64,000 nucleotides of DNA. It comes from an uncultured Acidobacteriota bacterium. Lineage in GTDB: Bacteria; Acidobacteriota; Terriglobia; Terriglobales; Acidobacteriaceae. Below, piece by piece: positions 1-64,000 of this stretch. The stretch is taken from the NCBI GenBank assembly GCA_903832055.1, contig CAILAC010000010.1, positions 1 through 64,000 of the forward strand, written 5' to 3'. The position numbers and the translations under genes were made by a program. Each line of letters starts with the position of its first letter. The first letter of the stretch is position 1. Under the pieces are notes generated by a model. The model saw only the letters and a program-made list of their open reading frames with translations. It made no database searches and had not been told where the DNA came from.

Positions 1-215
1 CCCAGGGCAGTGGCCAGCTGAGCTACAGGGCCATCGTTGGGTGCGTCGCAGCGGTTTCAGGAAACCGCTGGGCTCTCTCGTTGCTGCCCTTCCCAGGGCA
101 GTGGCCAGCTGAGCTACAGGGCCATCGTTGGGTGCGTCGCAGCGGTTTCAGAAAACCGCTGGGCTCTCTCGTTGCTGCCCTTCCCAGGGCAGTGGCCAGC
201 TGAGCTACAGGGCCA
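1..215 (-). repeat. 91-bp tandem repeat array with tRNA-like segments
   Basis: Units start at 1, 92 and 183 (CCCAGGGCAG). Two copies are complete and the third stops at about 215; the array may continue upstream of the window. The two full copies differ by one base, in the loop of a hairpin (G at 61, A at 152). On the minus strand each unit contains TGTAGCTCAGCTGG, which looks like the acceptor-D-arm start of a tRNA. It also has a CTGCCC/GGGCAG hairpin and an AGCGGTTT/AAACCGCT hairpin. No complete cloverleaf or matching 3' acceptor strand is visible, so this is not called a tRNA gene. Open frames through it are repeat artefacts. Confidence 0.8.
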
Positions 216-307
216 ACTATGGTGCTTCGCACTATCACTAGAGTTTAACTCAAACATCATGCCAGCAGAAGATAGGCTGAATGTAGAGAAATCAGCCGGA
301 GTTCCCC

Positions 308-793
308 GTGGACGAAATTCAGAACCTCAGATCTCAAAACCTACTTCCTACTTTGAATCTCAACAACGCGCACGCCAAAGAGACTTCCCTGCTCGATATC
401 GCAAGCCTTTCCGCGCTGGTCGCAATGGCCTTTTACGCGCGAGGTTTTGATGGCGGCGCGGGCGCGCTGCTGATTGCCATGGACCAGAATGCGGCTTACG
501 ATAATCCAAATTTCAACTGGTTCAAGCAGCGGCGCGGGCGATTTGTCTACATTGACCGGGTGATCGTTTCAGAGGCGACGCGTGGCCAAGGGCTTGCGCG
601 GAGGATGTATCAGGACCTGTTCGCATATGCGGTGCAATGCGGTCACGACAGGGTGGTTTGCGAAATCAACCTGGCCCCGCCCAACCCCGCTTCCGACGCC
701 TTTCACGCCAGCATGGGTTTTGCCGAAATTGGCCAGGCGTCCATCCACGGGGGCGCAAAGACAGTCCGCTATTTCGAAAAAGCGCTCTCCTAA
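308..793 (+). CDS. GNAT family N-acetyltransferase
   Basis: Predicted 161-residue cytosolic acetyltransferase, resembling the uncharacterised GNAT group of COG3818. The acetyl-CoA binding motif A is visible as VIVSEATRGQGLARRMY (about residues 84-100), following a YIDR strand, and the C-terminal part has the ASMGFAEIG segment typical of the fold. The GTG start at 308 is chosen because GGAG at 298-301 gives a six-base spacing. The substrate is unknown. It converges on the serine hydrolase gene, and the two stop codons overlap by four bases, so the intergenic space is fully used. Confidence 0.8.
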   Translation: MDEIQNLRSQNLLPTLNLNNAHAKETSLLDIASLSALVAMAFYARGFDGGAGALLIAMDQNAAYDNPNFNWFKQRRGRFVYIDRVIVSEATRGQGLARRMYQDLFAYAVQCGHDRVVCEINLAPPNPASDAFHASMGFAEIGQASIHGGAKTVRYFEKALS

Positions 794-2796
794 ATGCGGT
801 GCGAGGGGCCAATCAGGTTCCAGTGAATGGCAATCCAGCTAAGCAGTGTGCAGGCCACACCAACGAGGGTGAATTTAACCTTTGTAATGGCGCGCAAGGG
901 CTTTTGAAACCAAATACGAAAAGCTGAAATGACCGCCAGCAGGCTTAAGAAGAGGGCAAGCCCGACGGCGATATTGAGCATGTCAAACCAGAAGAACCAC
1001 TCTGGCGTTGGCGGCGGTATGTCGTCCCCTTGCATGGCAAAATAGCCTCCCACGTTGACGAGCAGCAGGAACCACCAGCAGGCAGCGAGACGTGAACCGA
1101 GGCCGAGCCAGATCGTTCCAGGCTGAGGGGTGGGGGGCGTGCGCCTGCGCAGAAAGAAGCGATGCCCGGCACGAGCCATGGATGCGGCGACGACGGCAAA
1201 GAGAATGAGGAGGCTGGCAGCAGCGGCAGAGAGGACGTAGGTGCCGTTCTCATACCAGACGACGCGCTGAAACTGGACTCCGGGAAAGTTGACCGCGAGT
1301 CGTACCACTTTGTTGTGCGTGTCGCGAATGGCAAAGAGGCGGGCCTGCCCATCCTGATCCTGCCAGAGATCTTTGCCAATCGCTTTCCACTTGATGGGGT
1401 GGCCGCGCATGTCTTTGGCTTCACCGAGGTGAAGGACGCCGTCTTTGTCCACGGAGACAGCACGCTGGCCAAACAGGTTGCCGGGGGCAAGTTTGGTGCT
1501 GTCTGCGCGGCGGGTCGTCTGGTATGTGCCAGCGATGCCTTTCATTTCGTCCGGAACAGTTTTGAGGAACTCAACCTTTGGCGCGCCGGGAAAATAGCGG
1601 TCGGTGAAGAAGTGGATGATTTCTGACCGTGGCTGGTCGCTGCCGCCTGCGGAATTGTAGGAGACAAAGAGAACGAGATTCTGCTTTGGTTCGACGTAAA
1701 AGAGGCTGTGAAAGGCGATGAGATCGCCCTGGTGGCCGATCCAGCGAAGGCCGTTCCACCAGGTTTCGTAGAAACCCATGCACATGGGTGGCAGCTTGTC
1801 GCTGGCCTGGAACTGCGGGGTCCACATGCGGGTGAGGGTTTCTGCGCGGAGGATGCGCTTGCCTTCCAGTTCTCCGCCGTGGAGCAGCGCCTGACCGAAG
1901 CGGCCCATGTCAGTTGCGGTTGATGAGATGCCGCCAGCGCCAACGGGATTAAAGATTTCAAAGCCAACGGACGGTTTGGCAGTACTACTGCGGTAGCCCT
2001 CAGAGGGCAGACTGGCGAGCGCCTTGGACGGCGGCTGGGCAAAGGTCGAATGCGTCATGCCGAGCGGGGTGAAGATGTGGTCCGCGACATATTGCTCAAA
2101 TGGCTGGCCGCTCATGCGCTGCACGATGTAGCTGGCGAGGCCGACACCATAGTTGGAGTAGGCCGGCACCTGGCCGGGAGGGAAGATGCGGTTGGGCTGG
2201 TTTTGGATCAGAACATCGCGGAGGGAGATGGCTTTTCGCGGGTCGGTGAGGATGATGTTGGTCACCGACTCTTCAAAGCCGCCGGTGTGGGTCATCAGAT
2301 TGCGGAGGGTAACCGGCTTGTCTGAAATCGAGTGCGGCGCAGGGCGTATCTGAAAATCCAGGTAATGATTGATGTCCGTATCAAGATCGAGCTTGCCCTG
2401 CTCTTCAAGCTGCATCACTGAGATCCACGTAAACAGCTTGGAGATGGAGGCGAGGCGGAAGATGGTCGTCTCCGGATCGACCGGCCGTTTTGACTTGATG
2501 TCGGCGAGGCCGTAGCCCTTTTGCAGCAGGACCTTGTCATTTTGCATGACCAGGACAGAGGCCCCGGCGATGTCGCTGCGTTCGAGTTGAAGGGGCAGAA
2601 TACCGTCGAAGAAAGCTTCGAGATCGGCTGGCTCCAAGGAATGGCCGGATCCGGGATTGGTGGCAGTAGCCGGGGCAGTCGCAACCGGAGTTGACTTTGC
2701 GGCGCCCGCATTTGCAATCTTGACCGCCTGACCATGGCTCACCAGCGTCCCAACCAATAGGGTTGTGCTCAAAGCAATGCTGCGAATTCTCGACAT
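790..2796 (-). CDS. beta-lactamase-fold serine hydrolase with membrane tail
   Basis: A 668-residue exported serine hydrolase of the class C beta-lactamase / penicillin-binding-protein-like family. Residues 1-24 form a signal peptide. The SxxK nucleophile motif is SISK (within FRLASISKLF) and the YxN motif is YSN in PAYSNYGVG. After the catalytic domain there is a beta-rich linker (about 430-510) and then four hydrophobic helices at the C-terminus, so the enzyme is likely tethered in the inner membrane with its active site in the periplasm. Start chosen at the ATG at 2796 because GGGGAG lies just upstream; an in-frame GTG at 2811 has none. The substrate is unknown: peptidase, esterase or cell-wall roles are possible, and antibiotic resistance should not be assumed. 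Confidence 0.85.
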   Translation of the reverse strand: MSRIRSIALSTTLLVGTLVSHGQAVKIANAGAAKSTPVATAPATATNPGSGHSLEPADLEAFFDGILPLQLERSDIAGASVLVMQNDKVLLQKGYGLADIKSKRPVDPETTIFRLASISKLFTWISVMQLEEQGKLDLDTDINHYLDFQIRPAPHSISDKPVTLRNLMTHTGGFEESVTNIILTDPRKAISLRDVLIQNQPNRIFPPGQVPAYSNYGVGLASYIVQRMSGQPFEQYVADHIFTPLGMTHSTFAQPPSKALASLPSEGYRSSTAKPSVGFEIFNPVGAGGISSTATDMGRFGQALLHGGELEGKRILRAETLTRMWTPQFQASDKLPPMCMGFYETWWNGLRWIGHQGDLIAFHSLFYVEPKQNLVLFVSYNSAGGSDQPRSEIIHFFTDRYFPGAPKVEFLKTVPDEMKGIAGTYQTTRRADSTKLAPGNLFGQRAVSVDKDGVLHLGEAKDMRGHPIKWKAIGKDLWQDQDGQARLFAIRDTHNKVVRLAVNFPGVQFQRVVWYENGTYVLSAAAASLLILFAVVAASMARAGHRFFLRRRTPPTPQPGTIWLGLGSRLAACWWFLLLVNVGGYFAMQGDDIPPPTPEWFFWFDMLNIAVGLALFLSLLAVISAFRIWFQKPLRAITKVKFTLVGVACTLLSWIAIHWNLIGPSHRI

Positions 2797-2933
2797 TGAT
2801 CTCCCCGGCACGATTCAGCGAATAGCAAATTTGGATAAGTCTCGCCGAGGTGGAGCAGATTGGCAAGCAGAACTTCGCCTCCGCTCAAAGCTGGCGTTTC
2901 ATCCAGAGCGGGGTTGCGATTAAAATCGAGGGC

Positions 2934-4196
2934 ATGGCGGATATCAATCGCAGGAAGTCAGTGACGGTAAAGGTGGGCTCTGGCCCAAGCCCGGTGCGGG
3001 TGGGTTGGGAAGCTCCAGTCGTCGTGCAGTCGATGACCAACACGGATACGGCAGACGTAGCCTCGACCATTGAACAAGTGCAGGCGCTGGCGCTGGCTGG
3101 TTCTGAGCTGGTGCGGGTTACGGTGAATAACGACGATGCCGCTGCGGCAGTGCCGCACATTGTCGAGGGACTGGCAAAGCGCGGGATTCATGTGCCGATT
3201 GTGGGTGATTTTCACTACAACGGGCACCTGCTGCTGCGAAAGTTCCCGGCCTGCGCCGAAGCGCTGGCGAAATATCGCATCAATCCGGGCAACGTTTCGA
3301 TTGGCCGCAAGGATGACGACAACTTCCGCACCATGGTCGAGGTCGCGGTTCAGCACCAGAAGCCGGTGCGCATCGGCGTGAACTGGGGTTCTCTTGATCA
3401 GGCCCTCCTCACCAAGATGATGGACGCCAACAGCAAGAAACTCAACCCCGAGCCTGCGCGCGACGTGATGATGGAGGCGATGGTGGTCTCTGCGCTGGAC
3501 AATGCGGCCGCCGCTGAGCGCTACGGACTGCGAAGGGACCAGATTATCCTTTCTGCAAAGGTTTCAGGCGTGCGTGACCTCATCGACGTCTACACCGCGC
3601 TCGCTTCCCGCTGCGATCATGCACTGCATCTCGGCTTGACCGAAGCCGGCATGGGCGCAAAGGGCATTGTGGCCTCGGCGGCCGGGCTGGCTCCGCTGCT
3701 GCTGGCTGGGATTGGCGACACGATTCGCGTGAGCCTTACCCCTGCACCAGGTGGCGACCGGACCGAAGAAGTGCATGTCGCGCAGCAGATTTTGCAGTCG
3801 CTGTCGATTCGCAGCTTTATGCCCCAGGTGACAAGCTGCCCCGGATGTGGACGTACAACGAGCACCTACTTCCAGGAGCTTGCGGAGCAGATTCAAAACT
3901 ATCTGCGCGCATCGATGCCTGATTGGCGCCGGCAGTATCCGGGCGTGGAGGAGCTGAAGCTTGCCGTGATGGGCTGCATCGTCAACGGCCCCGGCGAGTC
4001 AAAGCACGCCAACCTGGGCATCAGCCTGCCCGGCACCTTCGAAGACCCCGTCGCGCCGGTTTATGTCGATGGCAAGCTTTTCACCACCCTGCGCGGCGAT
4101 AACATCGTGCAGGAGTTTCAGGGAATTCTGGATCGCTACGTAACTTCGCATTACGGGCAGGGTGCCAAGAGTGAGGAACTGGTCGAGGTCGTTTGA
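2934..4196 (+). CDS. ispG: 4-hydroxy-3-methylbut-2-enyl diphosphate synthase
   Basis: IspG (GcpE) reduces methylerythritol cyclodiphosphate to HMBPP in the non-mevalonate isoprenoid pathway, using a [4Fe-4S] cluster. The 420-residue protein has the conserved N-terminal TIM-barrel opening ([12 protein letters not shown]) and the C-terminal cluster cysteines in SCPGCGRTT and in [10 protein letters not shown]. The ATG at 2934 starts MADINRR; the frame is open further upstream but the family begins near here. It is transcribed divergently from the serine hydrolase. Length and motifs are standard for the bacterial family, and no oddity is seen. Confidence 0.96.
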
Positions 4197-4296
4197 TTCA
4201 GTCGTGCCCAAACCGGACCGGGTCCCAACTTTTCTCGTTCAAGCGCCAGGTGGTATTCTTATCTACGAAATGATTGCCAACGTTCAAAAGACCACG

Positions 4297-4368
4297 ATGT
4301 GTTGTCGGCTGTGTATGTGTTTCATGCACGGGTCTTTTGGGCGTGAGGAAATGAACAAGCGAGGCTAG
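4297..4368 (+). CDS. cysteine-rich leader peptide of the sulfate transporter operon
   Basis: A 23-codon frame encodes MCCRLCMCF followed by a short tail, with four TGT cysteine codons among the first eight and a TAG stop at 4366-4368. An in-frame ATG at 4270 would give a 32-residue version; neither start has a strong Shine-Dalgarno. The frame lies 182 bases upstream of the sulfate-binding protein gene and directly before a hairpin and an intrinsic terminator. By analogy with amino-acid leader peptides, ribosome stalling at the cysteine codons when Cys-tRNA is scarce would favour read-through into the sulfate uptake genes. The peptide is too short for similarity to prove it, so the call rests on codon content, position and the downstream terminator. 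Confidence 0.6.
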   Translation: MCCRLCMCFMHGSFGREEMNKRG

Positions 4369-4379
4369 CGAAAGCTGGC
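4364..4379 (+). promoter_or_regulatory. GAAA-tetraloop hairpin overlapping the leader stop codon
   Basis: GCTAGC and GCTGGC form a six-base-pair stem (one G-U pair) closed by a GAAA tetraloop. The TAG stop of the cysteine-rich leader lies inside the 5' arm. A terminating or stalled ribosome would therefore control whether this hairpin forms. It sits 10 bases before the terminator stem and may be part of the attenuation switch. Confidence 0.5.
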
Positions 4380-4389
4380 ATCCTGATCG

Positions 4390-4429
4390 AAACCCACCGC
4401 CAGAAGTTCCCCTGGCAGGTGGGTTTTTT
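4390..4429 (+). terminator. intrinsic terminator / attenuator before the sulfate operon
   Basis: The 5' arm AAACCCACC-GCCAG pairs with CTGGC-A-GGTGGGTTT (one bulged A), followed by a run of six T at 4424-4429. It lies between the leader peptide and the sulfate-binding protein gene, with more than 100 bases to the start codon, so it would end transcription before the operon unless antiterminated. An upstream GCCAGGTGG near 4245-4253 repeats the 3' arm and could in principle compete for the 5' arm; that pairing is speculative. Confidence 0.75.
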
Positions 4430-4549
4430 CTTGGAATGCGATGGCTTGAGCGAGAAGCATTCAAGGGCAAATCCGGAGGTCCCTGCCGATTCCATCCACG
4501 GCAGATTGCCACGATTGCAGCGCGTTGATCAGGCACGCGCAGGAGAGTT

Positions 4550-5572
4550 ATGAAGACCTACGGATTTCGCTTTGCTTTGGCCGCTATCGCATTGATTTTG
4601 CTTCCGTTGATTGGGTGCAAGCCAGGTGCCGTTTCACAAAAAAGTGTCACGCTGCTCAATGTTTCCTATGACCCTACCCGCGAACTCTACCAGGATTACA
4701 ACATCGCCTTTGCCCGCTACTGGAAGGCGAAAACCGGGCAGGACGTGACCATCAACCAGTCGCATGGCGGCTCGGGCAAGCAGGCGCGATCAGTGATTGA
4801 TGGCCTGCCGGCAGACGTCGTCACCCTCGCGCTGGCTTACGATATTGATGCGATCAGCAAGAGCGGGCAGATTCCCGCCAACTGGCAATCGAGGTTGCCA
4901 AACAACAGCACTCCCTACACATCGACCATTGTCTTTCTGGTGCGCGCGGGCAATCCAAAACACATCAAGGATTGGAATGACCTGGTCAAGCCGGGAGTTG
5001 CCGTCATCACACCCAGTCCCAAGACCAGCGGCGGGGCGCGTTGGAACTACCTGGCCGCGTGGGGCTACGCGCTGAGCCAGAACCACGGTGACCAGGGCAA
5101 AGCGCGGCAGTTTGTGGCACAGTTATACAAGAACGTGCCGGTGCTTGATTCCGGAGCGCGCGGGGCGACAACCACCTTTGCCCAGCGGGGCATTGGCGAC
5201 GTGCTGATTGCGTGGGAAAACGAAGCCTATCTGGCTGTGAAGGAGCTTGGAAAAGACAAGCTTGAGATTGTGATTCCCTCGCGCAGCATCCTGGCGGAGC
5301 CACCGGTTTCAGTAGTGGATAAAGTTGACGAGAAGCGCGGCACAACCGAGGTCGCCAAGGCCTATCTCGAATATCTCTACTCCGACGAAGGGCAGGAGAT
5401 CGCCGCGCGCAACTACTACCGGCCGCGGTCGCAGGCGATTGCAGCGAAGTACGCTTCGCAGTTCCATGAACTGACCTTGTTTACCATTCAGGATGTATTT
5501 GGCGGCTGGCAAAATGCGCAGAAGACGCACTTTGCCGATGGGGGCGTCTTTGACCAGATCTACGGGAAGTAA
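4550..5572 (+). CDS. sbp: sulfate ABC transporter substrate-binding protein
   Basis: Periplasmic sulfate/thiosulfate-binding protein feeding the CysTWA permease. The 340-residue product begins with a lipoprotein signal (lipobox LIGC at about residue 23), so it is probably anchored to the membrane instead of being freely soluble. Family features seen are [15 protein letters not shown] near the N-terminus, the [12 protein letters not shown] ligand-loop segment, and [21 protein letters not shown] precedes the ATG. It is the first gene of a tight four-gene operon preceded by a cysteine-rich leader and terminator, which suggests cysteine-responsive control. Confidence 0.93.
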
Positions 5573-5578
5573 ACGCTG

Positions 5579-6472
5579 ATGGCGACGCTTCAAAACCAGG
5601 TCGAGCCGCAGAAGACCAGAGGCATCGCGACTCTGCTGCGGGGGCGCGCGAAGAAGCCGGGGATTCTGCCCGGCTTCGGGCTTTCGCTGGGCTTCACCGT
5701 CACCTATTTGAGCTTGATCGTGCTCATTCCGCTCAGTGCTGTGTTCTTAAAGGCAGCGACGCTCAACTGGGCACAATTCTGGTCCATCATCGCTGCGCCG
5801 CGCGTCGTGGCGTCGTACAAGCTGACCTATGGGGTTTCGTTTGCGGGCGCAGCCATTGACGCCATCTTTGGATTCATCATTGCGTGGGTGCTGGCGCGGT
5901 ACGACTTTCCCGGCAAACGGATTGCCGACGCCCTTGTTGACCTGCCATTCGCTCTTCCTACAGCGGTCGCAGGTATCGCGCTCACATCGCTCTATGCGCC
6001 CAACGGCTGGCTGGGCCGGTACCTCGAACCCATCGGCATCCACGCCGTATTTACGCCGCTCGGCATCATCATTGCGCTCACTTTTATCGGGCTGCCGTTT
6101 GTGGTGCGCAGTGTGCAGCCAGTCATTGAAGACCTCGGCGGCGACGTCGAAGAGGCCGCAGCAAGCCTCGGTGCCAATGGCTGGCAGACCTTCACACGCA
6201 TCATTTTTCCTGCCGTCTTCCCTGCCCTGCTCACCGGCTTTACGCTGGCGTTTGCGCGCGCACTTGGCGAATACGGTTCAGTCGTCTTTATCTCTGGCAA
6301 CATGCCGATGCGAACAGAAATCACTTCGCTGCTCATCGTCAGCAAGCTTGAGCAGTTTGATATTCCCGGCGCCACGGCAATCGCATCGGTAATGCTGGTA
6401 AGTTCATTCACGCTGCTGCTGGTCATCAACGGCCTGCAGGCCCGGATGCGCAGGACGGGAGAAAAAGTATGA
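5579..6472 (+). CDS. cysT: sulfate ABC transporter permease CysT
   Basis: Integral membrane subunit of the sulfate/thiosulfate importer, 297 residues, with six predicted hydrophobic helices starting at about residue 40. The cytoplasmic EAA loop that contacts the ATPase is visible as EEAAASLGANGWQTFTRI. It starts six bases after the binding-protein gene and overlaps cysW by four bases (ATGA), indicating translational coupling. Order and length match canonical cysPTWA operons. Confidence 0.93.
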   Translation: MATLQNQVEPQKTRGIATLLRGRAKKPGILPGFGLSLGFTVTYLSLIVLIPLSAVFLKAATLNWAQFWSIIAAPRVVASYKLTYGVSFAGAAIDAIFGFIIAWVLARYDFPGKRIADALVDLPFALPTAVAGIALTSLYAPNGWLGRYLEPIGIHAVFTPLGIIIALTFIGLPFVVRSVQPVIEDLGGDVEEAAASLGANGWQTFTRIIFPAVFPALLTGFTLAFARALGEYGSVVFISGNMPMRTEITSLLIVSKLEQFDIPGATAIASVMLVSSFTLLLVINGLQARMRRTGEKV

Positions 6473-7320
6473 GCGCTGCAACCAGCAAAGGCAAAGTCAG
6501 GGCAGGCGACGCGCCTCTGGTCAAGTGGACGCTGATTATCGTCGCGCTTGCGTTCATGCTGGTGGCGCTGGTGCTGCCGCTGGCGAGCGTCTTCGTCGAG
6601 GCGTTTGCCAAGGGCTGGCAGGTCTACCTGGCTTCAATTCGCGACCCCGATGCGCTGTCGGCGATTCGTCTCACCCTGCTGGCCTCAGGCATTGCCCTGA
6701 CGATGAATCTGCTCTTTGGCCTTGCAGCCGCGTGGGCCATTTCGCGGTTCTCTTTCAGGGGCAAAAACCTGCTCATCAGCCTCATCGACCTGCCGCTGGC
6801 GGTCTCGCCAGTGGTTGCTGGCCTGATTTTCGTGCTTCTTTTTGGATTGCACGGGTGGTTTGGCCCCTGGCTGGACGATCACAGTGTCCGAATTCTCTTC
6901 GCGGTGCCGGGCATTGTGCTCGCGACAATCTTTGTTACCTTTCCCTTTGTCGCGCGCGAATTGATCCCCTTCATGCAGGCCCAGGGCACCGAAGAAGAAG
7001 AGGCCGCCCTCGTGCTCGGCGCGAGTCCGTGGCGCATGTTCTTTTCAATTACCCTGCCCAACATTCGCTGGAGCCTGCTCTACGGCGTGATCCTGTGCAG
7101 TGCGCGCGCCATGGGCGAGTTTGGAGCGGTCTCCGTAGTTTCGGGGCATATTCGCGGTGAAACAAACACATTGCCCCTGCATGTGGAGATTCTCTACAAC
7201 GAATACAACTTTGCCGCGGCCTTTGCCGTAGCTTCACTGTTGAGCCTGGTGGCCGTGGTGACCCTCGCTGTGAAAAAGATCATTGAAGACAAGACCGGCA
7301 TACGCGGAGAAAAAGCATGA
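6469..7320 (+). CDS. cysW: sulfate ABC transporter permease CysW
   Basis: Second permease subunit, 283 residues, which pairs with CysT to form the sulfate channel in the inner membrane. It has six predicted helices and the EAA motif [18 protein letters not shown], followed by the typical [12 protein letters not shown] segment. It overlaps both neighbours by four bases, so the operon is translationally coupled. Confidence 0.93.
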
Positions 7321-8387
7321 GCATCGAGGTTCGGAACATTACAAAGCGATTTGGTGCCTTTACCGCGGTCGATGACGTGAGCCTGCAGGTGGGCGGCGGC
7401 GAATTGCTGGCTTTGCTGGGGCCTTCAGGGTCAGGCAAGACGACGCTGCTGCGCATGATAGCGGGGCTTGAATTTCCCGACAGCGGCTCGATTCTTCTCA
7501 ATCAGGAAGACGCGACCAAACACGACGCGGCGCGGCGGCGGGTGGGCTTCGTCTTTCAGCACTATGCGCTCTTCCGACACATGACCATCTTTGAAAATGT
7601 AGCTTTTGGACTCCGTGTCCGGCCCCGCAATCTGCGGCTCTCAAAGAACGACATTCGAGACAAGGTCATGCAGTTGCTCGCACTGGTCCAGTTGGAAAAG
7701 CACGAAAAGCACTTCCCCAACCAGCTCTCAGGCGGGCAGCGGCAGCGCATCGCCCTCGCACGCGCATTGGCTGTCGAGCCGACGCTGCTGTTGCTGGACG
7801 AGCCCTTTGGTGCCCTCGATGCAAAGGTGCGCAAAGAGCTGCGGCGCTGGCTGCGCAGGCTCCATGACGAAATTCACATCGCCAGCGTGTTTGTAACCCA
7901 CGACCAGGAAGAAGCGCTCGAAGTCGCCGACCGCGTCGCAGTTATGAACCAAGGCAAACTGGAGCAAATTGGCACGCCGCAGGAGGTCTACGACAATCCA
8001 GCAAATGCCTTTGTGTATAACTTCCTGGGCAATGTGAATTTATTTCATGGCCGTGTAGACCGCGGCCGGGTTCGTATCAGCACCATGGATAGCGAGTCAC
8101 AGGAAGCCAGCCCCGCGCTCGACCGCTCCACGCTCGGCTATGCGCGCCCCTACGAAATCAACATCAGCCGCGAAAGTGGCGGCGCTGCTACCGTGCATGC
8201 GCGCCTGGTACATATCTATGGCGTCGGCCCCAAGGTTAAGCTCGAGCTACAGGACATCGAGACAGAAGCCATGATTGAGGCGGAGATTGAACGCACGCAG
8301 TTTGTCGAGCTTGAACTCAAGCAGGGCGATGAAGTCTACGTATCTCCCAGTAACTTGCGCAGGTTCGTTGAAGATTACTCGATCTAG
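7317..8387 (+). CDS. cysA: sulfate ABC transporter ATP-binding protein CysA
   Basis: Cytoplasmic ATPase that powers the CysTW permease, 356 residues. The Walker A motif is GPSGSGKTT, the signature LSGGQRQR, the Walker [13 protein letters not shown] and the switch histidine is in [10 protein letters not shown]. About 120 residues at the C-terminus form a TOBE-like regulatory domain. It is the last gene of the operon, and its stop overlaps by four bases the stop of the convergent dehydrogenase gene. Confidence 0.93.
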
Positions 8388-9160
8388 ACCCAGCCGCCAT
8401 CGATGACATAACTCTGGTTGGTAATGGCCGAGCTGTCATCGGATGCCAGAAAGAGCACAAGGCGGGCTACTTCCTCGGGCATGATCATGCGCTTGATTGC
8501 CTGCCCGGCCAGAATGACAGCTTCATATTCCGGCGTAAACCAAAGCTGCTTTTGCCGCTCGGTCAGGATAGCTCCGGGCATGACGCAGTTGACGCGGATG
8601 TTATCCGGACCAAGCTCGTGGGCGAGCGTTCGTGTAAGTCCCACAACCGCAGCTTTGGCAGTTACGTAGACCGGCAGCCCCGTCGATGGAATCGTCCAGC
8701 AAATAGAACTCATGTTAATAATTGACCCACGCGCTGCCTGCTTCATGGCCGGTATCACCGCCTGCGCCATGAAAAACTGATGCCGCAGATTCGTCGCCAT
8801 GGTGCGGTCCCAGAAGGCAGCAGTCACCGATTCAATCGTATGGCGGGTGTCGTTGCCTGCATTGTTCACCAGCACGTCCACCGTTCCAAAACGGCTGAGA
8901 ATCTCTCGACACACCGCCTGGATAGCATCAACATCCGTCAGGTCGCAGTGGAAGAAAGCGGGCATGGGAAAGCCTTGTGCAGCGAGGCGGCTGGCAAGCG
9001 ATGAGGCGGCTGCATCCTGAATATCGAGGAAGGCGACCTGGGCGTGCTGCTGCGCAAACGCTGCGACAATGGCTTCACCGATTCCGCTGGCTCCGCCCGT
9101 CACGACCACCACACGATTGCGCAGGCTGGGATAGACAGAATGCTGAGACGAAGTTTCCAC
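8384..9160 (-). CDS. SDR aldose 1-dehydrogenase, XylB-like
   Basis: A 258-residue short-chain dehydrogenase. The cofactor motif is TGGASGIG, with an aspartate (LDIQD) at the end of strand 2, which suggests NAD preference. The structural NNAG motif and the catalytic Ser and Tyr-x3-Lys (VYVTAK) are intact. The overall pattern ([26 protein letters not shown], the Gly-Trp-Val end) closely recalls Caulobacter D-xylose 1-dehydrogenase, which makes the lactone of an aldose; this comparison is from memory. It is divergent from a lactonase/FAH operon, consistent with non-phosphorylative sugar oxidation. The exact sugar (xylose, arabinose, fucose, rhamnose) cannot be read from sequence. Confidence 0.8.
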
Positions 9161-9299
9161 GGGCGATTTCCTCGATATTCAAATACAGTGCCTTGGCAGA
9201 TTGCCCGCACGTGAATCAGCATACAACGGCCGCTCTCGCCGCCTATACTTCCTTAGAGGAAATTGATTCTCTTTGGCAACCGAAGCTGAAAGTAAATCC

Positions 9300-12263
9300 A
9301 TGAGCGCCACCACGCCGTTTCCAATCCTGAGCCAAATTTCGGAACACACGCATCGGCATCCGCATGAGCGCTTTGCAGAGAACGCGGCGGCGGTGCGGGC
9401 TCTTGAAGCACAGCTACGCGCCACGGTCAAAGGCGAAGTGCGCTTTGACGAGAGTTCGCGCGCGCTCTATGCAGCAGACGCCTCAAATTATCGCCAGGTG
9501 CCGATCGGTCTGGTGATTCCTCGCGACATCGACGACGTGGTCGCGACCATCGCCGCCTGCCGCGAACACGGCGCGCCGGTACTCTCGCGTGGCGGCGGCA
9601 CGAGCCTCTCTGGCCAATGCTGCAACGTGGCCGTGATTCTGGATTTCTCGAAATACATGCGCTCGATCATCGAGCTCGACCCCGCGACGCGTCTTGCGCG
9701 AGTGCAGCCGGGAATCGTGCTAGATGCTCTGCGCTTTGAGGCCGAGCGCCACGAGCTCACCTTTGCCCCCGACCCTGCCACGCACAGCCGCTGCACGCTG
9801 GGAGGCATGATTGGGAACAATTCCTGCGGCGTACATGCGCTGATGGGCGGCAAAACGGTCGATAACATCGAGGCACTGGACATTCTGCTCTACGACGGCA
9901 CACGGATGCGCGTCGGGCGTACGACCGAAGAAGAGTTGGAATCGATCATCGCCAGTGGTGGCCGCCGGGGCGAGATTTACGCCGGGCTGCGGCGGCTGCG
10001 CGATACGTATTCTGAACTGGTGCGGCAGCGGTTCCCCGACATTCCCCGGCGCGTCTCCGGCTACAACCTCGACCAACTGCTGCCGGAAAATGGATTCAAC
10101 GTGGCACGGGCGCTCGTCGGCACTGAAGGCACCTGCGTCACGATTCTTGAGGCGCATTGCGAGCTGAAACCCAGCCCCCAGCATCGCCGCCTCGTCGCGC
10201 TCGGCTTTGCCGATGCCTTTATCGCGGCCGACCACGTTCCGGCGGTCCTGCGACATCAACCGATCGGCCTGGAGGGTTTCGACGGCCTGCTCGTAGACTT
10301 CATGCTGCGCAAGAACCTTGTTCCGGACGACGTGCGGCTGCTTCCGGCGGGGCGCGGCTTTCTGCTGTGCGAATTTGGGGCCGATTCTGACGCAGCAGTT
10401 GAGCAGATGGTGGAGGGCCTGCTCGCCGCGACGCCTTCCTTTCCCCAACTCCCCGTCATCGCCCGCTATTCAGCAGAAGAGGCAGCGCGCGTTTGGAAGG
10501 TGCGCGAATCCGCCCTCGGCGCGACGGTCTTTGTGCCCGGTGAAAAAAGCGGCTGGGAAGGCTGGGAAGACTCCGCCGTGCCACCGGAGCACCTGGGTGC
10601 CTACCTGCGCGAACTCTTCACCCTCATCGAGCAATTCGGCTACCGCACCCCGATGTATGGGCATTTCGGCCAGGGCTGCGTACATTTGCGCATCACCTTT
10701 GAGATGAAGACGGCCGAGGGAATTGCGAAATTTGAGCGATTCATCGACCTTGCCGCAGACATCGTCCTGAAATATGGCGGCTCCTTTTCCGGCGAACACG
10801 GCGACGGACAGGCCCGCGCCGCTCTTCTTCCAAAGATGTTTGGCCCTGAGCTGATGGGAGCTTTTGCCGAGTTCAAGGCGCTCTGGGACCCCCTCAACCG
10901 GATGAATCCCGGCAAGCTCATTGACCCGGTCGCAGTCTACGGAGCAGCAGAAAATCTGCGCTTTGGTGCTGGATTTGAACCTCGCCACGAGAAGACCTGG
11001 TTTACCTACCCAAACGATGGCGGCTCCTTCAGCGAGGCCACAGAACGCTGCGTCGGCGTCGGCGCCTGCCGCAAAGTTGACCACGGCACCATGTGCCCCA
11101 GCTACATGGCCACCCGGGAGGAAAAGCACTCAACCCGCGGCCGCGCCCATCTGCTGTGGGAGATGCTTGAGGGCAAAGTACTCCAGGGCGGCTGGCGCAA
11201 CAAACAGGTCAAGGAAGCCCTCGACCTCTGCCTCGCCTGCAAGGCCTGCAAGACCGAGTGCCCGGTGAATGTCGATATTGCGACCTGGAAGTCGGAGTTT
11301 CTTGCCCACCATTATGAGGGGCGTGTGCATCCCTTGCAGCACTATGCCTTTGGATACATGGACCGCTGGGCCAGCATGGCATCTGCGGCTCCGTGGCTGG
11401 CAAATCTGCCGATGAAGCTGCCTGGAGTCAATTCGCTGGTCAAAGCGGCGCTCGGAATTGCGCTGCAGCGCGAACTGCCGCAGTTCGCCGCAAGGAATTT
11501 TCGCGCGAATTATAGCGGCAGTGCTGCCACAGCAAATGCTGTGCTGCTCTGGCCGGATACGTGGAACAACTACTTCCATCCCGAGGCTCTGACGGCCGCC
11601 GCCGCTGTGCTGACACAGACCGGGCAGGCCGTGCAGGTGCCTAAAGAGCACATCTGCTGCGGGCGGCCGCTTTACGACTTCGGCTTTCTCGATGAAGCTC
11701 GCAACTATCTCCTGCGGATTCTGGAGCGTCTGGCCCCCCAAATCGACGCGGGCATCCCCGTAGTCATGCTGGAGCCAAGCTGCGCCAGCGTCTTTCGCGA
11801 TGAGCTCCTGAACTTTTTTCCGAACGACGAGCGGGCCATCCGCCTCGCCGGCCAAACCATGCTTTTCAGCGAAATCGTCGCCAAAAATGCTGCCAACTGG
11901 GCACCCCCCGACCTGGCAGGCAGACGCATCCTGCTCCACGGGCATTGCCACCAGAAGTCGATGTTCACCATGAAAGATGAGTTGACCCTTCTGCGGTCAA
12001 CCGGAGCCGATGTCGAGATGCTCGACTCCGGCTGCTGCGGCATGGCGGGGCCATTTGGCTTTGAAAAGGACAAGTACGAGGTTTCGCAGGCGATTGGCGA
12101 GCGGGTGCTGCTGCCCGCCGTGAGAGCAGCGCAGCCGGACACGATTTTGGTGAGCAATGGATTCAGTTGCCGCGAGCAGATTGCGCAAAACACACCCCGG
12201 CGCGCCGTACATCTCGCCGAAGTGCTGGCCGGTCGGTGCAATTCGAAAGCAGAGGAGCGATGA
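9300..12263 (+). CDS. FAD-linked oxidase with Fe-S and CCG domains (D-lactate/glycolate dehydrogenase-like)
   Basis: A 987-residue fusion. It has an N-terminal PCMH-type FAD-binding domain (SRGGGTSLSGQCC, GGMIGNNSCGVH), an FAD-oxidase C-terminal domain, and a ferredoxin-like section with two cysteine clusters (CVGVGACRK...MCPSY and CLACKACKTECPVNVD). Two cysteine-rich CCG segments follow (HICCGRPLYDFG, DSGCCGMAGPFG). The arrangement matches quinone-linked D-2-hydroxyacid dehydrogenases of the YdiJ/Dld type, which oxidise D-lactate, D-2-hydroxyglutarate or glycolate at the membrane. The ATG at 9300 is preferred; an in-frame TTG at 9273 is possible. It is coupled by a four-base overlap to the lactonase gene, so it may oxidise a 2-hydroxyacid released by the downstream pathway. 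Confidence 0.88.
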   Translation: MSATTPFPILSQISEHTHRHPHERFAENAAAVRALEAQLRATVKGEVRFDESSRALYAADASNYRQVPIGLVIPRDIDDVVATIAACREHGAPVLSRGGGTSLSGQCCNVAVILDFSKYMRSIIELDPATRLARVQPGIVLDALRFEAERHELTFAPDPATHSRCTLGGMIGNNSCGVHALMGGKTVDNIEALDILLYDGTRMRVGRTTEEELESIIASGGRRGEIYAGLRRLRDTYSELVRQRFPDIPRRVSGYNLDQLLPENGFNVARALVGTEGTCVTILEAHCELKPSPQHRRLVALGFADAFIAADHVPAVLRHQPIGLEGFDGLLVDFMLRKNLVPDDVRLLPAGRGFLLCEFGADSDAAVEQMVEGLLAATPSFPQLPVIARYSAEEAARVWKVRESALGATVFVPGEKSGWEGWEDSAVPPEHLGAYLRELFTLIEQFGYRTPMYGHFGQGCVHLRITFEMKTAEGIAKFERFIDLAADIVLKYGGSFSGEHGDGQARAALLPKMFGPELMGAFAEFKALWDPLNRMNPGKLIDPVAVYGAAENLRFGAGFEPRHEKTWFTYPNDGGSFSEATERCVGVGACRKVDHGTMCPSYMATREEKHSTRGRAHLLWEMLEGKVLQGGWRNKQVKEALDLCLACKACKTECPVNVDIATWKSEFLAHHYEGRVHPLQHYAFGYMDRWASMASAAPWLANLPMKLPGVNSLVKAALGIALQRELPQFAARNFRANYSGSAATANAVLLWPDTWNNYFHPEALTAAAAVLTQTGQAVQVPKEHICCGRPLYDFGFLDEARNYLLRILERLAPQIDAGIPVVMLEPSCASVFRDELLNFFPNDERAIRLAGQTMLFSEIVAKNAANWAPPDLAGRRILLHGHCHQKSMFTMKDELTLLRSTGADVEMLDSGCCGMAGPFGFEKDKYEVSQAIGERVLLPAVRAAQPDTILVSNGFSCREQIAQNTPRRAVHLAEVLAGRCNSKAEER

Positions 12264-13159
12264 CGCTGCAGCCTGAACTTATCGCCGATTACGCCTGTGA
12301 AACGGGCGAAAATCCACTGTGGCACGCCCAGGAGCAGCGGCTCTACTGGACCGACATTCCCCGGGGAAGGCTCTTCCGCTACGACCCGGTAACCGGCCTG
12401 CACCAGCAGATTTATCAGGCGCGGCCAGTTGGCGGATTTACCGTGCAGGCGGATGGTTCGTTACTGCTTTTCATGGACCACGGCACTGTGGCTCTCTGGC
12501 GTGGCGGCGTGCTGACCGAGATGATTGCTGAGATTCCAGCCGAACGGGAGTCGCGCTTCAACGACGTGATTGCTGACCCGGCGGGGCGCGTTTTTTGCGG
12601 AACCATGTCAACGCCGACAGAGAAGGGCCGCCTCTACCGCCTCGACTGTGATGGCTCGCTCCACGTAGTTCTTGAGGGAATCGGCTGCTCCAATGGCATG
12701 GCCTTTTCGCCCGACGGCAAGGGTTTCTACTACACGGATTCATTTGCGCACGAGATCTACCTCTTCGACTACGACATCGCAGACGGCTCGATCAGCAACC
12801 AGCGTGTTTTCAAACGGTTTGCCCCCGATGACGGCTTTCCAGACGGGGCAACCCTTGATGCCCAGGGCCGGCTTTGGTGTGCGCTCTGGGATGGCTCCGC
12901 CGTGGTGCGGCTCGATAATGATGGCACGGTTCAGCAGCAGATTCCGCTGCCAGTCGGCAAGGTTTCAAGCCTCACCTTTGGCGGCGCTGGCTACGGAGAC
13001 ATGTACATCACGACCGCTGGCGGCAACGACAAAGCCACAGAGGGGGCGCTGGCCGGAGGGCTGTTTCGCCTGCGGGGCATCGCAAAAGGTGTGCCGGAGT
13101 TTGTCTCGCGCGTTTCTTTCAAACAACACACCGATGCCACTACGGTATCCAAAGACTGA
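12260..13159 (+). CDS. SMP-30/gluconolactonase family lactonase
   Basis: A 299-residue beta-propeller lactonase, predicted to open a sugar-1,4- or 1,5-lactone to the aldonate. Family metal-site positions are visible: the acidic residue in GENPLW near the N-terminus, the asparagine in RFNDV and SNGMAF, and the aspartate in the segment around DDGFPDGATLDAQG. The ATG at 12260 overlaps the stop of the upstream dehydrogenase by four bases. Together with the adjacent aldose dehydrogenase and FAH hydrolase, it fits the second step of an oxidative sugar pathway. No sugar-acid dehydratase is present in this window. Confidence 0.88.
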   Translation: MTLQPELIADYACETGENPLWHAQEQRLYWTDIPRGRLFRYDPVTGLHQQIYQARPVGGFTVQADGSLLLFMDHGTVALWRGGVLTEMIAEIPAERESRFNDVIADPAGRVFCGTMSTPTEKGRLYRLDCDGSLHVVLEGIGCSNGMAFSPDGKGFYYTDSFAHEIYLFDYDIADGSISNQRVFKRFAPDDGFPDGATLDAQGRLWCALWDGSAVVRLDNDGTVQQQIPLPVGKVSSLTFGGAGYGDMYITTAGGNDKATEGALAGGLFRLRGIAKGVPEFVSRVSFKQHTDATTVSKD

Positions 13160-13204
13160 ATTCCACCAAAAATCTGACTTTTGAACCGATTGAAAGGGAA
13201 ATCA

Positions 13205-14050
13205 ATGAAACTGCTTCGCTATGGAAAAGCTGGTTGCGAACGCCCTGGGCTACTGGATGCCGAGGGCAAGCTGCGCGATCTTTCGGGCATCCTGAATGAC
13301 ATCACCGGCGCGGCGCTCGACCCGGAATCCCTGGAAAACCTCCGTCAACTCGATCCAGCGGCGCTGCCACTCGTTTCGGGTACGCCACGGATTGGTCCTT
13401 GCGTTGGCAGCGTCGGCAAGTTCATCTGCATTGGCCTCAACTACTCTGACCACGCGGCAGAGTCGGGCATGGCCGTCCCCGCCGAGCCAGTTGTCTTTAT
13501 GAAGGCCACCTCGGCCATCTGCGGGCCAAACGATAACGTCATCATCCCCCGCAACTCGCTGAAGACCGACTGGGAGGTGGAGCTTGGCGTAGTCATCGGC
13601 AAGGAAGCGAAGTACGTTCCGATCGAAGATGCATTGAGCTACGTTGCCGGCTACTGCGTGGTCAATGACCTCTCTGAGCGAGCCTTTCAACTGGAGGGAA
13701 CCGGCCAGTGGGTCAAGGGCAAGAGCGCCGACACTTTTGGCCCCATCGGCCCCTGGCTGGTCACTGCTGACGAAGTGCCAGACCCGCAAAATCTCGGCAT
13801 GTGGCTTGAAGTCGACGGGCACCGCTACCAGAGTGGAAACACCGCGACAATGGTCTTTGGCGTGGCCCACCTGGTCAGCTATCTGAGCCGCTACATGAGC
13901 CTCCAAGCAGGCGACATCATCTCCACCGGCACGCCTCCGGGCGTAGGTCTAGGCCAAAAGCCGCCTGTCTACTTGCGCGCCGGCAATGTGATGCGCCTCG
14001 GCATTGACGGCCTCGGAATCCAACAGCAAACTACAGTTCCCTGCCCTTAA
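13205..14050 (+). CDS. fumarylacetoacetate hydrolase-fold hydrolase (2,4-diketo-3-deoxy-sugar-acid type)
   Basis: A 281-residue FAH-superfamily enzyme. The metal-binding acids are visible in TDWEVELGVVIG and in VVNDLSERAFQ, with the FGPIGPWLVT and STGTPPGVGLG segments typical of this group. Its length and pattern are closest to 2,4-didehydro-3-deoxy-L-rhamnonate/L-fuconate hydrolases, which cleave a diketo sugar acid to pyruvate and lactate; this is recalled family knowledge and a ureidoglycolate-lyase-like role is the alternative. AAGGGAAA lies just before the ATG at 13205. It is the last gene of the dehydrogenase-lactonase operon, where lactate production would explain the lactate-dehydrogenase-like partner. 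Confidence 0.85.
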   Translation: MKLLRYGKAGCERPGLLDAEGKLRDLSGILNDITGAALDPESLENLRQLDPAALPLVSGTPRIGPCVGSVGKFICIGLNYSDHAAESGMAVPAEPVVFMKATSAICGPNDNVIIPRNSLKTDWEVELGVVIGKEAKYVPIEDALSYVAGYCVVNDLSERAFQLEGTGQWVKGKSADTFGPIGPWLVTADEVPDPQNLGMWLEVDGHRYQSGNTATMVFGVAHLVSYLSRYMSLQAGDIISTGTPPGVGLGQKPPVYLRAGNVMRLGIDGLGIQQQTTVPCP

Positions 14051-14064
14051 GGCAGCGACCAGAC

Positions 14065-14108
14065 GCGCACGAACCTCAAATCTCCCTGTTCTACTGAGGT
14101 TCGTGCGC
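14065..14108. repeat. perfect 14-bp inverted repeat in the 14051-14421 gap
   Basis: GCGCACGAACCTCA at 14065-14078 and its exact complement at 14095-14108 enclose a 16-base loop, 14 bases after the FAH-hydrolase stop. There is no T-run after either arm, so it is not a standard intrinsic terminator, though it may end or stabilise the upstream transcript. The rest of the gap (to 14421) shows no convincing gene; it should hold the promoter of the large cytochrome operon, but I cannot place it. Confidence 0.7.
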
Positions 14109-14421
14109 ATCGCCGTTTGCTGGATGCGAGCCTCTCCAGCGAGCCTTCGTCTGTACAAATTTCCTCCCTCAGCCAGCTTGAATCTGCCGGTCCGGTCCAG
14201 GCCTTTATCCCCTTTATTCACGCGAAGCTATATTTTTCTCTCCCCGTCCACACCCCTATGTCTTTATGGGAATGGCGTTTATCCAGAATCGATGCTCCGG
14301 AATTGGATGCCGCAGTTCCGAGCCGATAAGGGGTGAACTGGCCTACCACGCGGCGATGACCGACCGGGTCCAAACTCAGTGCGACGGCCTGGCATCAACG
14401 AACTCTCGCCGTCCAGCCCTC

Positions 14422-16758
14422 ATGGGTTCATCCTTGCTTCCTCGGAAGTTTCGATCTTCCTGGCTCACATGGGTTTTCCTTGCCGTCTTTGCACCGATTT
14501 TGTTGATTTCGGCCAAAGCTCAGATCTCACCCGGTCCACTTTCGCAGGCTCACCAAAGCTTGAACGGAGCTTCCAACTGCACCAAATGCCACTCTGTCTC
14601 CACCAGTTCTCCCACCTTTCGCTGCCTTGATTGCCACCAGCCGATTGCCGCTGAACTGAATCAGCACAAGGGGCTCCACGCTACGTTTCCACAGGCAGGC
14701 CCCCCTGGCGCGGCATGCGTCAAGTGCCACTCTGACCACAATGGAGCCAATTTCTCTCTGTTGCACTGGGACCCGACCCCAAGAGGCTTTGATCATTCAA
14801 AGACGGGATTCACGCTCGACGGCAAGCACAGCGGCGTCGCCTGCCGGTCTTGTCATGCACCGCAACATATTACGCCGGCAGCAAGGGCTCAACTGCCCCA
14901 GGTAGATCTCGGCAAAACGTGGCTGGGCATGGCAACCAACTGCCTGAGCTGTCATGAAGACAAGCATCAGGGACGCTTTGGCGTGAACTGCGCCCAGTGC
15001 CACTCAACTGCAGGTTGGAAAGACGCCAGAGTGGACGCGCATGGATTTGACCACTCCAAAACGCACTTTGCGCTGACCGGGATGCACCAGAAGGTAGCCT
15101 GCGAAAAATGTCACACTCCCGGATCAGACGGGCAGCCGCGATTCGCTGGCATCCAGTTTGCCACCTGCGCAGTCTGCCACAGTGATCCGCACAAGGGAGC
15201 GTTCAAGCAGGGTTGCGAAAGCTGCCACACTACCCTTACATGGAAAAAATCCTCCTTCGTCTCGACCTTTGACCATTCAAAAACTGCCTACCCACTGGCA
15301 GGTAAGCACCTGGATGTCGCCTGCCTGACCTGCCACAAGGGCGGCGACTTCAAGACGCCTATCCCGCACAATCAATGTGCCGACTGCCACAAGCAGGACC
15401 CGCACAGCGGTCAGTTTGCCAAACGCGCCGATGGCGGCAAGTGCGAGAGCTGCCACACGGTCAGCGGCTTCAAGCCCTCTACCTTTGCCACAGCCGACCA
15501 TGCCCGGACAGGCTTTCCTCTGAACTCACCCCATGCGCTGGTTAAGTGTGCCGACTGCCACACTCCTGCTGGACCGCAGACCCGCTTCAAGATCAAGTTT
15601 GCACTCTGCATCGACTGCCACCAGGACCCGCACAAAGGTCAGTTTGCTGGCGATCCCTGGCAGAACCAATGTCAGAAATGCCACTCTGGCCTCACGTTCA
15701 AGAAACAAAATATGACTCTCCTCGAGCACCAGAAGACACGCTTCCCGCTCACCGGCGGGCACGTTGCCGTGGCCTGCATCGACTGCCATAAGCCTGTGCC
15801 GGGCTCGACTACAGCCGTATTCCACTTTGCCAATCTGACCTGCACCACTTGCCACGAAGACATTCATCATGGCGAATTCGCAGCGCGCATGTCTGTGCTC
15901 TCCAACGCGGGCAAACCGCTCGGTTGCGAAGCCTGCCACTCGAACAAGGACTGGAAAGATATCGCACGCTTTGATCATGCAAGCACACACTTTCCGCTTG
16001 AGGGTTCACATCGAGCTGTGGCTTGCATTGATTGCCACAAACCGCCCAACCTCGAACAAAATCTGATCCATGTTCAGTTTTCACAAGCATCTTCAAAGTG
16101 CGTCGATTGCCATCAAAGCCCGCACGGTGGCCAGTTCAAAGAGCGCGAACTGAATTGCTCTTCCTGCCATAACAGCAACAAGTGGCGGCCGTCACTCTTT
16201 GATCACGAGAAGACATCGTTTTCACTTAAAGGTGGGCATCAGGACGTACGCTGCGCAGCCTGCCACACAAACAAGAAATCGGTTGAAGACACGATGGTGT
16301 TGCTCTACAAGCCCACGCCAAGTGCCTGTGCGGATTGTCATGGCACCAACATACCAGCACCCGGTAAACAATCACTGCTTCGGATTCCAAATCGCAACCC
16401 TGATTGGCAGCAAAAGACAGTTGCATTCCGCGTTGCTTCACCTGCAACCGTCAACCACAATTGCTTCGCTCACCAAACGATTATGCCATCGTCAAAACCC
16501 TCGAAGTTGTTTGTATCTATTTCATTGCCATCAGGAAACACTGCTACTGGAATCGCGGCTTCCTTCGGGAGAGCCGGCTCTAACGAGTCATCGGCAATGC
16601 AGCCTATACGCCCGCTGCGCAAGAATGCCTCCAGCCAGCTACAACGTTCCGCTAAAAGACAACGTGTGCAGAGCACTCGTGAATCTGCAATCAGCAGTTC
16701 ACCTTTCAGCACATTTGACTTTTCTAATACTCCGCCGATAACTACGGTTCAGGGGTAG
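14422..16758 (+). CDS. 23-heme c-type cytochrome
   Basis: An exported 778-residue protein with 23 CxxCH heme-attachment motifs by direct count, the first at about residue 53 and the last near residue 635. A hydrophobic segment at 14-32 is the export signal. Many hemes fall in degenerate modules with the pattern FDH-x-KT-x-F-x-L-x-G-x-H before VAC-x-x-CH, supplying distal histidines. The ATG at 14422 gives a normal signal peptide; in-frame ATGs at 14266 and 14356 are possible and none has a clear ribosome site. The last ~135 residues have no heme motif and look unlike the rest. It is first in a six-gene operon with a 34-heme cytochrome and a barrel, suggesting long-range electron transfer in the periplasm or outside. 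Confidence 0.88.
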   Translation: MGSSLLPRKFRSSWLTWVFLAVFAPILLISAKAQISPGPLSQAHQSLNGASNCTKCHSVSTSSPTFRCLDCHQPIAAELNQHKGLHATFPQAGPPGAACVKCHSDHNGANFSLLHWDPTPRGFDHSKTGFTLDGKHSGVACRSCHAPQHITPAARAQLPQVDLGKTWLGMATNCLSCHEDKHQGRFGVNCAQCHSTAGWKDARVDAHGFDHSKTHFALTGMHQKVACEKCHTPGSDGQPRFAGIQFATCAVCHSDPHKGAFKQGCESCHTTLTWKKSSFVSTFDHSKTAYPLAGKHLDVACLTCHKGGDFKTPIPHNQCADCHKQDPHSGQFAKRADGGKCESCHTVSGFKPSTFATADHARTGFPLNSPHALVKCADCHTPAGPQTRFKIKFALCIDCHQDPHKGQFAGDPWQNQCQKCHSGLTFKKQNMTLLEHQKTRFPLTGGHVAVACIDCHKPVPGSTTAVFHFANLTCTTCHEDIHHGEFAARMSVLSNAGKPLGCEACHSNKDWKDIARFDHASTHFPLEGSHRAVACIDCHKPPNLEQNLIHVQFSQASSKCVDCHQSPHGGQFKERELNCSSCHNSNKWRPSLFDHEKTSFSLKGGHQDVRCAACHTNKKSVEDTMVLLYKPTPSACADCHGTNIPAPGKQSLLRIPNRNPDWQQKTVAFRVASPATVNHNCFAHQTIMPSSKPSKLFVSISLPSGNTATGIAASFGRAGSNESSAMQPIRPLRKNASSQLQRSAKRQRVQSTRESAISSSPFSTFDFSNTPPITTVQG

Positions 16759-16837
16759 CGAATAACTACGGCTTAAAAGAACCGGAAGTGCTTTCAAGGC
16801 CGCCGGTCGCGTGAAGACGCATTGGATGGAGAGGTAT

Positions 16838-19465
16838 ATGGGCCGCTTTCGCAGGTTCATTGTTGGTGGATTTCTGCTACTCACTGTGCTCGCGGTCACG
16901 GCTGCTCTACAGCCTGCGCAGACGTCAGCACAGTCTTCGACGCAGTCCGCTCCACACCAATCAGCCAGTCCCCATGCCAAGGTAACAAATCCGCATGGAA
17001 CACTTGCCATCCCTTGCCAGAACTGCCATACCTATACGAGTTGGAAGCCAATTCGTGCCATCCCTGAATTCAATCACGATCACACGCGCTATCCATTGCG
17101 TGGCATGCATCAGACTGTAAGTTGCGCTCAATGCCACACCAAACTAGTATTCACAAATACGAGCACTCATTGCGCCGATTGTCATGCAGATATTCATCGC
17201 CGCAAGTTTGGATCCAACTGTGAGAGCTGCCATTCAGTCAAGGGCTGGCAAGTCTCGCTCGATGTCATCCGCAACCACCAGAACCGCTTTCCGCTGGTCG
17301 GCGCGCACGCTCTCGTAGACTGCCAAGGTTGCCACAAAGGTGCTGCGACCGGACAATACAAAGGTCTCTCAACCACTTGCTATAGCTGCCATACCGCAGA
17401 CTTCCGCACACCTAACTTTGATCACATCGCGATGGGCTTTCCGACTACCTGCGAGTCGTGCCACACAATGGACAGTTTTCTCGGAGCGAAGTTCGATCAC
17501 TTTAAGTTCACTGGCTTTGCACTCACCGGCATGCATGCCACACTCGATTGTGCGTCATGCCACATCAACAACAAATACAAAGGCACTCCAGCAGACTGCT
17601 ATGCATGCCATAAAGATGCCTTCCAGAAGACGACCAATCCGAGCCACCCACAGCTCGGCCTGCCGCATGATTGTGGTACATGTCACACAACTGTCAACTG
17701 GCTCAATGCCAAGTTTGATCACTCCGCTTACGGGCATTTCCCTCTGACTGGATTCCATGCCACAGTTGCCTGCGCACAGTGCCACATCAACGGCAAATAC
17801 ACTGGCACACCAACCGATTGCTACTCATGCCACAAGGCCAACTTCACCGGAACGACCAAGCCCAACCACATTGCCGCAGGCTTCCCAACTGACTGTTCCT
17901 TCTGCCATACGACCATTGCGTGGATACCCTCGTCATTCAATCATGCAAAAACAGCCTTCCCGCTCACCGGTGCGCATACTAGCGTGCAATGTGCGCAATG
18001 CCACATCAACAACGTGTACAAGGGCACTCCACAGGATTGCTACTCATGTCACAAAGCCAATTTTGCTGGAACAACGAAACCCAACCATGTTCAGGCTGGC
18101 TTCCCAACTGACTGCACATTTTGCCACACCACATCGGCGTGGAGTCCAACTTCTTTCGACCATGCAAAGACAGCCTTCCCCCTTACCGGCGCGCACACTA
18201 CAGTGCAGTGCGCTCAGTGCCATGTAAATAACATTTACAAAGGCACACCGACAGATTGCTACTCATGCCATCTCACCAAGTTCACCGGAGCAGCAAATCC
18301 AAATCACGTGGCTGCCGGCTTCCCAACAACTTGCACACTTTGCCATACCACTGTTGCCTGGGTTCCATCGTCCTTTAACCATGCCATAGGAACCTTTCCA
18401 CTCACCGGTGCGCATCAGACCGTTCTCTGTGCAAAGTGCCACGTGAATGCGAATTACACGTCCCTCCCCACAGATTGTTATGGCTGCCATCAACCAGCTT
18501 TTGTGAGCACAACCAATCCGAGCCATCTTACCCTAGGCCTTCCCCATACCTGCGCCACCTGCCACACCACGGTGGACTGGTTCAATGCATCCTTTGATCA
18601 CGCAGTCTTTGCCCACTATCCGTTGAGCGGAGCACATGCAAAGGTGGCCTGTCTGCAGTGCCACATCAACGGCAAATATGCCGGTACACCTTCAGATTGC
18701 TACTCCTGCCACAAGCAGAACTACACGAGCACAACCAACCCGAATCACGCGAAGGCAGGCTTCCCAACTGACTGCTCCTTCTGTCATTCCACTGCCGCGT
18801 GGAGTCCGTCTTCCTTTGATCACGCGAAGACTGTATTTCCGCTCACTGGTGCACATACATCCGTCGTCTGCGCACAGTGCCACATCAATGGCAACTACAC
18901 GACAGTGCCGACTGATTGCTACGCCTGTCACAAAGACAAATATACGGCAACTTCAAATCCCAATCACATCAGCGCTGGCTTCCCCACTACCTGCGCCATC
19001 TGTCACACAACATCGACTTGGGCAGGTGCCGTGTTTGATCACAACAAGACACCATTTCCTTTGACTGGTGCGCATACCACTGTGCTCTGTGCCAAGTGCC
19101 ACATCAACAACGTATATGTGGGCACGCCAACGGACTGTTATGCCTGTCACAAGATTCAGTACACAACTACAACCAATCCCAATCACATCTCCGCAGGATT
19201 CCCGACCACCTGCGCCGCTTGCCACACGACAGCTACATGGCTGGGCGCAACATTCAACCACACATGGTTCAACACTTCGCATGGCGGTGCCAACGGAGTC
19301 TGCGCCACCTGTCACACAAATTCCTCAAACTACGCTGTCTTTACCTGCACCAATTGCCACGGCAAAAGCAGCACCGATCAAAAGCACAGTGGCGTACAGG
19401 GCTACGTCTACAACAGCGTAAACTGCTACGCTTGCCACAAGAATGCAAGCGGCGGGGGTAACTAG
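16838..19465 (+). CDS. 34-heme c-type cytochrome with tandem three-heme modules
   Basis: An exported 875-residue protein with 34 CxxCH motifs by direct count. After a signal peptide (about 1-30, ending near TSAQS) there is one leading heme, then about ten modules of roughly 73 residues. The last eight are very regular: FPLTGAH...CAQCHIN, then CYSCHK, then FPTDCxFCHTT and a W/FDH linker, giving three hemes per module. A three-heme cap closes the protein. Start at the ATG at 16838, with GGAGAGG just upstream; in-frame starts at 16811 and 16826 exist. The regular modules suggest an elongated heme wire. It is followed directly by an outer-membrane barrel gene whose ATG touches its stop codon. Confidence 0.92.
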   Translation: MGRFRRFIVGGFLLLTVLAVTAALQPAQTSAQSSTQSAPHQSASPHAKVTNPHGTLAIPCQNCHTYTSWKPIRAIPEFNHDHTRYPLRGMHQTVSCAQCHTKLVFTNTSTHCADCHADIHRRKFGSNCESCHSVKGWQVSLDVIRNHQNRFPLVGAHALVDCQGCHKGAATGQYKGLSTTCYSCHTADFRTPNFDHIAMGFPTTCESCHTMDSFLGAKFDHFKFTGFALTGMHATLDCASCHINNKYKGTPADCYACHKDAFQKTTNPSHPQLGLPHDCGTCHTTVNWLNAKFDHSAYGHFPLTGFHATVACAQCHINGKYTGTPTDCYSCHKANFTGTTKPNHIAAGFPTDCSFCHTTIAWIPSSFNHAKTAFPLTGAHTSVQCAQCHINNVYKGTPQDCYSCHKANFAGTTKPNHVQAGFPTDCTFCHTTSAWSPTSFDHAKTAFPLTGAHTTVQCAQCHVNNIYKGTPTDCYSCHLTKFTGAANPNHVAAGFPTTCTLCHTTVAWVPSSFNHAIGTFPLTGAHQTVLCAKCHVNANYTSLPTDCYGCHQPAFVSTTNPSHLTLGLPHTCATCHTTVDWFNASFDHAVFAHYPLSGAHAKVACLQCHINGKYAGTPSDCYSCHKQNYTSTTNPNHAKAGFPTDCSFCHSTAAWSPSSFDHAKTVFPLTGAHTSVVCAQCHINGNYTTVPTDCYACHKDKYTATSNPNHISAGFPTTCAICHTTSTWAGAVFDHNKTPFPLTGAHTTVLCAKCHINNVYVGTPTDCYACHKIQYTTTTNPNHISAGFPTTCAACHTTATWLGATFNHTWFNTSHGGANGVCATCHTNSSNYAVFTCTNCHGKSSTDQKHSGVQGYVYNSVNCYACHKNASGGGN

Positions 19466-21241
19466 ATGAGAGGCTCGCATCTGCCATTCTTTCTTCTTCC
19501 GCTGAGTGCTATATGCATTCCTCTGTTCGCGGCACATGCACAGGAGACACCGGCACCACAGGCTGCGCAAACCTCTCCAGCTATTCAAGTTCGTACCGAG
19601 TTTCACGTTCGCTATGTAACCGGGACATCGGTCTATATCGATGGCGGCAGAGGCGATGGCCTTGCCGAGGGTACAATCCTCGTCCTGAAGCAAACCCAAT
19701 CACAATCAACCCAGCCAGACCAGGACAAAGTGATTGAGCCCGGTGTCGTAGCACGCCTGAAAATCGTCTCAGTTGCATCGACTTCTGCGGTCTGCGAAGT
19801 AGCTGAAACTACGCGCGAGATTGTCGTCGGAGACACGCTCTGGATGCCGCAGAAAGAAGTAGAGAAACTCGTTGAGAGTCACGCACTTGGAAATACGCGG
19901 CAGTATCCAATGATTATCAGCTTCACCGAAGGCGATCCTCTCGATGAGGAAGTGCGCGAAGCGCAACCACATCCTCCGCTGACTGAAATCAATCAGGCGC
20001 GTGGCCGCATCGGCTTTGACTTGAGCACTATCAAAGGCCTCGGACAAAGCAATATGTCTTCAACAGTTGTAGGCATGGTACTGCGCGCTGACATCACTCG
20101 GATCTACGGAACTCACTGGAATCTCAACGGCTATTGGCGCGGGCGCTTGCAGACATCTTCGAGACCTTCACAGCCTTCGCTGCAAGACCTGATGAATCGC
20201 ACTTACCAGATGAGTTTGAGCTACATAAACCCTCAGTCAAACTGGTCCGCCGGCGTAGGTCGCCTATACCTTCCCTGGGCGAGTAGCCTTGAGGCAATTG
20301 ATGGTGGATATGTTGACCGGCACATCTCAACCAACTCGCTCGTCGGGCTGTTTGCTGGATCAACTCCTGATCCGACGGCATGGAACTATAACCCCACACG
20401 CAAAATTGGCGGCATCTTCCTAAATTCTCATGGCGGAAACTACGAAAACCTCTGGTACACCAGCACAGCCGGATTTGGAGTGAGCCTACTCAACTGGAAT
20501 GTCGACCGGCCATTTCTCTTCACAGAAAATGACTTTTCTTATAAGCGCATCTTCTCGCTCTATCACTCGATGCAGATTGATCGTCCGACCGCGAACCCAT
20601 CCATGCCGGCGGTCAGTGTCGGCATTGGTCAGAGCCTGTTGTCATTGCGTGTCCAGGTCCATCCCAGGATGTCAATGGATCTGACCCATACCTACTTCCG
20701 TGATGTTCCAACCTATGATCCAGCGTTGGTCGGAACGGGCCTTCTAGACAAATATTTGTACCAGGGCGTAAATGCCGGCGCCCGCATTTCTTTACCTCTG
20801 CATATTACGCCCTACTTCAGTCTTGGGCGCAGCAGTAATTCATCCGATGCCAAAGGCTCGCTCAACACCCTCCTTGGGATCAGCATGGCCGACATCTGGA
20901 AGACTGGCTTGATGGTGGATGCACGCTACTCCAAATTCAACAGCGCATTTGCAGCTGGCACCTATAGCAACCTTACAATTTCTCGCGATCTGGGTGAGCG
21001 CTTTCGCCTGAATCTGCAAGGTGGAAAACAAATGTTCAATTCACCTTTGTCAAAGAACACTGGCTCCTACTTCATCAACAGCATGTTTGACGCCAATCTT
21101 GGTTCGCGCTACTTCATCGAGAGTGGCTTCACCACCCAGCGAGGCGGCACACAGGAATATAACCAATGGACCACGACTTTTGGATATCGCTTTGATAATC
21201 GTGGTTCTCAAAGGAAGGCTGCGCATGCGCCTCTACCGTAA
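19466..21241 (+). CDS. outer-membrane beta-barrel protein of the multiheme operon
   Basis: A 591-residue exported protein (signal peptide about 1-26). Residues 45-130 form a small soluble domain with the pattern VYIDGGRGDGLAEGTILVL...VVGDTLW, resembling SH3-like C-terminal domains of FlgT-type proteins. From about residue 180 onward the sequence alternates polar and hydrophobic residues in many amphipathic strands, as in a porin. It starts on the base after the 34-heme cytochrome stop. By position it could be the barrel that anchors or passes the cytochromes through the outer membrane; it lacks CxxCH motifs and does not obviously match MtrB. The barrel call comes from pattern, not from a recognised family. 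Confidence 0.7.
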   Translation: MRGSHLPFFLLPLSAICIPLFAAHAQETPAPQAAQTSPAIQVRTEFHVRYVTGTSVYIDGGRGDGLAEGTILVLKQTQSQSTQPDQDKVIEPGVVARLKIVSVASTSAVCEVAETTREIVVGDTLWMPQKEVEKLVESHALGNTRQYPMIISFTEGDPLDEEVREAQPHPPLTEINQARGRIGFDLSTIKGLGQSNMSSTVVGMVLRADITRIYGTHWNLNGYWRGRLQTSSRPSQPSLQDLMNRTYQMSLSYINPQSNWSAGVGRLYLPWASSLEAIDGGYVDRHISTNSLVGLFAGSTPDPTAWNYNPTRKIGGIFLNSHGGNYENLWYTSTAGFGVSLLNWNVDRPFLFTENDFSYKRIFSLYHSMQIDRPTANPSMPAVSVGIGQSLLSLRVQVHPRMSMDLTHTYFRDVPTYDPALVGTGLLDKYLYQGVNAGARISLPLHITPYFSLGRSSNSSDAKGSLNTLLGISMADIWKTGLMVDARYSKFNSAFAAGTYSNLTISRDLGERFRLNLQGGKQMFNSPLSKNTGSYFINSMFDANLGSRYFIESGFTTQRGGTQEYNQWTTTFGYRFDNRGSQRKAAHAPLP

Positions 21242-22115
21242 CTTTGTCAGCTTCATCTCGGCATTCATTTTGCTTGTTATCGGAATAAAGTGTGGTGCAC
21301 AATCTTCACTCGTCAATGAACACAGTGAGCGTGCACAACGTCAGGTTCTTGCATACGTAGCAAAGTTGGCTGACCTGCATTGCGCCGAGTCTGTAGTGCA
21401 GGAGAAGCTAACCAGGAGTGGCCATGTTGAAGCAACAGACCGCAGCAAGTTCGACTATCTGATCATGATGCAGGGCGATGGCAATGGCTTTCAGATGAAT
21501 GAATCGCGCATTGAAAGCACTGCAGCCAAACACAAGCCGCTCCCACTCCTCGTGACAAATGGATTTTCGACCCTGATGCTCATTTTTCATCCCTACTATC
21601 GCGACAGTTTCCGCTTTGAATCAGGAGCGATTCGCGATGTGGATGGCCGTCTGCTATTGCCCCTGCACTTCGCACATCTGTCAGGCACGCGCACTCTGGC
21701 AGCTCTGGCGCTGCGAGGACGTGAGTATGCGCTTGACCTCGAAGGCATTGCCTGGCTAGATCCCTCCACCGGCGATGTTGTGAAAATTGAAGCCAATCTG
21801 ATGCGCGACATGAGTGATGTGGGCCTTCACTCACTGAGCATTCGCGTGGACTACAAGACAGTTGATTTAGGCAAAGAAGCAGGCTCAATGCTACTGCCTT
21901 CAACGGCTGTCATCGATGTTGAAACGCCCCGCCAACACTGGCGCAATACTCATTCGTTCAGCAATTATCGATCCTTCTCTACTGAGGTCGAACAGGACCC
22001 CAATGTAAAGATTCATGCTGCTGTTGAGACATCAGAAAAGGACGCGGCGCCCACGGAGGAAATCACCAATCCATCCAAATTATCCACGCCACCTCAGCCA
22101 AGGGAGAATCCGTAG
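21225..22115 (+). CDS. exported protein of unknown function in the multiheme operon
   Basis: A 296-residue protein that I do not recognise. Residues 1-27 look like a signal peptide. The body is soluble, mixed alpha/beta, without heme motifs, and ends in a Pro/Glu/Thr-rich tail. The ATG at 21225 has AAGGAAGG six bases upstream and overlaps the barrel gene by 17 bases, so the two are translationally coupled. Conserved association with the barrel would suggest a periplasmic assembly or accessory factor; that is inference from position only. Confidence 0.7.
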   Translation: MRLYRNFVSFISAFILLVIGIKCGAQSSLVNEHSERAQRQVLAYVAKLADLHCAESVVQEKLTRSGHVEATDRSKFDYLIMMQGDGNGFQMNESRIESTAAKHKPLPLLVTNGFSTLMLIFHPYYRDSFRFESGAIRDVDGRLLLPLHFAHLSGTRTLAALALRGREYALDLEGIAWLDPSTGDVVKIEANLMRDMSDVGLHSLSIRVDYKTVDLGKEAGSMLLPSTAVIDVETPRQHWRNTHSFSNYRSFSTEVEQDPNVKIHAAVETSEKDAAPTEEITNPSKLSTPPQPRENP

Positions 22116-22117
22116 CC

Positions 22118-23077
22118 ATGTCAACGCTGCAAAGCGCTGTTCCAAACAAGACGATGCCCGGCAAAGCGATGTTCCGCAATGACGCAGAGCGCGGGCATCG
22201 CTTCCGCGTGCGCCTGGCCGCGCTCACCTCATTCTTGTTTCTCACAGGGCTGCTCATTTACGGAGCGAGCTACTATCGTTTGCCGCTTGATGAGCGGCCA
22301 TTCTCTGACAAACATATGCTGCTGCGGCCCAGCGGTACAATTGGCCTCAAGCTAGGCATCCTGGGCACCGCTCTCTTCGTCATCATTTTTCTCTACGCAT
22401 TGCGTAAGGTGATCCCCTGGCTGGGTCGCATCGGTACCGCGCGGCATTGGATGGATTTTCACGTCATCTGCGGTGTATCCGCACCCATTGTTATTGCCCT
22501 CCACGCTTCGTTCAAATTTCAGGGAATCGCCGGCATCGCCTATTGGATTATGGTTGCCGTCGCGCTCAGCGGCATCGTTGGCCGCTATCTCTATTCACAA
22601 ATCCCGCGATCACTTACCGCAGCAGAACTTTCACTCAGCGATCTGCAATCCAACGAAGAAGAACTATCCGCAGCCTTGCTTGAACAATCGGTCTTTTCAG
22701 CGAAGCGACTGGCACGCATTCTCGATACGCCATCAGCTGAGCACATCCGCAACGAATGGGCGCTCGCGGCCATCGTCGAGATGCTCATGCTCGATATGCG
22801 GCGTCCATTTCAGATTGCAGCGCTCCGTCGCTCATCCTCTGACTTTGTGGGCAATCTGCGTTCAATCGGAGGGATTCTGCACTCCGCAAACCCAGAAGTT
22901 GAGCGCATCGTCACGCTCGTACGCCAGAAGGCATCCCTCTCAAAACGTATCATTTTCCTCGACAAGACTCGTCGCGTGTTCAACCTCTGGCATGTCATTC
23001 ATCGTCCTTTCAGCTATGCGTTCGCCGCCCTTGCGATCATGCATATTGCGGTTGTCATGGGCCTGGGGTTTCTCTAA
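22118..23077 (+). CDS. membrane protein, candidate diheme b-type cytochrome
   Basis: A 319-residue inner-membrane protein with hydrophobic helices at about 32-50, 74-98, 113-132, 138-158 and 298-318. Histidines sit in or beside helices at H115, H129, H292/H295 and H309, spacing that would allow two transmembrane b hemes, as in cytochrome b561 or ferric-reductase-like proteins. A soluble helical stretch (about 165-285) lies between helices 4 and 5. It starts three bases after the preceding gene and is followed three bases later by a ferredoxin-flavoprotein gene. A role in moving electrons from that reductase or quinol to the periplasmic cytochromes is inferred; heme binding is not shown. Confidence 0.65.
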   Translation: MSTLQSAVPNKTMPGKAMFRNDAERGHRFRVRLAALTSFLFLTGLLIYGASYYRLPLDERPFSDKHMLLRPSGTIGLKLGILGTALFVIIFLYALRKVIPWLGRIGTARHWMDFHVICGVSAPIVIALHASFKFQGIAGIAYWIMVAVALSGIVGRYLYSQIPRSLTAAELSLSDLQSNEEELSAALLEQSVFSAKRLARILDTPSAEHIRNEWALAAIVEMLMLDMRRPFQIAALRRSSSDFVGNLRSIGGILHSANPEVERIVTLVRQKASLSKRIIFLDKTRRVFNLWHVIHRPFSYAFAALAIMHIAVVMGLGFL

Positions 23078-23080
23078 ACA

Positions 23081-24442
23081 ATGGACACACTATTCACCTG
23101 GCTCATTGCCGCGATCGTTCTCGGCTTCTTTGTGATTCGCTATTGGCGCGCCAACAAGCGCAGTGAGGCGCTTGCTCATGCTGCTGCGGCTCGCGGAGCT
23201 AACTTCTCTGATGGACCAAAGGCACAGCATCCACATATTCATGCCGACTCTTGCATCGGCTGCGGAGCATGTGTAACCGCGTGCCCTGAGGGCGATGTGC
23301 TCGCTCTTGTGGGAGGCAAGGCAGCGATCGTCAATGGCCACAAATGCATTGGCCACGGCCTCTGTGCAGAAGAGTGCCCAGTCGGCGCAATCACCATGGT
23401 CATGGCAAAAGCCAGCGCCAGTGCTGACCTGCCGGCTCTTAGCGAATCGCTCGAAACAACCGTGCCGAATCTCTTCATTGCGGGCGAATTGGGTGGCCTT
23501 GCGCTGATAAAGAACGCTGTCAATCAAGGCGTCTCCTGCGTGAATGAAATCGCAAACCGCCTCGAAGACCTGCGCAGTGGCACACACACAGAAAATGTCT
23601 ACGACATCATCATCGCCGGCGCCGGACCCGCCGGCATCGCTGCTTCCCTGCGCGCTGCCGAGCTAAGCATTTCAACTCTGACGCTGGAGCGCGAAACCGT
23701 TGGAGGCACGGTCTCCAAATACCCAAGGCAAAAGCTCGTCATGACCAGCCCCGTCGAGTTCCCGCTGCACGGCAAGTTTCGCAAGACGCAGCTCAGTAAA
23801 GAAGAGCTGCTCGCATTTTGGGAAGAAGTCATGCGGCGCACTGACCTCAACATTCATACCAACGAAGGCATCGCCTCTGTAACGCGCGAATCAAACGGCA
23901 TCTTCAGTGTCCGCACCAGTCTTGGAGAATACCGCGCTCGCACGATTATCCTGGCGCTTGGGCGAGCCGGCACACCCCGCAAACTCGGCGTCAAAGGCGA
24001 AGAATTGCCCCACGTGCTCTACCGTCTTATCGAGGCTGACCACTACACACACAAAAATATCCTCATTGTCGGTGGAGGTGACAGTGCCGTCGAAGCAGCC
24101 ATGGGCCTTGCGCATCAGCCAGGCAACCGCGTCACCATCTCTTACCGCAGCGCAGCTTTCAGCCGCCTCAAGGACCGCAACGCAAAGCGAATCGAAGAGC
24201 ACATCCGTGCCAACAAGCTCGAAGTAATCTTCAATTCCGTGCCCTCTGAATTTCGCGAAGGCAGCGTCTTGCTCGACGTGGAAGGAGAGACGCGCGAACT
24301 CGCCAATGACGTGGTGTGGATCTTTGCCGGGGGTACTTCACCGACCAACTTCCTCAAAGAGTGCGGCATCGCCCTCGGATCTGTAGAGCTCTCTCAAAGC
24401 GAAAAAGAGCAGTCTCACCCTGCTCTCGCCATACTCACCTGA
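23081..24442 (+). CDS. membrane-anchored ferredoxin / thioredoxin-reductase-like flavoprotein fusion
   Basis: A 453-residue fusion: one N-terminal helix (3-21), a two-cluster ferredoxin domain (about 50-105) and an FAD/NAD(P) oxidoreductase (about 170-440). Cluster 1 has a full CxxCxxCxxxCP set (C58, C61, C64, C68). In the second, CIGHGLCAEECP places histidine 92 where the second cysteine would be. Dinucleotide motifs are AGAGPAGIAA (FAD) and VGGGDSAVEAA (NAD(P)H). The CxxC disulfide of true thioredoxin reductases is absent, as in YpdA-like enzymes. As the last gene of the multiheme operon it is a likely electron entry point from NAD(P)H or ferredoxin into the membrane cytochrome. Confidence 0.85.
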   Translation: MDTLFTWLIAAIVLGFFVIRYWRANKRSEALAHAAAARGANFSDGPKAQHPHIHADSCIGCGACVTACPEGDVLALVGGKAAIVNGHKCIGHGLCAEECPVGAITMVMAKASASADLPALSESLETTVPNLFIAGELGGLALIKNAVNQGVSCVNEIANRLEDLRSGTHTENVYDIIIAGAGPAGIAASLRAAELSISTLTLERETVGGTVSKYPRQKLVMTSPVEFPLHGKFRKTQLSKEELLAFWEEVMRRTDLNIHTNEGIASVTRESNGIFSVRTSLGEYRARTIILALGRAGTPRKLGVKGEELPHVLYRLIEADHYTHKNILIVGGGDSAVEAAMGLAHQPGNRVTISYRSAAFSRLKDRNAKRIEEHIRANKLEVIFNSVPSEFREGSVLLDVEGETRELANDVVWIFAGGTSPTNFLKECGIALGSVELSQSEKEQSHPALAILT

Positions 24443-24454
24443 CCCTTCCTCAGG

Positions 24455-24949
24455 TCAAAGAGTCTTGAGAAAGCGAAGAATCTCCGGGCTGCTCCAGTCC
24501 TGCGCACCAATGAAGCGTCGGCGGATGCGGCCCTCGCGATCAATAATGTACGTCTCCGGCCACTGCTCGGTGCCAAACTTGCTGGCTGCCGTCTGCTGAG
24601 GGTCCCGCACTGTAATCAAGTCCACATGACGCCGCTGCAGAAAGCTCCGATACGCATCCGGGTCTTCATCAATGCTCACCGCCAGCACCGGGTACTCTGG
24701 ATGCTCATGGTGAAATTGCAGCAGCGACGGCAGCTCCAGAATGCAGGGCTCGCACCAGGTTGCCCAGAAGTTGAGCAGTACCACCTGCCCGCGATAGCTG
24801 GCCAGGTGTACCGCGCTCGTACCGTCGGCAACGTTGAAATCGGGTGCCAGTTTACCCGTCTGCGAGGGGTGGCTGCCACGATCGCAGGCGGTCGCAAACA
24901 GCCCCAGCGCCATCGCAACTAAAGCGAGTTTATGCCGCATACTGTTCAT
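24455..24949 (-). CDS. TlpA-like thioredoxin-fold lipoprotein
   Basis: A 164-residue thioredoxin-fold protein of the TlpA/ResA/AhpC-TSA type. It has a lipoprotein signal with lipobox ATAC, then the redox site WCEPC in NFWATWCEPC, and a cis-proline region (WPETYIID). It acts in the periplasm, reducing disulfides; members of this family keep apocytochrome CxxCH cysteines reduced for heme ligation. It converges on the multiheme operon, twelve bases from its last stop, which suits such a job, though it is not co-transcribed. The start is 24949 (GGGAAAG upstream) or the ATG at 24940. Confidence 0.85.
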   Translation of the reverse strand: MNSMRHKLALVAMALGLFATACDRGSHPSQTGKLAPDFNVADGTSAVHLASYRGQVVLLNFWATWCEPCILELPSLLQFHHEHPEYPVLAVSIDEDPDAYRSFLQRRHVDLITVRDPQQTAASKFGTEQWPETYIIDREGRIRRRFIGAQDWSSPEILRFLKTL

Positions 24950-24987
24950 CTTTCCCACATACCTATAATACGGAGCAGAGGCCAAGC

Positions 24988-26133
24988 ATGCCACCTTCTG
25001 TCAATCAGATGCCTGAGTCAGATCCAGATTCATCACCAGAGACCCTCAAACATACTTCATTAGACGCCCCAGCCGCGCCAACGCCTGGCGTTAGAGTCGA
25101 AGATCTGGAACTGACCGTCATCGTGCCCGCGCGCAACGAAGAAAGCTGCCTCGGGCTCTGCCTGCAATCCCTCGTCGCGCAGTCAGACGAATTCTTCCTT
25201 CTCGGCCGCGATTGGGAGCTGATCGTCGTCGATGATGAATCGACCGACGGCACCCGCGCCATTGCCGAGAGCTTCTCTGGCGTTACCGTGATGGCCCCCG
25301 ATCCGCTCGAAAAAGGCTGGACCGGCAAAGCCAACGCATGCTGGTCAGCAGCCCAACGCGCCCGAGGCCGCTGGCTCCTCTTTACTGACGCCGACACCGT
25401 CCACGAAGCAGGCAACCTGCGCCGGGCCATCCATGAGGCAGAGAAATATCGCGTCGGCGTCCTCTCCTATTCCCCAAAGCAGCTCGTCACCGGGCTTTGG
25501 CAGCGGTCGCTCATGCCGCTCGTCTTCAGCGAACTCGCCCTCGCCTATCCAACCGAAAAAGTCTCCAATCCTGAGCTCCGCATTGCCGCCGCCAATGGGC
25601 AATTTCTACTTGTCAGCCAAGACGCTTATCGAGAGCTGGGCGGCCACGCCTCGGTCAAAGGCGAAATTCTCGAAGACGTGGAACTTGCATTTCTCGCCAA
25701 GAAGCGCAAAGTCGGCCTGCGCTTTCGCTACGCCGCCGATGCTCTCTCAACCCGCATGTACCGGTCGACCACGGCCATGATTGAGGGCTGGACCAAGAAC
25801 CTCGCGCTGCTCTTTGGCAACTGTCTGATTCTTGCCGCGTGGCGAGTCCTCGACATCTTCCTGCTCGTCGGTTTGCCGCTGCTCGCCTGGCAATATTGGA
25901 GCTACGGCGTTCGCCAGGTCCCCTGGTTCTCTGCCGGAGGCCTGCTCACCCTGGTTTGGCTGCGCAACCTTTGGCGCTTTTACGCTCGCGTTGCCAAGTC
26001 CCATTTCCCCGCGCTCGATTGCATCCTCTCCCCACTCGGCCTGCCGCTGTTTGCAGTTTTGCTCTATCGCAGTTGGTTTCAAAACAACGTCTTGCACCGG
26101 GTTTCGTGGAGAGGGCGCACCTATCCGACTTGA
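24988..26133 (+). CDS. family 2 glycosyltransferase with C-terminal membrane helices
   Basis: A 381-residue GT-A fold glycosyltransferase. The nucleotide-sugar site is visible as VIVPARNEE and VVDDESTDGT, the metal-binding DxD as FTDADT, and the acceptor-side motif as GEILEDVELA. Two or three hydrophobic helices follow residue 280, so it is membrane-bound. The layout recalls GT2 enzymes of hopanoid (HpnB) and carotenoid (CrtQ) pathways, but no neighbour confirms that. Start at the ATG at 24988; divergent from the TlpA-like gene with only 38 bases between them. Confidence 0.85.
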   Translation: MPPSVNQMPESDPDSSPETLKHTSLDAPAAPTPGVRVEDLELTVIVPARNEESCLGLCLQSLVAQSDEFFLLGRDWELIVVDDESTDGTRAIAESFSGVTVMAPDPLEKGWTGKANACWSAAQRARGRWLLFTDADTVHEAGNLRRAIHEAEKYRVGVLSYSPKQLVTGLWQRSLMPLVFSELALAYPTEKVSNPELRIAAANGQFLLVSQDAYRELGGHASVKGEILEDVELAFLAKKRKVGLRFRYAADALSTRMYRSTTAMIEGWTKNLALLFGNCLILAAWRVLDIFLLVGLPLLAWQYWSYGVRQVPWFSAGGLLTLVWLRNLWRFYARVAKSHFPALDCILSPLGLPLFAVLLYRSWFQNNVLHRVSWRGRTYPT

Positions 26134-26249
26134 AACTTGCCCGACCTGAAACGGGATACGTCCCGTTTTGTTCATATAGTCAATTTTTGTGTTGAAATGC
26201 CGAAACTCTAACCAAACAGTTGCATCCTATACTTGAGGAAATTTCTAGC

Positions 26250-26666
26250 ATGATTTTGCTCACACGACGGGCGACCTTCTCAGCGGCTCACTACTATTGG
26301 AATCCCGCATGGTCGCAGGAGCAGAACGAACAGGTCTTTGGACGCTGCGCCAACCGCAACGGCCACGGACACAACTACACACTTGAGGTCACGGTCACCG
26401 GCCGTGTAGACGCGGTGAGCGGCTTCGTCGTCGACTTGAAATGGCTTAAAGACGTCATTGAACACGAGGTTCTCGACGTCTACGACCATCGCCACCTCAA
26501 CCTGGAAGTCCCGGAATTTGCCACCGTCATTCCCACCACCGAGAATATCGCCATCGCCGTCTGGCGGCGCCTCGAAGCTCCGGTGAAAGCAGCGGGCGGT
26601 GCCGCTCTTAGCAGCGTGCGCGTCTACGAGACAGCCGACATCTTCGCCGAATTCAGGGGAGAGTAA
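26250..26666 (+). CDS. 6-pyruvoyl tetrahydropterin synthase family protein, copy 1
   Basis: A 138-residue PTPS/QueD-family enzyme acting on dihydroneopterin triphosphate. The zinc histidines are visible in FSAAHYY and NGHGHNY, and the catalytic cysteine in GRCANRNGHGH. Glutamate in VYETADI is near the pterin-binding end. GAGGAAA precedes the ATG at 26250. The C-x-N-x-x-GHGHNY spacing is that of PTPS proper, not of E. coli QueD (CGRLHGH). A second, divergent copy follows directly, then folE after a short gap, so the three probably form a pterin pathway. Confidence 0.88.
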   Translation: MILLTRRATFSAAHYYWNPAWSQEQNEQVFGRCANRNGHGHNYTLEVTVTGRVDAVSGFVVDLKWLKDVIEHEVLDVYDHRHLNLEVPEFATVIPTTENIAIAVWRRLEAPVKAAGGAALSSVRVYETADIFAEFRGE

Positions 26667-27077
26667 GTGAAAGCCTACTTCACTCGCGCCTACACACTCT
26701 CCGCCAGCCACCGCCTGCACACAGAGGCGCTGTCTGCCGAGGATAACCGCACCACCTTTGGCAAGTGCAACAATCCTCACGGCCACGGACACAACTACCG
26801 TATCGAGGTCACAGTCGGTGGCCCGGTTGACCCTGCCACCGGCATGGTCATCAACATGGCGACACTCGACCAGGTCGTCAACGACGTGGTGATCCGCCGC
26901 TTCGACCACATGAATCTCAACCTGGACCCACTCTTCACGCATCGTGTGTCCACCACAGAGAATCTAAGTATTACGGTCTTTGACCTTCTGGCGTCGGCTC
27001 TCGCTCCGGCGATTCTCGAAAAGATTCGCATTGAAGAGACTGAGAACAATTTTTTTGAGTACTCCGGATCACACTGA
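26667..27077 (+). CDS. 6-pyruvoyl tetrahydropterin synthase family protein, copy 2
   Basis: A 136-residue paralogue of the preceding gene, starting with GTG on the base after its TAA. The active-site segment GKCNNPHGHGHNY is nearly the eukaryotic PTPS signature, with the catalytic cysteine and zinc histidines intact; the first histidine is in LSASHRLH. It has RIEETENNFFEY near the end, matching the pterin-anchoring glutamate. Two unlike copies side by side suggest a heteromeric enzyme or two consecutive steps. The product (tetrahydrobiopterin-like cofactor, preQ0 precursor or folate precursor) is not determined by sequence alone. Confidence 0.9.
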   Translation: MKAYFTRAYTLSASHRLHTEALSAEDNRTTFGKCNNPHGHGHNYRIEVTVGGPVDPATGMVINMATLDQVVNDVVIRRFDHMNLNLDPLFTHRVSTTENLSITVFDLLASALAPAILEKIRIEETENNFFEYSGSH

Positions 27078-27175
27078 CACACTCAGCACATCTTCAAATG
27101 CGTTGTAAACCGCAAGAGAACTACACATCTCAGGAATTTTGCCCGGTCTAACGACCCTGGGCCAAGGATGAATCA

Positions 27176-27829
27176 ATGGCGCACCCAATGGTGGTACCGC
27201 AGTCTTCAAAGTTGTCCACGAAGTCCGTCACGACACTGCACGAAACCGAACCCGGTCTCGGCGGCTACTCAACCCAGGATCTCTACCGCGAACTGATTGG
27301 CCGCTTCAATGAGGACCCGACCCGCGACGGATTGCTGTCGACGCCCAGTCGCGTTGAAAAATCCATGGCCTTCCTGACCAAGGGATATACGCAGAATCCG
27401 ACACAGATCCTGCGCGGCGCACTCTTTGATGTGGACTACGATGAGATGGTTATCGTCAAAGACATCGAGATGTACTCCCTCTGCGAACACCACATGCTCC
27501 CCTTCTGGGGACGTGTCCACGTGGCCTACATTCCTAACGGCAAAGTCATTGGCCTCAGCAAGATACCGCGCCTTATTGAAGTATTTTCGAGACGGCTCCA
27601 AGTCCAGGAACGAGTCACCCGGCAGATCGCCGACGCCATCCAGGAAGCAATCGAGCCTCGGGGAGTGGGCGTTGTCATCGAGGCGCGGCACATGTGCATG
27701 ATGATGCGCGGCGTGGAAAAGCAGCAATCCACCACCGTCACCTCAGCCATGGTCGGTTGTTTCCGTGAGCAACCGACGCGCACCGAATTCCTTTCGCTCG
27801 TCCGACCGTCTGGAAACACCAACTTTTAA
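27176..27829 (+). CDS. folE: GTP cyclohydrolase I
   Basis: FolE converts GTP to dihydroneopterin triphosphate, the substrate of the two PTPS-family proteins encoded just upstream. The 217-residue protein has the zinc and catalytic residues in [18 protein letters not shown], the [12 protein letters not shown] helix and the second zinc cysteine in [12 protein letters not shown]. The first 40 residues are a variable extension. The ATG at 27176 is 98 bases after the second PTPS gene, so it may be in the same transcript. Confidence 0.95.
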
Positions 27830-27890
27830 TTCGAAAAGCTTGGGTACAAACTTGCCTGGAATTTCACACTGAAAACGCATCATGGAATCA

Positions 27891-27945
27891 GCTTTCGTGA
27901 TTCTGACCTTCCAACATCGTTGGAAAGGATAGGAATCACGAAAGC
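27891..27945. repeat. long inverted repeat in the folE-truB gap
   Basis: GCTTTCGTGATTC (27891-27903) and its exact complement (27933-27945) form a 13-bp outer stem. Inside, CCTTCCAA pairs with TTGGAAAGG with one extra A. There is no T-run after it, so it is not a classical terminator, although it may stop or protect the folE transcript. The remainder of the 27830-28228 gap is AT-richer than the genes around it and shows no gene; it should contain the truB promoter. Confidence 0.7.
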
Positions 27946-28228
27946 ACAAGCACACACTGGTGCGCTTTCAGGTTTCCCTTAAGGATGAGATTTTGCCCGT
28001 CAAACACCGGGCCCCGCTCACAATTCCCATCAAAAAGTGCTCTCTAATGCCGCCCTAAATGCATCCTGGAGCCCTCTAAATTCCGTTAACCCTAACTGAA
28101 TCAATAATATAGGCGAGAAACTCACTACCCCCACCCCCTCGCAATATCCTGTTCTTCTTTTCTTCGCCTACATTCGCCCTGAATTCTCCTTGAAATCGGA
28201 TTGAAACCAATCAACTAAACTTAAAGAA

Positions 28229-29098
28229 GTGAATGGTCTCCTCGTAGTCGACAAACCCGGCGGAATGACTTCCCATGACGTAGTCAGCCGCATCCGACGT
28301 CTCACCGGTGAAAAGTCCGTAGGCCACCTCGGCACCCTCGATCCCATGGCCACCGGCGTGCTGCCCCTGCTGCTCGGCAAGTATACCCGCCTCGCGCAGT
28401 TCTTCTCCACCGCCGACAAGACCTACACCGGCCACATCCGCTTCGGCTTTGCCACCGACACCTACGACGCCGAGGGCCAGCCCGTCGGACCAGTAACCCA
28501 CCCTGAGCTAACCCTCCAGCAGATACAGGCAGTAGCACGACCCTTCTTCGGCGAATTGGCGCAGATGCCTCCCGCCTTTTCGGCCAAGAAAATCGGTGGC
28601 GTACCCGCCTACAAGCTGGCCCGCGAAGGCAAGCCAGTTGAACTTCAGCCGAAACTCATCAACGTCCATCTCTTTTCGATTGATACATTTGAGGGCGATA
28701 CTGCAAGCTTTACCATCAAGGTGAGCGCAGGCGGCTACGTCCGCTCGGTGGCTCATGAACTCGGCCAGTCACTCGGCTGCGGCGGTCACCTGAGCAGCCT
28801 CCGCCGCACCCAGGCCGGAGTCTTTACCCTCGATCAAGCCTGGTCTCTCGAAGCTCTAGCCGAGCTGGGCGCTGGCATAGAACAGGCTCTCCTGCATCCA
28901 CGCACACTGCTGCCTGAGATGCCCGCCGTCTCCGCCGATGAACACGCACTCGGCCGCCTGCGCAATGGAGCACAGATCAATCTGCCTGAATTTTCAGATG
29001 CTGAGTGTGTCCGAGTCTTCGCCAGTCAGCGCGAACTGGTCGCCATCGGCAAACGCGTGGCCGGAACACTCTTCCAGCCCATCGTCGTTATGGGATGA
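28229..29098 (+). CDS. truB: tRNA pseudouridine(55) synthase
   Basis: TruB makes pseudouridine 55 in the T-loop of tRNAs. The 289-residue protein begins with the family's GLLVVDKPGGMTSHDVV, carries the catalytic aspartate in VGHLGTLDPMATGVL, and has YTGHIRFGFATDTYDAEG and AGGYVRSVAHELG. It starts with GTG at 28229. It stands alone, converging on the tonB-like gene with 13 bases between the stops. Confidence 0.95.
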   Translation: MNGLLVVDKPGGMTSHDVVSRIRRLTGEKSVGHLGTLDPMATGVLPLLLGKYTRLAQFFSTADKTYTGHIRFGFATDTYDAEGQPVGPVTHPELTLQQIQAVARPFFGELAQMPPAFSAKKIGGVPAYKLAREGKPVELQPKLINVHLFSIDTFEGDTASFTIKVSAGGYVRSVAHELGQSLGCGGHLSSLRRTQAGVFTLDQAWSLEALAELGAGIEQALLHPRTLLPEMPAVSADEHALGRLRNGAQINLPEFSDAECVRVFASQRELVAIGKRVAGTLFQPIVVMG

Positions 29099-29111
29099 GG
29101 CCCGGCCAACA

Positions 29112-30185
29112 CTAGTAAAGCCGGAATCGAACCTCAACGCTGATTGGAACCGGCACAGACTTGCCAGACTTCTGCTCGACGGCCGGCTTGAACTTGTACT
29201 GGCGAACCGCTTCAATCGCCTTTTCGTCCAGGCCCATGCCCAGCGAACGGCTCACATGCACGTTTTGTGGATTGCCCTGTGCATCGACGATGAGGCTGAT
29301 CACCACCGTGCCCTCATACTTGGCGCGACGCGCTTCGTCAGAGAACTCCGCCTCAACCGAGTAGACAACCTTGGGCTCGCTGACACCGTTACCGACGCGA
29401 TAGAGGCCGCCGCCGACGTTGCCGCCAGTTCCCGGGCCGTAGCCATTGCCGTTGCCGCTGCCCAGGCCACCGTTCTTGCCCGTGCCCATGCCGCTGTTCG
29501 AGCCTTGCCCGTTCGATGCCAGCGTCACGTTGGGCGAGTTGGTCACGCCGATGGTAGGCAGGTTCGGATTATCAGGCAGCTTGATGTTTTGCTGAATGTC
29601 GATCGCCGGGGCAATCGCCAGTTTCGGCTTGTCGAGAATCGGAACCTGCGGCTGCAGCAGCGGATTCTTCTTGATCTCCGGCAGTCTACCCTTGATCGGC
29701 GGCGCAATGTCGTTGGAGCCGCCGCCACCGCCACCACCCATTTTGCCTGACTTAGGCGTCTTGGGAACGTACGGCTTGATGTCAGTATCCAACAGGCTCA
29801 ACTGTAGCTTGGGCGGCAACACACTATTGATCTGGTTGCGAAACGCAAACAGCAGCAGCGCGAGAACTCCAAGATTCACGACAGCCGAGATGGCAATCGC
29901 CAGGGGGCTGCGCTTCACCGCCATCCGGTCAGGGACCGGGATCGGCGTACTCGTCAGCTCAAGCGGCGGCAGCTTGGTAGGAAAGAAGAGATCATGGACG
30001 TTCTCAAACAGGTCGGCCCAGATCGGCTTCTCTTCAAAAGCTTTACCGAGAAAAGCGTCGAGCTCATGGCCGGTTTCAACGGGCGCGCCGGATGAGACAG
30101 TCGTGCCTGTGCCCGGCACATGCCCATCAGGCGAAGCGGGTCTGGCGGTTTCGGCTTCAGGCGGATTCAAAAGGTCGTTTGCCAT
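29112..30185 (-). CDS. TonB-family energy transducer
   Basis: A 357-residue protein linking the proton-motive force to outer-membrane receptors. Residues 1-100 are a cytoplasmic extension; a single membrane helix lies at about 110-132; a long Pro/Gly/Asn-rich periplasmic linker follows (with G-rich runs at about 155-165 and 235-265); and the TonB C-terminal domain is at about 275-357 (YEGTVVISLIVDAQGNP, then AIEAVRQYKFKPA). No exbB/exbD is adjacent. A plausible client is the TonB-dependent receptor encoded at 59180. Confidence 0.88.
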   Translation of the reverse strand: MANDLLNPPEAETARPASPDGHVPGTGTTVSSGAPVETGHELDAFLGKAFEEKPIWADLFENVHDLFFPTKLPPLELTSTPIPVPDRMAVKRSPLAIAISAVVNLGVLALLLFAFRNQINSVLPPKLQLSLLDTDIKPYVPKTPKSGKMGGGGGGGSNDIAPPIKGRLPEIKKNPLLQPQVPILDKPKLAIAPAIDIQQNIKLPDNPNLPTIGVTNSPNVTLASNGQGSNSGMGTGKNGGLGSGNGNGYGPGTGGNVGGGLYRVGNGVSEPKVVYSVEAEFSDEARRAKYEGTVVISLIVDAQGNPQNVHVSRSLGMGLDEKAIEAVRQYKFKPAVEQKSGKSVPVPISVEVRFRLY

Positions 30186-30360
30186 AGTTTCTGCCGGTTC
30201 TCATCTCTCCGGATGGGGCATTCCAAATGCGCGTTTGTGTCTGAGCGCCTGCGGGGAGGTCAGGTTGCTCATCGGCGGAAAACCCATCCCTTTATTATGC
30301 TGGAGTCTGTGCCCCGCTGTCGCGTGTCGGTCCGCGCTCGTTCGCTCGTGCACCCGTCAA

Positions 30361-30377
30361 ATTTCGGTTTACCAAAT
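30361..30377. promoter_or_regulatory. palindromic operator candidate between the tonB-like gene and ileS
   Basis: ATTTCGGTTTACCAAAT contains the 8-mer GGTTTACC, the complement of the GGTAAACC core of the perfect palindrome in front of the TonB receptor gene (59129-59146), with similar A/T flanks. It lies about 175 bases upstream of the tonB-like start and about 160 bases upstream of ileS. The rest of the 30186-30535 gap has no recognisable gene. The shared motif suggests one regulator but is short enough to arise by chance. Confidence 0.35.
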
Positions 30378-30535
30378 CACCCGGGCGCAAACAATCAGTT
30401 GCCATGAAGCCTTCTCTTTCACAATAGACGGTACGCAGCGCCGGTGGTTACCGGATTTTCTTTCTTTGGTTGTTTACACTGAAAGTTGCGACCCAATCAA
30501 TTCGAAATTGGGCACAATCGCATATGGGAGTACGC

Positions 30536-33500
30536 ATGTCCGCAGTACCGGAGCTCAAGGCAACCCTGACCTTGCCCAAAACCGATTTTCCAATGAAGGC
30601 CAACCTGCCCCAGAACGAACCCGTGCGCTTGCAAAAGTGGGCGTCGCAGGACATTTACGGCCAACTGCGCCAGGCCGCCGCCTCCGACCGCGCAGCAGGC
30701 AAAGCTCGCCCCACCTACCTGCTGCACGACGGCCCTCCCTACGCCAACGGCCCCCTGCACCTGGGCCATGCGCTCAACAAGGGGCTCAAGGATTTTGTCG
30801 TCAAGTCAAAGACCATGGCCGGCTTTGATTCGCCCTACGTGCCGGGCTACGACTGCCACGGCCTGCCGATCGAGATCAAGGTAGACGAGCAACTCGGCCG
30901 CAAAAAGCTCGAAATGCCCGCGCCTGACGTGCTGGAGGCCTGCCGCGTCTACGCGCAAAAGTACGTTGATCTGCAAACTTCACAGTTTGTGCGCCTCGGC
31001 TGCTTTGGCCGCTGGGACGACCCGTACAAGACTATGTCGCGCGCCTATGAGGCAAAGACCCTCGAAACGTTTTACGGCTTTCTCGAAAAGGGCTTTGTTT
31101 ACAGAGGTTTGAAGCCGGTTTACTGGTGCATCCACGATCGCACTGCGCTGGCCGACGCTGAGATTGAATACGACATGCACACCAGTCCGTCGGTCTATGT
31201 GCGCTACGCCCTCTCCAGCGACGCAGCCGCAATCGACCACGCGCTCGCGGGCCGCCAGGTCTTCACCATCATCTGGACAACCACGCCGTGGACCCTTCCA
31301 GCCTCACTCGCTGTCGCCTTCCATCCCAGCTTTGAGTACGTCGCCATCACCGCCGGCCAGGAACCGGACGCGCCCGTCTACATCGTCGCGGCAGAGCTGG
31401 CCGCGCAGGTCGCCACCGCCTGCAAGCTCGGCGAACCCACCGTCCTCGCCCGCTTTGCCGGCAGCAAGCTAGACCGCGTCACCTTCCAGCATCCTTTCCT
31501 CGACCGCAGCATCCTCGGCGTCAATGCTGAATACGTCACCGCCGACCAGGGTACCGGCGCGGTTCATACCGCTCCCTCACATGGCGCAGACGACTTCTAC
31601 ACCGGCGTCCGCTACGGCCTTGACCCCACTACCCGGGTCGACAACAGCGGTGTTATCCATCTAGATACCTCAGCGTGGCACGAAGAGATTCTGCCCGCTT
31701 TTGATGGCAAAAAAGTCTTCGCTGCCAACCCACTCATCATCGAATTGCTCCGCGAACGTGGTGCGCTTCTCGGCCACGCCGACATCCATCACAGTTACCC
31801 GCACTGCTGGCGCTGCCACAAGCCAGTCATCTTCCGCGCCACCGAGCAGTGGTTCATCGGCCTCGAAACGCCGGTCAAGCGCGACGATGGTACTGAAACC
31901 ACCTTTCGCCAGCTCACCATCGAAAAAATCGCCGACGTCACCTGGGACCCCGCCTGGGGCCAGGAGCGCATCACCAACATGATCGCCACCCGCCCCGACT
32001 GGTGCATCAGCCGCCAGCGCATCTGGGGCGTACCCATCGCCGTCTTCCTCTGCAACACTTGCGGCAAGCATCTCGAAGACCCCGAAATCAACGCAAGTAT
32101 CGTCAAGCTGTTTGAAGATCACGGCGCCGAAGCCTGGCATACGACTTCAGTCGAAAATCTCCTGCCGACGGGAATTAAATGCAGTCACTGCGAATCTTTG
32201 CAGTGGCCTGACCAAGGCTTTCGCAAGGAGATGGACATCCTGGATGTCTGGTTTGACTCCGGCTCAAGCTGGCATGCCGTGGCCGAAACCGACGCCGACC
32301 TGCGCGATATCTACGCCAGTGCCGACCGAACCGTCTTGTATCTTGAGGGCGGCGACCAGCATCGCGGGTGGTTCCATTCGTCGCTGCTCACGTCGGTGGC
32401 GCTGCGCGGCAAAGCTCCCTACACTAACGTTGCTACCGCTGGCTGGACTCTGGACGAACTCGGCCGCGCGATGAGCAAGTCGCTCGGCAACGGCGTTGAC
32501 CCAGTCAAGGTTGCCAACGAACTCGGCGGCGAAATCGTTCGCCTCTGGGTCGCCTCCATCGACTTCCGCGAAGACATGGCCGCCAGCGACAACTTAATGA
32601 AGCGCTGCGCCGAAATCTACCGCAAACTGCGCAACACCTTCCGCTTCCTGCTCGGCAACCTCGCGGGCTTTGACCCGGCCACACAGGCCGTTCCCTTCGC
32701 AGACCTCGAACCTCTTGATCGCTACATGCTGGCCCGTACCCGCGAACTCACCGAGCAGGTGCTGCGCTGGTACGAGGGCTTTGAATTCCACCGCATCTAC
32801 CATGCCGTCAACGAGTTTGCCATCGCCGACCTGAGCGCCTTCTACCTCGACGTGCTCAAAGACCGCATGTACACCTTCGCGCCCGCATCCAGCGCCCGCC
32901 GTTCGGCGCAAACCGTGTTGTGGACGATCACCGAGGCGCTGACCCGGCTGCTTGCGCCCATCCTCAGCTTTACCGCCGACGAGGTTTGGGAGTATCTGCC
33001 CGAAGTCGCCGGCCGCGAGGCCAGCGTCCACCTCGCGCTCTTCCCAAAACCCGAGGAGATATTCCCCAACATTTCCACGGAGTTGATTCCGGGGCCGACC
33101 ATCTTAGAGCAATGGAGAACTTTGCATTCAATTAGAGACGGGGCCCAATTGGCCCTTGAACATGCACGCCAAGCAAAACAGATAGGCAAGAGCATCGAAG
33201 CAGACCTAGAAATTGTCGCTTGGGGTGAACCTCTAGCGTATCTCAGACGGTATGAAGTCTCGCTCAAGGAATTTTTCAATGTCTCTAACGTCAAAATTAT
33301 TGAGACTACCGAAATTGCTAGCATCCTCCAAGATCAACATTCGGATGGTAGAAACGGCGCAACTATGGACGCATTTGGAGATGTCGTCGGCGACTTTCGC
33401 TTCCGCGTAAGCTCTGCCTCCGGCCACAAATGCAACCGCTGCTGGAACTTCATGCCCGAAGTCTCCAACTACGGCGTCTGGGAGAGCGTCTGCACCCGTT

Positions 33501-33562
33501 GCCACGAGGCGCTCACCACCATGGGAGTCGAACCCCCTGCAGCCGACGAGGTAACCGCGTGA
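30536..33562 (+). CDS. ileS: isoleucyl-tRNA synthetase
   Basis: IleS charges tRNA-Ile. The 1008-residue class I synthetase has the HIGH-type motif in YANGPLHLGHALNK, the editing-domain segment WTTTPWTLPAS, the KMSKS motif in AMSKSLGNGVDP, and a C-terminal zinc site (CNRCWNF...CTRCHEAL). The start at the ATG at 30536 follows GGGAG; the frame is open further upstream. About residues 855-945 (roughly 33100-33370) are richer in A/T and less conserved than the rest. Its stop overlaps lspA by four bases, the usual ileS-lspA pairing. Confidence 0.96.
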   Translation: MSAVPELKATLTLPKTDFPMKANLPQNEPVRLQKWASQDIYGQLRQAAASDRAAGKARPTYLLHDGPPYANGPLHLGHALNKGLKDFVVKSKTMAGFDSPYVPGYDCHGLPIEIKVDEQLGRKKLEMPAPDVLEACRVYAQKYVDLQTSQFVRLGCFGRWDDPYKTMSRAYEAKTLETFYGFLEKGFVYRGLKPVYWCIHDRTALADAEIEYDMHTSPSVYVRYALSSDAAAIDHALAGRQVFTIIWTTTPWTLPASLAVAFHPSFEYVAITAGQEPDAPVYIVAAELAAQVATACKLGEPTVLARFAGSKLDRVTFQHPFLDRSILGVNAEYVTADQGTGAVHTAPSHGADDFYTGVRYGLDPTTRVDNSGVIHLDTSAWHEEILPAFDGKKVFAANPLIIELLRERGALLGHADIHHSYPHCWRCHKPVIFRATEQWFIGLETPVKRDDGTETTFRQLTIEKIADVTWDPAWGQERITNMIATRPDWCISRQRIWGVPIAVFLCNTCGKHLEDPEINASIVKLFEDHGAEAWHTTSVENLLPTGIKCSHCESLQWPDQGFRKEMDILDVWFDSGSSWHAVAETDADLRDIYASADRTVLYLEGGDQHRGWFHSSLLTSVALRGKAPYTNVATAGWTLDELGRAMSKSLGNGVDPVKVANELGGEIVRLWVASIDFREDMAASDNLMKRCAEIYRKLRNTFRFLLGNLAGFDPATQAVPFADLEPLDRYMLARTRELTEQVLRWYEGFEFHRIYHAVNEFAIADLSAFYLDVLKDRMYTFAPASSARRSAQTVLWTITEALTRLLAPILSFTADEVWEYLPEVAGREASVHLALFPKPEEIFPNISTELIPGPTILEQWRTLHSIRDGAQLALEHARQAKQIGKSIEADLEIVAWGEPLAYLRRYEVSLKEFFNVSNVKIIETTEIASILQDQHSDGRNGATMDAFGDVVGDFRFRVSSASGHKCNRCWNFMPEVSNYGVWESVCTRCHEALTTMGVEPPAADEVTA

Positions 33563-34089
33563 GTGAGACCAAGCCCAACCGCCTGTTCTGGCTGCTGCTG
33601 CTCTCAGCCGTCGTCGTCATCCTTGACCGGCTGAGCAAGCGCTGGATCACGCAGCATCTTGAGCTCGGCGGCGCGATTCCGGTCATCCCCGGCGTCTTCC
33701 GCATCACCCACGTGCTCAATGACGGCGCGGCTTTTTCGCTATTTGCCGACTCGGGCTCGCCAGAACATGTGCGCTGGGGGCTCATCGGCTTCAGCACGCT
33801 CGCCGTGGTGGCGGTTCTGGTGGCTCTGGTGAAGCTCAGCAAGAGCCTCACCTTGACCAGCGTGGCGCTGGCGCTGGTCATGGGTGGCGCCATCGGCAAC
33901 GACTACGACCGCATCCGTTATGCTTCAGTCGTCGATTTTCTTGAAGTCCACATCATCAATTACCACTGGCCCGACTTTAATGTTGCCGATTCCGCCATTG
34001 TCATCGGGGCATGCCTTCTGATGCTGGATGCCCTCATGCCGAGACCAACTCCGCCACCACCCATCGAAATTGAAAAGTTGATGCAGTGA
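33559..34089 (+). CDS. lspA: lipoprotein signal peptidase II
   Basis: LspA cleaves signal peptides of diacylglyceryl-modified prolipoproteins in the inner membrane. The 176-residue protein has four predicted helices. The NDGAAFS loop and both catalytic aspartates are present: one in GGAIGNDYDRIRY (usual form GNLIDR) and one in VVDFLEV. The GTG start at 33559 overlaps the ileS stop (GTGA). Several lipoproteins in this window, for example the sulfate-binding protein and the TlpA-like protein, would be substrates. Confidence 0.94.
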   Translation: MSETKPNRLFWLLLLSAVVVILDRLSKRWITQHLELGGAIPVIPGVFRITHVLNDGAAFSLFADSGSPEHVRWGLIGFSTLAVVAVLVALVKLSKSLTLTSVALALVMGGAIGNDYDRIRYASVVDFLEVHIINYHWPDFNVADSAIVIGACLLMLDALMPRPTPPPPIEIEKLMQ

Positions 34090-34165
34090 AGGACAAAGCA
34101 CATTACTGTGTTGGCGTGGCAGGGGCTTGCTCTGAAACCGGGCGCGTGTTACCTTCCCTTCAACC

Positions 34166-35488
34166 ATGAAGCTTTCCCGCCTCGTTTCCAGCCTCTTTCT
34201 ATTCGTCCTTTGTGCGTCGTTCTCAACAGCACAGGAGTCAAAACCCACCGCAGCTCTGCTCGCCGGCAAGCTGATCGACGTGCGCACAGGCGCAGTCCGA
34301 ACCCACGCCTACATCTTGCTGACCGGCGACAAAATCCTCAGCATCGGAGACTCCGCCCCTGCGGGTGTTCCTGTGACGGATCTTTCCTCCTACACCGTTC
34401 TTCCCGGCCTGATCGACGCTCACGGCCACGTACTTTCTGACCCGACGAGCCAGTCGGCGGCCAATGGACTCAAGACCTCCAATCCTCAGGCGACACTTTG
34501 GGGGGCTTACAACCTGCGGCTCTGGCTGGATCACGGCTTCACCGCGGTGCGCGATGCCTGCGAAGGGCCGAGCGATTATCCGCAATTTGCACTCCGCTAC
34601 TCCGTGAATCGAGGCCTGATCCAGGGGCCAAGGATTTCGGCGGCGGGCAGCTGCATTTCTCTAACGGGTGGACACGGCGATGGGTTTCCCTTTTCGCCAG
34701 ACTTTCCATCAGCAGACAAAACAAACATCGCCGACACCGTCGATGAGATCGCCCGCGTCGTTCGCCGCGACATCAAGTATGGCGCTGACTGGATCAAGCT
34801 GATGGCTACCGGCGGCGTCATGGACCCTATCTCCGATTACCACGTGCAAGAGCTCAGCGAAGAGCAGATGGCCAAGGCTGTCGAGGTCGCCCACCGCGCC
34901 GGCAAGAAAGTCATGGCTCATGCCGAGGGAGCCGTCGGCATCAAGGCCGCAGTGCGCGCCGGGGTTGATTCCATCGAGCACGGCACCATGCTCGACGAAG
35001 AGGGCGCAAAGCTGATGGAGGAGCGCGGCACCTGGCTCGTACCAACCCTCTACTGCTTCCAGCACGACATGGAAACGGGGCTCAGCAAGGGCCGAGATGC
35101 CGATTCCTACGCCAAAGGGGTAGAGATCATCGCCGCGCAGGGTCCGGCGTTCAAGCTGGCGTTGGCCCATCATCTGAAGATTGCCTACGGCGTCGATGAT
35201 GACGACGTGGACGAATCTGTCTCGCGAGAGTTTGGCGCGCTCGTCGCCGGCGGCATGAGCAACCTCGGCGCAATTCAGGCCGCGACGATCAATGCCGCGA
35301 CCATGCTCGGCAAAGACAAGCAGTTTGGCTCTGTCGAACCCGGCCGATTCGCCGATATCATCGCTGTGAACGGCGATCCCCTTTCCGACATCACCGTGAT
35401 GTACCAGGTTCCGTTCGTCATGAAGGGCGGGCAGATCATCAAGGACCCCGCGCATCCAGATCGCAATCCAGTGGCTCACATTCATTGA
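34166..35488 (+). CDS. exported amidohydrolase family protein
   Basis: A 440-residue metal-dependent hydrolase of the imidazolonepropionase/prolidase-like amidohydrolase group, exported by a signal peptide (1-23). Metal ligands are visible as HGH in LIDAHGHVL, the histidine in KVMAHAEG and the histidine in DSIEHGTM. The lysine-bearing segment GADWIKLMATGGVMD matches the bridging-lysine position. The acidic cluster YGVDDDDVDES occupies the place of the last metal aspartate. Related acidobacterial enzymes are annotated as Xaa-Pro dipeptidases, but the substrate is unproven. Confidence 0.88.
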   Translation: MKLSRLVSSLFLFVLCASFSTAQESKPTAALLAGKLIDVRTGAVRTHAYILLTGDKILSIGDSAPAGVPVTDLSSYTVLPGLIDAHGHVLSDPTSQSAANGLKTSNPQATLWGAYNLRLWLDHGFTAVRDACEGPSDYPQFALRYSVNRGLIQGPRISAAGSCISLTGGHGDGFPFSPDFPSADKTNIADTVDEIARVVRRDIKYGADWIKLMATGGVMDPISDYHVQELSEEQMAKAVEVAHRAGKKVMAHAEGAVGIKAAVRAGVDSIEHGTMLDEEGAKLMEERGTWLVPTLYCFQHDMETGLSKGRDADSYAKGVEIIAAQGPAFKLALAHHLKIAYGVDDDDVDESVSREFGALVAGGMSNLGAIQAATINAATMLGKDKQFGSVEPGRFADIIAVNGDPLSDITVMYQVPFVMKGGQIIKDPAHPDRNPVAHIH

Positions 35489-35663
35489 AATCCTAAGTCA
35501 GATAAATCGACGTGGAAAGCACCGGATGTCTGCAGTTTGTGACGGGTTTTGTGCCCCGATTACGCGGTTACTAAAATAACCGTTTCTTTTGTGGACTGCA
35601 CATCTTGCGCTGCATGTGGTAAACGTTGATTTTCAACTGATTAAGTCGTGAAGCGGTGAACCA

Positions 35664-36251
35664 ATGGTGGATGCAGACGGCGAAGTGACGCGATTGCTCG
35701 AGCGCTGGCGCGGAGGGGACCCAGATGTTTTGGAAAGCCTCATTCCGCTGGTCTACGGACACCTGCATCGCATCGCCCGCGGATACATGCGCCGTGAGCG
35801 CGAAGACCATACCCTGCAGCCAACCGCTCTCGTCAACGAAGTCTACATGCGACTGCTGAATCAGCGAAAAATTACCTGGCATGATCGCGGTCACTTCTTC
35901 ACATTCGCTGCGCGGATGATGCGCAATATCCTCAAGGACCACGCGCGCGCACACCTTGCAGATCGGCGCGGTGGCCCCAACGCGATTCGGCTGCCGCTGT
36001 CAGACGAAGTCGCCTGGATAGGCTCTTCCTCTGAAGAGATTCTCGATTTGAATCGAGCTCTTGACCGCCTGGAGCAACTTGACCAGCGCAAGGCCCATCT
36101 TGTCGAACTTCGATTCTTCCTCGCACTTACGATGGAGGAATCGGCAGAAGTGCTCTCGATTTCACTCGCAACGGCTGAGCGCGACCTCAAGTTTTCTCGC
36201 AGTTGGCTCTTCAACGAGTTGAATGCCGAAGCGAAAGTGAAGGCCATTTAA
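35664..36251 (+). CDS. ECF-type RNA polymerase sigma factor
   Basis: A 195-residue sigma-70 family factor with regions 2 and 4 only. Region 2 contains the GYMRRER...HTLQPTALVNEVYMRLL pattern typical of the ECF group (TIGR02999) common in Acidobacteria and Planctomycetes; region 4 is ALTMEESAEVLSISLATAERDLKFSRSWL. It overlaps by one base the start of the kinase reading frame that follows, the usual arrangement in which a large Ser/Thr kinase replaces an anti-sigma factor as partner. Confidence 0.92.
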   Translation: MVDADGEVTRLLERWRGGDPDVLESLIPLVYGHLHRIARGYMRREREDHTLQPTALVNEVYMRLLNQRKITWHDRGHFFTFAARMMRNILKDHARAHLADRRGGPNAIRLPLSDEVAWIGSSSEEILDLNRALDRLEQLDQRKAHLVELRFFLALTMEESAEVLSISLATAERDLKFSRSWLFNELNAEAKVKAI

Positions 36252-36463
36252 TGGCACTGAACCCTGACGCCGAGTCCGATCCAGGGTTAGAGCCGTCAGA
36301 CTTGGCTCAACGCTGGCGGTTGACCGAAGAACTCTTTCATCGAGCGATGGAATGTGCTCCCGACGAGCGCACGCAGAAAATTGCCGAATGGACCAATGAG
36401 GACCCGGCAATGCGAGCCGCGCTGCTTGAACTTCTGGCGCCGACCTGTGCGTGGAAGAGCTGA
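36251..36463 (+). pseudogene. N-terminal fragment of the kinase gene, separated by a frameshift
   Basis: A 70-residue frame (MALNPDAESD...) starting on the last base of the sigma-factor stop. It contains QRWRLTEELFHRAMEC and ALLELLA, which is the typical N-terminal helical segment of acidobacterial Ser/Thr kinases (consensus like W-x-x-x-EELFHAAL...LL). It stops at 36461-36463, while the kinase continues in a frame that opens only after a TGA at 36427-36429. One missing base (or two extra) between 36430 and 36460 would join the two. No slippery heptamer is evident, so an indel or sequence error is likelier than programmed frameshifting. Confidence 0.65.
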
Positions 36464-39093
36464 TATCCGCTGCTCCTGAAGTTGAGCAAGGAAACTTTCT
36501 TGAGCGTGAAGACACCGGAGACGCAGCGGAGAAGCCTGAATCAGGCGAACGACCAGACCCCTGGCTGGGCCGCATTCTCGGCCCGTTTCGATTGGATCGA
36601 TTGCTGGGTCGCGGCGGCATGGGTGTTGTCTACCTGGGCCAGCGCATTTCTGGGGGATTTGCCCAATCTGTTGCAATCAAACTGGTCGGCTGGCATCTGC
36701 AATCGTCGCCCGCTGTAGCGCAGTTTCTGCTGGAGCGCGAAACTCTCGCCAAGCTCGAGCACCCCAACATCGCCCGACTGATTGACGGCGGTCTCACAGA
36801 CGAGGGCTTTCCTTATGTCGTGATGGAGTACATCGAGGGGCGGCGCCTGGACGCGGCCTGCGACGATCCCGCGACCAGCGTGGAACAACTGATTCAATGG
36901 ATGCTGCAACTGTGCGCAGCCGTGACGTATGTTCACCGAAACCTGATTCTGCACCGCGACCTGAAGCCAGGCAACGTGATGGTGACTGACGGTGAATCAA
37001 GCCAGGCCAGGCAATCGGCTGGTGTCGTCAAGCTGCTGGACTTCGGAACCCTCAAGCGCATCGATTCAGGCGCAGAGGCAGACTCCGCGATGACCCGTGC
37101 CGGCATGAGACCGGTAACCATTCGCTATGCCAGCCCGGAACACATACAGGGGAGCCAGGCCTCGACCGCTTCTGATGTATTTTCTTTGGGAATGATCCTG
37201 TACAGGCTTGTCGCTGGGCGCCTGCCGGAAGAGTTGGATGGGCTTCAGCTGGGCCGCTACGTTGAACGATTGAAGGGAGGTGGCTTCAAACCTCCATCGC
37301 AAGTGGCTGCGGCAGCAGGTTCACCCCGCCGAATGGAGCCCCAGGTAGCCCGCGACCTGGATGCCATTGTTGCCAAGGCACTCCGCGCTGAGCCAGAGTC
37401 GCGCTACCCCACGGCCAGCGCCCTTGCCGCGGATCTCGTAAACCTGCTTGCACATCGCCCCGTCACTGCGCGAAGTGGGAGTCTGGCCTACTCCGCGGCG
37501 AAGTTCTATCGGCGCAACCGCTGGGCAATGCGGGCCATTGCTGCGGTCCTTCTGGTCTCGACCATCGGTTTGATCGCAATGGCATGGCAGAGCCACATCG
37601 CCCACATTGAGCAGCTTCGCGCCGAAAAAGGCGTCGAAGATGAACGCCAGCTCACTCACATGCTGCTCTTTGACTACTTTGAACAGCTGGCGCTAATTCC
37701 CGGCTCGATCGATGCGCAACGCAGGGCAGTCAGTCAGGCCCTTGACTACCTAGACAAGCTGGCTCTCATCGCCCCTGGATCTTCTCTTGAAATCGATACC
37801 GCGCGCGGATACACCGACATGGGTAACCTGCTCGGAAATCCCTATCAGCAAAATCTGGGAAATGTGCCAGCCGCCCTTCAAACGCTGAACAAGGGGCTCG
37901 CCGTCGCACGGGTTAGCGTTCAAAGCGACCCGCATAACCTTGACGCGCTGAACGCCCTTAACGAGGCAGATCTAGCACTCGGTGGCCTTTACCTGGGCAA
38001 CGGCGACGCCCTTCGCGCCGAAAAGGCTTTGCTTGAGGGCAAGGAGATTAGCCAGAGAATTGCGAGCGACCCACAGGTCAAGGGCAAGTATCTTGAATTG
38101 ACCGCGACAGTTCTGGAAAATCTGGGCGACGTATATGACCCCGGCCGCGGATTTGCCACCGCCGACATGAACAAGGCAATGGAGAGCTACCTGCTCTCTG
38201 ACCAATACGATGAGCAGTGCCAGAAGATCGAGCCCGCCAATGCACTCTGCCGTTTTGGACTGCCTGTCGGCCAGTACAAATTTGGCATGCTCGTCGAAGA
38301 TACAGATCCAGCACTCGCCGCGTCCCACTATCAGCAGGGCATGGTAAGTGCCGACAGCTTCCCCACGGATGAACAAAAGACCACCCGCGTCATCCGGCTG
38401 CACAACTACCTCGGCAGCCGCATGTCACTGATGGAAATCAAAACAGGACACATAGCCGACGGCATCGCTCGCGCAAAGCAAGTGCGTGAAGCCTTCATGA
38501 AAATCATCGCAAAAGATGATCTGAACAACCGCGCACGTTTTGACTTAGTAGCCTATGACACAGATCTGGCCGTTGCACTGGACCAGTACGGCCAGGAACA
38601 GGAAGCCGAAGCAGCCGCCCTCGAAGATCAGGAGCTCTTGACCACGCTCCTCAGCCGAAGCCCCAATAACCTGCGTTGGCAGATGATTCAGGCTCAGAAC
38701 CTGATGACCTACGGGCGGATTGAAATCAAACTGGGCCATCAACAGGCAGCAGCCGCAGCCCGGCGCAAAGGATTGGAGGAGGCAGTTCGGCTCGCGCAAA
38801 GCCCCGACGCTTCGCCAGAAGTCCTCAGCGACGCAGCAGACGATCTGCTGGAAATGCACCTTCACCCAGCCGATGCAGCCCTCGCCCTCTCCTTCATACA
38901 AAGAGCGGCAAGTACCTTTGCCAGGCCGCAACCCTCCATGCTCATCACGCTGGCAAAGGCTCAATTAGCTGTGGGCAAGGCTAACGACGCAAACCGCACT
39001 GCGCAACTTGCTCTTGCAGCCTTGAGCGGCCCAGTCAAGAGCCGTATCGTCGCTGAAGAAATAGCCGAAGCACGCAAGCTGGTCGATCACTAG
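36451..39093 (+). CDS. Ser/Thr protein kinase with TPR-like C-terminal half
   Basis: About 880 residues in this frame; the true N-terminus is probably the preceding fragment. The kinase domain (about 45-320) has the glycine loop LLGRGGMGVVYLG, the ATP lysine in VAIKLVG, the catalytic HRDLKPGN and DFG in LLDFGTL. A membrane helix lies at about 355-375 (AIAAVLLVSTIGLIAMAW). The C-terminal ~480 residues are alpha-helical repeats of TPR type, probably on the far side of the membrane. It follows an ECF sigma factor, so it may control it. The GTG at 36451 has no ribosome site, which supports the frameshift reading. Confidence 0.85.
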   Translation: MEELISAAPEVEQGNFLEREDTGDAAEKPESGERPDPWLGRILGPFRLDRLLGRGGMGVVYLGQRISGGFAQSVAIKLVGWHLQSSPAVAQFLLERETLAKLEHPNIARLIDGGLTDEGFPYVVMEYIEGRRLDAACDDPATSVEQLIQWMLQLCAAVTYVHRNLILHRDLKPGNVMVTDGESSQARQSAGVVKLLDFGTLKRIDSGAEADSAMTRAGMRPVTIRYASPEHIQGSQASTASDVFSLGMILYRLVAGRLPEELDGLQLGRYVERLKGGGFKPPSQVAAAAGSPRRMEPQVARDLDAIVAKALRAEPESRYPTASALAADLVNLLAHRPVTARSGSLAYSAAKFYRRNRWAMRAIAAVLLVSTIGLIAMAWQSHIAHIEQLRAEKGVEDERQLTHMLLFDYFEQLALIPGSIDAQRRAVSQALDYLDKLALIAPGSSLEIDTARGYTDMGNLLGNPYQQNLGNVPAALQTLNKGLAVARVSVQSDPHNLDALNALNEADLALGGLYLGNGDALRAEKALLEGKEISQRIASDPQVKGKYLELTATVLENLGDVYDPGRGFATADMNKAMESYLLSDQYDEQCQKIEPANALCRFGLPVGQYKFGMLVEDTDPALAASHYQQGMVSADSFPTDEQKTTRVIRLHNYLGSRMSLMEIKTGHIADGIARAKQVREAFMKIIAKDDLNNRARFDLVAYDTDLAVALDQYGQEQEAEAAALEDQELLTTLLSRSPNNLRWQMIQAQNLMTYGRIEIKLGHQQAAAAARRKGLEEAVRLAQSPDASPEVLSDAADDLLEMHLHPADAALALSFIQRAASTFARPQPSMLITLAKAQLAVGKANDANRTAQLALAALSGPVKSRIVAEEIAEARKLVDH

Positions 39094-39118
39094 GGCGGTC
39101 ACTCGCGAGAGGAAAGCA

Positions 39119-40612
39119 TCAGTGTTTCAACCGCGCAGCCGCTTCTGCCTCTAATCGCTGTACTTCGGGGATTCCACGCAGCAGTTGTTTCACTTGCGGG
39201 TCTTTGCCAGAGAGCTGCGACAGCATCGCCGCCTCCGCGGTCAGGTCCTGGCCGGCTTGCTGCACAGCCTCAGGCGTCATTGGAGTAAGGCTCAACTCCA
39301 ACCGCGCCAGCTTTTCATACGCCTGGGCCAGTTCCAACTGCAACTGGGAATCGTGATCCACTTCGGCAGAGAGTTTGCGGACCGTTTCATGGGCGCTGGT
39401 CAGAAGCGCAGCCTGAGCTGCTTCTGAACCTTGCAGGCCACGGATTGATTCGTAGAGATCTCCGGCCAGCAGGTCGGTCAGGCGCACGAGGTCATGCAGG
39501 CGAGTCTGAGCTAGTTCTCGCTTGCGCGCAGCCTCTCTTGCCTGAAAAACAACCCCAAAAGCGCTCAGAAACAGCACCAGAGCGAAAACGCCCGCAAGCG
39601 CCGCCACCATCCGGTTCCTCAATACCCATTTCAGGCTTTGATTGATCCAGCCAGTAGGACGGGTAAAGATCGGATACCCGGAGAAGTGACGGTTAAATTC
39701 ATCCCTCATCTCCTGGACGCCCTGAAATCGCTCTCCCGGCCGTTCTCGCAAAGCCTTCGCAAGGATTGCCGCCACGTCACCGCGCATCGCATGCAGAAGC
39801 GCTTCCGATGTCATTGAACGGCGGTCAGCAATCTCCTGCAGAGCCGCACGGTCAAGTTGCATGAGCCGTTGCATCAGCGGCTTTATCGAGTCAGCACGCG
39901 CTATGCTCGGTGCATCATCGCCCACAGGCTCCATTGACGGGGCTTCAGGCGAAACCCCCGCCAATATTCTTTGCGCGATCAGGCCCAGCGAATAGACATC
40001 GCTGGCCACCGTGAGGCGCTCTCCCAGGCGTTGCTCCGGACTCGCATAAAGAGTGGTATAGCTGCTTGAATCGATACCCGAGGCTCCAAGTTCAGAGAGG
40101 ATTGTCGCAACTCCAAAATCGAGTAGTCTCGGCTTCTCATCAGCCGTCACAAGAATATTTTCAGGCTTGAGATCAGCGTGCACCACCAGGTGCTGGTGGG
40201 CATACTCTACTGCGTTGAATATCTCATCAAGGATCGCCATGCGGCGCCCCAGGCTGAGCCGATGCTGATCGCAAAATATGTCCAGCGGAGAGCCGTCGAC
40301 ATATTCCATTACGATATAGCGCAGTCCGCTCGCAGTTACGCCCAGATCGAGCACACGCACGATGCCCGGATGATCAAGCACAGCCAGCACCTGCGCCTCA
40401 CGCTCGATTGCAGACTCAGCAGCGTCGTCGAGAAGCTGCGGATGCAGAACTTTGATTGCAACAAATTGCGAAAACTGCTCCATGCGCTCGCCCAGATAGA
40501 CCGCCCCCATGCCTCCCACTCCCAGGCAACGGAGCAGTCGAAAGGGACCGATCGAATCGGGTACTGCATGGCCAGATGGATTTCCCGAACTGGAAGGCGA
40601 GGGTGGGAGCAT
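39119..40612 (-). CDS. Ser/Thr protein kinase, HAD variant, with membrane helix
   Basis: A 497-residue kinase. The glycine loop is CLGVGGMGAVYLG, the ATP lysine is in FVAIKVL, and the catalytic loop reads HADLKPEN in place of HRDLKPEN, so it lacks the usual arginine before the aspartate; DFG is intact. This predicts weaker dependence on activation-loop phosphorylation. A single helix follows at about 335-355 and the remainder (about 370-497) is helical, coiled-coil-like. It converges on the first kinase gene and lies downstream of the Mtr-like cluster on the same strand. Confidence 0.88.
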   Translation of the reverse strand: MLPPSPSSSGNPSGHAVPDSIGPFRLLRCLGVGGMGAVYLGERMEQFSQFVAIKVLHPQLLDDAAESAIEREAQVLAVLDHPGIVRVLDLGVTASGLRYIVMEYVDGSPLDIFCDQHRLSLGRRMAILDEIFNAVEYAHQHLVVHADLKPENILVTADEKPRLLDFGVATILSELGASGIDSSSYTTLYASPEQRLGERLTVASDVYSLGLIAQRILAGVSPEAPSMEPVGDDAPSIARADSIKPLMQRLMQLDRAALQEIADRRSMTSEALLHAMRGDVAAILAKALRERPGERFQGVQEMRDEFNRHFSGYPIFTRPTGWINQSLKWVLRNRMVAALAGVFALVLFLSAFGVVFQAREAARKRELAQTRLHDLVRLTDLLAGDLYESIRGLQGSEAAQAALLTSAHETVRKLSAEVDHDSQLQLELAQAYEKLARLELSLTPMTPEAVQQAGQDLTAEAAMLSQLSGKDPQVKQLLRGIPEVQRLEAEAAARLKH

Positions 40613-40620
40613 TCAATTCA

Positions 40621-40652
40621 CCGGTACACTCTGTGTCCCCAGAGTATACCGG
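40621..40652. repeat. inverted repeat between the NapC-like and kinase genes
   Basis: CCGGTA-C-ACTCTG and CAGAGT-A-TACCGG are complementary over 12 of 13 positions around a six-base loop. It lies 76 bases after the last stop of the Mtr-like cluster and nine bases before the start of the kinase gene. It lacks a T-run, so it could be a rho-assisted terminator, an mRNA end or an operator. Confidence 0.55.
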
Positions 40653-40727
40653 CGATGACTGTTCAATCTACCGCACATCCGTCGCTTCAAACCGTCCACC
40701 TAACGTGAGCCAGCCCTGCAAAATCAA

Positions 40728-42158
40728 CTATTGAATGCCCAAGTCTGCCATCAGTTTTGGATTCGCTTCATCCACTGCGAGCAGGTTATGACATTTGGCG
40801 CAATCGTTGGAGATGCTGGCGCCAGCCTTGGTGTTGTGGCTGCCATCGTGGCAACGGAAGCATCCGGGATAGTCATTATGGCCAATGTTATTCGGATGAG
40901 TGCCCCAGGACACCTTCATAAAAGGAAAGATATTGCGGCTGTAGATGGTGACGAGTGTCTTGGCCGCCTGGTCAATCTGCGCCTTCTGCGCGCTGTAGAT
41001 CGCTGGATATTTCGCCTGATAAAAGCTGTTCAAGCCAGCGGTGATCTTTGTCTCTGCATCTTCTTCGGATGCATACTCAGCCTTGAGCAGAGCTAACCCC
41101 TGCTTGTGCATGAACGGCAGACCAGCGCTGGGAGTTCCAGAAGCCATGTCCTTGTTCAATGCAGCTTCCGGCGTCACAAATGAGTGGGCTGCACGGTTGT
41201 GGCAATCGATGCAGTCCATCTCCCGCTTGGTGCCGGTGACCGGTCCCTTTGCATCCGCCGAAACAAACTCGGTCACCGAACCGTCATCATTGGTCTTGCT
41301 CACCGAAGTGATGGTCTGGCGGGTTGAGTCCGTAGCAATGTACTCGATGTGCCCCATGTGTGCGCCATGAATGCCGCTAAGCTTGCCAAACTGATCTTTC
41401 CCCCCTACGTGCACCATCACTACGGTGTGCGTGAGAGAGTTTTTCTCGTCATCGGCGTAACTACTCTTGACGACTAGTTTGTCCCCGAAGGAATTCTCTG
41501 GATTGTGGCATTTGACACAGGTCGTCCTCGCTGGAGGAACCTTGTCGCCGGCCATGATCGGCGTTGGGTAGTGGTTAACTAATACCATTGCCAATTGCTT
41601 CGTGCCATTCACTTTTGCGTTCACATAGCCTGGAATTCCAGGAGCGATATGACACTCAGTGCACGCCAGCCCTGCATGAGAGGAAACATGATAGGCGCTC
41701 CACTCGGGCGCCATGACGTGGCAAGCCTGGCCGCAAAAGTTGGGAGTATCCATATAAGCCACCCCGCGATAGCTTGCCGTGCCAAAGATAATGAAGTTAA
41801 TAAATGTGGCAACGACCACGAAGTCAATTCCGCGTCGGAAAACAGGATCGGCAAAATCAATGTTCGGAATGACAGTTGGGATATGCCCCTCAACCATCAA
41901 TCGATGCCTCCGTTGCCAGACTCCGATCGGAATCATGATCAATCCGAGGACAAACAATGCCGGCAGGCAAAGATCAAAAATGATGCCGAGATAAGGATTC
42001 GTTGAGCCGCCATGACCGAAAAACTCGACGACCCAGAAGCCTACCAGAGTCATCGCAGAAGCGCTGGTAATTGCGCCGCCGATAATGCTGATCGGATTGT
42101 TACCGTAATAGAGCGCTGGCCTTAGCCATGTTCTGTTTAGCCTGTCGAACATACTCAT
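40728..42158 (-). CDS. NapC/NrfH-type membrane multiheme cytochrome with extended C-terminus
   Basis: A 476-residue quinol-dehydrogenase-type cytochrome. Three hydrophobic helices near 22-48, 58-80 and 112-130 precede the heme domain. There are six heme motifs: one CxxxCH (FCGQACHVM) and five CxxCH (ACTECH, TCVKCH, DCIDCH, GCFRCH, DCAKCH). NapC/NrfH/CymA proteins carry electrons from the quinol pool to periplasmic partners; the extra N-terminal helices and long C-terminal half make this one unusual. AGAGG precedes the ATG at 42158. As the last gene of the minus-strand cluster it would be the inner-membrane entry point for the decaheme-barrel conduit. Confidence 0.85.
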   Translation of the reverse strand: MSMFDRLNRTWLRPALYYGNNPISIIGGAITSASAMTLVGFWVVEFFGHGGSTNPYLGIIFDLCLPALFVLGLIMIPIGVWQRRHRLMVEGHIPTVIPNIDFADPVFRRGIDFVVVATFINFIIFGTASYRGVAYMDTPNFCGQACHVMAPEWSAYHVSSHAGLACTECHIAPGIPGYVNAKVNGTKQLAMVLVNHYPTPIMAGDKVPPARTTCVKCHNPENSFGDKLVVKSSYADDEKNSLTHTVVMVHVGGKDQFGKLSGIHGAHMGHIEYIATDSTRQTITSVSKTNDDGSVTEFVSADAKGPVTGTKREMDCIDCHNRAAHSFVTPEAALNKDMASGTPSAGLPFMHKQGLALLKAEYASEEDAETKITAGLNSFYQAKYPAIYSAQKAQIDQAAKTLVTIYSRNIFPFMKVSWGTHPNNIGHNDYPGCFRCHDGSHNTKAGASISNDCAKCHNLLAVDEANPKLMADLGIQ

Positions 42159-42298
42159 GTCTGCCTCTTTCCCACTTCATTCAATACGCAAGTTCACTGG
42201 AATTAACGCTGCCAGAGTGGGCGGACGGAGTGCGTTTTTTATTTCAAAACCGTCTTTGAATTTCAGTCCGCACCACCTGGGTGGCAATAAATCATCAT

Positions 42299-42628
42299 CT
42301 ACTTCTTTTGCAGCGTCCGGATATACGCGACGACATCTTTAATTTCCTCATCAGAAAGCTTGTTTGCGAAACCAGCCATCTTATCTTTGCCAGTCTTGGT
42401 CAGGGCAATCAAATCGGCATCAGACTTCTTTACAGTATCGTCATCTGTCAACGACTTCAGACCCATTGACTTACCCACCGGAGTTTGGCCCAGTCCATCA
42501 GCACCGTGGCACATCTGGCATTTCACTTCGAAGACTGTAGCGCCGTTTCCTTGCGCAAATCCAACACCAGTTGCTGAGATTGCAACGAATGACACGACTA
42601 ACGTGCGAGTTACTTGCCTTAACATCAT
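42299..42628 (-). CDS. small class I cytochrome c
   Basis: A 109-residue periplasmic monoheme cytochrome: signal peptide 1-25, heme site CQMCH at about residue 37, a likely axial methionine in KMAGFA, and the closing helix EIKDVVAYIRTL. AAGGAGAT precedes the ATG. It sits between the barrel and NapC-like genes, so it probably shuttles electrons between the membrane cytochrome and the decaheme. Confidence 0.92.
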   Translation of the reverse strand: MMLRQVTRTLVVSFVAISATGVGFAQGNGATVFEVKCQMCHGADGLGQTPVGKSMGLKSLTDDDTVKKSDADLIALTKTGKDKMAGFANKLSDEEIKDVVAYIRTLQKK

Positions 42629-42679
42629 TCGATCTCCTTTCTATTGCTAAAAACCTTTTCATACCTCGCGATTCGAAGG

Positions 42680-44869
42680 CTAAAATGCATAATGCACTCC
42701 GAGCGTATAGACATTGCCTCTGAAGCTGCGTGGAGCGGTTGGCCCGACAGGTGAACCCTCGCCGTAGCCATAGTAGTTGTAATTCGCCTTCCACATCCAA
42801 TTAGCGGCGATATCCACGGCCACACTGCCGTACGGAGACTGATATTGCGATTGCAATCCGCCTGGGACTTGGCGGAGGTTCATTAAATCAGCATGGCCAT
42901 CTACTGCGCTCATACGATAGCCGCCGCTGAAATGAACACGCTTCTCGGGCACAAACGAGAATCCCAGCGAACCAAATTGTGTAGGAGCGTTGTAATAACC
43001 GGTGCTCTTCAGCGGTGTTCCTGCGTCGATGCACACCTGAGGAGCTACCCCTGCATTTGGCGGTGCCGACGAAGATGTGTAGCACTCGACGGTACTTGAA
43101 AACACGTCGTCATAAGCGTAATTCATATCAATCGACCACTTATCACTCGGCGTGATCGCAGTTCCAAACGAGAAGTCCCGCGCATGCTCCAGATGATTCA
43201 CGGTATCGACATTGTTCCTCGCCTCATGCACGTTGACGCTTCCCGAAATCATGAGCCATTTTTGTGGATTGTAGGTGCTGCGCAATCGGTAGTGCTGCAT
43301 CTGTCGCGGACTTATGCGTGTAAATGAATTATCCGCATACATCGCATCTACATTCAGGTTGACACGCCATTCCGGTTTAGGCCGAAATGTGCCTCCAAAG
43401 ATTCCCCAGTTTTCGTGTATCGGTATTGTATCCCCGGCATCGTTGGTTATAAGGCGCGTGCGATAGCGATAGCCGAGTGACACACGGGCCTGTGGCAGTA
43501 CATCCCAGGCAAGCACGATCGTGTCGGTCCTCGACTTCTGGTTCAGAAAGCGAGCGTCCGTCGCGGGATCAAGCGGCATCTTCGCTCCAGGAGGCGCGAG
43601 CATCGAAGTCCCCGCCGAGTCGACCTCGCTGAAAGTGTTCGTCCCCGGCACATGAAAGTTCCAGTAATCCACTAGGTTGGACGCCGTAAGCTTCGATGAG
43701 ATCTTCCACATCACTGCCAAATCACCGTTGACGTCAGTGCGTCGTACGCGGGCCGACCCATTCGTGTCTGATTCGCGCAGACCCGCACGGGCATTCAGTC
43801 CATTGAAGTACTCGTGGTAGTTATCAAGATTACTTTTGGTATTGCTATACAACAAGCGGCCGTTGATCGCGAGTTTAGGAATCGATGAAGTCTGAAAGCG
43901 CAATTGTTCAACAGGCGAAAGAGTTCCTGTAGGCGCGCTGCGGCTATAGGAAAGCATCCCGCTGCACCGAGGATTGACTGTTCCTTCCTGCACGAAAGGA
44001 GCGGCGCAAGGCGCCTTCCAGACGGACGAAAGGTCAACCCCTAAAGCGACTGGCGTTCCGTCTGAAAGCTTGTAATTGAGCCCCGCTGCTTCATAGCTCG
44101 TCTTGCCATGAAAGTCCACAACAAACTGGTCATAACTGACCGTAGTTTGCGGCAGGGGCTTCCAATCAAGACCAAAGGACCAGTTATTCGTCGTGTTATG
44201 CCAGTTCTGCAATAGAAGAGCATCTAGACCGTAGTGAAGAGTGCTGTAAGAGGGCCCCTCGCTCACGTTGCGCTCATACCCTAAGCGCGCGCTCACCCTC
44301 GACAGCGGGGCCATCGTAAGCTTCAGGTCGGTCATGCGCCGCACTGTGTTGTAAAGATGAGGCGAATCCATCACAGGAGCGAACGGCTGGGATGCCGGCG
44401 GTATCAGCGGATTGGAGAGCAGGTCGTAGTCGAAGTACTGACGGTCGCGGCGAAAACTGCCCCTAAAATCATAGATGCGTCCCTTGGATGCGTTCAGCAA
44501 AGATACGCTGTTCGGGTCGCCACCGTATCCGAATCCATTCGCCGTCAGGCGGTCAAACAGAAATGTATTCGTCGGTTTGACTGAGCGCATATCGAGCGAA
44601 AAATCCAGAACACGCGGTCCTGAATGCTGGTTGACCATGGTGGCATAGACGGCACTGCTGCCTGAATGGTCGGCAATATGACCGCCCATGTCGACCGCCT
44701 GGTGAATCGTATATCCAAAACGGACATTGTCGGTGGGTGTCGGGGGAGTTGTGTCCTGGGCAGCGGCAATGCCATTACCGAACGGCAATGCAAGCGCAAT
44801 GACCATAAGAATCAGATAACCCCGGCGAAATCTTTGCATGAGCTTTGGGAACGAGTATGCGGTGATCAT
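42680..44869 (-). CDS. MtrB/PioB-like outer-membrane beta-barrel
   Basis: A 729-residue outer-membrane protein (signal peptide ending near AAAQD). Repeated amphipathic strands run from about residue 35 to the end, which finishes in YTLGVHYAF with the terminal phenylalanine typical of barrels. It contains no heme motif. MtrB/PioB barrels sheath a periplasmic decaheme cytochrome to carry electrons across the outer membrane; the decaheme gene lies directly upstream. I do not see the N-terminal CxxC of Shewanella MtrB. The start at 44869 (AAGGG nine bases upstream) is preferred over the ATG at 44878. The family call rests on size, barrel pattern and context. Confidence 0.75.
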   Translation of the reverse strand: MITAYSFPKLMQRFRRGYLILMVIALALPFGNGIAAAQDTTPPTPTDNVRFGYTIHQAVDMGGHIADHSGSSAVYATMVNQHSGPRVLDFSLDMRSVKPTNTFLFDRLTANGFGYGGDPNSVSLLNASKGRIYDFRGSFRRDRQYFDYDLLSNPLIPPASQPFAPVMDSPHLYNTVRRMTDLKLTMAPLSRVSARLGYERNVSEGPSYSTLHYGLDALLLQNWHNTTNNWSFGLDWKPLPQTTVSYDQFVVDFHGKTSYEAAGLNYKLSDGTPVALGVDLSSVWKAPCAAPFVQEGTVNPRCSGMLSYSRSAPTGTLSPVEQLRFQTSSIPKLAINGRLLYSNTKSNLDNYHEYFNGLNARAGLRESDTNGSARVRRTDVNGDLAVMWKISSKLTASNLVDYWNFHVPGTNTFSEVDSAGTSMLAPPGAKMPLDPATDARFLNQKSRTDTIVLAWDVLPQARVSLGYRYRTRLITNDAGDTIPIHENWGIFGGTFRPKPEWRVNLNVDAMYADNSFTRISPRQMQHYRLRSTYNPQKWLMISGSVNVHEARNNVDTVNHLEHARDFSFGTAITPSDKWSIDMNYAYDDVFSSTVECYTSSSAPPNAGVAPQVCIDAGTPLKSTGYYNAPTQFGSLGFSFVPEKRVHFSGGYRMSAVDGHADLMNLRQVPGGLQSQYQSPYGSVAVDIAANWMWKANYNYYGYGEGSPVGPTAPRSFRGNVYTLGVHYAF

Positions 44870-44881
44870 GCGGGCCATCCC

Positions 44882-45808
44882 TTATTTGAAGAAGACATTG
44901 CTGGCGTTGGAACCATGAATCTGCACATGGCACGTCGTACATGCCTGGTACTGATTACCCATGTTATGAAATGAAGGCGTACCCGGCGCTGTGAAGTTGG
45001 CCGAAGCTGAATGACACTGCAGGCAAAGCGAATTCACATTGTTGCGCGTCAGCAGCCGCGGGTTCGGCGACCCATGCGCAAAGTGGCATGAGGTGCACCC
45101 CTCTGTTTTGATCGGCGGATGCTCATACACAAACGGACCAGCAGTTTCTGCGTGGCACTTGGTACAAACCGCGTTCTCATCAATGGCAGCCTTGAGGTTC
45201 TTGTCTTCAAACGTTCCATGCGGATCATGACAATCGCTGCACTTCATCAGGCCTTCATTCACCCGATGATGCGAGGGCTGCGCAAACGAGGCCTTGGCAT
45301 CCGTGTGACAGCCGTAACAAAGCTCCGGTTCCGCCACTTTGAGCATGTGCTCTTCGCTCTTTGCGGCATGGGTACTATGACAACTGGTGCAACTCACCCC
45401 AGCAGACCCATGCGTTGACCTCTCAAAGTTGGCATGGTTACCGGCATGGCAGCTCAGGCATCGGCCATCGATTTCCTTTGCCGATTCCTTGCTGAACTGA
45501 AACAGCTTGGTTGCGTCGCCGCCAGACTCCACATGCTCCCGGCCCGGACCATGGCAGCCTTCACAGGTAACGCCCTTGCCTCCATGCTCCAGAGCCAGCT
45601 TGGAATGCGCGTTGGAAGCGAATTTGGTGGCAATCTCAGCGTGGCATGTAGCGCACGTCTCTGCACCGACCAGGTCGGCCGGATTCACTGCCGGCTTATG
45701 GGGTGCGCCGGAGTTTGGCTTGCTTTCGCCAACTGCAACTGTGCCCGCAAAAGCGCCTACAAAAAAGAGTACGGCAAGCATCAAATTACCAACGGAAAAG
45801 CGCCGCAT
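44882..45808 (-). CDS. decaheme c-type cytochrome, MtrA/DmsE-like
   Basis: A 308-residue exported cytochrome (signal peptide about 1-27) with exactly ten CxxCH motifs by count, running from ETCATCH at about residue 55 to QACTTCH near the C-terminus. Number, length and spacing match the MtrA/DmsE/PioA family, which sits inside an outer-membrane barrel as a transmembrane wire. AAGAGG before the ATG at 45808 decides the start; a GTG at 45826 is in frame. It is the first gene of the minus-strand operon and the barrel gene follows within about 12 bases. Confidence 0.92.
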   Translation of the reverse strand: MRRFSVGNLMLAVLFFVGAFAGTVAVGESKPNSGAPHKPAVNPADLVGAETCATCHAEIATKFASNAHSKLALEHGGKGVTCEGCHGPGREHVESGGDATKLFQFSKESAKEIDGRCLSCHAGNHANFERSTHGSAGVSCTSCHSTHAAKSEEHMLKVAEPELCYGCHTDAKASFAQPSHHRVNEGLMKCSDCHDPHGTFEDKNLKAAIDENAVCTKCHAETAGPFVYEHPPIKTEGCTSCHFAHGSPNPRLLTRNNVNSLCLQCHSASANFTAPGTPSFHNMGNQYQACTTCHVQIHGSNASNVFFK

Positions 45809-46233
45809 TTGCAACCTCTTGAACACTCCATTTTTTTGCGAAAACCAGGCTTCACGACGTTCGCAAGCTTGCTGTCTCCGTGCTGTTTGCTAGGTGGATA
45901 CTACCGGACGCAGAGAAAATCAACTGTGTCGGCTATCACCAAGTCAAACCAGGACACTGTGTTTTGCCATTGCTGAATCAACTCATTCCGCAATACGGGG
46001 AGGTAGAAGGAGTATGGCCTGACCAAACGAGACCACGATGAGCAATTTGAACCAACCCCGACTCAGGCAACTATACCCCGCTGGCAAATCCTGTTCCAAC
46101 AATTCATGGAAACCTGTCTAATTCCTAATAATGGAATCCGACAATACCGTACTCGCGGCACAAGCTTTTGGGCATTTTGCAGGGTAAGGGTATCCTTGAA
46201 GCTTGGAAGAGGCATGTCTTCCACCCGCGACCA
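45809..46233. other. divergent intergenic region between the decaheme and truA genes
   Basis: About 420 bases with no convincing gene. It should hold promoters for the minus-strand Mtr-like cluster and for truA. I see no strong palindrome or terminator, and could not place -35/-10 boxes with confidence. truA could start slightly further upstream than 46234. Confidence 0.5.
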
Positions 46234-47037
46234 ATGCAGAACTGGAAACTGACCCTCACCTACGATGGCACCGCGTACCATGGCTGGCAGGTACAGCCGG
46301 GTCTGGTCACCATCCAGGGTGAACTGCAATCCGCTTTGCGTCGCATCGTGGGCCGTAGCCAGGAAGAAGTGCCCCTGCCGCAGGGTTCCGGACGAACTGA
46401 TACTGGAGTTCACGCCCTGGGCCAGGTTGCCAGCTTCGCTCTCTCTGCACCAATTCCGCCTGAAAACCTGAAACGAGCACTCAACCGCACACTCCCGGCG
46501 GCAATTCGTGTTCTGGATGCGCTACCCATCGCGGAGACTTTTCATGCCCGCCACTCAGCAATCGCCAAGACGTACGAATACCGCATCTTTCAGGGTGAGT
46601 CCTGCTCTCCTTTCCTTGCCCGCTATGTTCACGCCTGCCGGTGGAAACTGGACGCGGGTGCGCTACATGAAGCGGCCCAGCAAGTGCTCGGCGAGCAGGA
46701 TTTTGTCAGCCTGGCGGCCACCGATGCGGATCTCGCAACGCGCTCTGAAGACTCCGGCGATGCTCCTGTAAAGTCCACAATAAGAACCATTTACTCCTCG
46801 CAATGGGAAGAGCATCCGGGTGAACTTCTGGTCTATCGCGTGCGCGGCAACGGGTTTCTGCACCATATGGTGCGCAACCTTGTTGGGACCATGCTGGAGA
46901 TTGGCCGGGGTCAGTTCCCTGCCGGTTCCATGGCTCATATCCTTGCTGCCCGCGCCAGATCCGCCGCCGGGCCAACCGCTCCGGCGCGGGGACTCTTTCT
47001 GCATTCAGTCGAATATCCGTCGGAAGCCACGCTGTAA
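46234..47037 (+). CDS. truA: tRNA pseudouridine(38-40) synthase
   Basis: TruA modifies uridines 38-40 in the anticodon arm. The 267-residue protein opens with LTLTYDGTAYHGWQ, has the catalytic aspartate in SGRTDTGVHALGQVA, and FHARHSAIAKTYEYRI and GNGFLHHMVRNLVGT. The ATG at 46234 matches where the family normally starts, although no clear ribosome site precedes it; the frame is open to a TTG at 46168. Confidence 0.94.
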   Translation: MQNWKLTLTYDGTAYHGWQVQPGLVTIQGELQSALRRIVGRSQEEVPLPQGSGRTDTGVHALGQVASFALSAPIPPENLKRALNRTLPAAIRVLDALPIAETFHARHSAIAKTYEYRIFQGESCSPFLARYVHACRWKLDAGALHEAAQQVLGEQDFVSLAATDADLATRSEDSGDAPVKSTIRTIYSSQWEEHPGELLVYRVRGNGFLHHMVRNLVGTMLEIGRGQFPAGSMAHILAARARSAAGPTAPARGLFLHSVEYPSEATL

Positions 47038-47092
47038 GCGGAGCGATCGTATATGGCCAAATCACTTGGCCTGATACGCTTACAGGCAGCCG

Positions 47093-48367
47093 ATGTTCTC
47101 TTCCAAATCCAAATTAGACCGCAGTTCCGCCTTCTCGCGCGTGACTGCTTTGGCCAGTCAGCGACCTTTGCATGAGGCATTTCGCTGGTTGCATCTTCAC
47201 GGGCAGCAAATGATGCGCTGGCAGACCGACCTTGTGACCATTCCCGGCCCTCCGTTTGGCGAGGAGCGGCGTTCCTCTTGGATGGCAGAACGGTTTCGCG
47301 AAGCCGGCCTCAACGCTGTCTGTCTCGATTCGATAGGCAATGTCTATGGAGAACTGGGCGGATCGCCCACTGATTCTGAGGAATTTGCGCCCGTCGTCCT
47401 GCTTTCGGCGCATCTTGATACTGTTTTTCCTGCCGACACTCCGCTCAATCCCATGCTCGATGGGGACCGTCTGGAGGCCCCCGGGGCTTGCGACAATGCT
47501 GCGGGGGTCATCGGTATGCTGGGCTTGGCGCATGCATTGGCGGAATCTAAAATGCCGCTTGGCGCAAAGCTGGTTTTCGTTGGCAACGTCGGCGAAGAAG
47601 GCGAGGGCGATCTGCGCGGGGTTCGGGAGATTTACAAGTCGTCGACTTACGCCGGGCGGATTGCCGCACATATCGTTCTCGATGGGGCAGGAGCAGAGAC
47701 GGCGGTAACACAGGCGCTTGGGAGCCGGCGGTTTCAGGTGACGGTAACTGGGCCGGGTGGGCATAGCTTTACTGACGCAGGCCGTCCTAACCCCATTCTT
47801 GTGTTGAGCTTAGCACTGACCAAGCTGGCTGAGATTTCGCTGGATGCGTGGAATGAGGGTGCGCGAACGACCTTGAATGTCGGGACGATCTCCGGTGGAA
47901 CGTCAGTGAATACGATTCCCGAGAGCGCGACGGCTGCAGTCGATTTCCGATCGACGGATGTGCGTGGACTGGTGCAGCTGGAAGTGGCGCTCCATCGAGC
48001 CGTCGAGGATGCAGTAGACCGGGCGAATGCTGCTTCTGAGGGCGGAAAGGCACCGAAGCCGGTGCGCTATTCAATTGAAACGATTGGGGATAGGCCTGCC
48101 GCGGAACTTCCGCAAGATTCGCCCTTGCTTGATGCCTTGAGGGCAGTAGACCGGCATTTGGGCTTGCGAACAGACCTGCGCCTGGGGTCCACGGACGCAA
48201 ATATTCCGCTTTCTCTGGGGGTTCCCGCAGTCTCTTTGGGGGCTGGCGGAGACGGCGGCGGAGCGCACACACGGGCCGAGTGGTACTCCGGGGTGAACCG
48301 GGAACTGGGTTTGCGGCGGGTTTTGCTGCTGACGCTGGCCATGCTGGAGTGGGCGGGAAGCCGGTAG
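47093..48367 (+). CDS. M20 family metallopeptidase
   Basis: A 424-residue zinc peptidase of the M20/M28-like di-zinc group (PepT/ArgE/DapE type). Ligands and catalytic residues are visible in SAHLDTVFP, GACDNAAGV, GEEGEGD, LDGAG and the C-terminal AHTRAEWY. The dimerisation/lid domain is about 210-330 (GPGGHSFTDAGRPNP). No signal peptide is seen, so it acts in the cytosol, probably on peptides. It lies 55 bases after truA. Confidence 0.9.
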   Translation: MFSSKSKLDRSSAFSRVTALASQRPLHEAFRWLHLHGQQMMRWQTDLVTIPGPPFGEERRSSWMAERFREAGLNAVCLDSIGNVYGELGGSPTDSEEFAPVVLLSAHLDTVFPADTPLNPMLDGDRLEAPGACDNAAGVIGMLGLAHALAESKMPLGAKLVFVGNVGEEGEGDLRGVREIYKSSTYAGRIAAHIVLDGAGAETAVTQALGSRRFQVTVTGPGGHSFTDAGRPNPILVLSLALTKLAEISLDAWNEGARTTLNVGTISGGTSVNTIPESATAAVDFRSTDVRGLVQLEVALHRAVEDAVDRANAASEGGKAPKPVRYSIETIGDRPAAELPQDSPLLDALRAVDRHLGLRTDLRLGSTDANIPLSLGVPAVSLGAGGDGGGAHTRAEWYSGVNRELGLRRVLLLTLAMLEWAGSR

Positions 48368-48493
48368 CAGTTCCATTTGCAGCCCGCTCAATTGGCAATC
48401 CATGACAGACAATGCGCAATCCTGCGGTCTATGCAGCGCGATCGGCGGCTCAGACCAGCCCGGCGGATTCACTCCCCCGGATTCTTCAGCGCC

Positions 48494-49432
48494 TTAACCG
48501 CGCATCTTCGGGTTCACGAGGCGATAAGCGAGGTCTGTGAGCAGGTTCACCAGAACGTAGGTGAGGCCGATGGCGAGCAGACTGCCCTGGACGAGGGCGT
48601 AATCGCGGCTGGAGATGGCGGAGACGACAAGACGCCCCAGGCCCGGCCAACTGAAAATCGTTTCAGTCACAATGGCCCCGGCAAGCAGCGCGCCAAACTG
48701 CAGGCCTACGACCGTGACGATGGGCACGAGTGCGTTGGGCAGCGCGTGGCGGTATACGACGGCGGTTTCAGATAAACCCTTGGCGCGAGCGGTGCGGATG
48801 TAGTCCTGGTTGAGTTCTTCGAGCATTGCGGTGCGGACCATGCGGGTGAGGATGGCGGCAAGCGAAACTCCCATGGCCATCGCTGGCAGGACCAGATAAC
48901 GCCAGCCTCCGGGGGCAAACAATCCTCCTGGGCCGGCACCTGAGACAGGCAGCCAGCCGAGACCAATCGAAAACATCAGCACGAGAATCGGTGCCAGCGC
49001 AAACGATGGGATGGAGAGGCCGAGGAGGCTGACCAGACCAATGGTGTGGTCTTGCCAGCGGCTGCGTTTGACAGCGGCCAAGACCCCGGCCGGAACAGAG
49101 AGCGCGAGGCCAATCAACAGGGCGGCCAGCGTGAGCTGGATAGTGTAGGGGTAGCGGGTCGAGATGAGGTGGACGACCGAATCGTTGAGGCGGATGGAGC
49201 GGCCGAGGTCGCCGTGGAGCACGTCGCGCCAATAGTGGAGATACTGGATGTGCAGGGGCTGGTCGAGGCCGATATCGTGGCGCAACTTGTCGAGGTCGGC
49301 GGCGGTGGCACCCTCACCGAGCATCTGCTGGATGGGGTCACCGGGGACGAGGTGGATGAGGAAGAAGACGAGCGAAACCACGACCCAGACGACGGGGAGA
49401 GTGAGAGCTACGCGGGTGAGGATGGATTTCAT
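48494..49432 (-). CDS. OppB/DppB-type ABC transporter permease
   Basis: A 312-residue inner-membrane permease of peptide/nickel importers. It starts with the family's membrane helix and VSLVFFLIHLVPGDP, and carries the EAA-like loop DYIRTARAKGLSETAVVYRHALPNA. Six helices are predicted. No binding protein, second permease or ATPase is adjacent, so it is an orphan gene here and must work with subunits encoded elsewhere. Confidence 0.9.
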   Translation of the reverse strand: MKSILTRVALTLPVVWVVVSLVFFLIHLVPGDPIQQMLGEGATAADLDKLRHDIGLDQPLHIQYLHYWRDVLHGDLGRSIRLNDSVVHLISTRYPYTIQLTLAALLIGLALSVPAGVLAAVKRSRWQDHTIGLVSLLGLSIPSFALAPILVLMFSIGLGWLPVSGAGPGGLFAPGGWRYLVLPAMAMGVSLAAILTRMVRTAMLEELNQDYIRTARAKGLSETAVVYRHALPNALVPIVTVVGLQFGALLAGAIVTETIFSWPGLGRLVVSAISSRDYALVQGSLLAIGLTYVLVNLLTDLAYRLVNPKMRG

Positions 49433-49528
49433 GGGTCTTTACAACGATAAAGCCTCAGCACGGCGTGAGTGGCAGCTAATGACTAACGAGGATATTCGGC
49501 GCATACTGTTTGCGTTGGAGGCGGGACT

Positions 49529-49837
49529 GTGGACAAGACTCCTGTAACTCTGGGCTTGATGCTGCGCAAGCCGAGTGCGTTTTTGCCGGTGGCAATGTCG
49601 CTGGCCGGATTGGCGCTGCTGCTGGGGCATCTGGCGATTTACGGTGTGGCGCGTGAGGCGGATGAAGGCGCCGCCGCGCATCTTTGGCAACTGCTGATGG
49701 CTGGGCAGATTCCAGTGCTGGCATTTTTTGCGGTGAAGTGGCTGCCGAAAGCTCCCCGACAGTCACTGGCGGTACTGGCGATGCAGGCTGGTGCCGCGCT
49801 GGTGGCGGCCGCTCCGGTCATTTACTTCAATTTGTGA
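49529..49837 (+). CDS. small membrane protein of unknown function
   Basis: A 102-residue protein with a GTG start and three hydrophobic segments (about 18-40, 50-66 and 78-98). I do not recognise a family. It is divergent from the OppB-type permease gene by 96 bases. The 49838-50045 gap after it shows no gene. Confidence 0.6.
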   Translation: MDKTPVTLGLMLRKPSAFLPVAMSLAGLALLLGHLAIYGVAREADEGAAAHLWQLLMAGQIPVLAFFAVKWLPKAPRQSLAVLAMQAGAALVAAAPVIYFNL

Positions 49838-50045
49838 TTGCAGTGGCGAGGTCGGCTTGCTCCTGATAGGCTGGCGAAGTTCACCGTGCTTGGGTTCTAG
49901 GGCCGTTGCCGCCGAAATGGATTCACATTCCGGGAACTTTCAGGCATTTACGAACTTTTGTGCCATTGCGAAAGCAATCTCCGGTATAGATCATTGTGGC
50001 AGGATTTACACCGAGAACGAAAACATGAGGGGTTGACTTAAACTC

Positions 50046-51635
50046 GTGCTGTTCAACTCTTATCTGTTTCTTTTTGCCTTTTTGCCAGTGGCTCTTGTGG
50101 GCTATGAGTTGGTGAGCAAGGTAAATCGAAAAGCAGTTGTCGTCTGGCTTGGACTCTGCTCACTGGCGTTTTATGCCTGGTGGCAGCCATCACTTCTGCT
50201 CATTTTAGTTGGGTCGATCACGCTGAATTACCTGGCCGCTGAGCTGATTGTCAGATACGGAGCAAACCGGGCAGTGGCGCGGCGATGGCTGTATGTGGCG
50301 ATCGCGTGCAACCTGCTGTTACTGGGATATTACAAGTATCTTGTTCCCTCGCTGAATGCAGTCAGCCAGATGGCAGGCCTGCACCAGCATTGGGGAGATA
50401 TTGTCCTTCCGCTAGGAATTTCATTCTTTACCCTGACGCAAGTGGCTTTTCTGATTGACTTGTACAAGGGCAGTGCAGAGCAACAGGGCCTTTCGAGCTA
50501 TGTCCTGTTTGTCACCTTTTTCCCCCACCTGATCGCCGGGCCGATTCTGCACCACCGCGAGATGATGCCGCAGTTTCAAAAGGAGCGGTTTGGCGTCAAC
50601 CAGGAAGATTTTGCCGTTGGCTTGACCTGGTTTGTGATGGGACTAGGCAAGAAGGTGCTGATCGCCGATACGCTGGCGATGACGGCGAATCCCATCTTTC
50701 AGGCGTCTACGCGCTTGCCGATCGGCATGGCGTGGCTGGGTGCGCTGGCGTTTACATTGCAGCTTTATTTTGATTTTTCAGGATACTCCGACATGGCACT
50801 TGGGCTGGCGCGGATGTTTTCGATTGATTTGCCCCTGAATTTCAATTCGCCATCCAAGGCAGCCAGCATGATTGAAGTTTGGCAGCGATGGCACATGACG
50901 CTCGGCCACTACATCTTTACGTATGTCTACAGTCCCGTGCAGAAAAGAGTGCTGCACCGCCGATATCAGCGGCTCGGCTGGGCGATGGCCAGACAGGAGA
51001 GAACCAAGCCGGTGGTATTTCTGTCGGTCGTGGCGCTACCGCTGATGTTCACGATGTTTCTCGCGGGAGTGTGGCATGGCGCGGGACTGCACTTTATGAT
51101 TTTTGGACTGCTGCATGGCTTTTATCTTTCGGTGAACCATGGGTGGCGGCAGTTTCGAAGAACCACGACCCCAGGTGCGGCGGCGGTTGACCGGTTCTTG
51201 CGGTTATTGCGTCCGGGGGTGCGTCATGTCGCTGCAATTGGGGTGACCTTTCTGTGCAACGTCGTTTCGCTGGTATTTTTCAGGTCAGACAGTTTGATGA
51301 GGGCGCTGGAGATGCTGGGTGCCATGGTTGGACTGAACGGAACTGCGCCGCACGGTGCGTTCTTGAACGCAGGCGCCATCGGGGTTCCAGTTGTTGCCGA
51401 TGCCGTGAAGCAGGTCCTGGCGGGGTTATTCATCGTGTGGGCGCTACCGAATACGCAGCAGATTTTGACGCGGTTTCGTCCGTCACTTGAGCGTGGGGCC
51501 TGGAATCAGAGCGACGTGCCGACAATTTTCCGCTGGGCTCCGACGACGGCCTGGGCTATTGGCGTTGGCGGACTTCTCTTTGTGTGTCTGGTATACCTGA
51601 GGGCTCTTTCAACGTTTTTGTATTTCCAGTTCTAG
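50046..51635 (+). CDS. MBOAT family O-acyltransferase (AlgI-like)
   Basis: A 529-residue integral membrane acyltransferase with about ten helices. The MBOAT signature is complete: FDFSGYSDMALG, FWQRWH-like VWQRWHMTLG and the catalytic histidine in GVWHGAGLHFMIFG. AlgI-type proteins move acetyl groups from the cytoplasm to periplasmic polysaccharide acetylation enzymes. The GTG at 50046 starts the protein. The gene 3' of it (SGNH-like, below) fits the usual AlgI plus AlgJ/X pairing, so exopolysaccharide O-acetylation is likely. Confidence 0.9.
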   Translation: MLFNSYLFLFAFLPVALVGYELVSKVNRKAVVVWLGLCSLAFYAWWQPSLLLILVGSITLNYLAAELIVRYGANRAVARRWLYVAIACNLLLLGYYKYLVPSLNAVSQMAGLHQHWGDIVLPLGISFFTLTQVAFLIDLYKGSAEQQGLSSYVLFVTFFPHLIAGPILHHREMMPQFQKERFGVNQEDFAVGLTWFVMGLGKKVLIADTLAMTANPIFQASTRLPIGMAWLGALAFTLQLYFDFSGYSDMALGLARMFSIDLPLNFNSPSKAASMIEVWQRWHMTLGHYIFTYVYSPVQKRVLHRRYQRLGWAMARQERTKPVVFLSVVALPLMFTMFLAGVWHGAGLHFMIFGLLHGFYLSVNHGWRQFRRTTTPGAAAVDRFLRLLRPGVRHVAAIGVTFLCNVVSLVFFRSDSLMRALEMLGAMVGLNGTAPHGAFLNAGAIGVPVVADAVKQVLAGLFIVWALPNTQQILTRFRPSLERGAWNQSDVPTIFRWAPTTAWAIGVGGLLFVCLVYLRALSTFLYFQF

Positions 51636-51700
51636 GCGGGTAGGAAGAAATGCAGTCGAGTGGGCACAACTCGCGAGAATTGACGCCGCAGCAGGATGCT

Positions 51701-51707
51701 GGGGGGG
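51701..51707 (+). repeat. G7 homopolymer tract causing a frame break
   Basis: Seven G at 51701-51707. An ATG at 51650 with AGGAAGAA upstream opens a frame (MQSSGHNSRELTPQQDAGG) that soon hits TGA. If the tract were eight G long, that frame would run into the acyltransferase partner gene without a stop (GWVPPDFRGYLLTMLALL). This is either a sequence error, a recent mutation or a slipped-strand switch. Confidence 0.6.
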
Positions 51708-51744
51708 CTGGGTACCGCCGGACTTTCGCGGCTACCTGCTGACG

Positions 51745-52638
51745 ATGCTGGCTTTGCTGGCGATATTGTATTGTTTGCCACTCTTCCTGGTGAGGCTGCC
51801 AAATTTTGATCAGTGGAGCGAGTCTCCTTACTCTCAGCCATTGAACTACACATTCAAGGCAGCGGGGGAGAACGCGGATGTGGTGCTGTTTGGCGATTCC
51901 ACGCTGCTGCACGGTGTAGACCCGACTCAGATGTCTGCTGCGCTGGGGGTCAAGGTGATCACCCTGCCCAATGTCGCTGCGACGCTGCGCGTGCTGGATG
52001 ATTTGACCCTGCGCCAGTATCTTAAGACGAATCGGCCACCGCGGCTGATCGTTTTCTACTTTGCAGCTTGGGACCTGGACTACGGGCACTCAACCTATCC
52101 GATTGGGACCTACGATGCGCGAGAGTTGCTGGCGCATCAGGGCACAATGGCTGAGATCTTCGCTTACATGCGAGCTCACCCGGCTCAGAGCATGCAATTC
52201 CCTTTTCAGTTCTATTTCATCAATGCGCGGACTTCTCATTTCTTTCAGCGTCCCTACCCTGAGATTGGCGAAGAGGTTTTAAGAACCCGCGGCCATATGA
52301 CAAATCCAAAGCTGACGATGCTGGATTCGGACTGCGCGTTTCCTGATGTTCTGGTGAACGACACGAGAGATGCATCCGCCCGGGATCTGGGTGCGCGCTA
52401 CCATACTCCGGAAACGAAGACCCTCTACTTTTTGGCTCCCGTTCCAAATTGCCGCAATGTTGCGCTGGTGGCAAACCGGTCGTTCGACGATCTGCCGGCT
52501 GCTCCGCCAAAGGTGCTGCCTGCTGAGATGTTCAGCCCCGATGCAGTGGTGCTTCATCCGCTGGGCCCTTCAGTGCCCCAGGTGACGCGGAACCTGATCG
52601 ACGCGGTCAGACCGGTACTCGCAGAAACCAGGCCTTAG
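51745..52638 (+). CDS. predicted SGNH-like partner of the MBOAT acyltransferase
   Basis: A 297-residue membrane-anchored protein. One helix at about 1-17 precedes a periplasmic domain; VLFGDSTLLHGVDP resembles a block I motif of SGNH/AlgJ-like acetyl transfer proteins (GDS). The expected true start is 51650, but a G7 tract at 51701 breaks that frame; the ATG at 51745 is the first in frame and has no clear ribosome site. It follows the MBOAT gene by about 110 bases. The second catalytic motif (DxxH) is not obvious, so function is uncertain. Confidence 0.7.
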   Translation: MLALLAILYCLPLFLVRLPNFDQWSESPYSQPLNYTFKAAGENADVVLFGDSTLLHGVDPTQMSAALGVKVITLPNVAATLRVLDDLTLRQYLKTNRPPRLIVFYFAAWDLDYGHSTYPIGTYDARELLAHQGTMAEIFAYMRAHPAQSMQFPFQFYFINARTSHFFQRPYPEIGEEVLRTRGHMTNPKLTMLDSDCAFPDVLVNDTRDASARDLGARYHTPETKTLYFLAPVPNCRNVALVANRSFDDLPAAPPKVLPAEMFSPDAVVLHPLGPSVPQVTRNLIDAVRPVLAETRP

Positions 52639-54002
52639 TCAGGACTTTGGACTTCTTCGAGTGGTTCGATGCGGATTTGCTTGATGCGGCGGCCGTCCAT
52701 GTCTGTGACCGTCATGCGGCGATTCTCGTAGGTGATGGATTCACCACCACGAGGGATCTTGCCCAGGCGCATGAGCAGGAATCCGGCGAGGGTCTCAACG
52801 CCGCCATCCCGGGGCAGGCTCCACTGCATCTGGGTTTCAAGATCGCGCAGATTGACCGAACCCTCAAGCAAAAGCGCTCCTGATGCGGTAGTGAGAACGG
52901 GGCGGGCGGGGTCGTCGAACTCGTCGTCAAGCTCACCAGTGAGCTGTTCGATTGCGTCTTCGACGGTGACAAGGCCGACGGTGGAACCGTACTCGTCGAC
53001 GACGATGGCCATCTGGCGGCGACGCTGCTGAAATTCGCGAATGAGATCGAGTACGGTCTTGGTTTCAGGGACCATGAGCACGTCGCGCATGATCTGGCTC
53101 AGTTTGAGTTCAGCGATGGGAGCAGCGGCGGAGCGGGTACCCGCGGTGCGGCGAAAGTGCATGAGGCGGGCGAGGTCTTTGGCGTAGACGACACCGACGA
53201 TGTGCTCGGGACCGCGGGTTTCGTCGTAGACAGGCACGCGGGAATGCTGATGGTCAATGACCGAGGCGCTGGCGGCCTCGATGAGTGTGTCGCCGGGGAG
53301 AGCGATGATTTTCTGCCGCGGGGTCATGATTTCACGAACGGGGACCTCGTCCATTTCAAGAGCGCGGTGAATGAGACGTTCCTGGAAGGGCGGCAGGACG
53401 CCCATGCGCCTGGCCGCCGTGGCAATCAGCTTCAACTCCTCTGGTGAATGCACTGAAGCTTCGTGCGCCATGGGGACCTGGAACAGATGGAGCACGACGC
53501 GTGCCGAGCGCTGGAGGAGTTTGACCGCCGGTCGGGTGAGAGCCATGAAGAGGAGCATGGGGCCGGCAACGGCGATGGCGAGATATTCGGCGCGTCGGAG
53601 GGCGAGGGATTTGGGGACGAGTTCACCGAGGAGGACGTGCAGATAGGTGATGAGCGAGAAGCCGAGAGCAACCGCGGCAAGGTGCGCGTAGAAAAGGGCG
53701 TGGGGCATGGTCAGAGGGAGTAGCAGGAACCAGCCTTCAAAAATTTCGGCAGCGACGGGTTCCCCGATCCAGCCGAGGGCGAGGGAGCAGAGGGTGACGC
53801 CCAACTGGACGGCTGGCAGGAATCCGTCGATATCCTGCTGGAGGCGGCGGACGGAGCTTGCGCCGGGAACTCCGGCGGCAATCATTTGGTCGATACGAGT
53901 ATCGCGGATCGAAACAAGAGCGAATTCAGCGGCCACAAAAAACGCGTTGGCCAGGATGAGGATGGCGACAGCGACGATTTGGAGAAGTGGTAGTCCGTGC
54001 AT
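52635..54002 (-). CDS. CNNM/CorC-family protein with CBS domains
   Basis: A 455-residue inner-membrane protein of the DUF21-CBS-CorC_HlyC architecture, called hemolysin-like or magnesium/cobalt efflux protein. The N-terminal ~200 residues hold about four helices (AFFVAAEFALVSIR is the family opening); CBS motifs follow (PVREIMTPRQKIIAL, RVPVYDET, DEYGSTVGLVTVED); and the C-terminal ~90 residues form the CorC_HlyC domain. It converges on the SGNH-like gene with a four-base overlap of stops. Confidence 0.92.
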   Translation of the reverse strand: MHGLPLLQIVAVAILILANAFFVAAEFALVSIRDTRIDQMIAAGVPGASSVRRLQQDIDGFLPAVQLGVTLCSLALGWIGEPVAAEIFEGWFLLLPLTMPHALFYAHLAAVALGFSLITYLHVLLGELVPKSLALRRAEYLAIAVAGPMLLFMALTRPAVKLLQRSARVVLHLFQVPMAHEASVHSPEELKLIATAARRMGVLPPFQERLIHRALEMDEVPVREIMTPRQKIIALPGDTLIEAASASVIDHQHSRVPVYDETRGPEHIVGVVYAKDLARLMHFRRTAGTRSAAAPIAELKLSQIMRDVLMVPETKTVLDLIREFQQRRRQMAIVVDEYGSTVGLVTVEDAIEQLTGELDDEFDDPARPVLTTASGALLLEGSVNLRDLETQMQWSLPRDGGVETLAGFLLMRLGKIPRGGESITYENRRMTVTDMDGRRIKQIRIEPLEEVQSPD

Positions 54003-54248
54003 GACTCATGCTTCGCTCGCGTTGCAAGGCTGAGTCTACCATTTTGGTTCTTGACCGGGCAGATCAAGGTAATCCAAAGCGCAGCGGGTGAACCGGTCGC
54101 CATCAAGAACAGGAATCCATAGGCAAGGGCTTCGATTCACTGCCTGGTGGTGGAACCAAAGCGGGGCTGTGTACGTAAGGGTTGTCAGTGGCGGAACCCG
54201 GGAGACCGATGAAGCTGCGCAATCATACGAACGATTCCTGGTGACGGG

Positions 54249-55460
54249 GTGGAGGCAGTTGTGGCGGCACGGAAAAAAGGTCGGCTTTGGCTTTGGATTG
54301 GTTTGAGCGCGGTAGTGGTGTTGGCTGCGGGCGGTTTTGCAGTCGCCAAACTTGTCGGTGGTACGAGTATCGATCCAAACAAGCTGGGCAAGGTTACACG
54401 CGGTGACGTGGCGCGCAGCGTCGTGGCAACAGGCAAAATCACCCCGATTACGCAGGTCGAAGTAAAGTCAAAGGCCTCGGGTATCGTAGAAAAACTCTAC
54501 GTCGATATCAATAAGGTTGTGCGCAAAGGTGAGCCGCTGGCGCAGCTTGACCAGGTGGAAATTGCCGCCCAGGTGGCAGCGCAGCGTGCGCAGTTGAGCG
54601 CAGCTGAAGCCAATGTATCCACTTACGAGGCCAATCTGGAGCAGGACAAGGTGAACGCCTCGGCGCCTGACCTGCCGATGTACAAGGTGACGCTGGACCG
54701 CAACACCGAGATGGTGAAGCAGGGTCTGGTGCCCCAGCAGTCGCTCGACAATGCGAACCGCGACTACCTGGCAGCGCTGAACAAGCGCGATGCCGCGAAG
54801 GCGCAGATTGGCGTTGATGGGGCGCGGCTGAAACAGGCCAAGGCCCAGGTGGCGCAGAGCACGGCGACGCTGAATCAGCTACAGGAGCAGCTTGGCTATA
54901 CGACGATTCTTGCTCCAATGGATGGCGTTGTGCTGAGCCGCGATGTGGAAATTGGCGACGCGGTGAGCTCAATCCTGGTGCTTGGTTCGACGGCAACACT
55001 GGTGATGACGGTGGGCGATACCACCGAAGTCTACGTCAAAGGCAAGGTGGATGAGGCGGACATTGCGCATGTGTACATGGGCCAGCCTGCGCGCATCAAG
55101 GTAGAAAGCTTCCGGGACCGCTACTTCCAGGGCAAGGTGACGAAGATTTCTCCGATGGGCGTGGAGAAGGACAATGTGACGACGTTTGAAGTGCGCGTTT
55201 CGATCAACAATCCGGGCGGCGAGCTAAAGGCGCAGATGACGGCGAACGCTGAAATCCTGCTGGATGAGCACAAGGGCGTGCTGACGGTACCGGAGAATGC
55301 AGTAATGTATGACGGTCAAAAGAATGCTTCGGTCGAGATTCCCGACAAGAGCAAGAAGGAAGGCAAACGCAAGGTACCGGTAAAGATTGGGCTCTCGAAC
55401 GGGTCAATCACGGAAGTGCTGAGCGGTCTCAAGGAAGGCGATCAGGTCGTCTTGCAGTAA
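54249..55460 (+). CDS. MacA-like periplasmic adaptor (HlyD family)
   Basis: A 403-residue membrane-fusion protein. It has a membrane helix at about 14-34, a biotinyl-lipoyl-like strand pair (VEVKSKASGIVEKL), a long helical hairpin (about 95-215), then the second lipoyl half (ILAPMDGVVLSRDVEIGDAV), a beta-barrel and a membrane-proximal domain. It starts with GTG at 54249. MacA proteins work with a MacB ABC transporter and an outer-membrane channel; neither is adjacent, so the partner must be elsewhere. Confidence 0.9.
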   Translation: MEAVVAARKKGRLWLWIGLSAVVVLAAGGFAVAKLVGGTSIDPNKLGKVTRGDVARSVVATGKITPITQVEVKSKASGIVEKLYVDINKVVRKGEPLAQLDQVEIAAQVAAQRAQLSAAEANVSTYEANLEQDKVNASAPDLPMYKVTLDRNTEMVKQGLVPQQSLDNANRDYLAALNKRDAAKAQIGVDGARLKQAKAQVAQSTATLNQLQEQLGYTTILAPMDGVVLSRDVEIGDAVSSILVLGSTATLVMTVGDTTEVYVKGKVDEADIAHVYMGQPARIKVESFRDRYFQGKVTKISPMGVEKDNVTTFEVRVSINNPGGELKAQMTANAEILLDEHKGVLTVPENAVMYDGQKNASVEIPDKSKKEGKRKVPVKIGLSNGSITEVLSGLKEGDQVVLQ

Positions 55461-55465
55461 TGCAC

Positions 55466-55481
55466 TGTCCAAATCTGGACA
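55466..55481. promoter_or_regulatory. TGTCCA-N4-TGGACA palindrome
   Basis: TGTCCA and TGGACA are inverted around AATC, with a second TTGGACA half-site at 55496-55502. It sits in the 180-base gap between the MacA-like stop and the DUF4097-like start and may be an operator for the latter. No regulator gene is nearby. Confidence 0.4.
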
Positions 55482-55640
55482 ATGGCGTTGCAAAATTGGA
55501 CAAATGTTGATAATCAAATCGCTGCGAAGAACTCGCAACTGCCATGCAATGAATGTCTTGCCGCGCGGAGTGTTTGGTAGCGCAGATGCATATCATCAAA
55601 TGGATGTTGACCATAGAACCGCAAGTCTGTGAGGAACGCG

Positions 55641-56477
55641 ATGAAACCCTGGATATCTGCAATTGCACTCGGATTGGCGCTTGGCGCACTGCCTGCGCTG
55701 GCGTCAGAAGCGACTTTTGAACGGACACTGTCAGTATCGGGCGCGGTGACGCTCCATGTGTCGACGGGCTCGGGTAACATTCACATCCGGCAGGGGTCGG
55801 ACGACAAGATACACATTTTTGGCCGGGTGAAGTCAGGCTGGGGTGGCGGCGGCGAAGAGCGCGTGAAGGAAGTTGCTGCTCATCCGCCGATTGAGCAGAC
55901 GGGCAGCATTGTGCGGGTCGGGGCTCACATGGATGGTTTCCAGCACATATCGATCGACTACGAGATTCAGGCTCCGGCGAAGGCATTTCTTGAGGCGACG
56001 ACTGGTTCGGGAAATGTGGACGATGACGGGGTTGGCATGAATGCGCGGCTCAATACGGGGTCAGGCAACATCACTGCGCATGGGCTGGCGCAGAGCTTTA
56101 CCGTCGAGACTGGGTCAGGCAACATTTACGCTGAGCAGACCGGCACGGGCGACGTCAAGGCCAATACCGGCTCAGGGAACATTGAGTTGAAGAGTCTTTC
56201 AGGCGGACTGAGGGCAGAAACAGGCTCGGGTGATATCAGGGTCAGCGGGCAGCCGAAGACCGGTTGGCGGTTGACGACGGGGTCTGGTGGCGTTGAACTC
56301 TCGACGGAGCACGCAGCGATGACGATTGAGGCCTCGACCGGGTCGGGGTCAATTCACGTCGATGAGGACGGACTCGACAGGACCCACGAGGACAAGCACA
56401 GCCTGAACGCAAAGGTTCATGGGGGCGGGCCGATGGTGCGCGTGGAGACGGGGTCCGGGGATATTCGAATTCGCTAG
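55641..56477 (+). CDS. exported DUF4097-like protein with TGSGN repeats
   Basis: A 278-residue exported protein (signal peptide 1-22). The body is made of short strands, each turning at a TGSGN/TGSGD motif (at least nine copies, e.g. TGSGNI, TGSGNV, TGSGDI), which predicts a right-handed beta-solenoid of the DUF4097 adhesin-like type. The ATG at 55641 has GAGGAAC upstream. The function is unknown; family members are often linked to envelope stress or signalling genes. Confidence 0.85.
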   Translation: MKPWISAIALGLALGALPALASEATFERTLSVSGAVTLHVSTGSGNIHIRQGSDDKIHIFGRVKSGWGGGGEERVKEVAAHPPIEQTGSIVRVGAHMDGFQHISIDYEIQAPAKAFLEATTGSGNVDDDGVGMNARLNTGSGNITAHGLAQSFTVETGSGNIYAEQTGTGDVKANTGSGNIELKSLSGGLRAETGSGDIRVSGQPKTGWRLTTGSGGVELSTEHAAMTIEASTGSGSIHVDEDGLDRTHEDKHSLNAKVHGGGPMVRVETGSGDIRIR

Positions 56478-56629
56478 ACAGTTGAATCGCGAAATTTATA
56501 CGAGCGTTCCTCGGCGGGGTCTCACTTGCTCTTTTGGTGTGGCCTCGCCATTTTTCGGTCGGATATATATGGGCGACCTGCAACGCGTGCTTCCCTTTTA
56601 ACCAACTCCGGTCTGATAATCTGGGCGGC

Positions 56630-57256
56630 ATGAATCTCGCCAATTTTTTCAGGAGAATTTTGCCGCTGATTGCAATTGCAGGTCTGGCCGGGGCGCTCGC
56701 CCTGCACGGTGCTGCGCCGGTTGAGCCGACAGGATCTGAAGCGCGGGCGCGGGAGTTGATTCAGTCGCTGCACCTGAGCGTGCTGCCGAAGGAGTCGGGG
56801 TACCTGGGGATTGTGGGAGTTTCAGCGCAGCGGGTCAAAGTCGATGGGCGAGAACTGGCGGTGCAGAGCCAGAACTACTACATGCTGACTGAAGAGTTGC
56901 CGATCAACTACCTTCACTGGCTCGTTCCGGACGATACACACATTCTCATCGAGGGCGGGCCTGTGGACTACTACATTTTTCATCCCGATGGGCGGGCCGA
57001 GGTGGTGACGCTGGGGATGGATGTGGCTCACGGCGAACGGCCCATTGTGGCGGTGCCGGGCGGCTGTTGGAAGGCGCTGCGCCTGCACAAGGGCGCGAAG
57101 TATGCGCTGATGGCCAATGCGCTTTCGCCGGAATTTACGCCGGACCGGGTGCGGATTGGCGAAGGTGCGGCGTGGGTGAAGCGGTTTGCCGGGAGCGCTC
57201 CGTGGGCGACGCCGGAGTTTTTGCGAGAGATGATTGGGCCGAACTGGGTGAAGTGA
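56630..57256 (+). CDS. exported cupin (DUF985-like) protein
   Basis: A 208-residue protein that matches the DUF985/cupin_5 pattern: LIQSLHLS near the N-terminus, then a LHWLVPDDTHILIEGGPVDYYI-like beta segment, VAVPGGCWKALRL, and ALSPEFTPDRVRIG. A signal peptide (about 1-26) precedes it, which is unusual for this mostly cytosolic family. The histidine of the usual HRV motif appears as LHWL. The substrate is unknown. Confidence 0.7.
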   Translation: MNLANFFRRILPLIAIAGLAGALALHGAAPVEPTGSEARARELIQSLHLSVLPKESGYLGIVGVSAQRVKVDGRELAVQSQNYYMLTEELPINYLHWLVPDDTHILIEGGPVDYYIFHPDGRAEVVTLGMDVAHGERPIVAVPGGCWKALRLHKGAKYALMANALSPEFTPDRVRIGEGAAWVKRFAGSAPWATPEFLREMIGPNWVK

Positions 57257-57330
57257 ACGAGACCCCCTGCGAGTGTTGTGGGGCTTGGATGCTCTCTTTG
57301 CTTGCGTGTATATCTATTTGCTGGTAATTT

Positions 57331-58287
57331 TTGGGCGTGAACGAACGGACAGCTTTACGATTCAGTGCAATCTTCGCGCTTTTGGCGGCGACCGTACTTA
57401 CCGGTACTTTGGCAGTCGGACAGGTGACGGCGAAGAAGTTCTTTCCGGTAAAACCTGTTCCTGCGACTCGGCGGAATAACCAACCGGAGGCGGAGTTGCG
57501 CCTGGCGCGTGGGCAGTTTTTTGCGTATGCGCTGCCGCAGGGGTGGCGGGTGGGCGAAGAAGGGCAATTTGCGCTGAGCCTGGTGGCTGCTGATAACAAG
57601 GCGATTACGGTCATGGTGGGCAATGCGGGGATGCAGCCGAACTATCCGCCGGGGCAATTTGTGTATGAGAAGCTGATGGGGATGAGGCCGCAGAATCTAC
57701 AGATTGGGCAGGGCATGGGGGCGCAGCCGGTTGCTGGCTTCCCGGCTGCGTATCAGTTTGAGGTGGCGTACTACTCAAATGGTGTGCCATGGCGCGGCGT
57801 GGCCAAGTGCAGCGTAGCCGGAGCATATGATTCCGCAACCATGGTGATGACTGCGGCTGTAGCTGAAGCGAGCCAGTGGGGCAGCTATGCGAGTTGGCTG
57901 CCGGCAGTGGCGGATCAGATCTCGGCGACGAATGGCGCGGCATTTGGGCGGCGCGGCGTGATGGCGCAGAATCTGCAGAATTCGACGGCGTATGCAGAGG
58001 CGGCGCGGCAGTACCGCGACTGGTCGCAAAAGAACTGGCAGGGCGTTACGGATGCCAGGGCCGCTTCACAGGACCGACAGAACTTTGCGGTGCGCGAGAA
58101 TTTGGGCGGGGTGCAGACATTTACCAATCCTTATGATGACCGGGTGCCGCTGGAGTTGCCGCAGACGTACAAATACTTCTGGGTAGACCGGCAGGGGAAT
58201 GTGGTGGGGAGCAATGATGCAACGGCTAACCCCAATGTTGGTTCGACGGGGGATTGGCGGCAGATGCCGCGGTATCAGCCGCAGTGA
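57331..58287 (+). CDS. exported protein of unknown function
   Basis: A 318-residue secreted protein (signal peptide ending near residue 32) that I do not recognise. It has an alpha/beta body with FFAYALPQGWRVGEEGQFAL near the start, and a Gln/Asn-rich C-terminal third ending in WRQMPRYQPQ. The start is a TTG at 57331 or a GTG at 57337. It lies in line with the cupin gene and the phosphatase gene but with gaps of 74 and 25 bases. Confidence 0.7.
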   Translation: MGVNERTALRFSAIFALLAATVLTGTLAVGQVTAKKFFPVKPVPATRRNNQPEAELRLARGQFFAYALPQGWRVGEEGQFALSLVAADNKAITVMVGNAGMQPNYPPGQFVYEKLMGMRPQNLQIGQGMGAQPVAGFPAAYQFEVAYYSNGVPWRGVAKCSVAGAYDSATMVMTAAVAEASQWGSYASWLPAVADQISATNGAAFGRRGVMAQNLQNSTAYAEAARQYRDWSQKNWQGVTDARAASQDRQNFAVRENLGGVQTFTNPYDDRVPLELPQTYKYFWVDRQGNVVGSNDATANPNVGSTGDWRQMPRYQPQ

Positions 58288-58312
58288 GTTGAGTTTCCCG
58301 TAAACTAATTGC

Positions 58313-59086
58313 ATGCTTCGTATTTTTCGTTCTCTGCCTGTGGAGTCGCTGAAACTGCTGGTGTTTGACCTGGATGGGACGCTGATTGATTCGCGTCAGG
58401 ATTTGTGCAATTCAGTCAACGCGACCCTGCTCAATTTTGGGCTGAAGCCGCTGCCTGACGCGGTGATCGCCAGCTACATTGGCGACGGCGCGGCGATGCT
58501 GATTCGGCGCGCTCTGACCCCACCCCAACGACCAGGACCTGTCGTTGGCGGCCCCGAGACTATCCCCGGTGAATTGCCGCTCGGACAGGCGCTGGATAAG
58601 CGGCTGTTTGAGGCAGCTTTTGAGTATTTTCTGACGTATTACCGGGCACACAAGCTGGACTATACGACGGTTTACCCCGGCGTAATCGATTCGCTTGAGG
58701 CTTTGAAGACGCTGCCGGACGGAAGCGCACGACCAATGGCGGTGCTCACGAACAAGCCCGTAGGCCCGGCGAGGGCGATCTGCGAAGGGCTGGGACTTTC
58801 ACAATACTTCTTCAGCGTGTATGGCGGAGACAGTTTTGAGACCAAAAAGCCCGACCCGCTGGGGCTGCTGACGCTGATGGCCGAGGCAGGCGCGACCCCT
58901 GAGGAGACTTTAATGGTGGGCGACTCAGATGTGGACGTGCGAACGGCGCGAAATGCGGGAACATGGGCGCTTGGGTGCAGCTTCGGGCTGGCTCCTGAGA
59001 CGCTTGAGGCAGCGGAGCCGGATGTGGTTGTAGCGCATGCGTCTGCCTGGGCTCTGGCGCTGGGTGGGGCCGAGGTGCAGGCATAG
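58313..59086 (+). CDS. HAD-family phosphatase (phosphoglycolate phosphatase-like)
   Basis: A 257-residue HAD hydrolase. Motif I is DLDGTLIDS, motif II is in VLTNKP, motif III lysine is in KKPDPLG and motif IV is MVGDSDVD. The cap domain is of the Gph type but contains an insertion of about 20 residues (58530-58590, Pro/Gly-rich). Phosphoglycolate phosphatase is the best guess; family members vary in substrate. Confidence 0.85.
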   Translation: MLRIFRSLPVESLKLLVFDLDGTLIDSRQDLCNSVNATLLNFGLKPLPDAVIASYIGDGAAMLIRRALTPPQRPGPVVGGPETIPGELPLGQALDKRLFEAAFEYFLTYYRAHKLDYTTVYPGVIDSLEALKTLPDGSARPMAVLTNKPVGPARAICEGLGLSQYFFSVYGGDSFETKKPDPLGLLTLMAEAGATPEETLMVGDSDVDVRTARNAGTWALGCSFGLAPETLEAAEPDVVVAHASAWALALGGAEVQA

Positions 59087-59128
59087 GCCGGTTGGCATGA
59101 GGGTTTCTGCAAGGAAATTGTTCCTGCA

Positions 59129-59146
59129 AAATTGGTAAACCAATTT
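59129..59146. promoter_or_regulatory. perfect palindrome upstream of the TonB receptor gene
   Basis: AAATTGGT-AA-ACCAATTT is an exact 8+8 inverted repeat centred 42 bases before the receptor start. The core GGTAAACC also occurs, on the opposite strand, in the tonB-like/ileS gap at 30361-30377. Its shape (TGGT-N2-ACCA) is typical of dimeric repressor operators such as those of GntR- or LacI-type proteins. No regulator gene is adjacent. Confidence 0.55.
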
Positions 59147-59179
59147 AGTGCTCGTATATGATTTTGGCAGGAGTTGACC

Positions 59180-61930
59180 TTGAATCACCCTGCATCTCTG
59201 CCGTCTGCTTCGCTTGTTGCCCTGCTCGTTGTGGTATCAGCTGCCTTTCCTCATCCATCCAACGCTGCCGCCATGCCTGCGGCGCATTCAGACGCCAGCC
59301 TCAGCATGATACACGCTGAGACCACCCCAGGAAGTACGCCTGCGCCAATGGTGCGAGGTGTCGTGGCAGACCCTAGTGGCGCAATTGTGCCCAACGCCGA
59401 AGTGGACTTGCTGGACGCAACTGGAGCCGTTACGGCGACGCTGCATTCCGACGAAGAAGGCAATTTTCAACTGAAACTACCGGCCGTCGGCGACTACACG
59501 CTGGTCGTTTCAGAGGCTGGGTTTGAAACCGTGCGGACAGCTGTGAAACTGGCAGCGCCGGTGGCCGGAAACGCTGCAATGGCCGGGCCGATGCTCCATA
59601 TCGTGCTGCCGATTTCGGCGCTGTCGACGACAATCAACGTCAATAGCGGCAGCAATGTCGATCTCACCTCCTCAGAAAACAACGGCGATACAGCGGTGAT
59701 GAGCGCGACCGAACTGAAGTCGCTGCCGATTTTTGACAATGACTACAGCTCGGCGATGAGCGCCTTTATGGATTCTGGCGCGGCAGGAACGGGTGGGTCG
59801 GGGCTGCTGGTCGATGGCGTCGAGGCAAATCACGCGACTGTGTCAGCAAGCGCAGTGCAGGAAGTGCACATCAATCAGGACCCCTACTCGGCGCAGTATT
59901 ACTGGCCGGGACGCGGCCAAATGGAGATCATCACCAAGTCGGCCACCGATCACTACCACGGGCAGTTCAACTTCATGTTTCGAGATTCTGCGCTCAATGC
60001 GAAGAATGCCCTGGCGGCAATCAAGCCGTTTGAGCAGCGGCGTATCTATGAGGGAAACGTGACCGGGCCAATCTGGCGGGCGAAAGCGAGCGGATTTCTG
60101 TTCTCCTTCAACCGCGCCGAGGAGGACCAGGACGCCATTGTCGTAGCTACTCTGGCCCCAACTGCAGCGAATCCGAGCGGGCAGATTCACGCGAATGTGG
60201 CGGCACCGACGCGCAATACGGAGTGGAGTACGCGGGCCTCGCATCAGTTTGGGCAGCGCCACTCAGTCTATGCCCAATACGCCTACGAAGACTGGAATGC
60301 GCAGAATCAGGGCGTCGGTGGGCAGGCGCTGGCAGGGGCTGGTTTCGCTAGCCGTTATCACGAAGACAATGTGATTCTGCATGCGGATTCAACACTCTCG
60401 CCGATTCTGCTCAATCAGTTTTCGATGGTGATGGAGCATTGGCGCAACCAGAACAAGAATGCCGTGGAAGCACCCAAGGTGAACGTAGCCGGCTACTTCA
60501 GCGGCGGGTCGGCGCAGGCAGATTCAGTTTCGACAGAGTATAACTTGCGCCTGAATGATACTGTCAGCTGGACTTATGGAAGGCACACGGTCAAGTTAGG
60601 CGCAGGCGTGCCGCATATGAGCCGGCGGGTGCTGGACGATAACGGCAACGCTCTGGGAACTTATACTTTTGCACCGACCATTGCTGCGGATGGGAAGACA
60701 GTAATCACTTCGGCGCTTGATAACTACGCGACGAATCATCCTTCGGCATTTTCTCAAAACTCCGGTAAGGTGCGGTTTGTCTATCATCAGCAGGAGATGG
60801 GGGCATTTGCACAGGATCAGTTCAAGCTGACGGAATCGCTTTCTGTAACCCCCGGACTGCGCTATGACTGGCAGAATTTCCTCGCTGAAGACCGGTTGAC
60901 ATTCTCGCCGCGAATCTCGTTCGCCTGGCTTCTCAGCAAGGAATCAAAGACGGTCGTCCGGGGCGGCGGGGGCGTTTACTTCGATCGCTTTGGCGGCGGA
61001 CCGCTCGCAGACCTGGCGCGGTTTGAGCACGGAGCGCGGCGATCGATCAGTGTTTCGCTGAACCCGGCGACCCAGCCCGAGACCGGGTGCGTGCCAGTCA
61101 CGGAGTGCGTTGTTTTGGCCGAGGAACCGGCCTCACTCACACGGCTGAAAGCTGGGGCAAAGGTTCCCTACCAGGTACAGTATGGCCTGTCGATTGAGCG
61201 GGCCTTTGGGAAGAGTGCGACAGGCATTGTGAGTGCCTATTCGATTCGCGGCATTGATCGGTTTCGGTCAATCGACGTCAATGCACCGCTTGGCCCTGAT
61301 TACACCGAGCGGCCCGATCCGCAATTCGGGCGCATTCGTGAGATGCAGCCAGAAGGAACCTTCTGGGGCAACGGGCTGGATGTCTCCTTTCGCGGTGAAT
61401 TGAACCGCTACTTCACTGGCTTTGGACGCTACACCTGGTCGCATTTTGAATCGAATCAGGAAGGAATTGGGTGGTTTCCACAGGACCAGATGCATCCCAG
61501 CGACGAGTGGGCGAATTCCAGTTGGGACCGTCGCAATCGACTGAGCATGTATGCCATTTTCAACCACGAGAGCATCGCCAATCTGGCCGTGGGTATATTT
61601 GCAAATTCGGGTGCGCCGTGGACCGTGCTTTCCGGCGCGGACCCGTATGGAGATAACTTCTTCAACGCACGACCTCAAGGTGTGGCGCGCAATACCGAAA
61701 ACCTGCCCGCCTATGTAGACCTGGATGTGCGGTGGGGCCATGATTTTCATCTGACTTCGAGCAAGGAAGAGGAGTCACCCAAGCTCGGCTTTTCAGCGGG
61801 TGCATTTAATGTGCTCAACCATGAGAACGGAACTGGCGTGGACCCGGTGCAGAGCTCGGCTGCGTTTGGCGAAGTGACTTCCGTTGCGCCTCCACGACGG
61901 ATACAGCTGGCAATGCGGTTTGAGTTCTAA
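59180..61930 (+). CDS. TonB-dependent receptor, Oar-like
   Basis: A 916-residue outer-membrane receptor of the acidobacterial/Oar type. Residues 1-30 are a signal peptide; 55-135 are a carboxypeptidase-regulatory-like domain (VRGVVADPSGAIVPNAEV, then TLVVSEAGFET); a plug-like domain follows, then a large barrel ending in QLAMRFEF with a terminal phenylalanine. The start is taken as the TTG at 59180, six bases after AGGAG; a TTG at 59174 is in frame but too close. Substrate unknown; such receptors usually take up oligosaccharides or other large ligands. A palindrome lies just upstream. Confidence 0.9.
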   Translation: MNHPASLPSASLVALLVVVSAAFPHPSNAAAMPAAHSDASLSMIHAETTPGSTPAPMVRGVVADPSGAIVPNAEVDLLDATGAVTATLHSDEEGNFQLKLPAVGDYTLVVSEAGFETVRTAVKLAAPVAGNAAMAGPMLHIVLPISALSTTINVNSGSNVDLTSSENNGDTAVMSATELKSLPIFDNDYSSAMSAFMDSGAAGTGGSGLLVDGVEANHATVSASAVQEVHINQDPYSAQYYWPGRGQMEIITKSATDHYHGQFNFMFRDSALNAKNALAAIKPFEQRRIYEGNVTGPIWRAKASGFLFSFNRAEEDQDAIVVATLAPTAANPSGQIHANVAAPTRNTEWSTRASHQFGQRHSVYAQYAYEDWNAQNQGVGGQALAGAGFASRYHEDNVILHADSTLSPILLNQFSMVMEHWRNQNKNAVEAPKVNVAGYFSGGSAQADSVSTEYNLRLNDTVSWTYGRHTVKLGAGVPHMSRRVLDDNGNALGTYTFAPTIAADGKTVITSALDNYATNHPSAFSQNSGKVRFVYHQQEMGAFAQDQFKLTESLSVTPGLRYDWQNFLAEDRLTFSPRISFAWLLSKESKTVVRGGGGVYFDRFGGGPLADLARFEHGARRSISVSLNPATQPETGCVPVTECVVLAEEPASLTRLKAGAKVPYQVQYGLSIERAFGKSATGIVSAYSIRGIDRFRSIDVNAPLGPDYTERPDPQFGRIREMQPEGTFWGNGLDVSFRGELNRYFTGFGRYTWSHFESNQEGIGWFPQDQMHPSDEWANSSWDRRNRLSMYAIFNHESIANLAVGIFANSGAPWTVLSGADPYGDNFFNARPQGVARNTENLPAYVDLDVRWGHDFHLTSSKEEESPKLGFSAGAFNVLNHENGTGVDPVQSSAAFGEVTSVAPPRRIQLAMRFEF

Positions 61931-61970
61931 GGTCTGCTGCACCCGAAGCTACACCAGTACCGGAGCTCAT

Positions 61971-62318
61971 CTAAGCCCAGAAACTGATTGCCCTATTTGG
62001 GACCTCATCCGACCCGTTGTCGATCGTAGCCTGCAATTCTTTTTGTGGCGGCAAGCCTTCTTCGCGGGGCGAATCATGGTCGGGGGTTGACTGGGCCTCC
62101 CGGCCCGCAGTCTCAGCTTGACTCGACCATGCACTGAGGACCGCGCTCGTCTCTTCGTCGGTCGCGATGTCGGGCGTCATGTCAAGCTCGCTCGTGCTGA
62201 GCTTTGATGCGGTGGCGCGGAGTTGGCGGGCGCGGAGGATGGCAGCTGATTCTTCAACTGCCTGCGCGCCAGAGAGAGCGCTGTCACGTATATTGATGGG
62301 GCCGGTAGGAATATGCAC
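61971..62318 (-). CDS. possible small hypothetical protein
   Basis: A 115-residue minus-strand frame with a natural-looking acidic, Ser/Ala/Glu-rich composition and a GTG start without an obvious ribosome site. No family is recognised. It lies alone in the 61931-62571 stretch between the receptor and the beta-repeat protein; the rest of that stretch shows no gene. Confidence 0.4.
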   Translation of the reverse strand: MHIPTGPINIRDSALSGAQAVEESAAILRARQLRATASKLSTSELDMTPDIATDEETSAVLSAWSSQAETAGREAQSTPDHDSPREEGLPPQKELQATIDNGSDEVPNRAISFWA

Positions 62319-62571
62319 GCCGCGCCGCCTTGATTGAAATATCTGATGCTTCTCTTAACGCAACCTTCCGAATAACTTGACCCGTGACCTGCCGAACGAC
62401 TGTTCGAGCATCGGTCCGATGACAATTCCTTTGGCACATTCAGAGCCAAAGTCCGCGTTGGTGACATTGAGGATTTCTAATGCTTGGAACAGCTGTTGTG
62501 AGCGCCGTAAGTCCGCAATCTTTTGGAACTTCCACTCACCCTGCTGCGTACACTTGATCAGGAGCCAAGCT

Positions 62572-63186
62572 ATGTCCAATTTGACCCAAACAACGCGTGT
62601 GACCCGAACTGTTCCGGACTTGAATACGGGCTGGAGGACTGGCTGGAGGACTGGCTGGAGGACGGCCTGGAGTCTGGGCCTCGCTGCACTGCTTGTCTTC
62701 GCCGGGATGTTTGTCCAAGCAGCGCATGCTGAAGAGGATACCGTGCAGTTTGGCAACACGATTGACGTTGGCCCCAACGCGACTTTTCACGACGCCGTCT
62801 GCTTCTTTTGCAGCGTCAATGTCGAGGGCACAGTCAACGGCGATGTGGTGGTTTTCTTTGGAAACGTGCGCATCGACGGGCACGCCAATCACGACGTTGT
62901 GGATTTTTTTGGCAATGTAAGGGTTGGCGATGACGCAAACGTCGGCCAGGACCTGGTGAACTTTCTCGGTAGCGTGCGGCTGGGCGAGCGGGTGTCGGTG
63001 GGCAAAGACCTGGTGGTGATGTTTGGCTCGCTACATGCGAATTCTTCAGCGACTATAAGTGGTGACCGCGTCGTGCAGCCAGGCTGGGTCTTCTGGGGAC
63101 CACTGCTGGTGATCGTGCTGGGAATAACCTTCGTGGTAAGCGAGCTTCGTTCGCAGCGCCGCAGGCGTATGTTGCGCGGCTACTAA
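62572..63186 (+). CDS. exported bactofilin-like beta-repeat membrane protein
   Basis: A 204-residue protein. A leading segment carries three GWRT repeats, followed by a signal/membrane helix (about 35-54), a beta-solenoid-like stretch of repeated V-x-G-x-V and FFGNVR turns (about 75-160), and a C-terminal helix (about 170-190) with a basic tail. The turns resemble polymer-forming bactofilin-type proteins but with membrane anchoring. AGGAG precedes the ATG by eight bases. The function is unknown. Confidence 0.75.
   Translation: MSNLTQTTRVTRTVPDLNTGWRTGWRTGWRTAWSLGLAALLVFAGMFVQAAHAEEDTVQFGNTIDVGPNATFHDAVCFFCSVNVEGTVNGDVVVFFGNVRIDGHANHDVVDFFGNVRVGDDANVGQDLVNFLGSVRLGERVSVGKDLVVMFGSLHANSSATISGDRVVQPGWVFWGPLLVIVLGITFVVSELRSQRRRRMLRGY
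62631..62672 (+). repeat. 12-bp in-frame tandem repeat
   Basis: CTGGAGGACTGG is repeated three times (62631, 62643, and a variant at 62655) plus a partial CTGGAG. It encodes the GWRT repeats at the N-terminus of the bactofilin-like protein, so copy number changes would keep the frame. Confidence 0.8.
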
Positions 63187-63199
63187 ACTCGCCTCAGAA

Positions 63200-63658
63200 T
63201 CACTTGGTCGGAGTAATGTTGGTGACTGGCAGATCCCAGTGTGAGACGAGAATTTCGAACCGTCGCTGCTCTTCCTTTTTGTAGGTTTCCTGGTCGGGGT
63301 AGAGCTGGTGGATGAGTGCGTCTTCGTCTGGGTTGGCCGTGGTGGCAACGGTTGAGTTCTTAAAGGTAATAGTGACGCGATAATCCCAACGGCCGTCTTC
63401 AGTGGTGTGATAGGCAGGCGTTTCAATCTTGACCGCAGTCATGCGCCCGGATTCGACCATTTTCTTGAGCAGTGGGTAGTGATTTTTAAGGAAGAGCTGA
63501 AGAAACTCCTGCTGGTGGCCCCACTGCACCTTGTAGTAGTACTCGATGGTGTAGGGTGCGTTTGCGGCTGCCTGCTGCGGTGCACCCTGGGCGTGGGCTG
63601 GCTCAGTCAGCGTGGTGGCAAAGAGTACTACGGCTAAGGCAATAAGGAAGCGGCGCAT
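63200..63658 (-). CDS. small secreted protein of unknown function
   Basis: A 152-residue exported protein (signal peptide 1-23). The body has YYYKVQWGHQQEFLQLF and RWDYRVTITF segments, which suggest a dimeric alpha/beta-barrel-like fold, and a C-terminal helical part. No family is recognised. It converges on the bactofilin-like gene with 13 bases between the stops. Confidence 0.75.
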   Translation of the reverse strand: MRRFLIALAVVLFATTLTEPAHAQGAPQQAAANAPYTIEYYYKVQWGHQQEFLQLFLKNHYPLLKKMVESGRMTAVKIETPAYHTTEDGRWDYRVTITFKNSTVATTANPDEDALIHQLYPDQETYKKEEQRRFEILVSHWDLPVTNITPTK

Positions 63659-63863
63659 TTCAGGCTCCTGTTTCGGGATGGATGTGATTCTAAATCCCGA
63701 GCCTTACTGCCTGCAGTCCCGTAAAGATGCGCGATGATGGGAAATCATACGGAACTCCCGTTCCAAATTTCACGCATCCCATGCGACTTCGTGAACAACT
63801 GATTTGAATCTCGGGCACAAAGCGAGGCTTTTGTGAAATGCTAGGCAACTGAGGAAAGTTCGC

Positions 63864-64000
63864 TTGAAAATGCTCGCTCTGAAGTCTTCTATCCTTTTGT
63901 TTGTTGCCTTGTCACTTTTTGGTTGTGGATCAGGAACCAAGACACCGCCGCCACCGGTGCAAACGACGGTAACGGTTGCGGCCAAACGATTGGCTCTGGC
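63864..64000 (+). CDS. lipoprotein, 5' part only
   Basis: The frame starts at TTG 63864 (GAGG nine bases upstream) or ATG 63870 and is open to the window end. It encodes a lipoprotein signal with lipobox LFGC, followed by a Pro/Thr-rich linker. Only about 45 residues are visible, so the function cannot be judged. The gap 63659-63863 before it shows no gene. Confidence 0.65.
   Translation, partial: MKMLALKSSILLFVALSLFGCGSGTKTPPPPVQTTVTVAAKRLAL

Follow-up and report, generated by a model that had tools for sequence, protein, structure and literature searches.

The described systems closest to the locus analyzed here are the PCC3 gene clusters of Alpha-, Beta- and Gammaproteobacteria (He et al. 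2017, PMC5566968). In the passages cited, a porin is joined by two kinds of large multiheme cytochrome, extracellular (median 34 hemes) and periplasmic (median 21), and by an inner-membrane protein (IMP) of ~300 residues with an SGXXG and two WX3HX13H motifs. The four-gene, quinone-linked composition without a dedicated flavoprotein is a description and model in the published text rather than a stated definition. An IMP with the same motif pair lies beside Fe-S/redox proteins and multiheme cytochromes in PCC4 and other IMP clusters, but the latter are small (4, 5 and 10 hemes), and an outer multiheme protein is absent (PMC5566968). In the S13 porin cluster of Burkholderiales, the porin adjoins, as here, two large cytochromes (24 and 49 hemes), the larger of which varies as CxxCH domains are inserted or deleted; this porin is grouped with OmbB, and no flavoprotein is mentioned in the part of the text cited (PMC7399161). 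MtrCAB/DmsE-type conduits share the combination of a barrel and a multiheme c-type wire through the outer membrane.

For Acidobacteria, passages of the open-access literature report a conduit of the MtrB and ExtB/E type in Holophaga (PMC7399161), hints of decaheme cytochromes in peat (PMC3669403), ImcH homologs (PMC6295460) and multiheme proteins without assigned function in sludge MAGs (PMC8100337). Neither the operon described below nor a link between PCC3 and Acidobacteriota was found in the open-access papers searched.

The six-gene operon and its relation to PCC3

The operon consists of six real genes on the + strand, at positions 14422-24442 of the window, the whole 64,000-nt stretch of DNA analyzed (Table 1). 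The six same-strand genes of the earlier note were confirmed, and its domain assignments hold.

Table 1. Genes of the operon with predicted products (window positions)
Gene	Position	Strand	Predicted product and features
gene 1	14422..16758	+	exported c-type cytochrome, 23 CxxCH, residues 53-640
gene 2	16811..19465	+	exported c-type cytochrome, 34 CxxCH, mostly ~73-residue three-heme repeats, Gly-rich C-terminus
gene 3	19466..21241	+	outer-membrane beta-barrel, ~20-22 strands (residues ~170-579), strand-rich N-domain (~45-126)
gene 4	21225..22115	+	exported, LolA/LolB-like fold
gene 5	22118..23077	+	~five-helix inner-membrane protein, two WX3HX13H, SGXXG at 151
gene 6	23081..24442	+	N-terminal membrane anchor, CxxCxxCxxxCP and CxxHxxCxxxCP, YpdA/thioredoxin-reductase-like FAD/NAD(P) domain

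Judged by published gene content and motifs, the assignment of this system to the PCC3 type is supported. Gene 3 provides the predicted barrel (model pLDDT only 62.7), genes 1 and 2 the two large cytochromes (23 and 34 CxxCH; ~27-30 residues per heme in relatives, compared with ~22-39 for PCC3), and gene 5 the IMP of ~300 residues with SGXXG and both WX3HX13H motifs. The operon had been called unfamiliar in the earlier note; this has to be revised, as the gene content except for genes 4 and 6 is that of PCC3 in the published description (PMC5566968). As in PCC3, both cytochromes are very large, of low complexity and repeat-bearing, with a variable outer one. The systems differ in the added genes for a LolA-like protein and for an NAD(P)H flavo-FeS protein, in the number of barrel strands (up to 42 are predicted for PCC3), in the gene 1 hemes (mostly 23 versus 21, 24 and 27 reported for Gallionellaceae PCC3, PMC10734462) and in the hosts, which are Acidobacteriota and Bacteroidota here versus the Proteobacteria of He et al. 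The new part is gene 6, the anchored ferredoxin-flavoprotein, which is swapped for another protein in other lineages.

Conservation was assessed at 80 loci (the best 80 of 391 confirmed), a set that shares at least four loci (L090, L098, L126, L168) with the other set of phylum genomes. Relatives of all six genes occurred together at 36 of the 44 Acidobacteriota loci with sufficient flank (≥9 kb upstream, ≥2 kb downstream), although two of these 36 (L108, L111) carry the gene 6 relative nearby in the opposite orientation. The operon is thus conserved, and a chance arrangement is excluded by this joint occurrence, on which the earlier note had let its reading depend. One or two genes were absent from the remaining eight loci: genes 2 and 3 from L094, gene 4 from L123, L126 and L136, gene 1 from L130 and L137, gene 2 from L140, and gene 6 from L165. 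At L094 (strain AB60) there is no space for the absent genes between genes 1, 4, 5 and 6, a real gap, whereas some of the other absences may be missed ORFs. Only genes 1, 5 and 6 were present at L131 and L157. The pairwise distances of genes 1, 3, 4, 5 and 6 were correlated (Mantel r 0.42-0.91, p 0.001 each; 38 sequences).

Gene 5 matches were present in 83 genomes; G122 and G258, whose barrel matches are strong, are not among these. Within the same family, 20 or more genomes lack the barrel gene. A tblastn search of 72,556 plasmid records retrieved gene 5 relatives from two and a gene 1 relative from one. An Emticicia (Bacteroidota) plasmid carries, in this order, genes for a c-heme assembly protein, the IMP, the gene 6 relative, cytochromes with 23 and 40 hemes and a barrel-like protein; gene 4 is missing from this version.

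Cytochromes, predicted barrel and LolA/LolB-like protein

Genes 1-4 encode N-terminal hydrophobic, signal-like stretches. Heme sites were counted in 45 gene 1 and 49 gene 2 copies from the 80 loci, after removal of ORFs that were truncated at contig ends or broken into two. Exactly 23 CxxCH motifs were found in 42 of the 45 complete gene 1 relatives; the exceptions were L092 (21 sites, with unknown residues within), L168 (19) and L140 (12). Gene 2 relatives contained 19-61 hemes, and as expected for a protein built of 73-residue three-heme repeats, the number was 3n+1 in 39 of 49 complete copies (binomial p 4e-11, with loci taken as independent, which they are not). Residues per heme averaged 29.8 (gene 1) and 27.1 (gene 2) in relatives. 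By analogy, the near-constant gene 1 product is likely the periplasmic wire, and the variable gene 2 product, somewhat richer in Thr/Ser/Ala/Gly (fraction 0.371 versus 0.326), likely the outer, extensible one.

Gene 1 may begin at 14266 or at 14422. Between its last CxxCH and the stop codon the window copy has 143 residues versus 5-65 in 51 of 53 relatives measured, so this tail probably represents a run-through into a region that is spacer in relatives (median 304 bases). The stretch beyond the last heme site (16342-16758) is mostly without conservation; the two other long tails were those of L089 (114 residues) and the contig-cut L093 (127).

The scores with three models of cytochrome families stayed below the cut-offs. 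Gene 1 scored 57.2 bits with the MtrA/DmsE decaheme model (TIGR03508, cut-off 192.2), gene 2 scored 19 bits with the OmcA/MtrC model (TIGR03507, cut-off 209.3), and with HmcA (NF045713, cut-off 400) the scores were 74.8 for gene 2 and 22.7 for gene 1. A true DmsE-type gene is present elsewhere in the window; a search of the same genome for the cytochrome c554 family had no bearing on the operon. Gene 2 matched PF14522 with 139 bits. Tandem three-heme c7-like repeats are known from the polymeric c7 cytochromes of Geobacter, e.g. GSU1996. The repeats of gene 2 are alike, but it has 34 hemes, lies in a putative conduit operon and stays below the cut-off of TIGR04257 (29.6 versus 40 bits). In phmmer searches of solved structures, neither gene 1 nor gene 2 had a match at 0.01, which does not imply that relatives are absent.

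The structure model of gene 3 (pLDDT 62.7, moderate confidence) aligned with OpdL at Z 16.8 (rmsd 4.9, 267 residues, VIA alignment). The barrel prediction, whose failure would have spoken against the earlier note, holds, and its SH3-like N-domain reappears as a predicted strand-rich N-domain in front of the barrel. The Foldseek matches included numerous barrels, all of low TM score, and none of the 50 matches listed was of the MtrB type.

Gene 4 overlaps gene 3 by 17 nt, and one cysteine of its product (C53) is invariant in 11 aligned sequences. Its model (pLDDT 78.3) resembled 4z48_A (Z 12.5, rmsd 3.7, 191 aligned residues) and 3bk5 (Z 12.4) at the level of the fold only, and a chaperone or assembly factor is a possible function.

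The inner-membrane protein and its exchangeable partners

The hydropathy profile of gene 5 is compatible with five helices, and the motifs W111/H115/H129 and W291/H295/H309 fit the helix-placed histidines of the earlier note. Two WX3HX13H motifs were conserved in 79 of 80 relatives, and SGXXG followed the first of them in all 80. From these motifs gene 5 is predicted to encode a di-heme cytochrome b, the IMP of PCC3. Two HX13H pairs also serve two b hemes in ferric reductases and NADPH oxidases, where electrons arrive from a cytoplasmic flavin-NAD(P)H domain. Here, in contrast to their membrane domain, the flavoprotein is a separate Fe-S protein from a different family, and long outer c-heme wires are added; despite the HX13H pairs, gene 5 reached only 17.6 bits with the ferric reductase transmembrane domain (PF01794, gathering score 28). 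Among solved structures, the profile of gene 5 had no more than three matches, all weak (E 0.33-0.96), which does not mean that relatives are lacking.

The product of gene 6 has one N-terminal hydrophobic stretch, two Fer4 and a Pyr_redox domain, in agreement with the anchored ferredoxin-flavoprotein proposed earlier. Its flavin domain lacks CxxC, a motif present in only one of 73 aligned rows, so that gene 6 is not a usual thioredoxin reductase (TIGR01292: 77.1 bits, cut-off 343.45). Assignment as YpdA was likewise rejected (TIGR04018: 158.4 bits, cut-off 339.9). It is predicted to be the NAD(P)H input module.

In other acidobacterial lineages gene 6 is replaced by an unrelated protein of the FAD/NAD/2Fe-2S type. 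Beside gene 5, a gene 6-type partner was found at 21 of 40 loci of the phylum, an FNR-type partner at 11, both at none and neither at eight (Fisher p 3e-5, with loci treated as independent, which they are not). Two of the 11 FNR-type partners were scanned (L049, L057) and contained FAD, NAD and 2Fe-2S domains. At L059, one of the eight loci without a module, a gene 6 relative lies elsewhere on the short contig, and there are further short contigs. Weak gene 5 matches or fragments (L077-L088) were left out of the 40-locus count; loci of the L078 and L087 type resemble PCC4-type IMP clusters. Three successive genes of a Methylophaga plasmid encode an FNR-type protein, a protein that weakly matches the IMP (75 residues, E 3e-4) and a cytochrome c.

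A probable conduit fed by NAD(P)H and alternative readings

The operon is best explained as an electron conduit of the PCC3 type that spans the envelope and has a cytoplasmic input module of its own, a reading to which we assign a probability of roughly 60%. Electrons would pass from NAD(P)H to the FAD of gene 6, via its two Fe-S sites to the two b hemes of gene 5, and across the inner membrane to the presumably heme-loaded 23-site cytochrome in the periplasm. From there the gene 3 barrel would let them through the outer membrane to the longer, repeat-built gene 2 product, whose exposed hemes could reduce solid or large acceptors, e.g. humic matter or Fe(III) oxides. Gene 4 probably has a role in assembling the outer parts. 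The earlier reading of an envelope conduit fed by a flavoprotein/ferredoxin is thus partly supported, with co-occurrence and barrel prediction in its favor, whereas the operon is not unfamiliar. Points counted against the conduit are the moderate barrel model, the eight loci without an NAD(P)H module, the missing outer parts at L094, L131 and L157, the two genomes with a barrel and no gene 5 match, and the same-family genomes without a barrel gene. Moreover, a chain that exports electrons from NAD(P)H in the cytoplasm would consume membrane potential instead of conserving energy, which is odd for a main respiratory chain.

A conduit working on the quinone pool, as proposed by He et al. for PCC3, would have gene 5 exchange electrons with menaquinol/quinone and leave gene 6 an accessory or regulatory role. 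The IMP has been likened to a quinone-active cytochrome b (PMC5566968), and quinol could be the donor at the eight loci without a recognized module. At the other 32 of 40 loci, a flavo-FeS protein of one of two unrelated kinds adjoins gene 5, beyond the published four-gene description. That these replace one another and never occur together favors NAD(P)H as the direct electron source, as does the Methylophaga gene row with its weakly matching IMP; we therefore regard a quinone-linked conduit as unlikely. Less probable again is inward flow, in which an uptake conduit would oxidize Fe(II) or humic matter and deliver electrons to NAD(P)+, ferredoxin or oxidases. According to the passages cited, PCC3 was first found in Fe(II) oxidizers and modelled inward (PMC5566968), and Mto/Mtr conduits can run both ways (PMC10734462). 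In Sideroxydans CL21, PCC3 genes were expressed above the mean and the copy 2 IMP was upregulated in iron-oxidizing cells (PMC12442390), but in Sideroxydans lithotrophicus ES-1 the expression of PCC3 fell on Fe(II) (PMC8788666); these published data point to no substrate. Reduction of NAD(P)+ by outside donors would also have to overcome both an unfavorable redox difference and the membrane potential.

The likeness to ferric reductases and NADPH oxidases in the two HX13H pairs (PMC5566968), the flavin input and the weak Ferric_reduct match could be read as a transenvelope ferric reductase for iron acquisition, or as an electron store serving as redox sink, outside respiration. A 57-heme outer path would be very costly for iron uptake, and the three flanking genes scanned (9273-12263, 24455-24994, 24844-26133), only part of the neighbors, encode no iron transporters; we consider this function improbable, marginally more so than inward flow. 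A periplasmic or soluble enzyme complex without a surface link, such as an Hmc-type or octaheme reductase chain, would suit the loci without genes 2 and 3 (L094, L131, L157) and the HmcA match of gene 2. This match is far below the cut-off, no catalytic-subunit family was recognized among the six genes and the barrel gene is tightly linked, which makes such a complex very improbable.

Many soils are dominated by Acidobacteriota, a phylum whose physiology is described as poorly known (PMC3669403). The conserved gene set is carried by the strain Occallatibacter savannae AB23 (L100), and the system is open to experiment there. The fixed 23-heme and variable 3n+1 wires provide a rule for conduit geometry. 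PCC3 sequences have been known since 2017, and the exchange of NAD(P)H modules seen here offers a concrete hypothesis for the inner end of PCC3. We tentatively propose that PCC3-type conduits in this group work as wires that lead from NAD(P)H to the outside without quinones. They would be the transenvelope equivalent of NADPH oxidase, with an exchangeable flavo-FeS module in the cytoplasm that docks on a conserved two-heme b subunit, followed by ~40-85 c hemes of adjustable outer length. Such wires may act as a redox valve of soil Acidobacteriota onto humic matter or iron oxides at low oxygen.

Gene content of the operon compared with PCC3

Searches against Pfam assigned genes 1 and 2 to PF14522 (c7/c3 group, 99 and 139 bits, respectively) and identified Pyr_redox_3 and Fer4 domains in gene 6, with no family found for genes 3 and 4 at 0.1 and none above cut-off for gene 5. 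In the published description of the putative porin-cytochrome c complex 3 (PCC3), as excerpted, a porin is combined with extracellular and periplasmic cytochromes of median 34 and 21 hemes at 22-39 residues per heme, and the inner-membrane protein (IMP) has one WX3HX13H motif in each of helices 3 and 5 and an SGXXG in helix 4 (PMC5566968). In the gene 5 product, SGXXG is located at 151 and the WX3HX13H pair at 111 and 291. Among its relatives in the best 80 of 391 loci, all from records titled Acidobacteria/Acidobacteriota or subgroups, both WX3HX13H motifs were present in 79 (L168 has one), and SGXXG followed the first of them in all 80; H115, H129, H295, and H309 were unchanged across 26 aligned sequences. 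Because of this gene content and the gene 5 motifs, the operon is predicted to encode a PCC3-type conduit, as judged against the published descriptions. In Gallionellaceae PCC3, according to sections of a further study, the periplasmic cytochrome has 21, 24, or 27 hemes and its outer counterpart 10-35, and long linear models are reported (PMC10734462). An open-access literature search found no paper containing both PCC3 and Acidobacteri-. The operon is novel as a variant; PCC3 itself was already known from sequence, its function being still putative.

The AlphaFold model of gene 3 (pLDDT 62.7) comprises a strand-rich domain (45-126) and about 20-22 strands past residue 170. Its comparison with OpdL in VIA gave Z 16.8 (rmsd 4.9, 267 aligned), a score from which many more outer-membrane barrels differed by at most 1 Z. 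The N-domain alone (residues about 18-128) matched ORFs of about 400-460 residues in seven genomes of one genus (G106, G133, G142, G150, G166, G174, and G236), indicating that it occurs on other proteins too. For the gene 4 model (pLDDT 78.3), structural matches were a DUF1329 protein at Z 12.5 and a lipoprotein-sorting domain at Z 12.4.

Positions and contents of gene clusters and single genes (L numbers, loci with a gene 5 relative in other genomes)
Feature	Position	Strand	Content
Six-gene operon	14422-24442	+	23-heme exported (gene 1), 34-heme exported (2), predicted barrel (3), exported unknown (4), membrane protein (5), ferredoxin-flavoprotein (6)
TlpA/ResA-like thioredoxin lipoprotein	24455-24994	-	Convergent with gene 6
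Second, classical-looking conduit	40728-45826	-	Decaheme, barrel-like protein, 5-heme membrane protein
L094 (strain AB60)	6599-12295		23-heme, IMP, and flavoprotein genes; barrel and long cytochrome missing
L078	7547-14703		TrxR-like/cNMP-binding/Fer4 fusion, adjoining IMP, ten-heme protein with FHA domain, HbpS-like protein, in row
L170 (Methylophaga pinxianii plasmid)	11971-15325		FNR-type flavo-2Fe-2S protein (FAD_binding_6/NAD_binding_1/Fer2), then IMP-like protein (weak match), then cytochrome c

Distribution and genomic surroundings

Of the 396 phylum genomes searched, 83 gave a gene 5 match at 1e-5, and 41 of these, the own genome included, did so at 1e-30 or better. The gene 3 barrel matched in 36 of the 396; G122 and G258 gave strong barrel matches, yet none to gene 5. 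The order 1-2-3-4-5-6 recurs around gene 5 relatives in the phylum, with a rearranged order 5-(6)-1-2 in more distant loci. Among the 80 loci, 44 had sufficient flank, and all six genes were present in 36 of these. The 80 loci include three from Ca. Sulfotelmatobacter and those of Occallatibacter savannae AB23 and strain AB60, whose records bear no MAG label. The AB60 locus also contains gene 4 and leaves no space for genes 2 and 3, and in L131 and L157 only genes 1, 5, and 6 were seen; these three represent either a reduced form or loci with the outer parts encoded elsewhere, so outer parts can be lost or relocated. Pairwise distances correlated between genes 1, 3, 4, 5, and 6, most weakly for gene 6 (0.42-0.60), in keeping with two gene 6 versions (39-44% and 53-84% identity to that of the window).

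The window is the first part of a 1.06 Mb contig (genome 4.57 Mb, 18 contigs). The decaheme protein at its minus-strand conduit is DmsE/MtrA-type (TIGR03508, 265.1 bits versus a cut-off of 192.2), the barrel-like protein (732 residues) matched GSU2204 weakly, and the membrane protein is NapC/NrfH-like; the window thus contains two separate electron-conduit clusters. Further c7-type cytochromes are encoded elsewhere in the genome, which has cytochrome c assembly domains in three places; the TlpA/ResA-like lipoprotein could serve c-heme assembly.

Heme numbers of the two cytochromes

Gene 1 has 23 CxxCH motifs in 42 of 45 complete copies, and 20, 23, or 24 in more distant acidobacterial loci (19 in L043). 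In gene 2 the number ranges from 19 to 61, following 3n+1 in 39 of 49 complete copies; the relative with 61 (L150) has 1527 residues. Laying out the gene 2 sequence at its heme sites revealed a repeat of ~73 residues with three CxxCH and three more recurrent histidines, a number that would suffice for bis-His ligation of every heme. From these counts and the repeat, the gene 1 wire hardly varies in length and the gene 2 wire extends by three-heme units. The long gene 1 tail past the last heme (16342-16758) is probably spacer read as coding. L093 (127 residues) and L089 (114), a close relative, share it, but in 51 of 53 gene 1 relatives the tail measures 5-65 residues.

Proposed electron input and direction of flow

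Gene 6 is anchored, and all 73 aligned rows conserve its Cys4 and Cys3His Fe-S motifs without change. The second, CxxHxxCxxxCP (23345-23377, residues 89-99), is an unusual Cys3His site, its histidine being likewise invariant (73/73). The flavin domain resembles YpdA but lacks the redox CxxC. Of 40 phylum loci, 21 have a gene 6 relative next to gene 5, 11 have an FNR-type protein there, and eight have neither; the two never occurred together in that place. Of the FNR-type proteins, two were scanned with Pfam (L049 and L057: FAD_binding_6, NAD_binding_1, Fer2), and the others were assigned as their BLAST relatives. In Methylophaga, ccm genes lie close to the plasmid locus and mercury resistance genes upstream. 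L078, to which L080, L082, and L083 are similar (domain scan for L078 alone), represents a further IMP-based cluster that may be signal-gated. An Emticicia oligotrophica (Bacteroidota) plasmid carries, in this order and side by side, ResB-CcsA, IMP, gene 6, proteins with 23 and 40 hemes, and a barrel-like protein; the profiles of genes 1, 3, 5, and 6 matched there, and that of gene 4 did not. That unrelated pyridine-nucleotide flavo-FeS proteins occupy one slot is the main reason for placing NAD(P)H rather than quinol at the inner end of the putative conduit.

Electrons would likely pass from NAD(P)H via FAD, Fe-S, heme b, and the 23 c hemes through the barrel to the outer c hemes and an acceptor. 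Proteobacterial PCC3 evidence is mixed: in the excerpted data, PCC3 genes of Sideroxydans ES-1 were downregulated on Fe(II) (PMC8788666), and the proteome columns shown list 0 for its outer cytochrome Slit_1448 (PMC12016527); in strain CL21, expression of both PCC3 copies exceeded the mean, and the copy 2 IMP was up in iron-oxidising cells (both PMC12442390, in part). For the acidobacterial operon, we infer outward flow from energetics. Since electron exit from the negative cytoplasm is downhill in charge, the device would consume rather than build membrane potential, which counts against uptake to NAD(P)+ and would suit a redox valve or overflow respiration.
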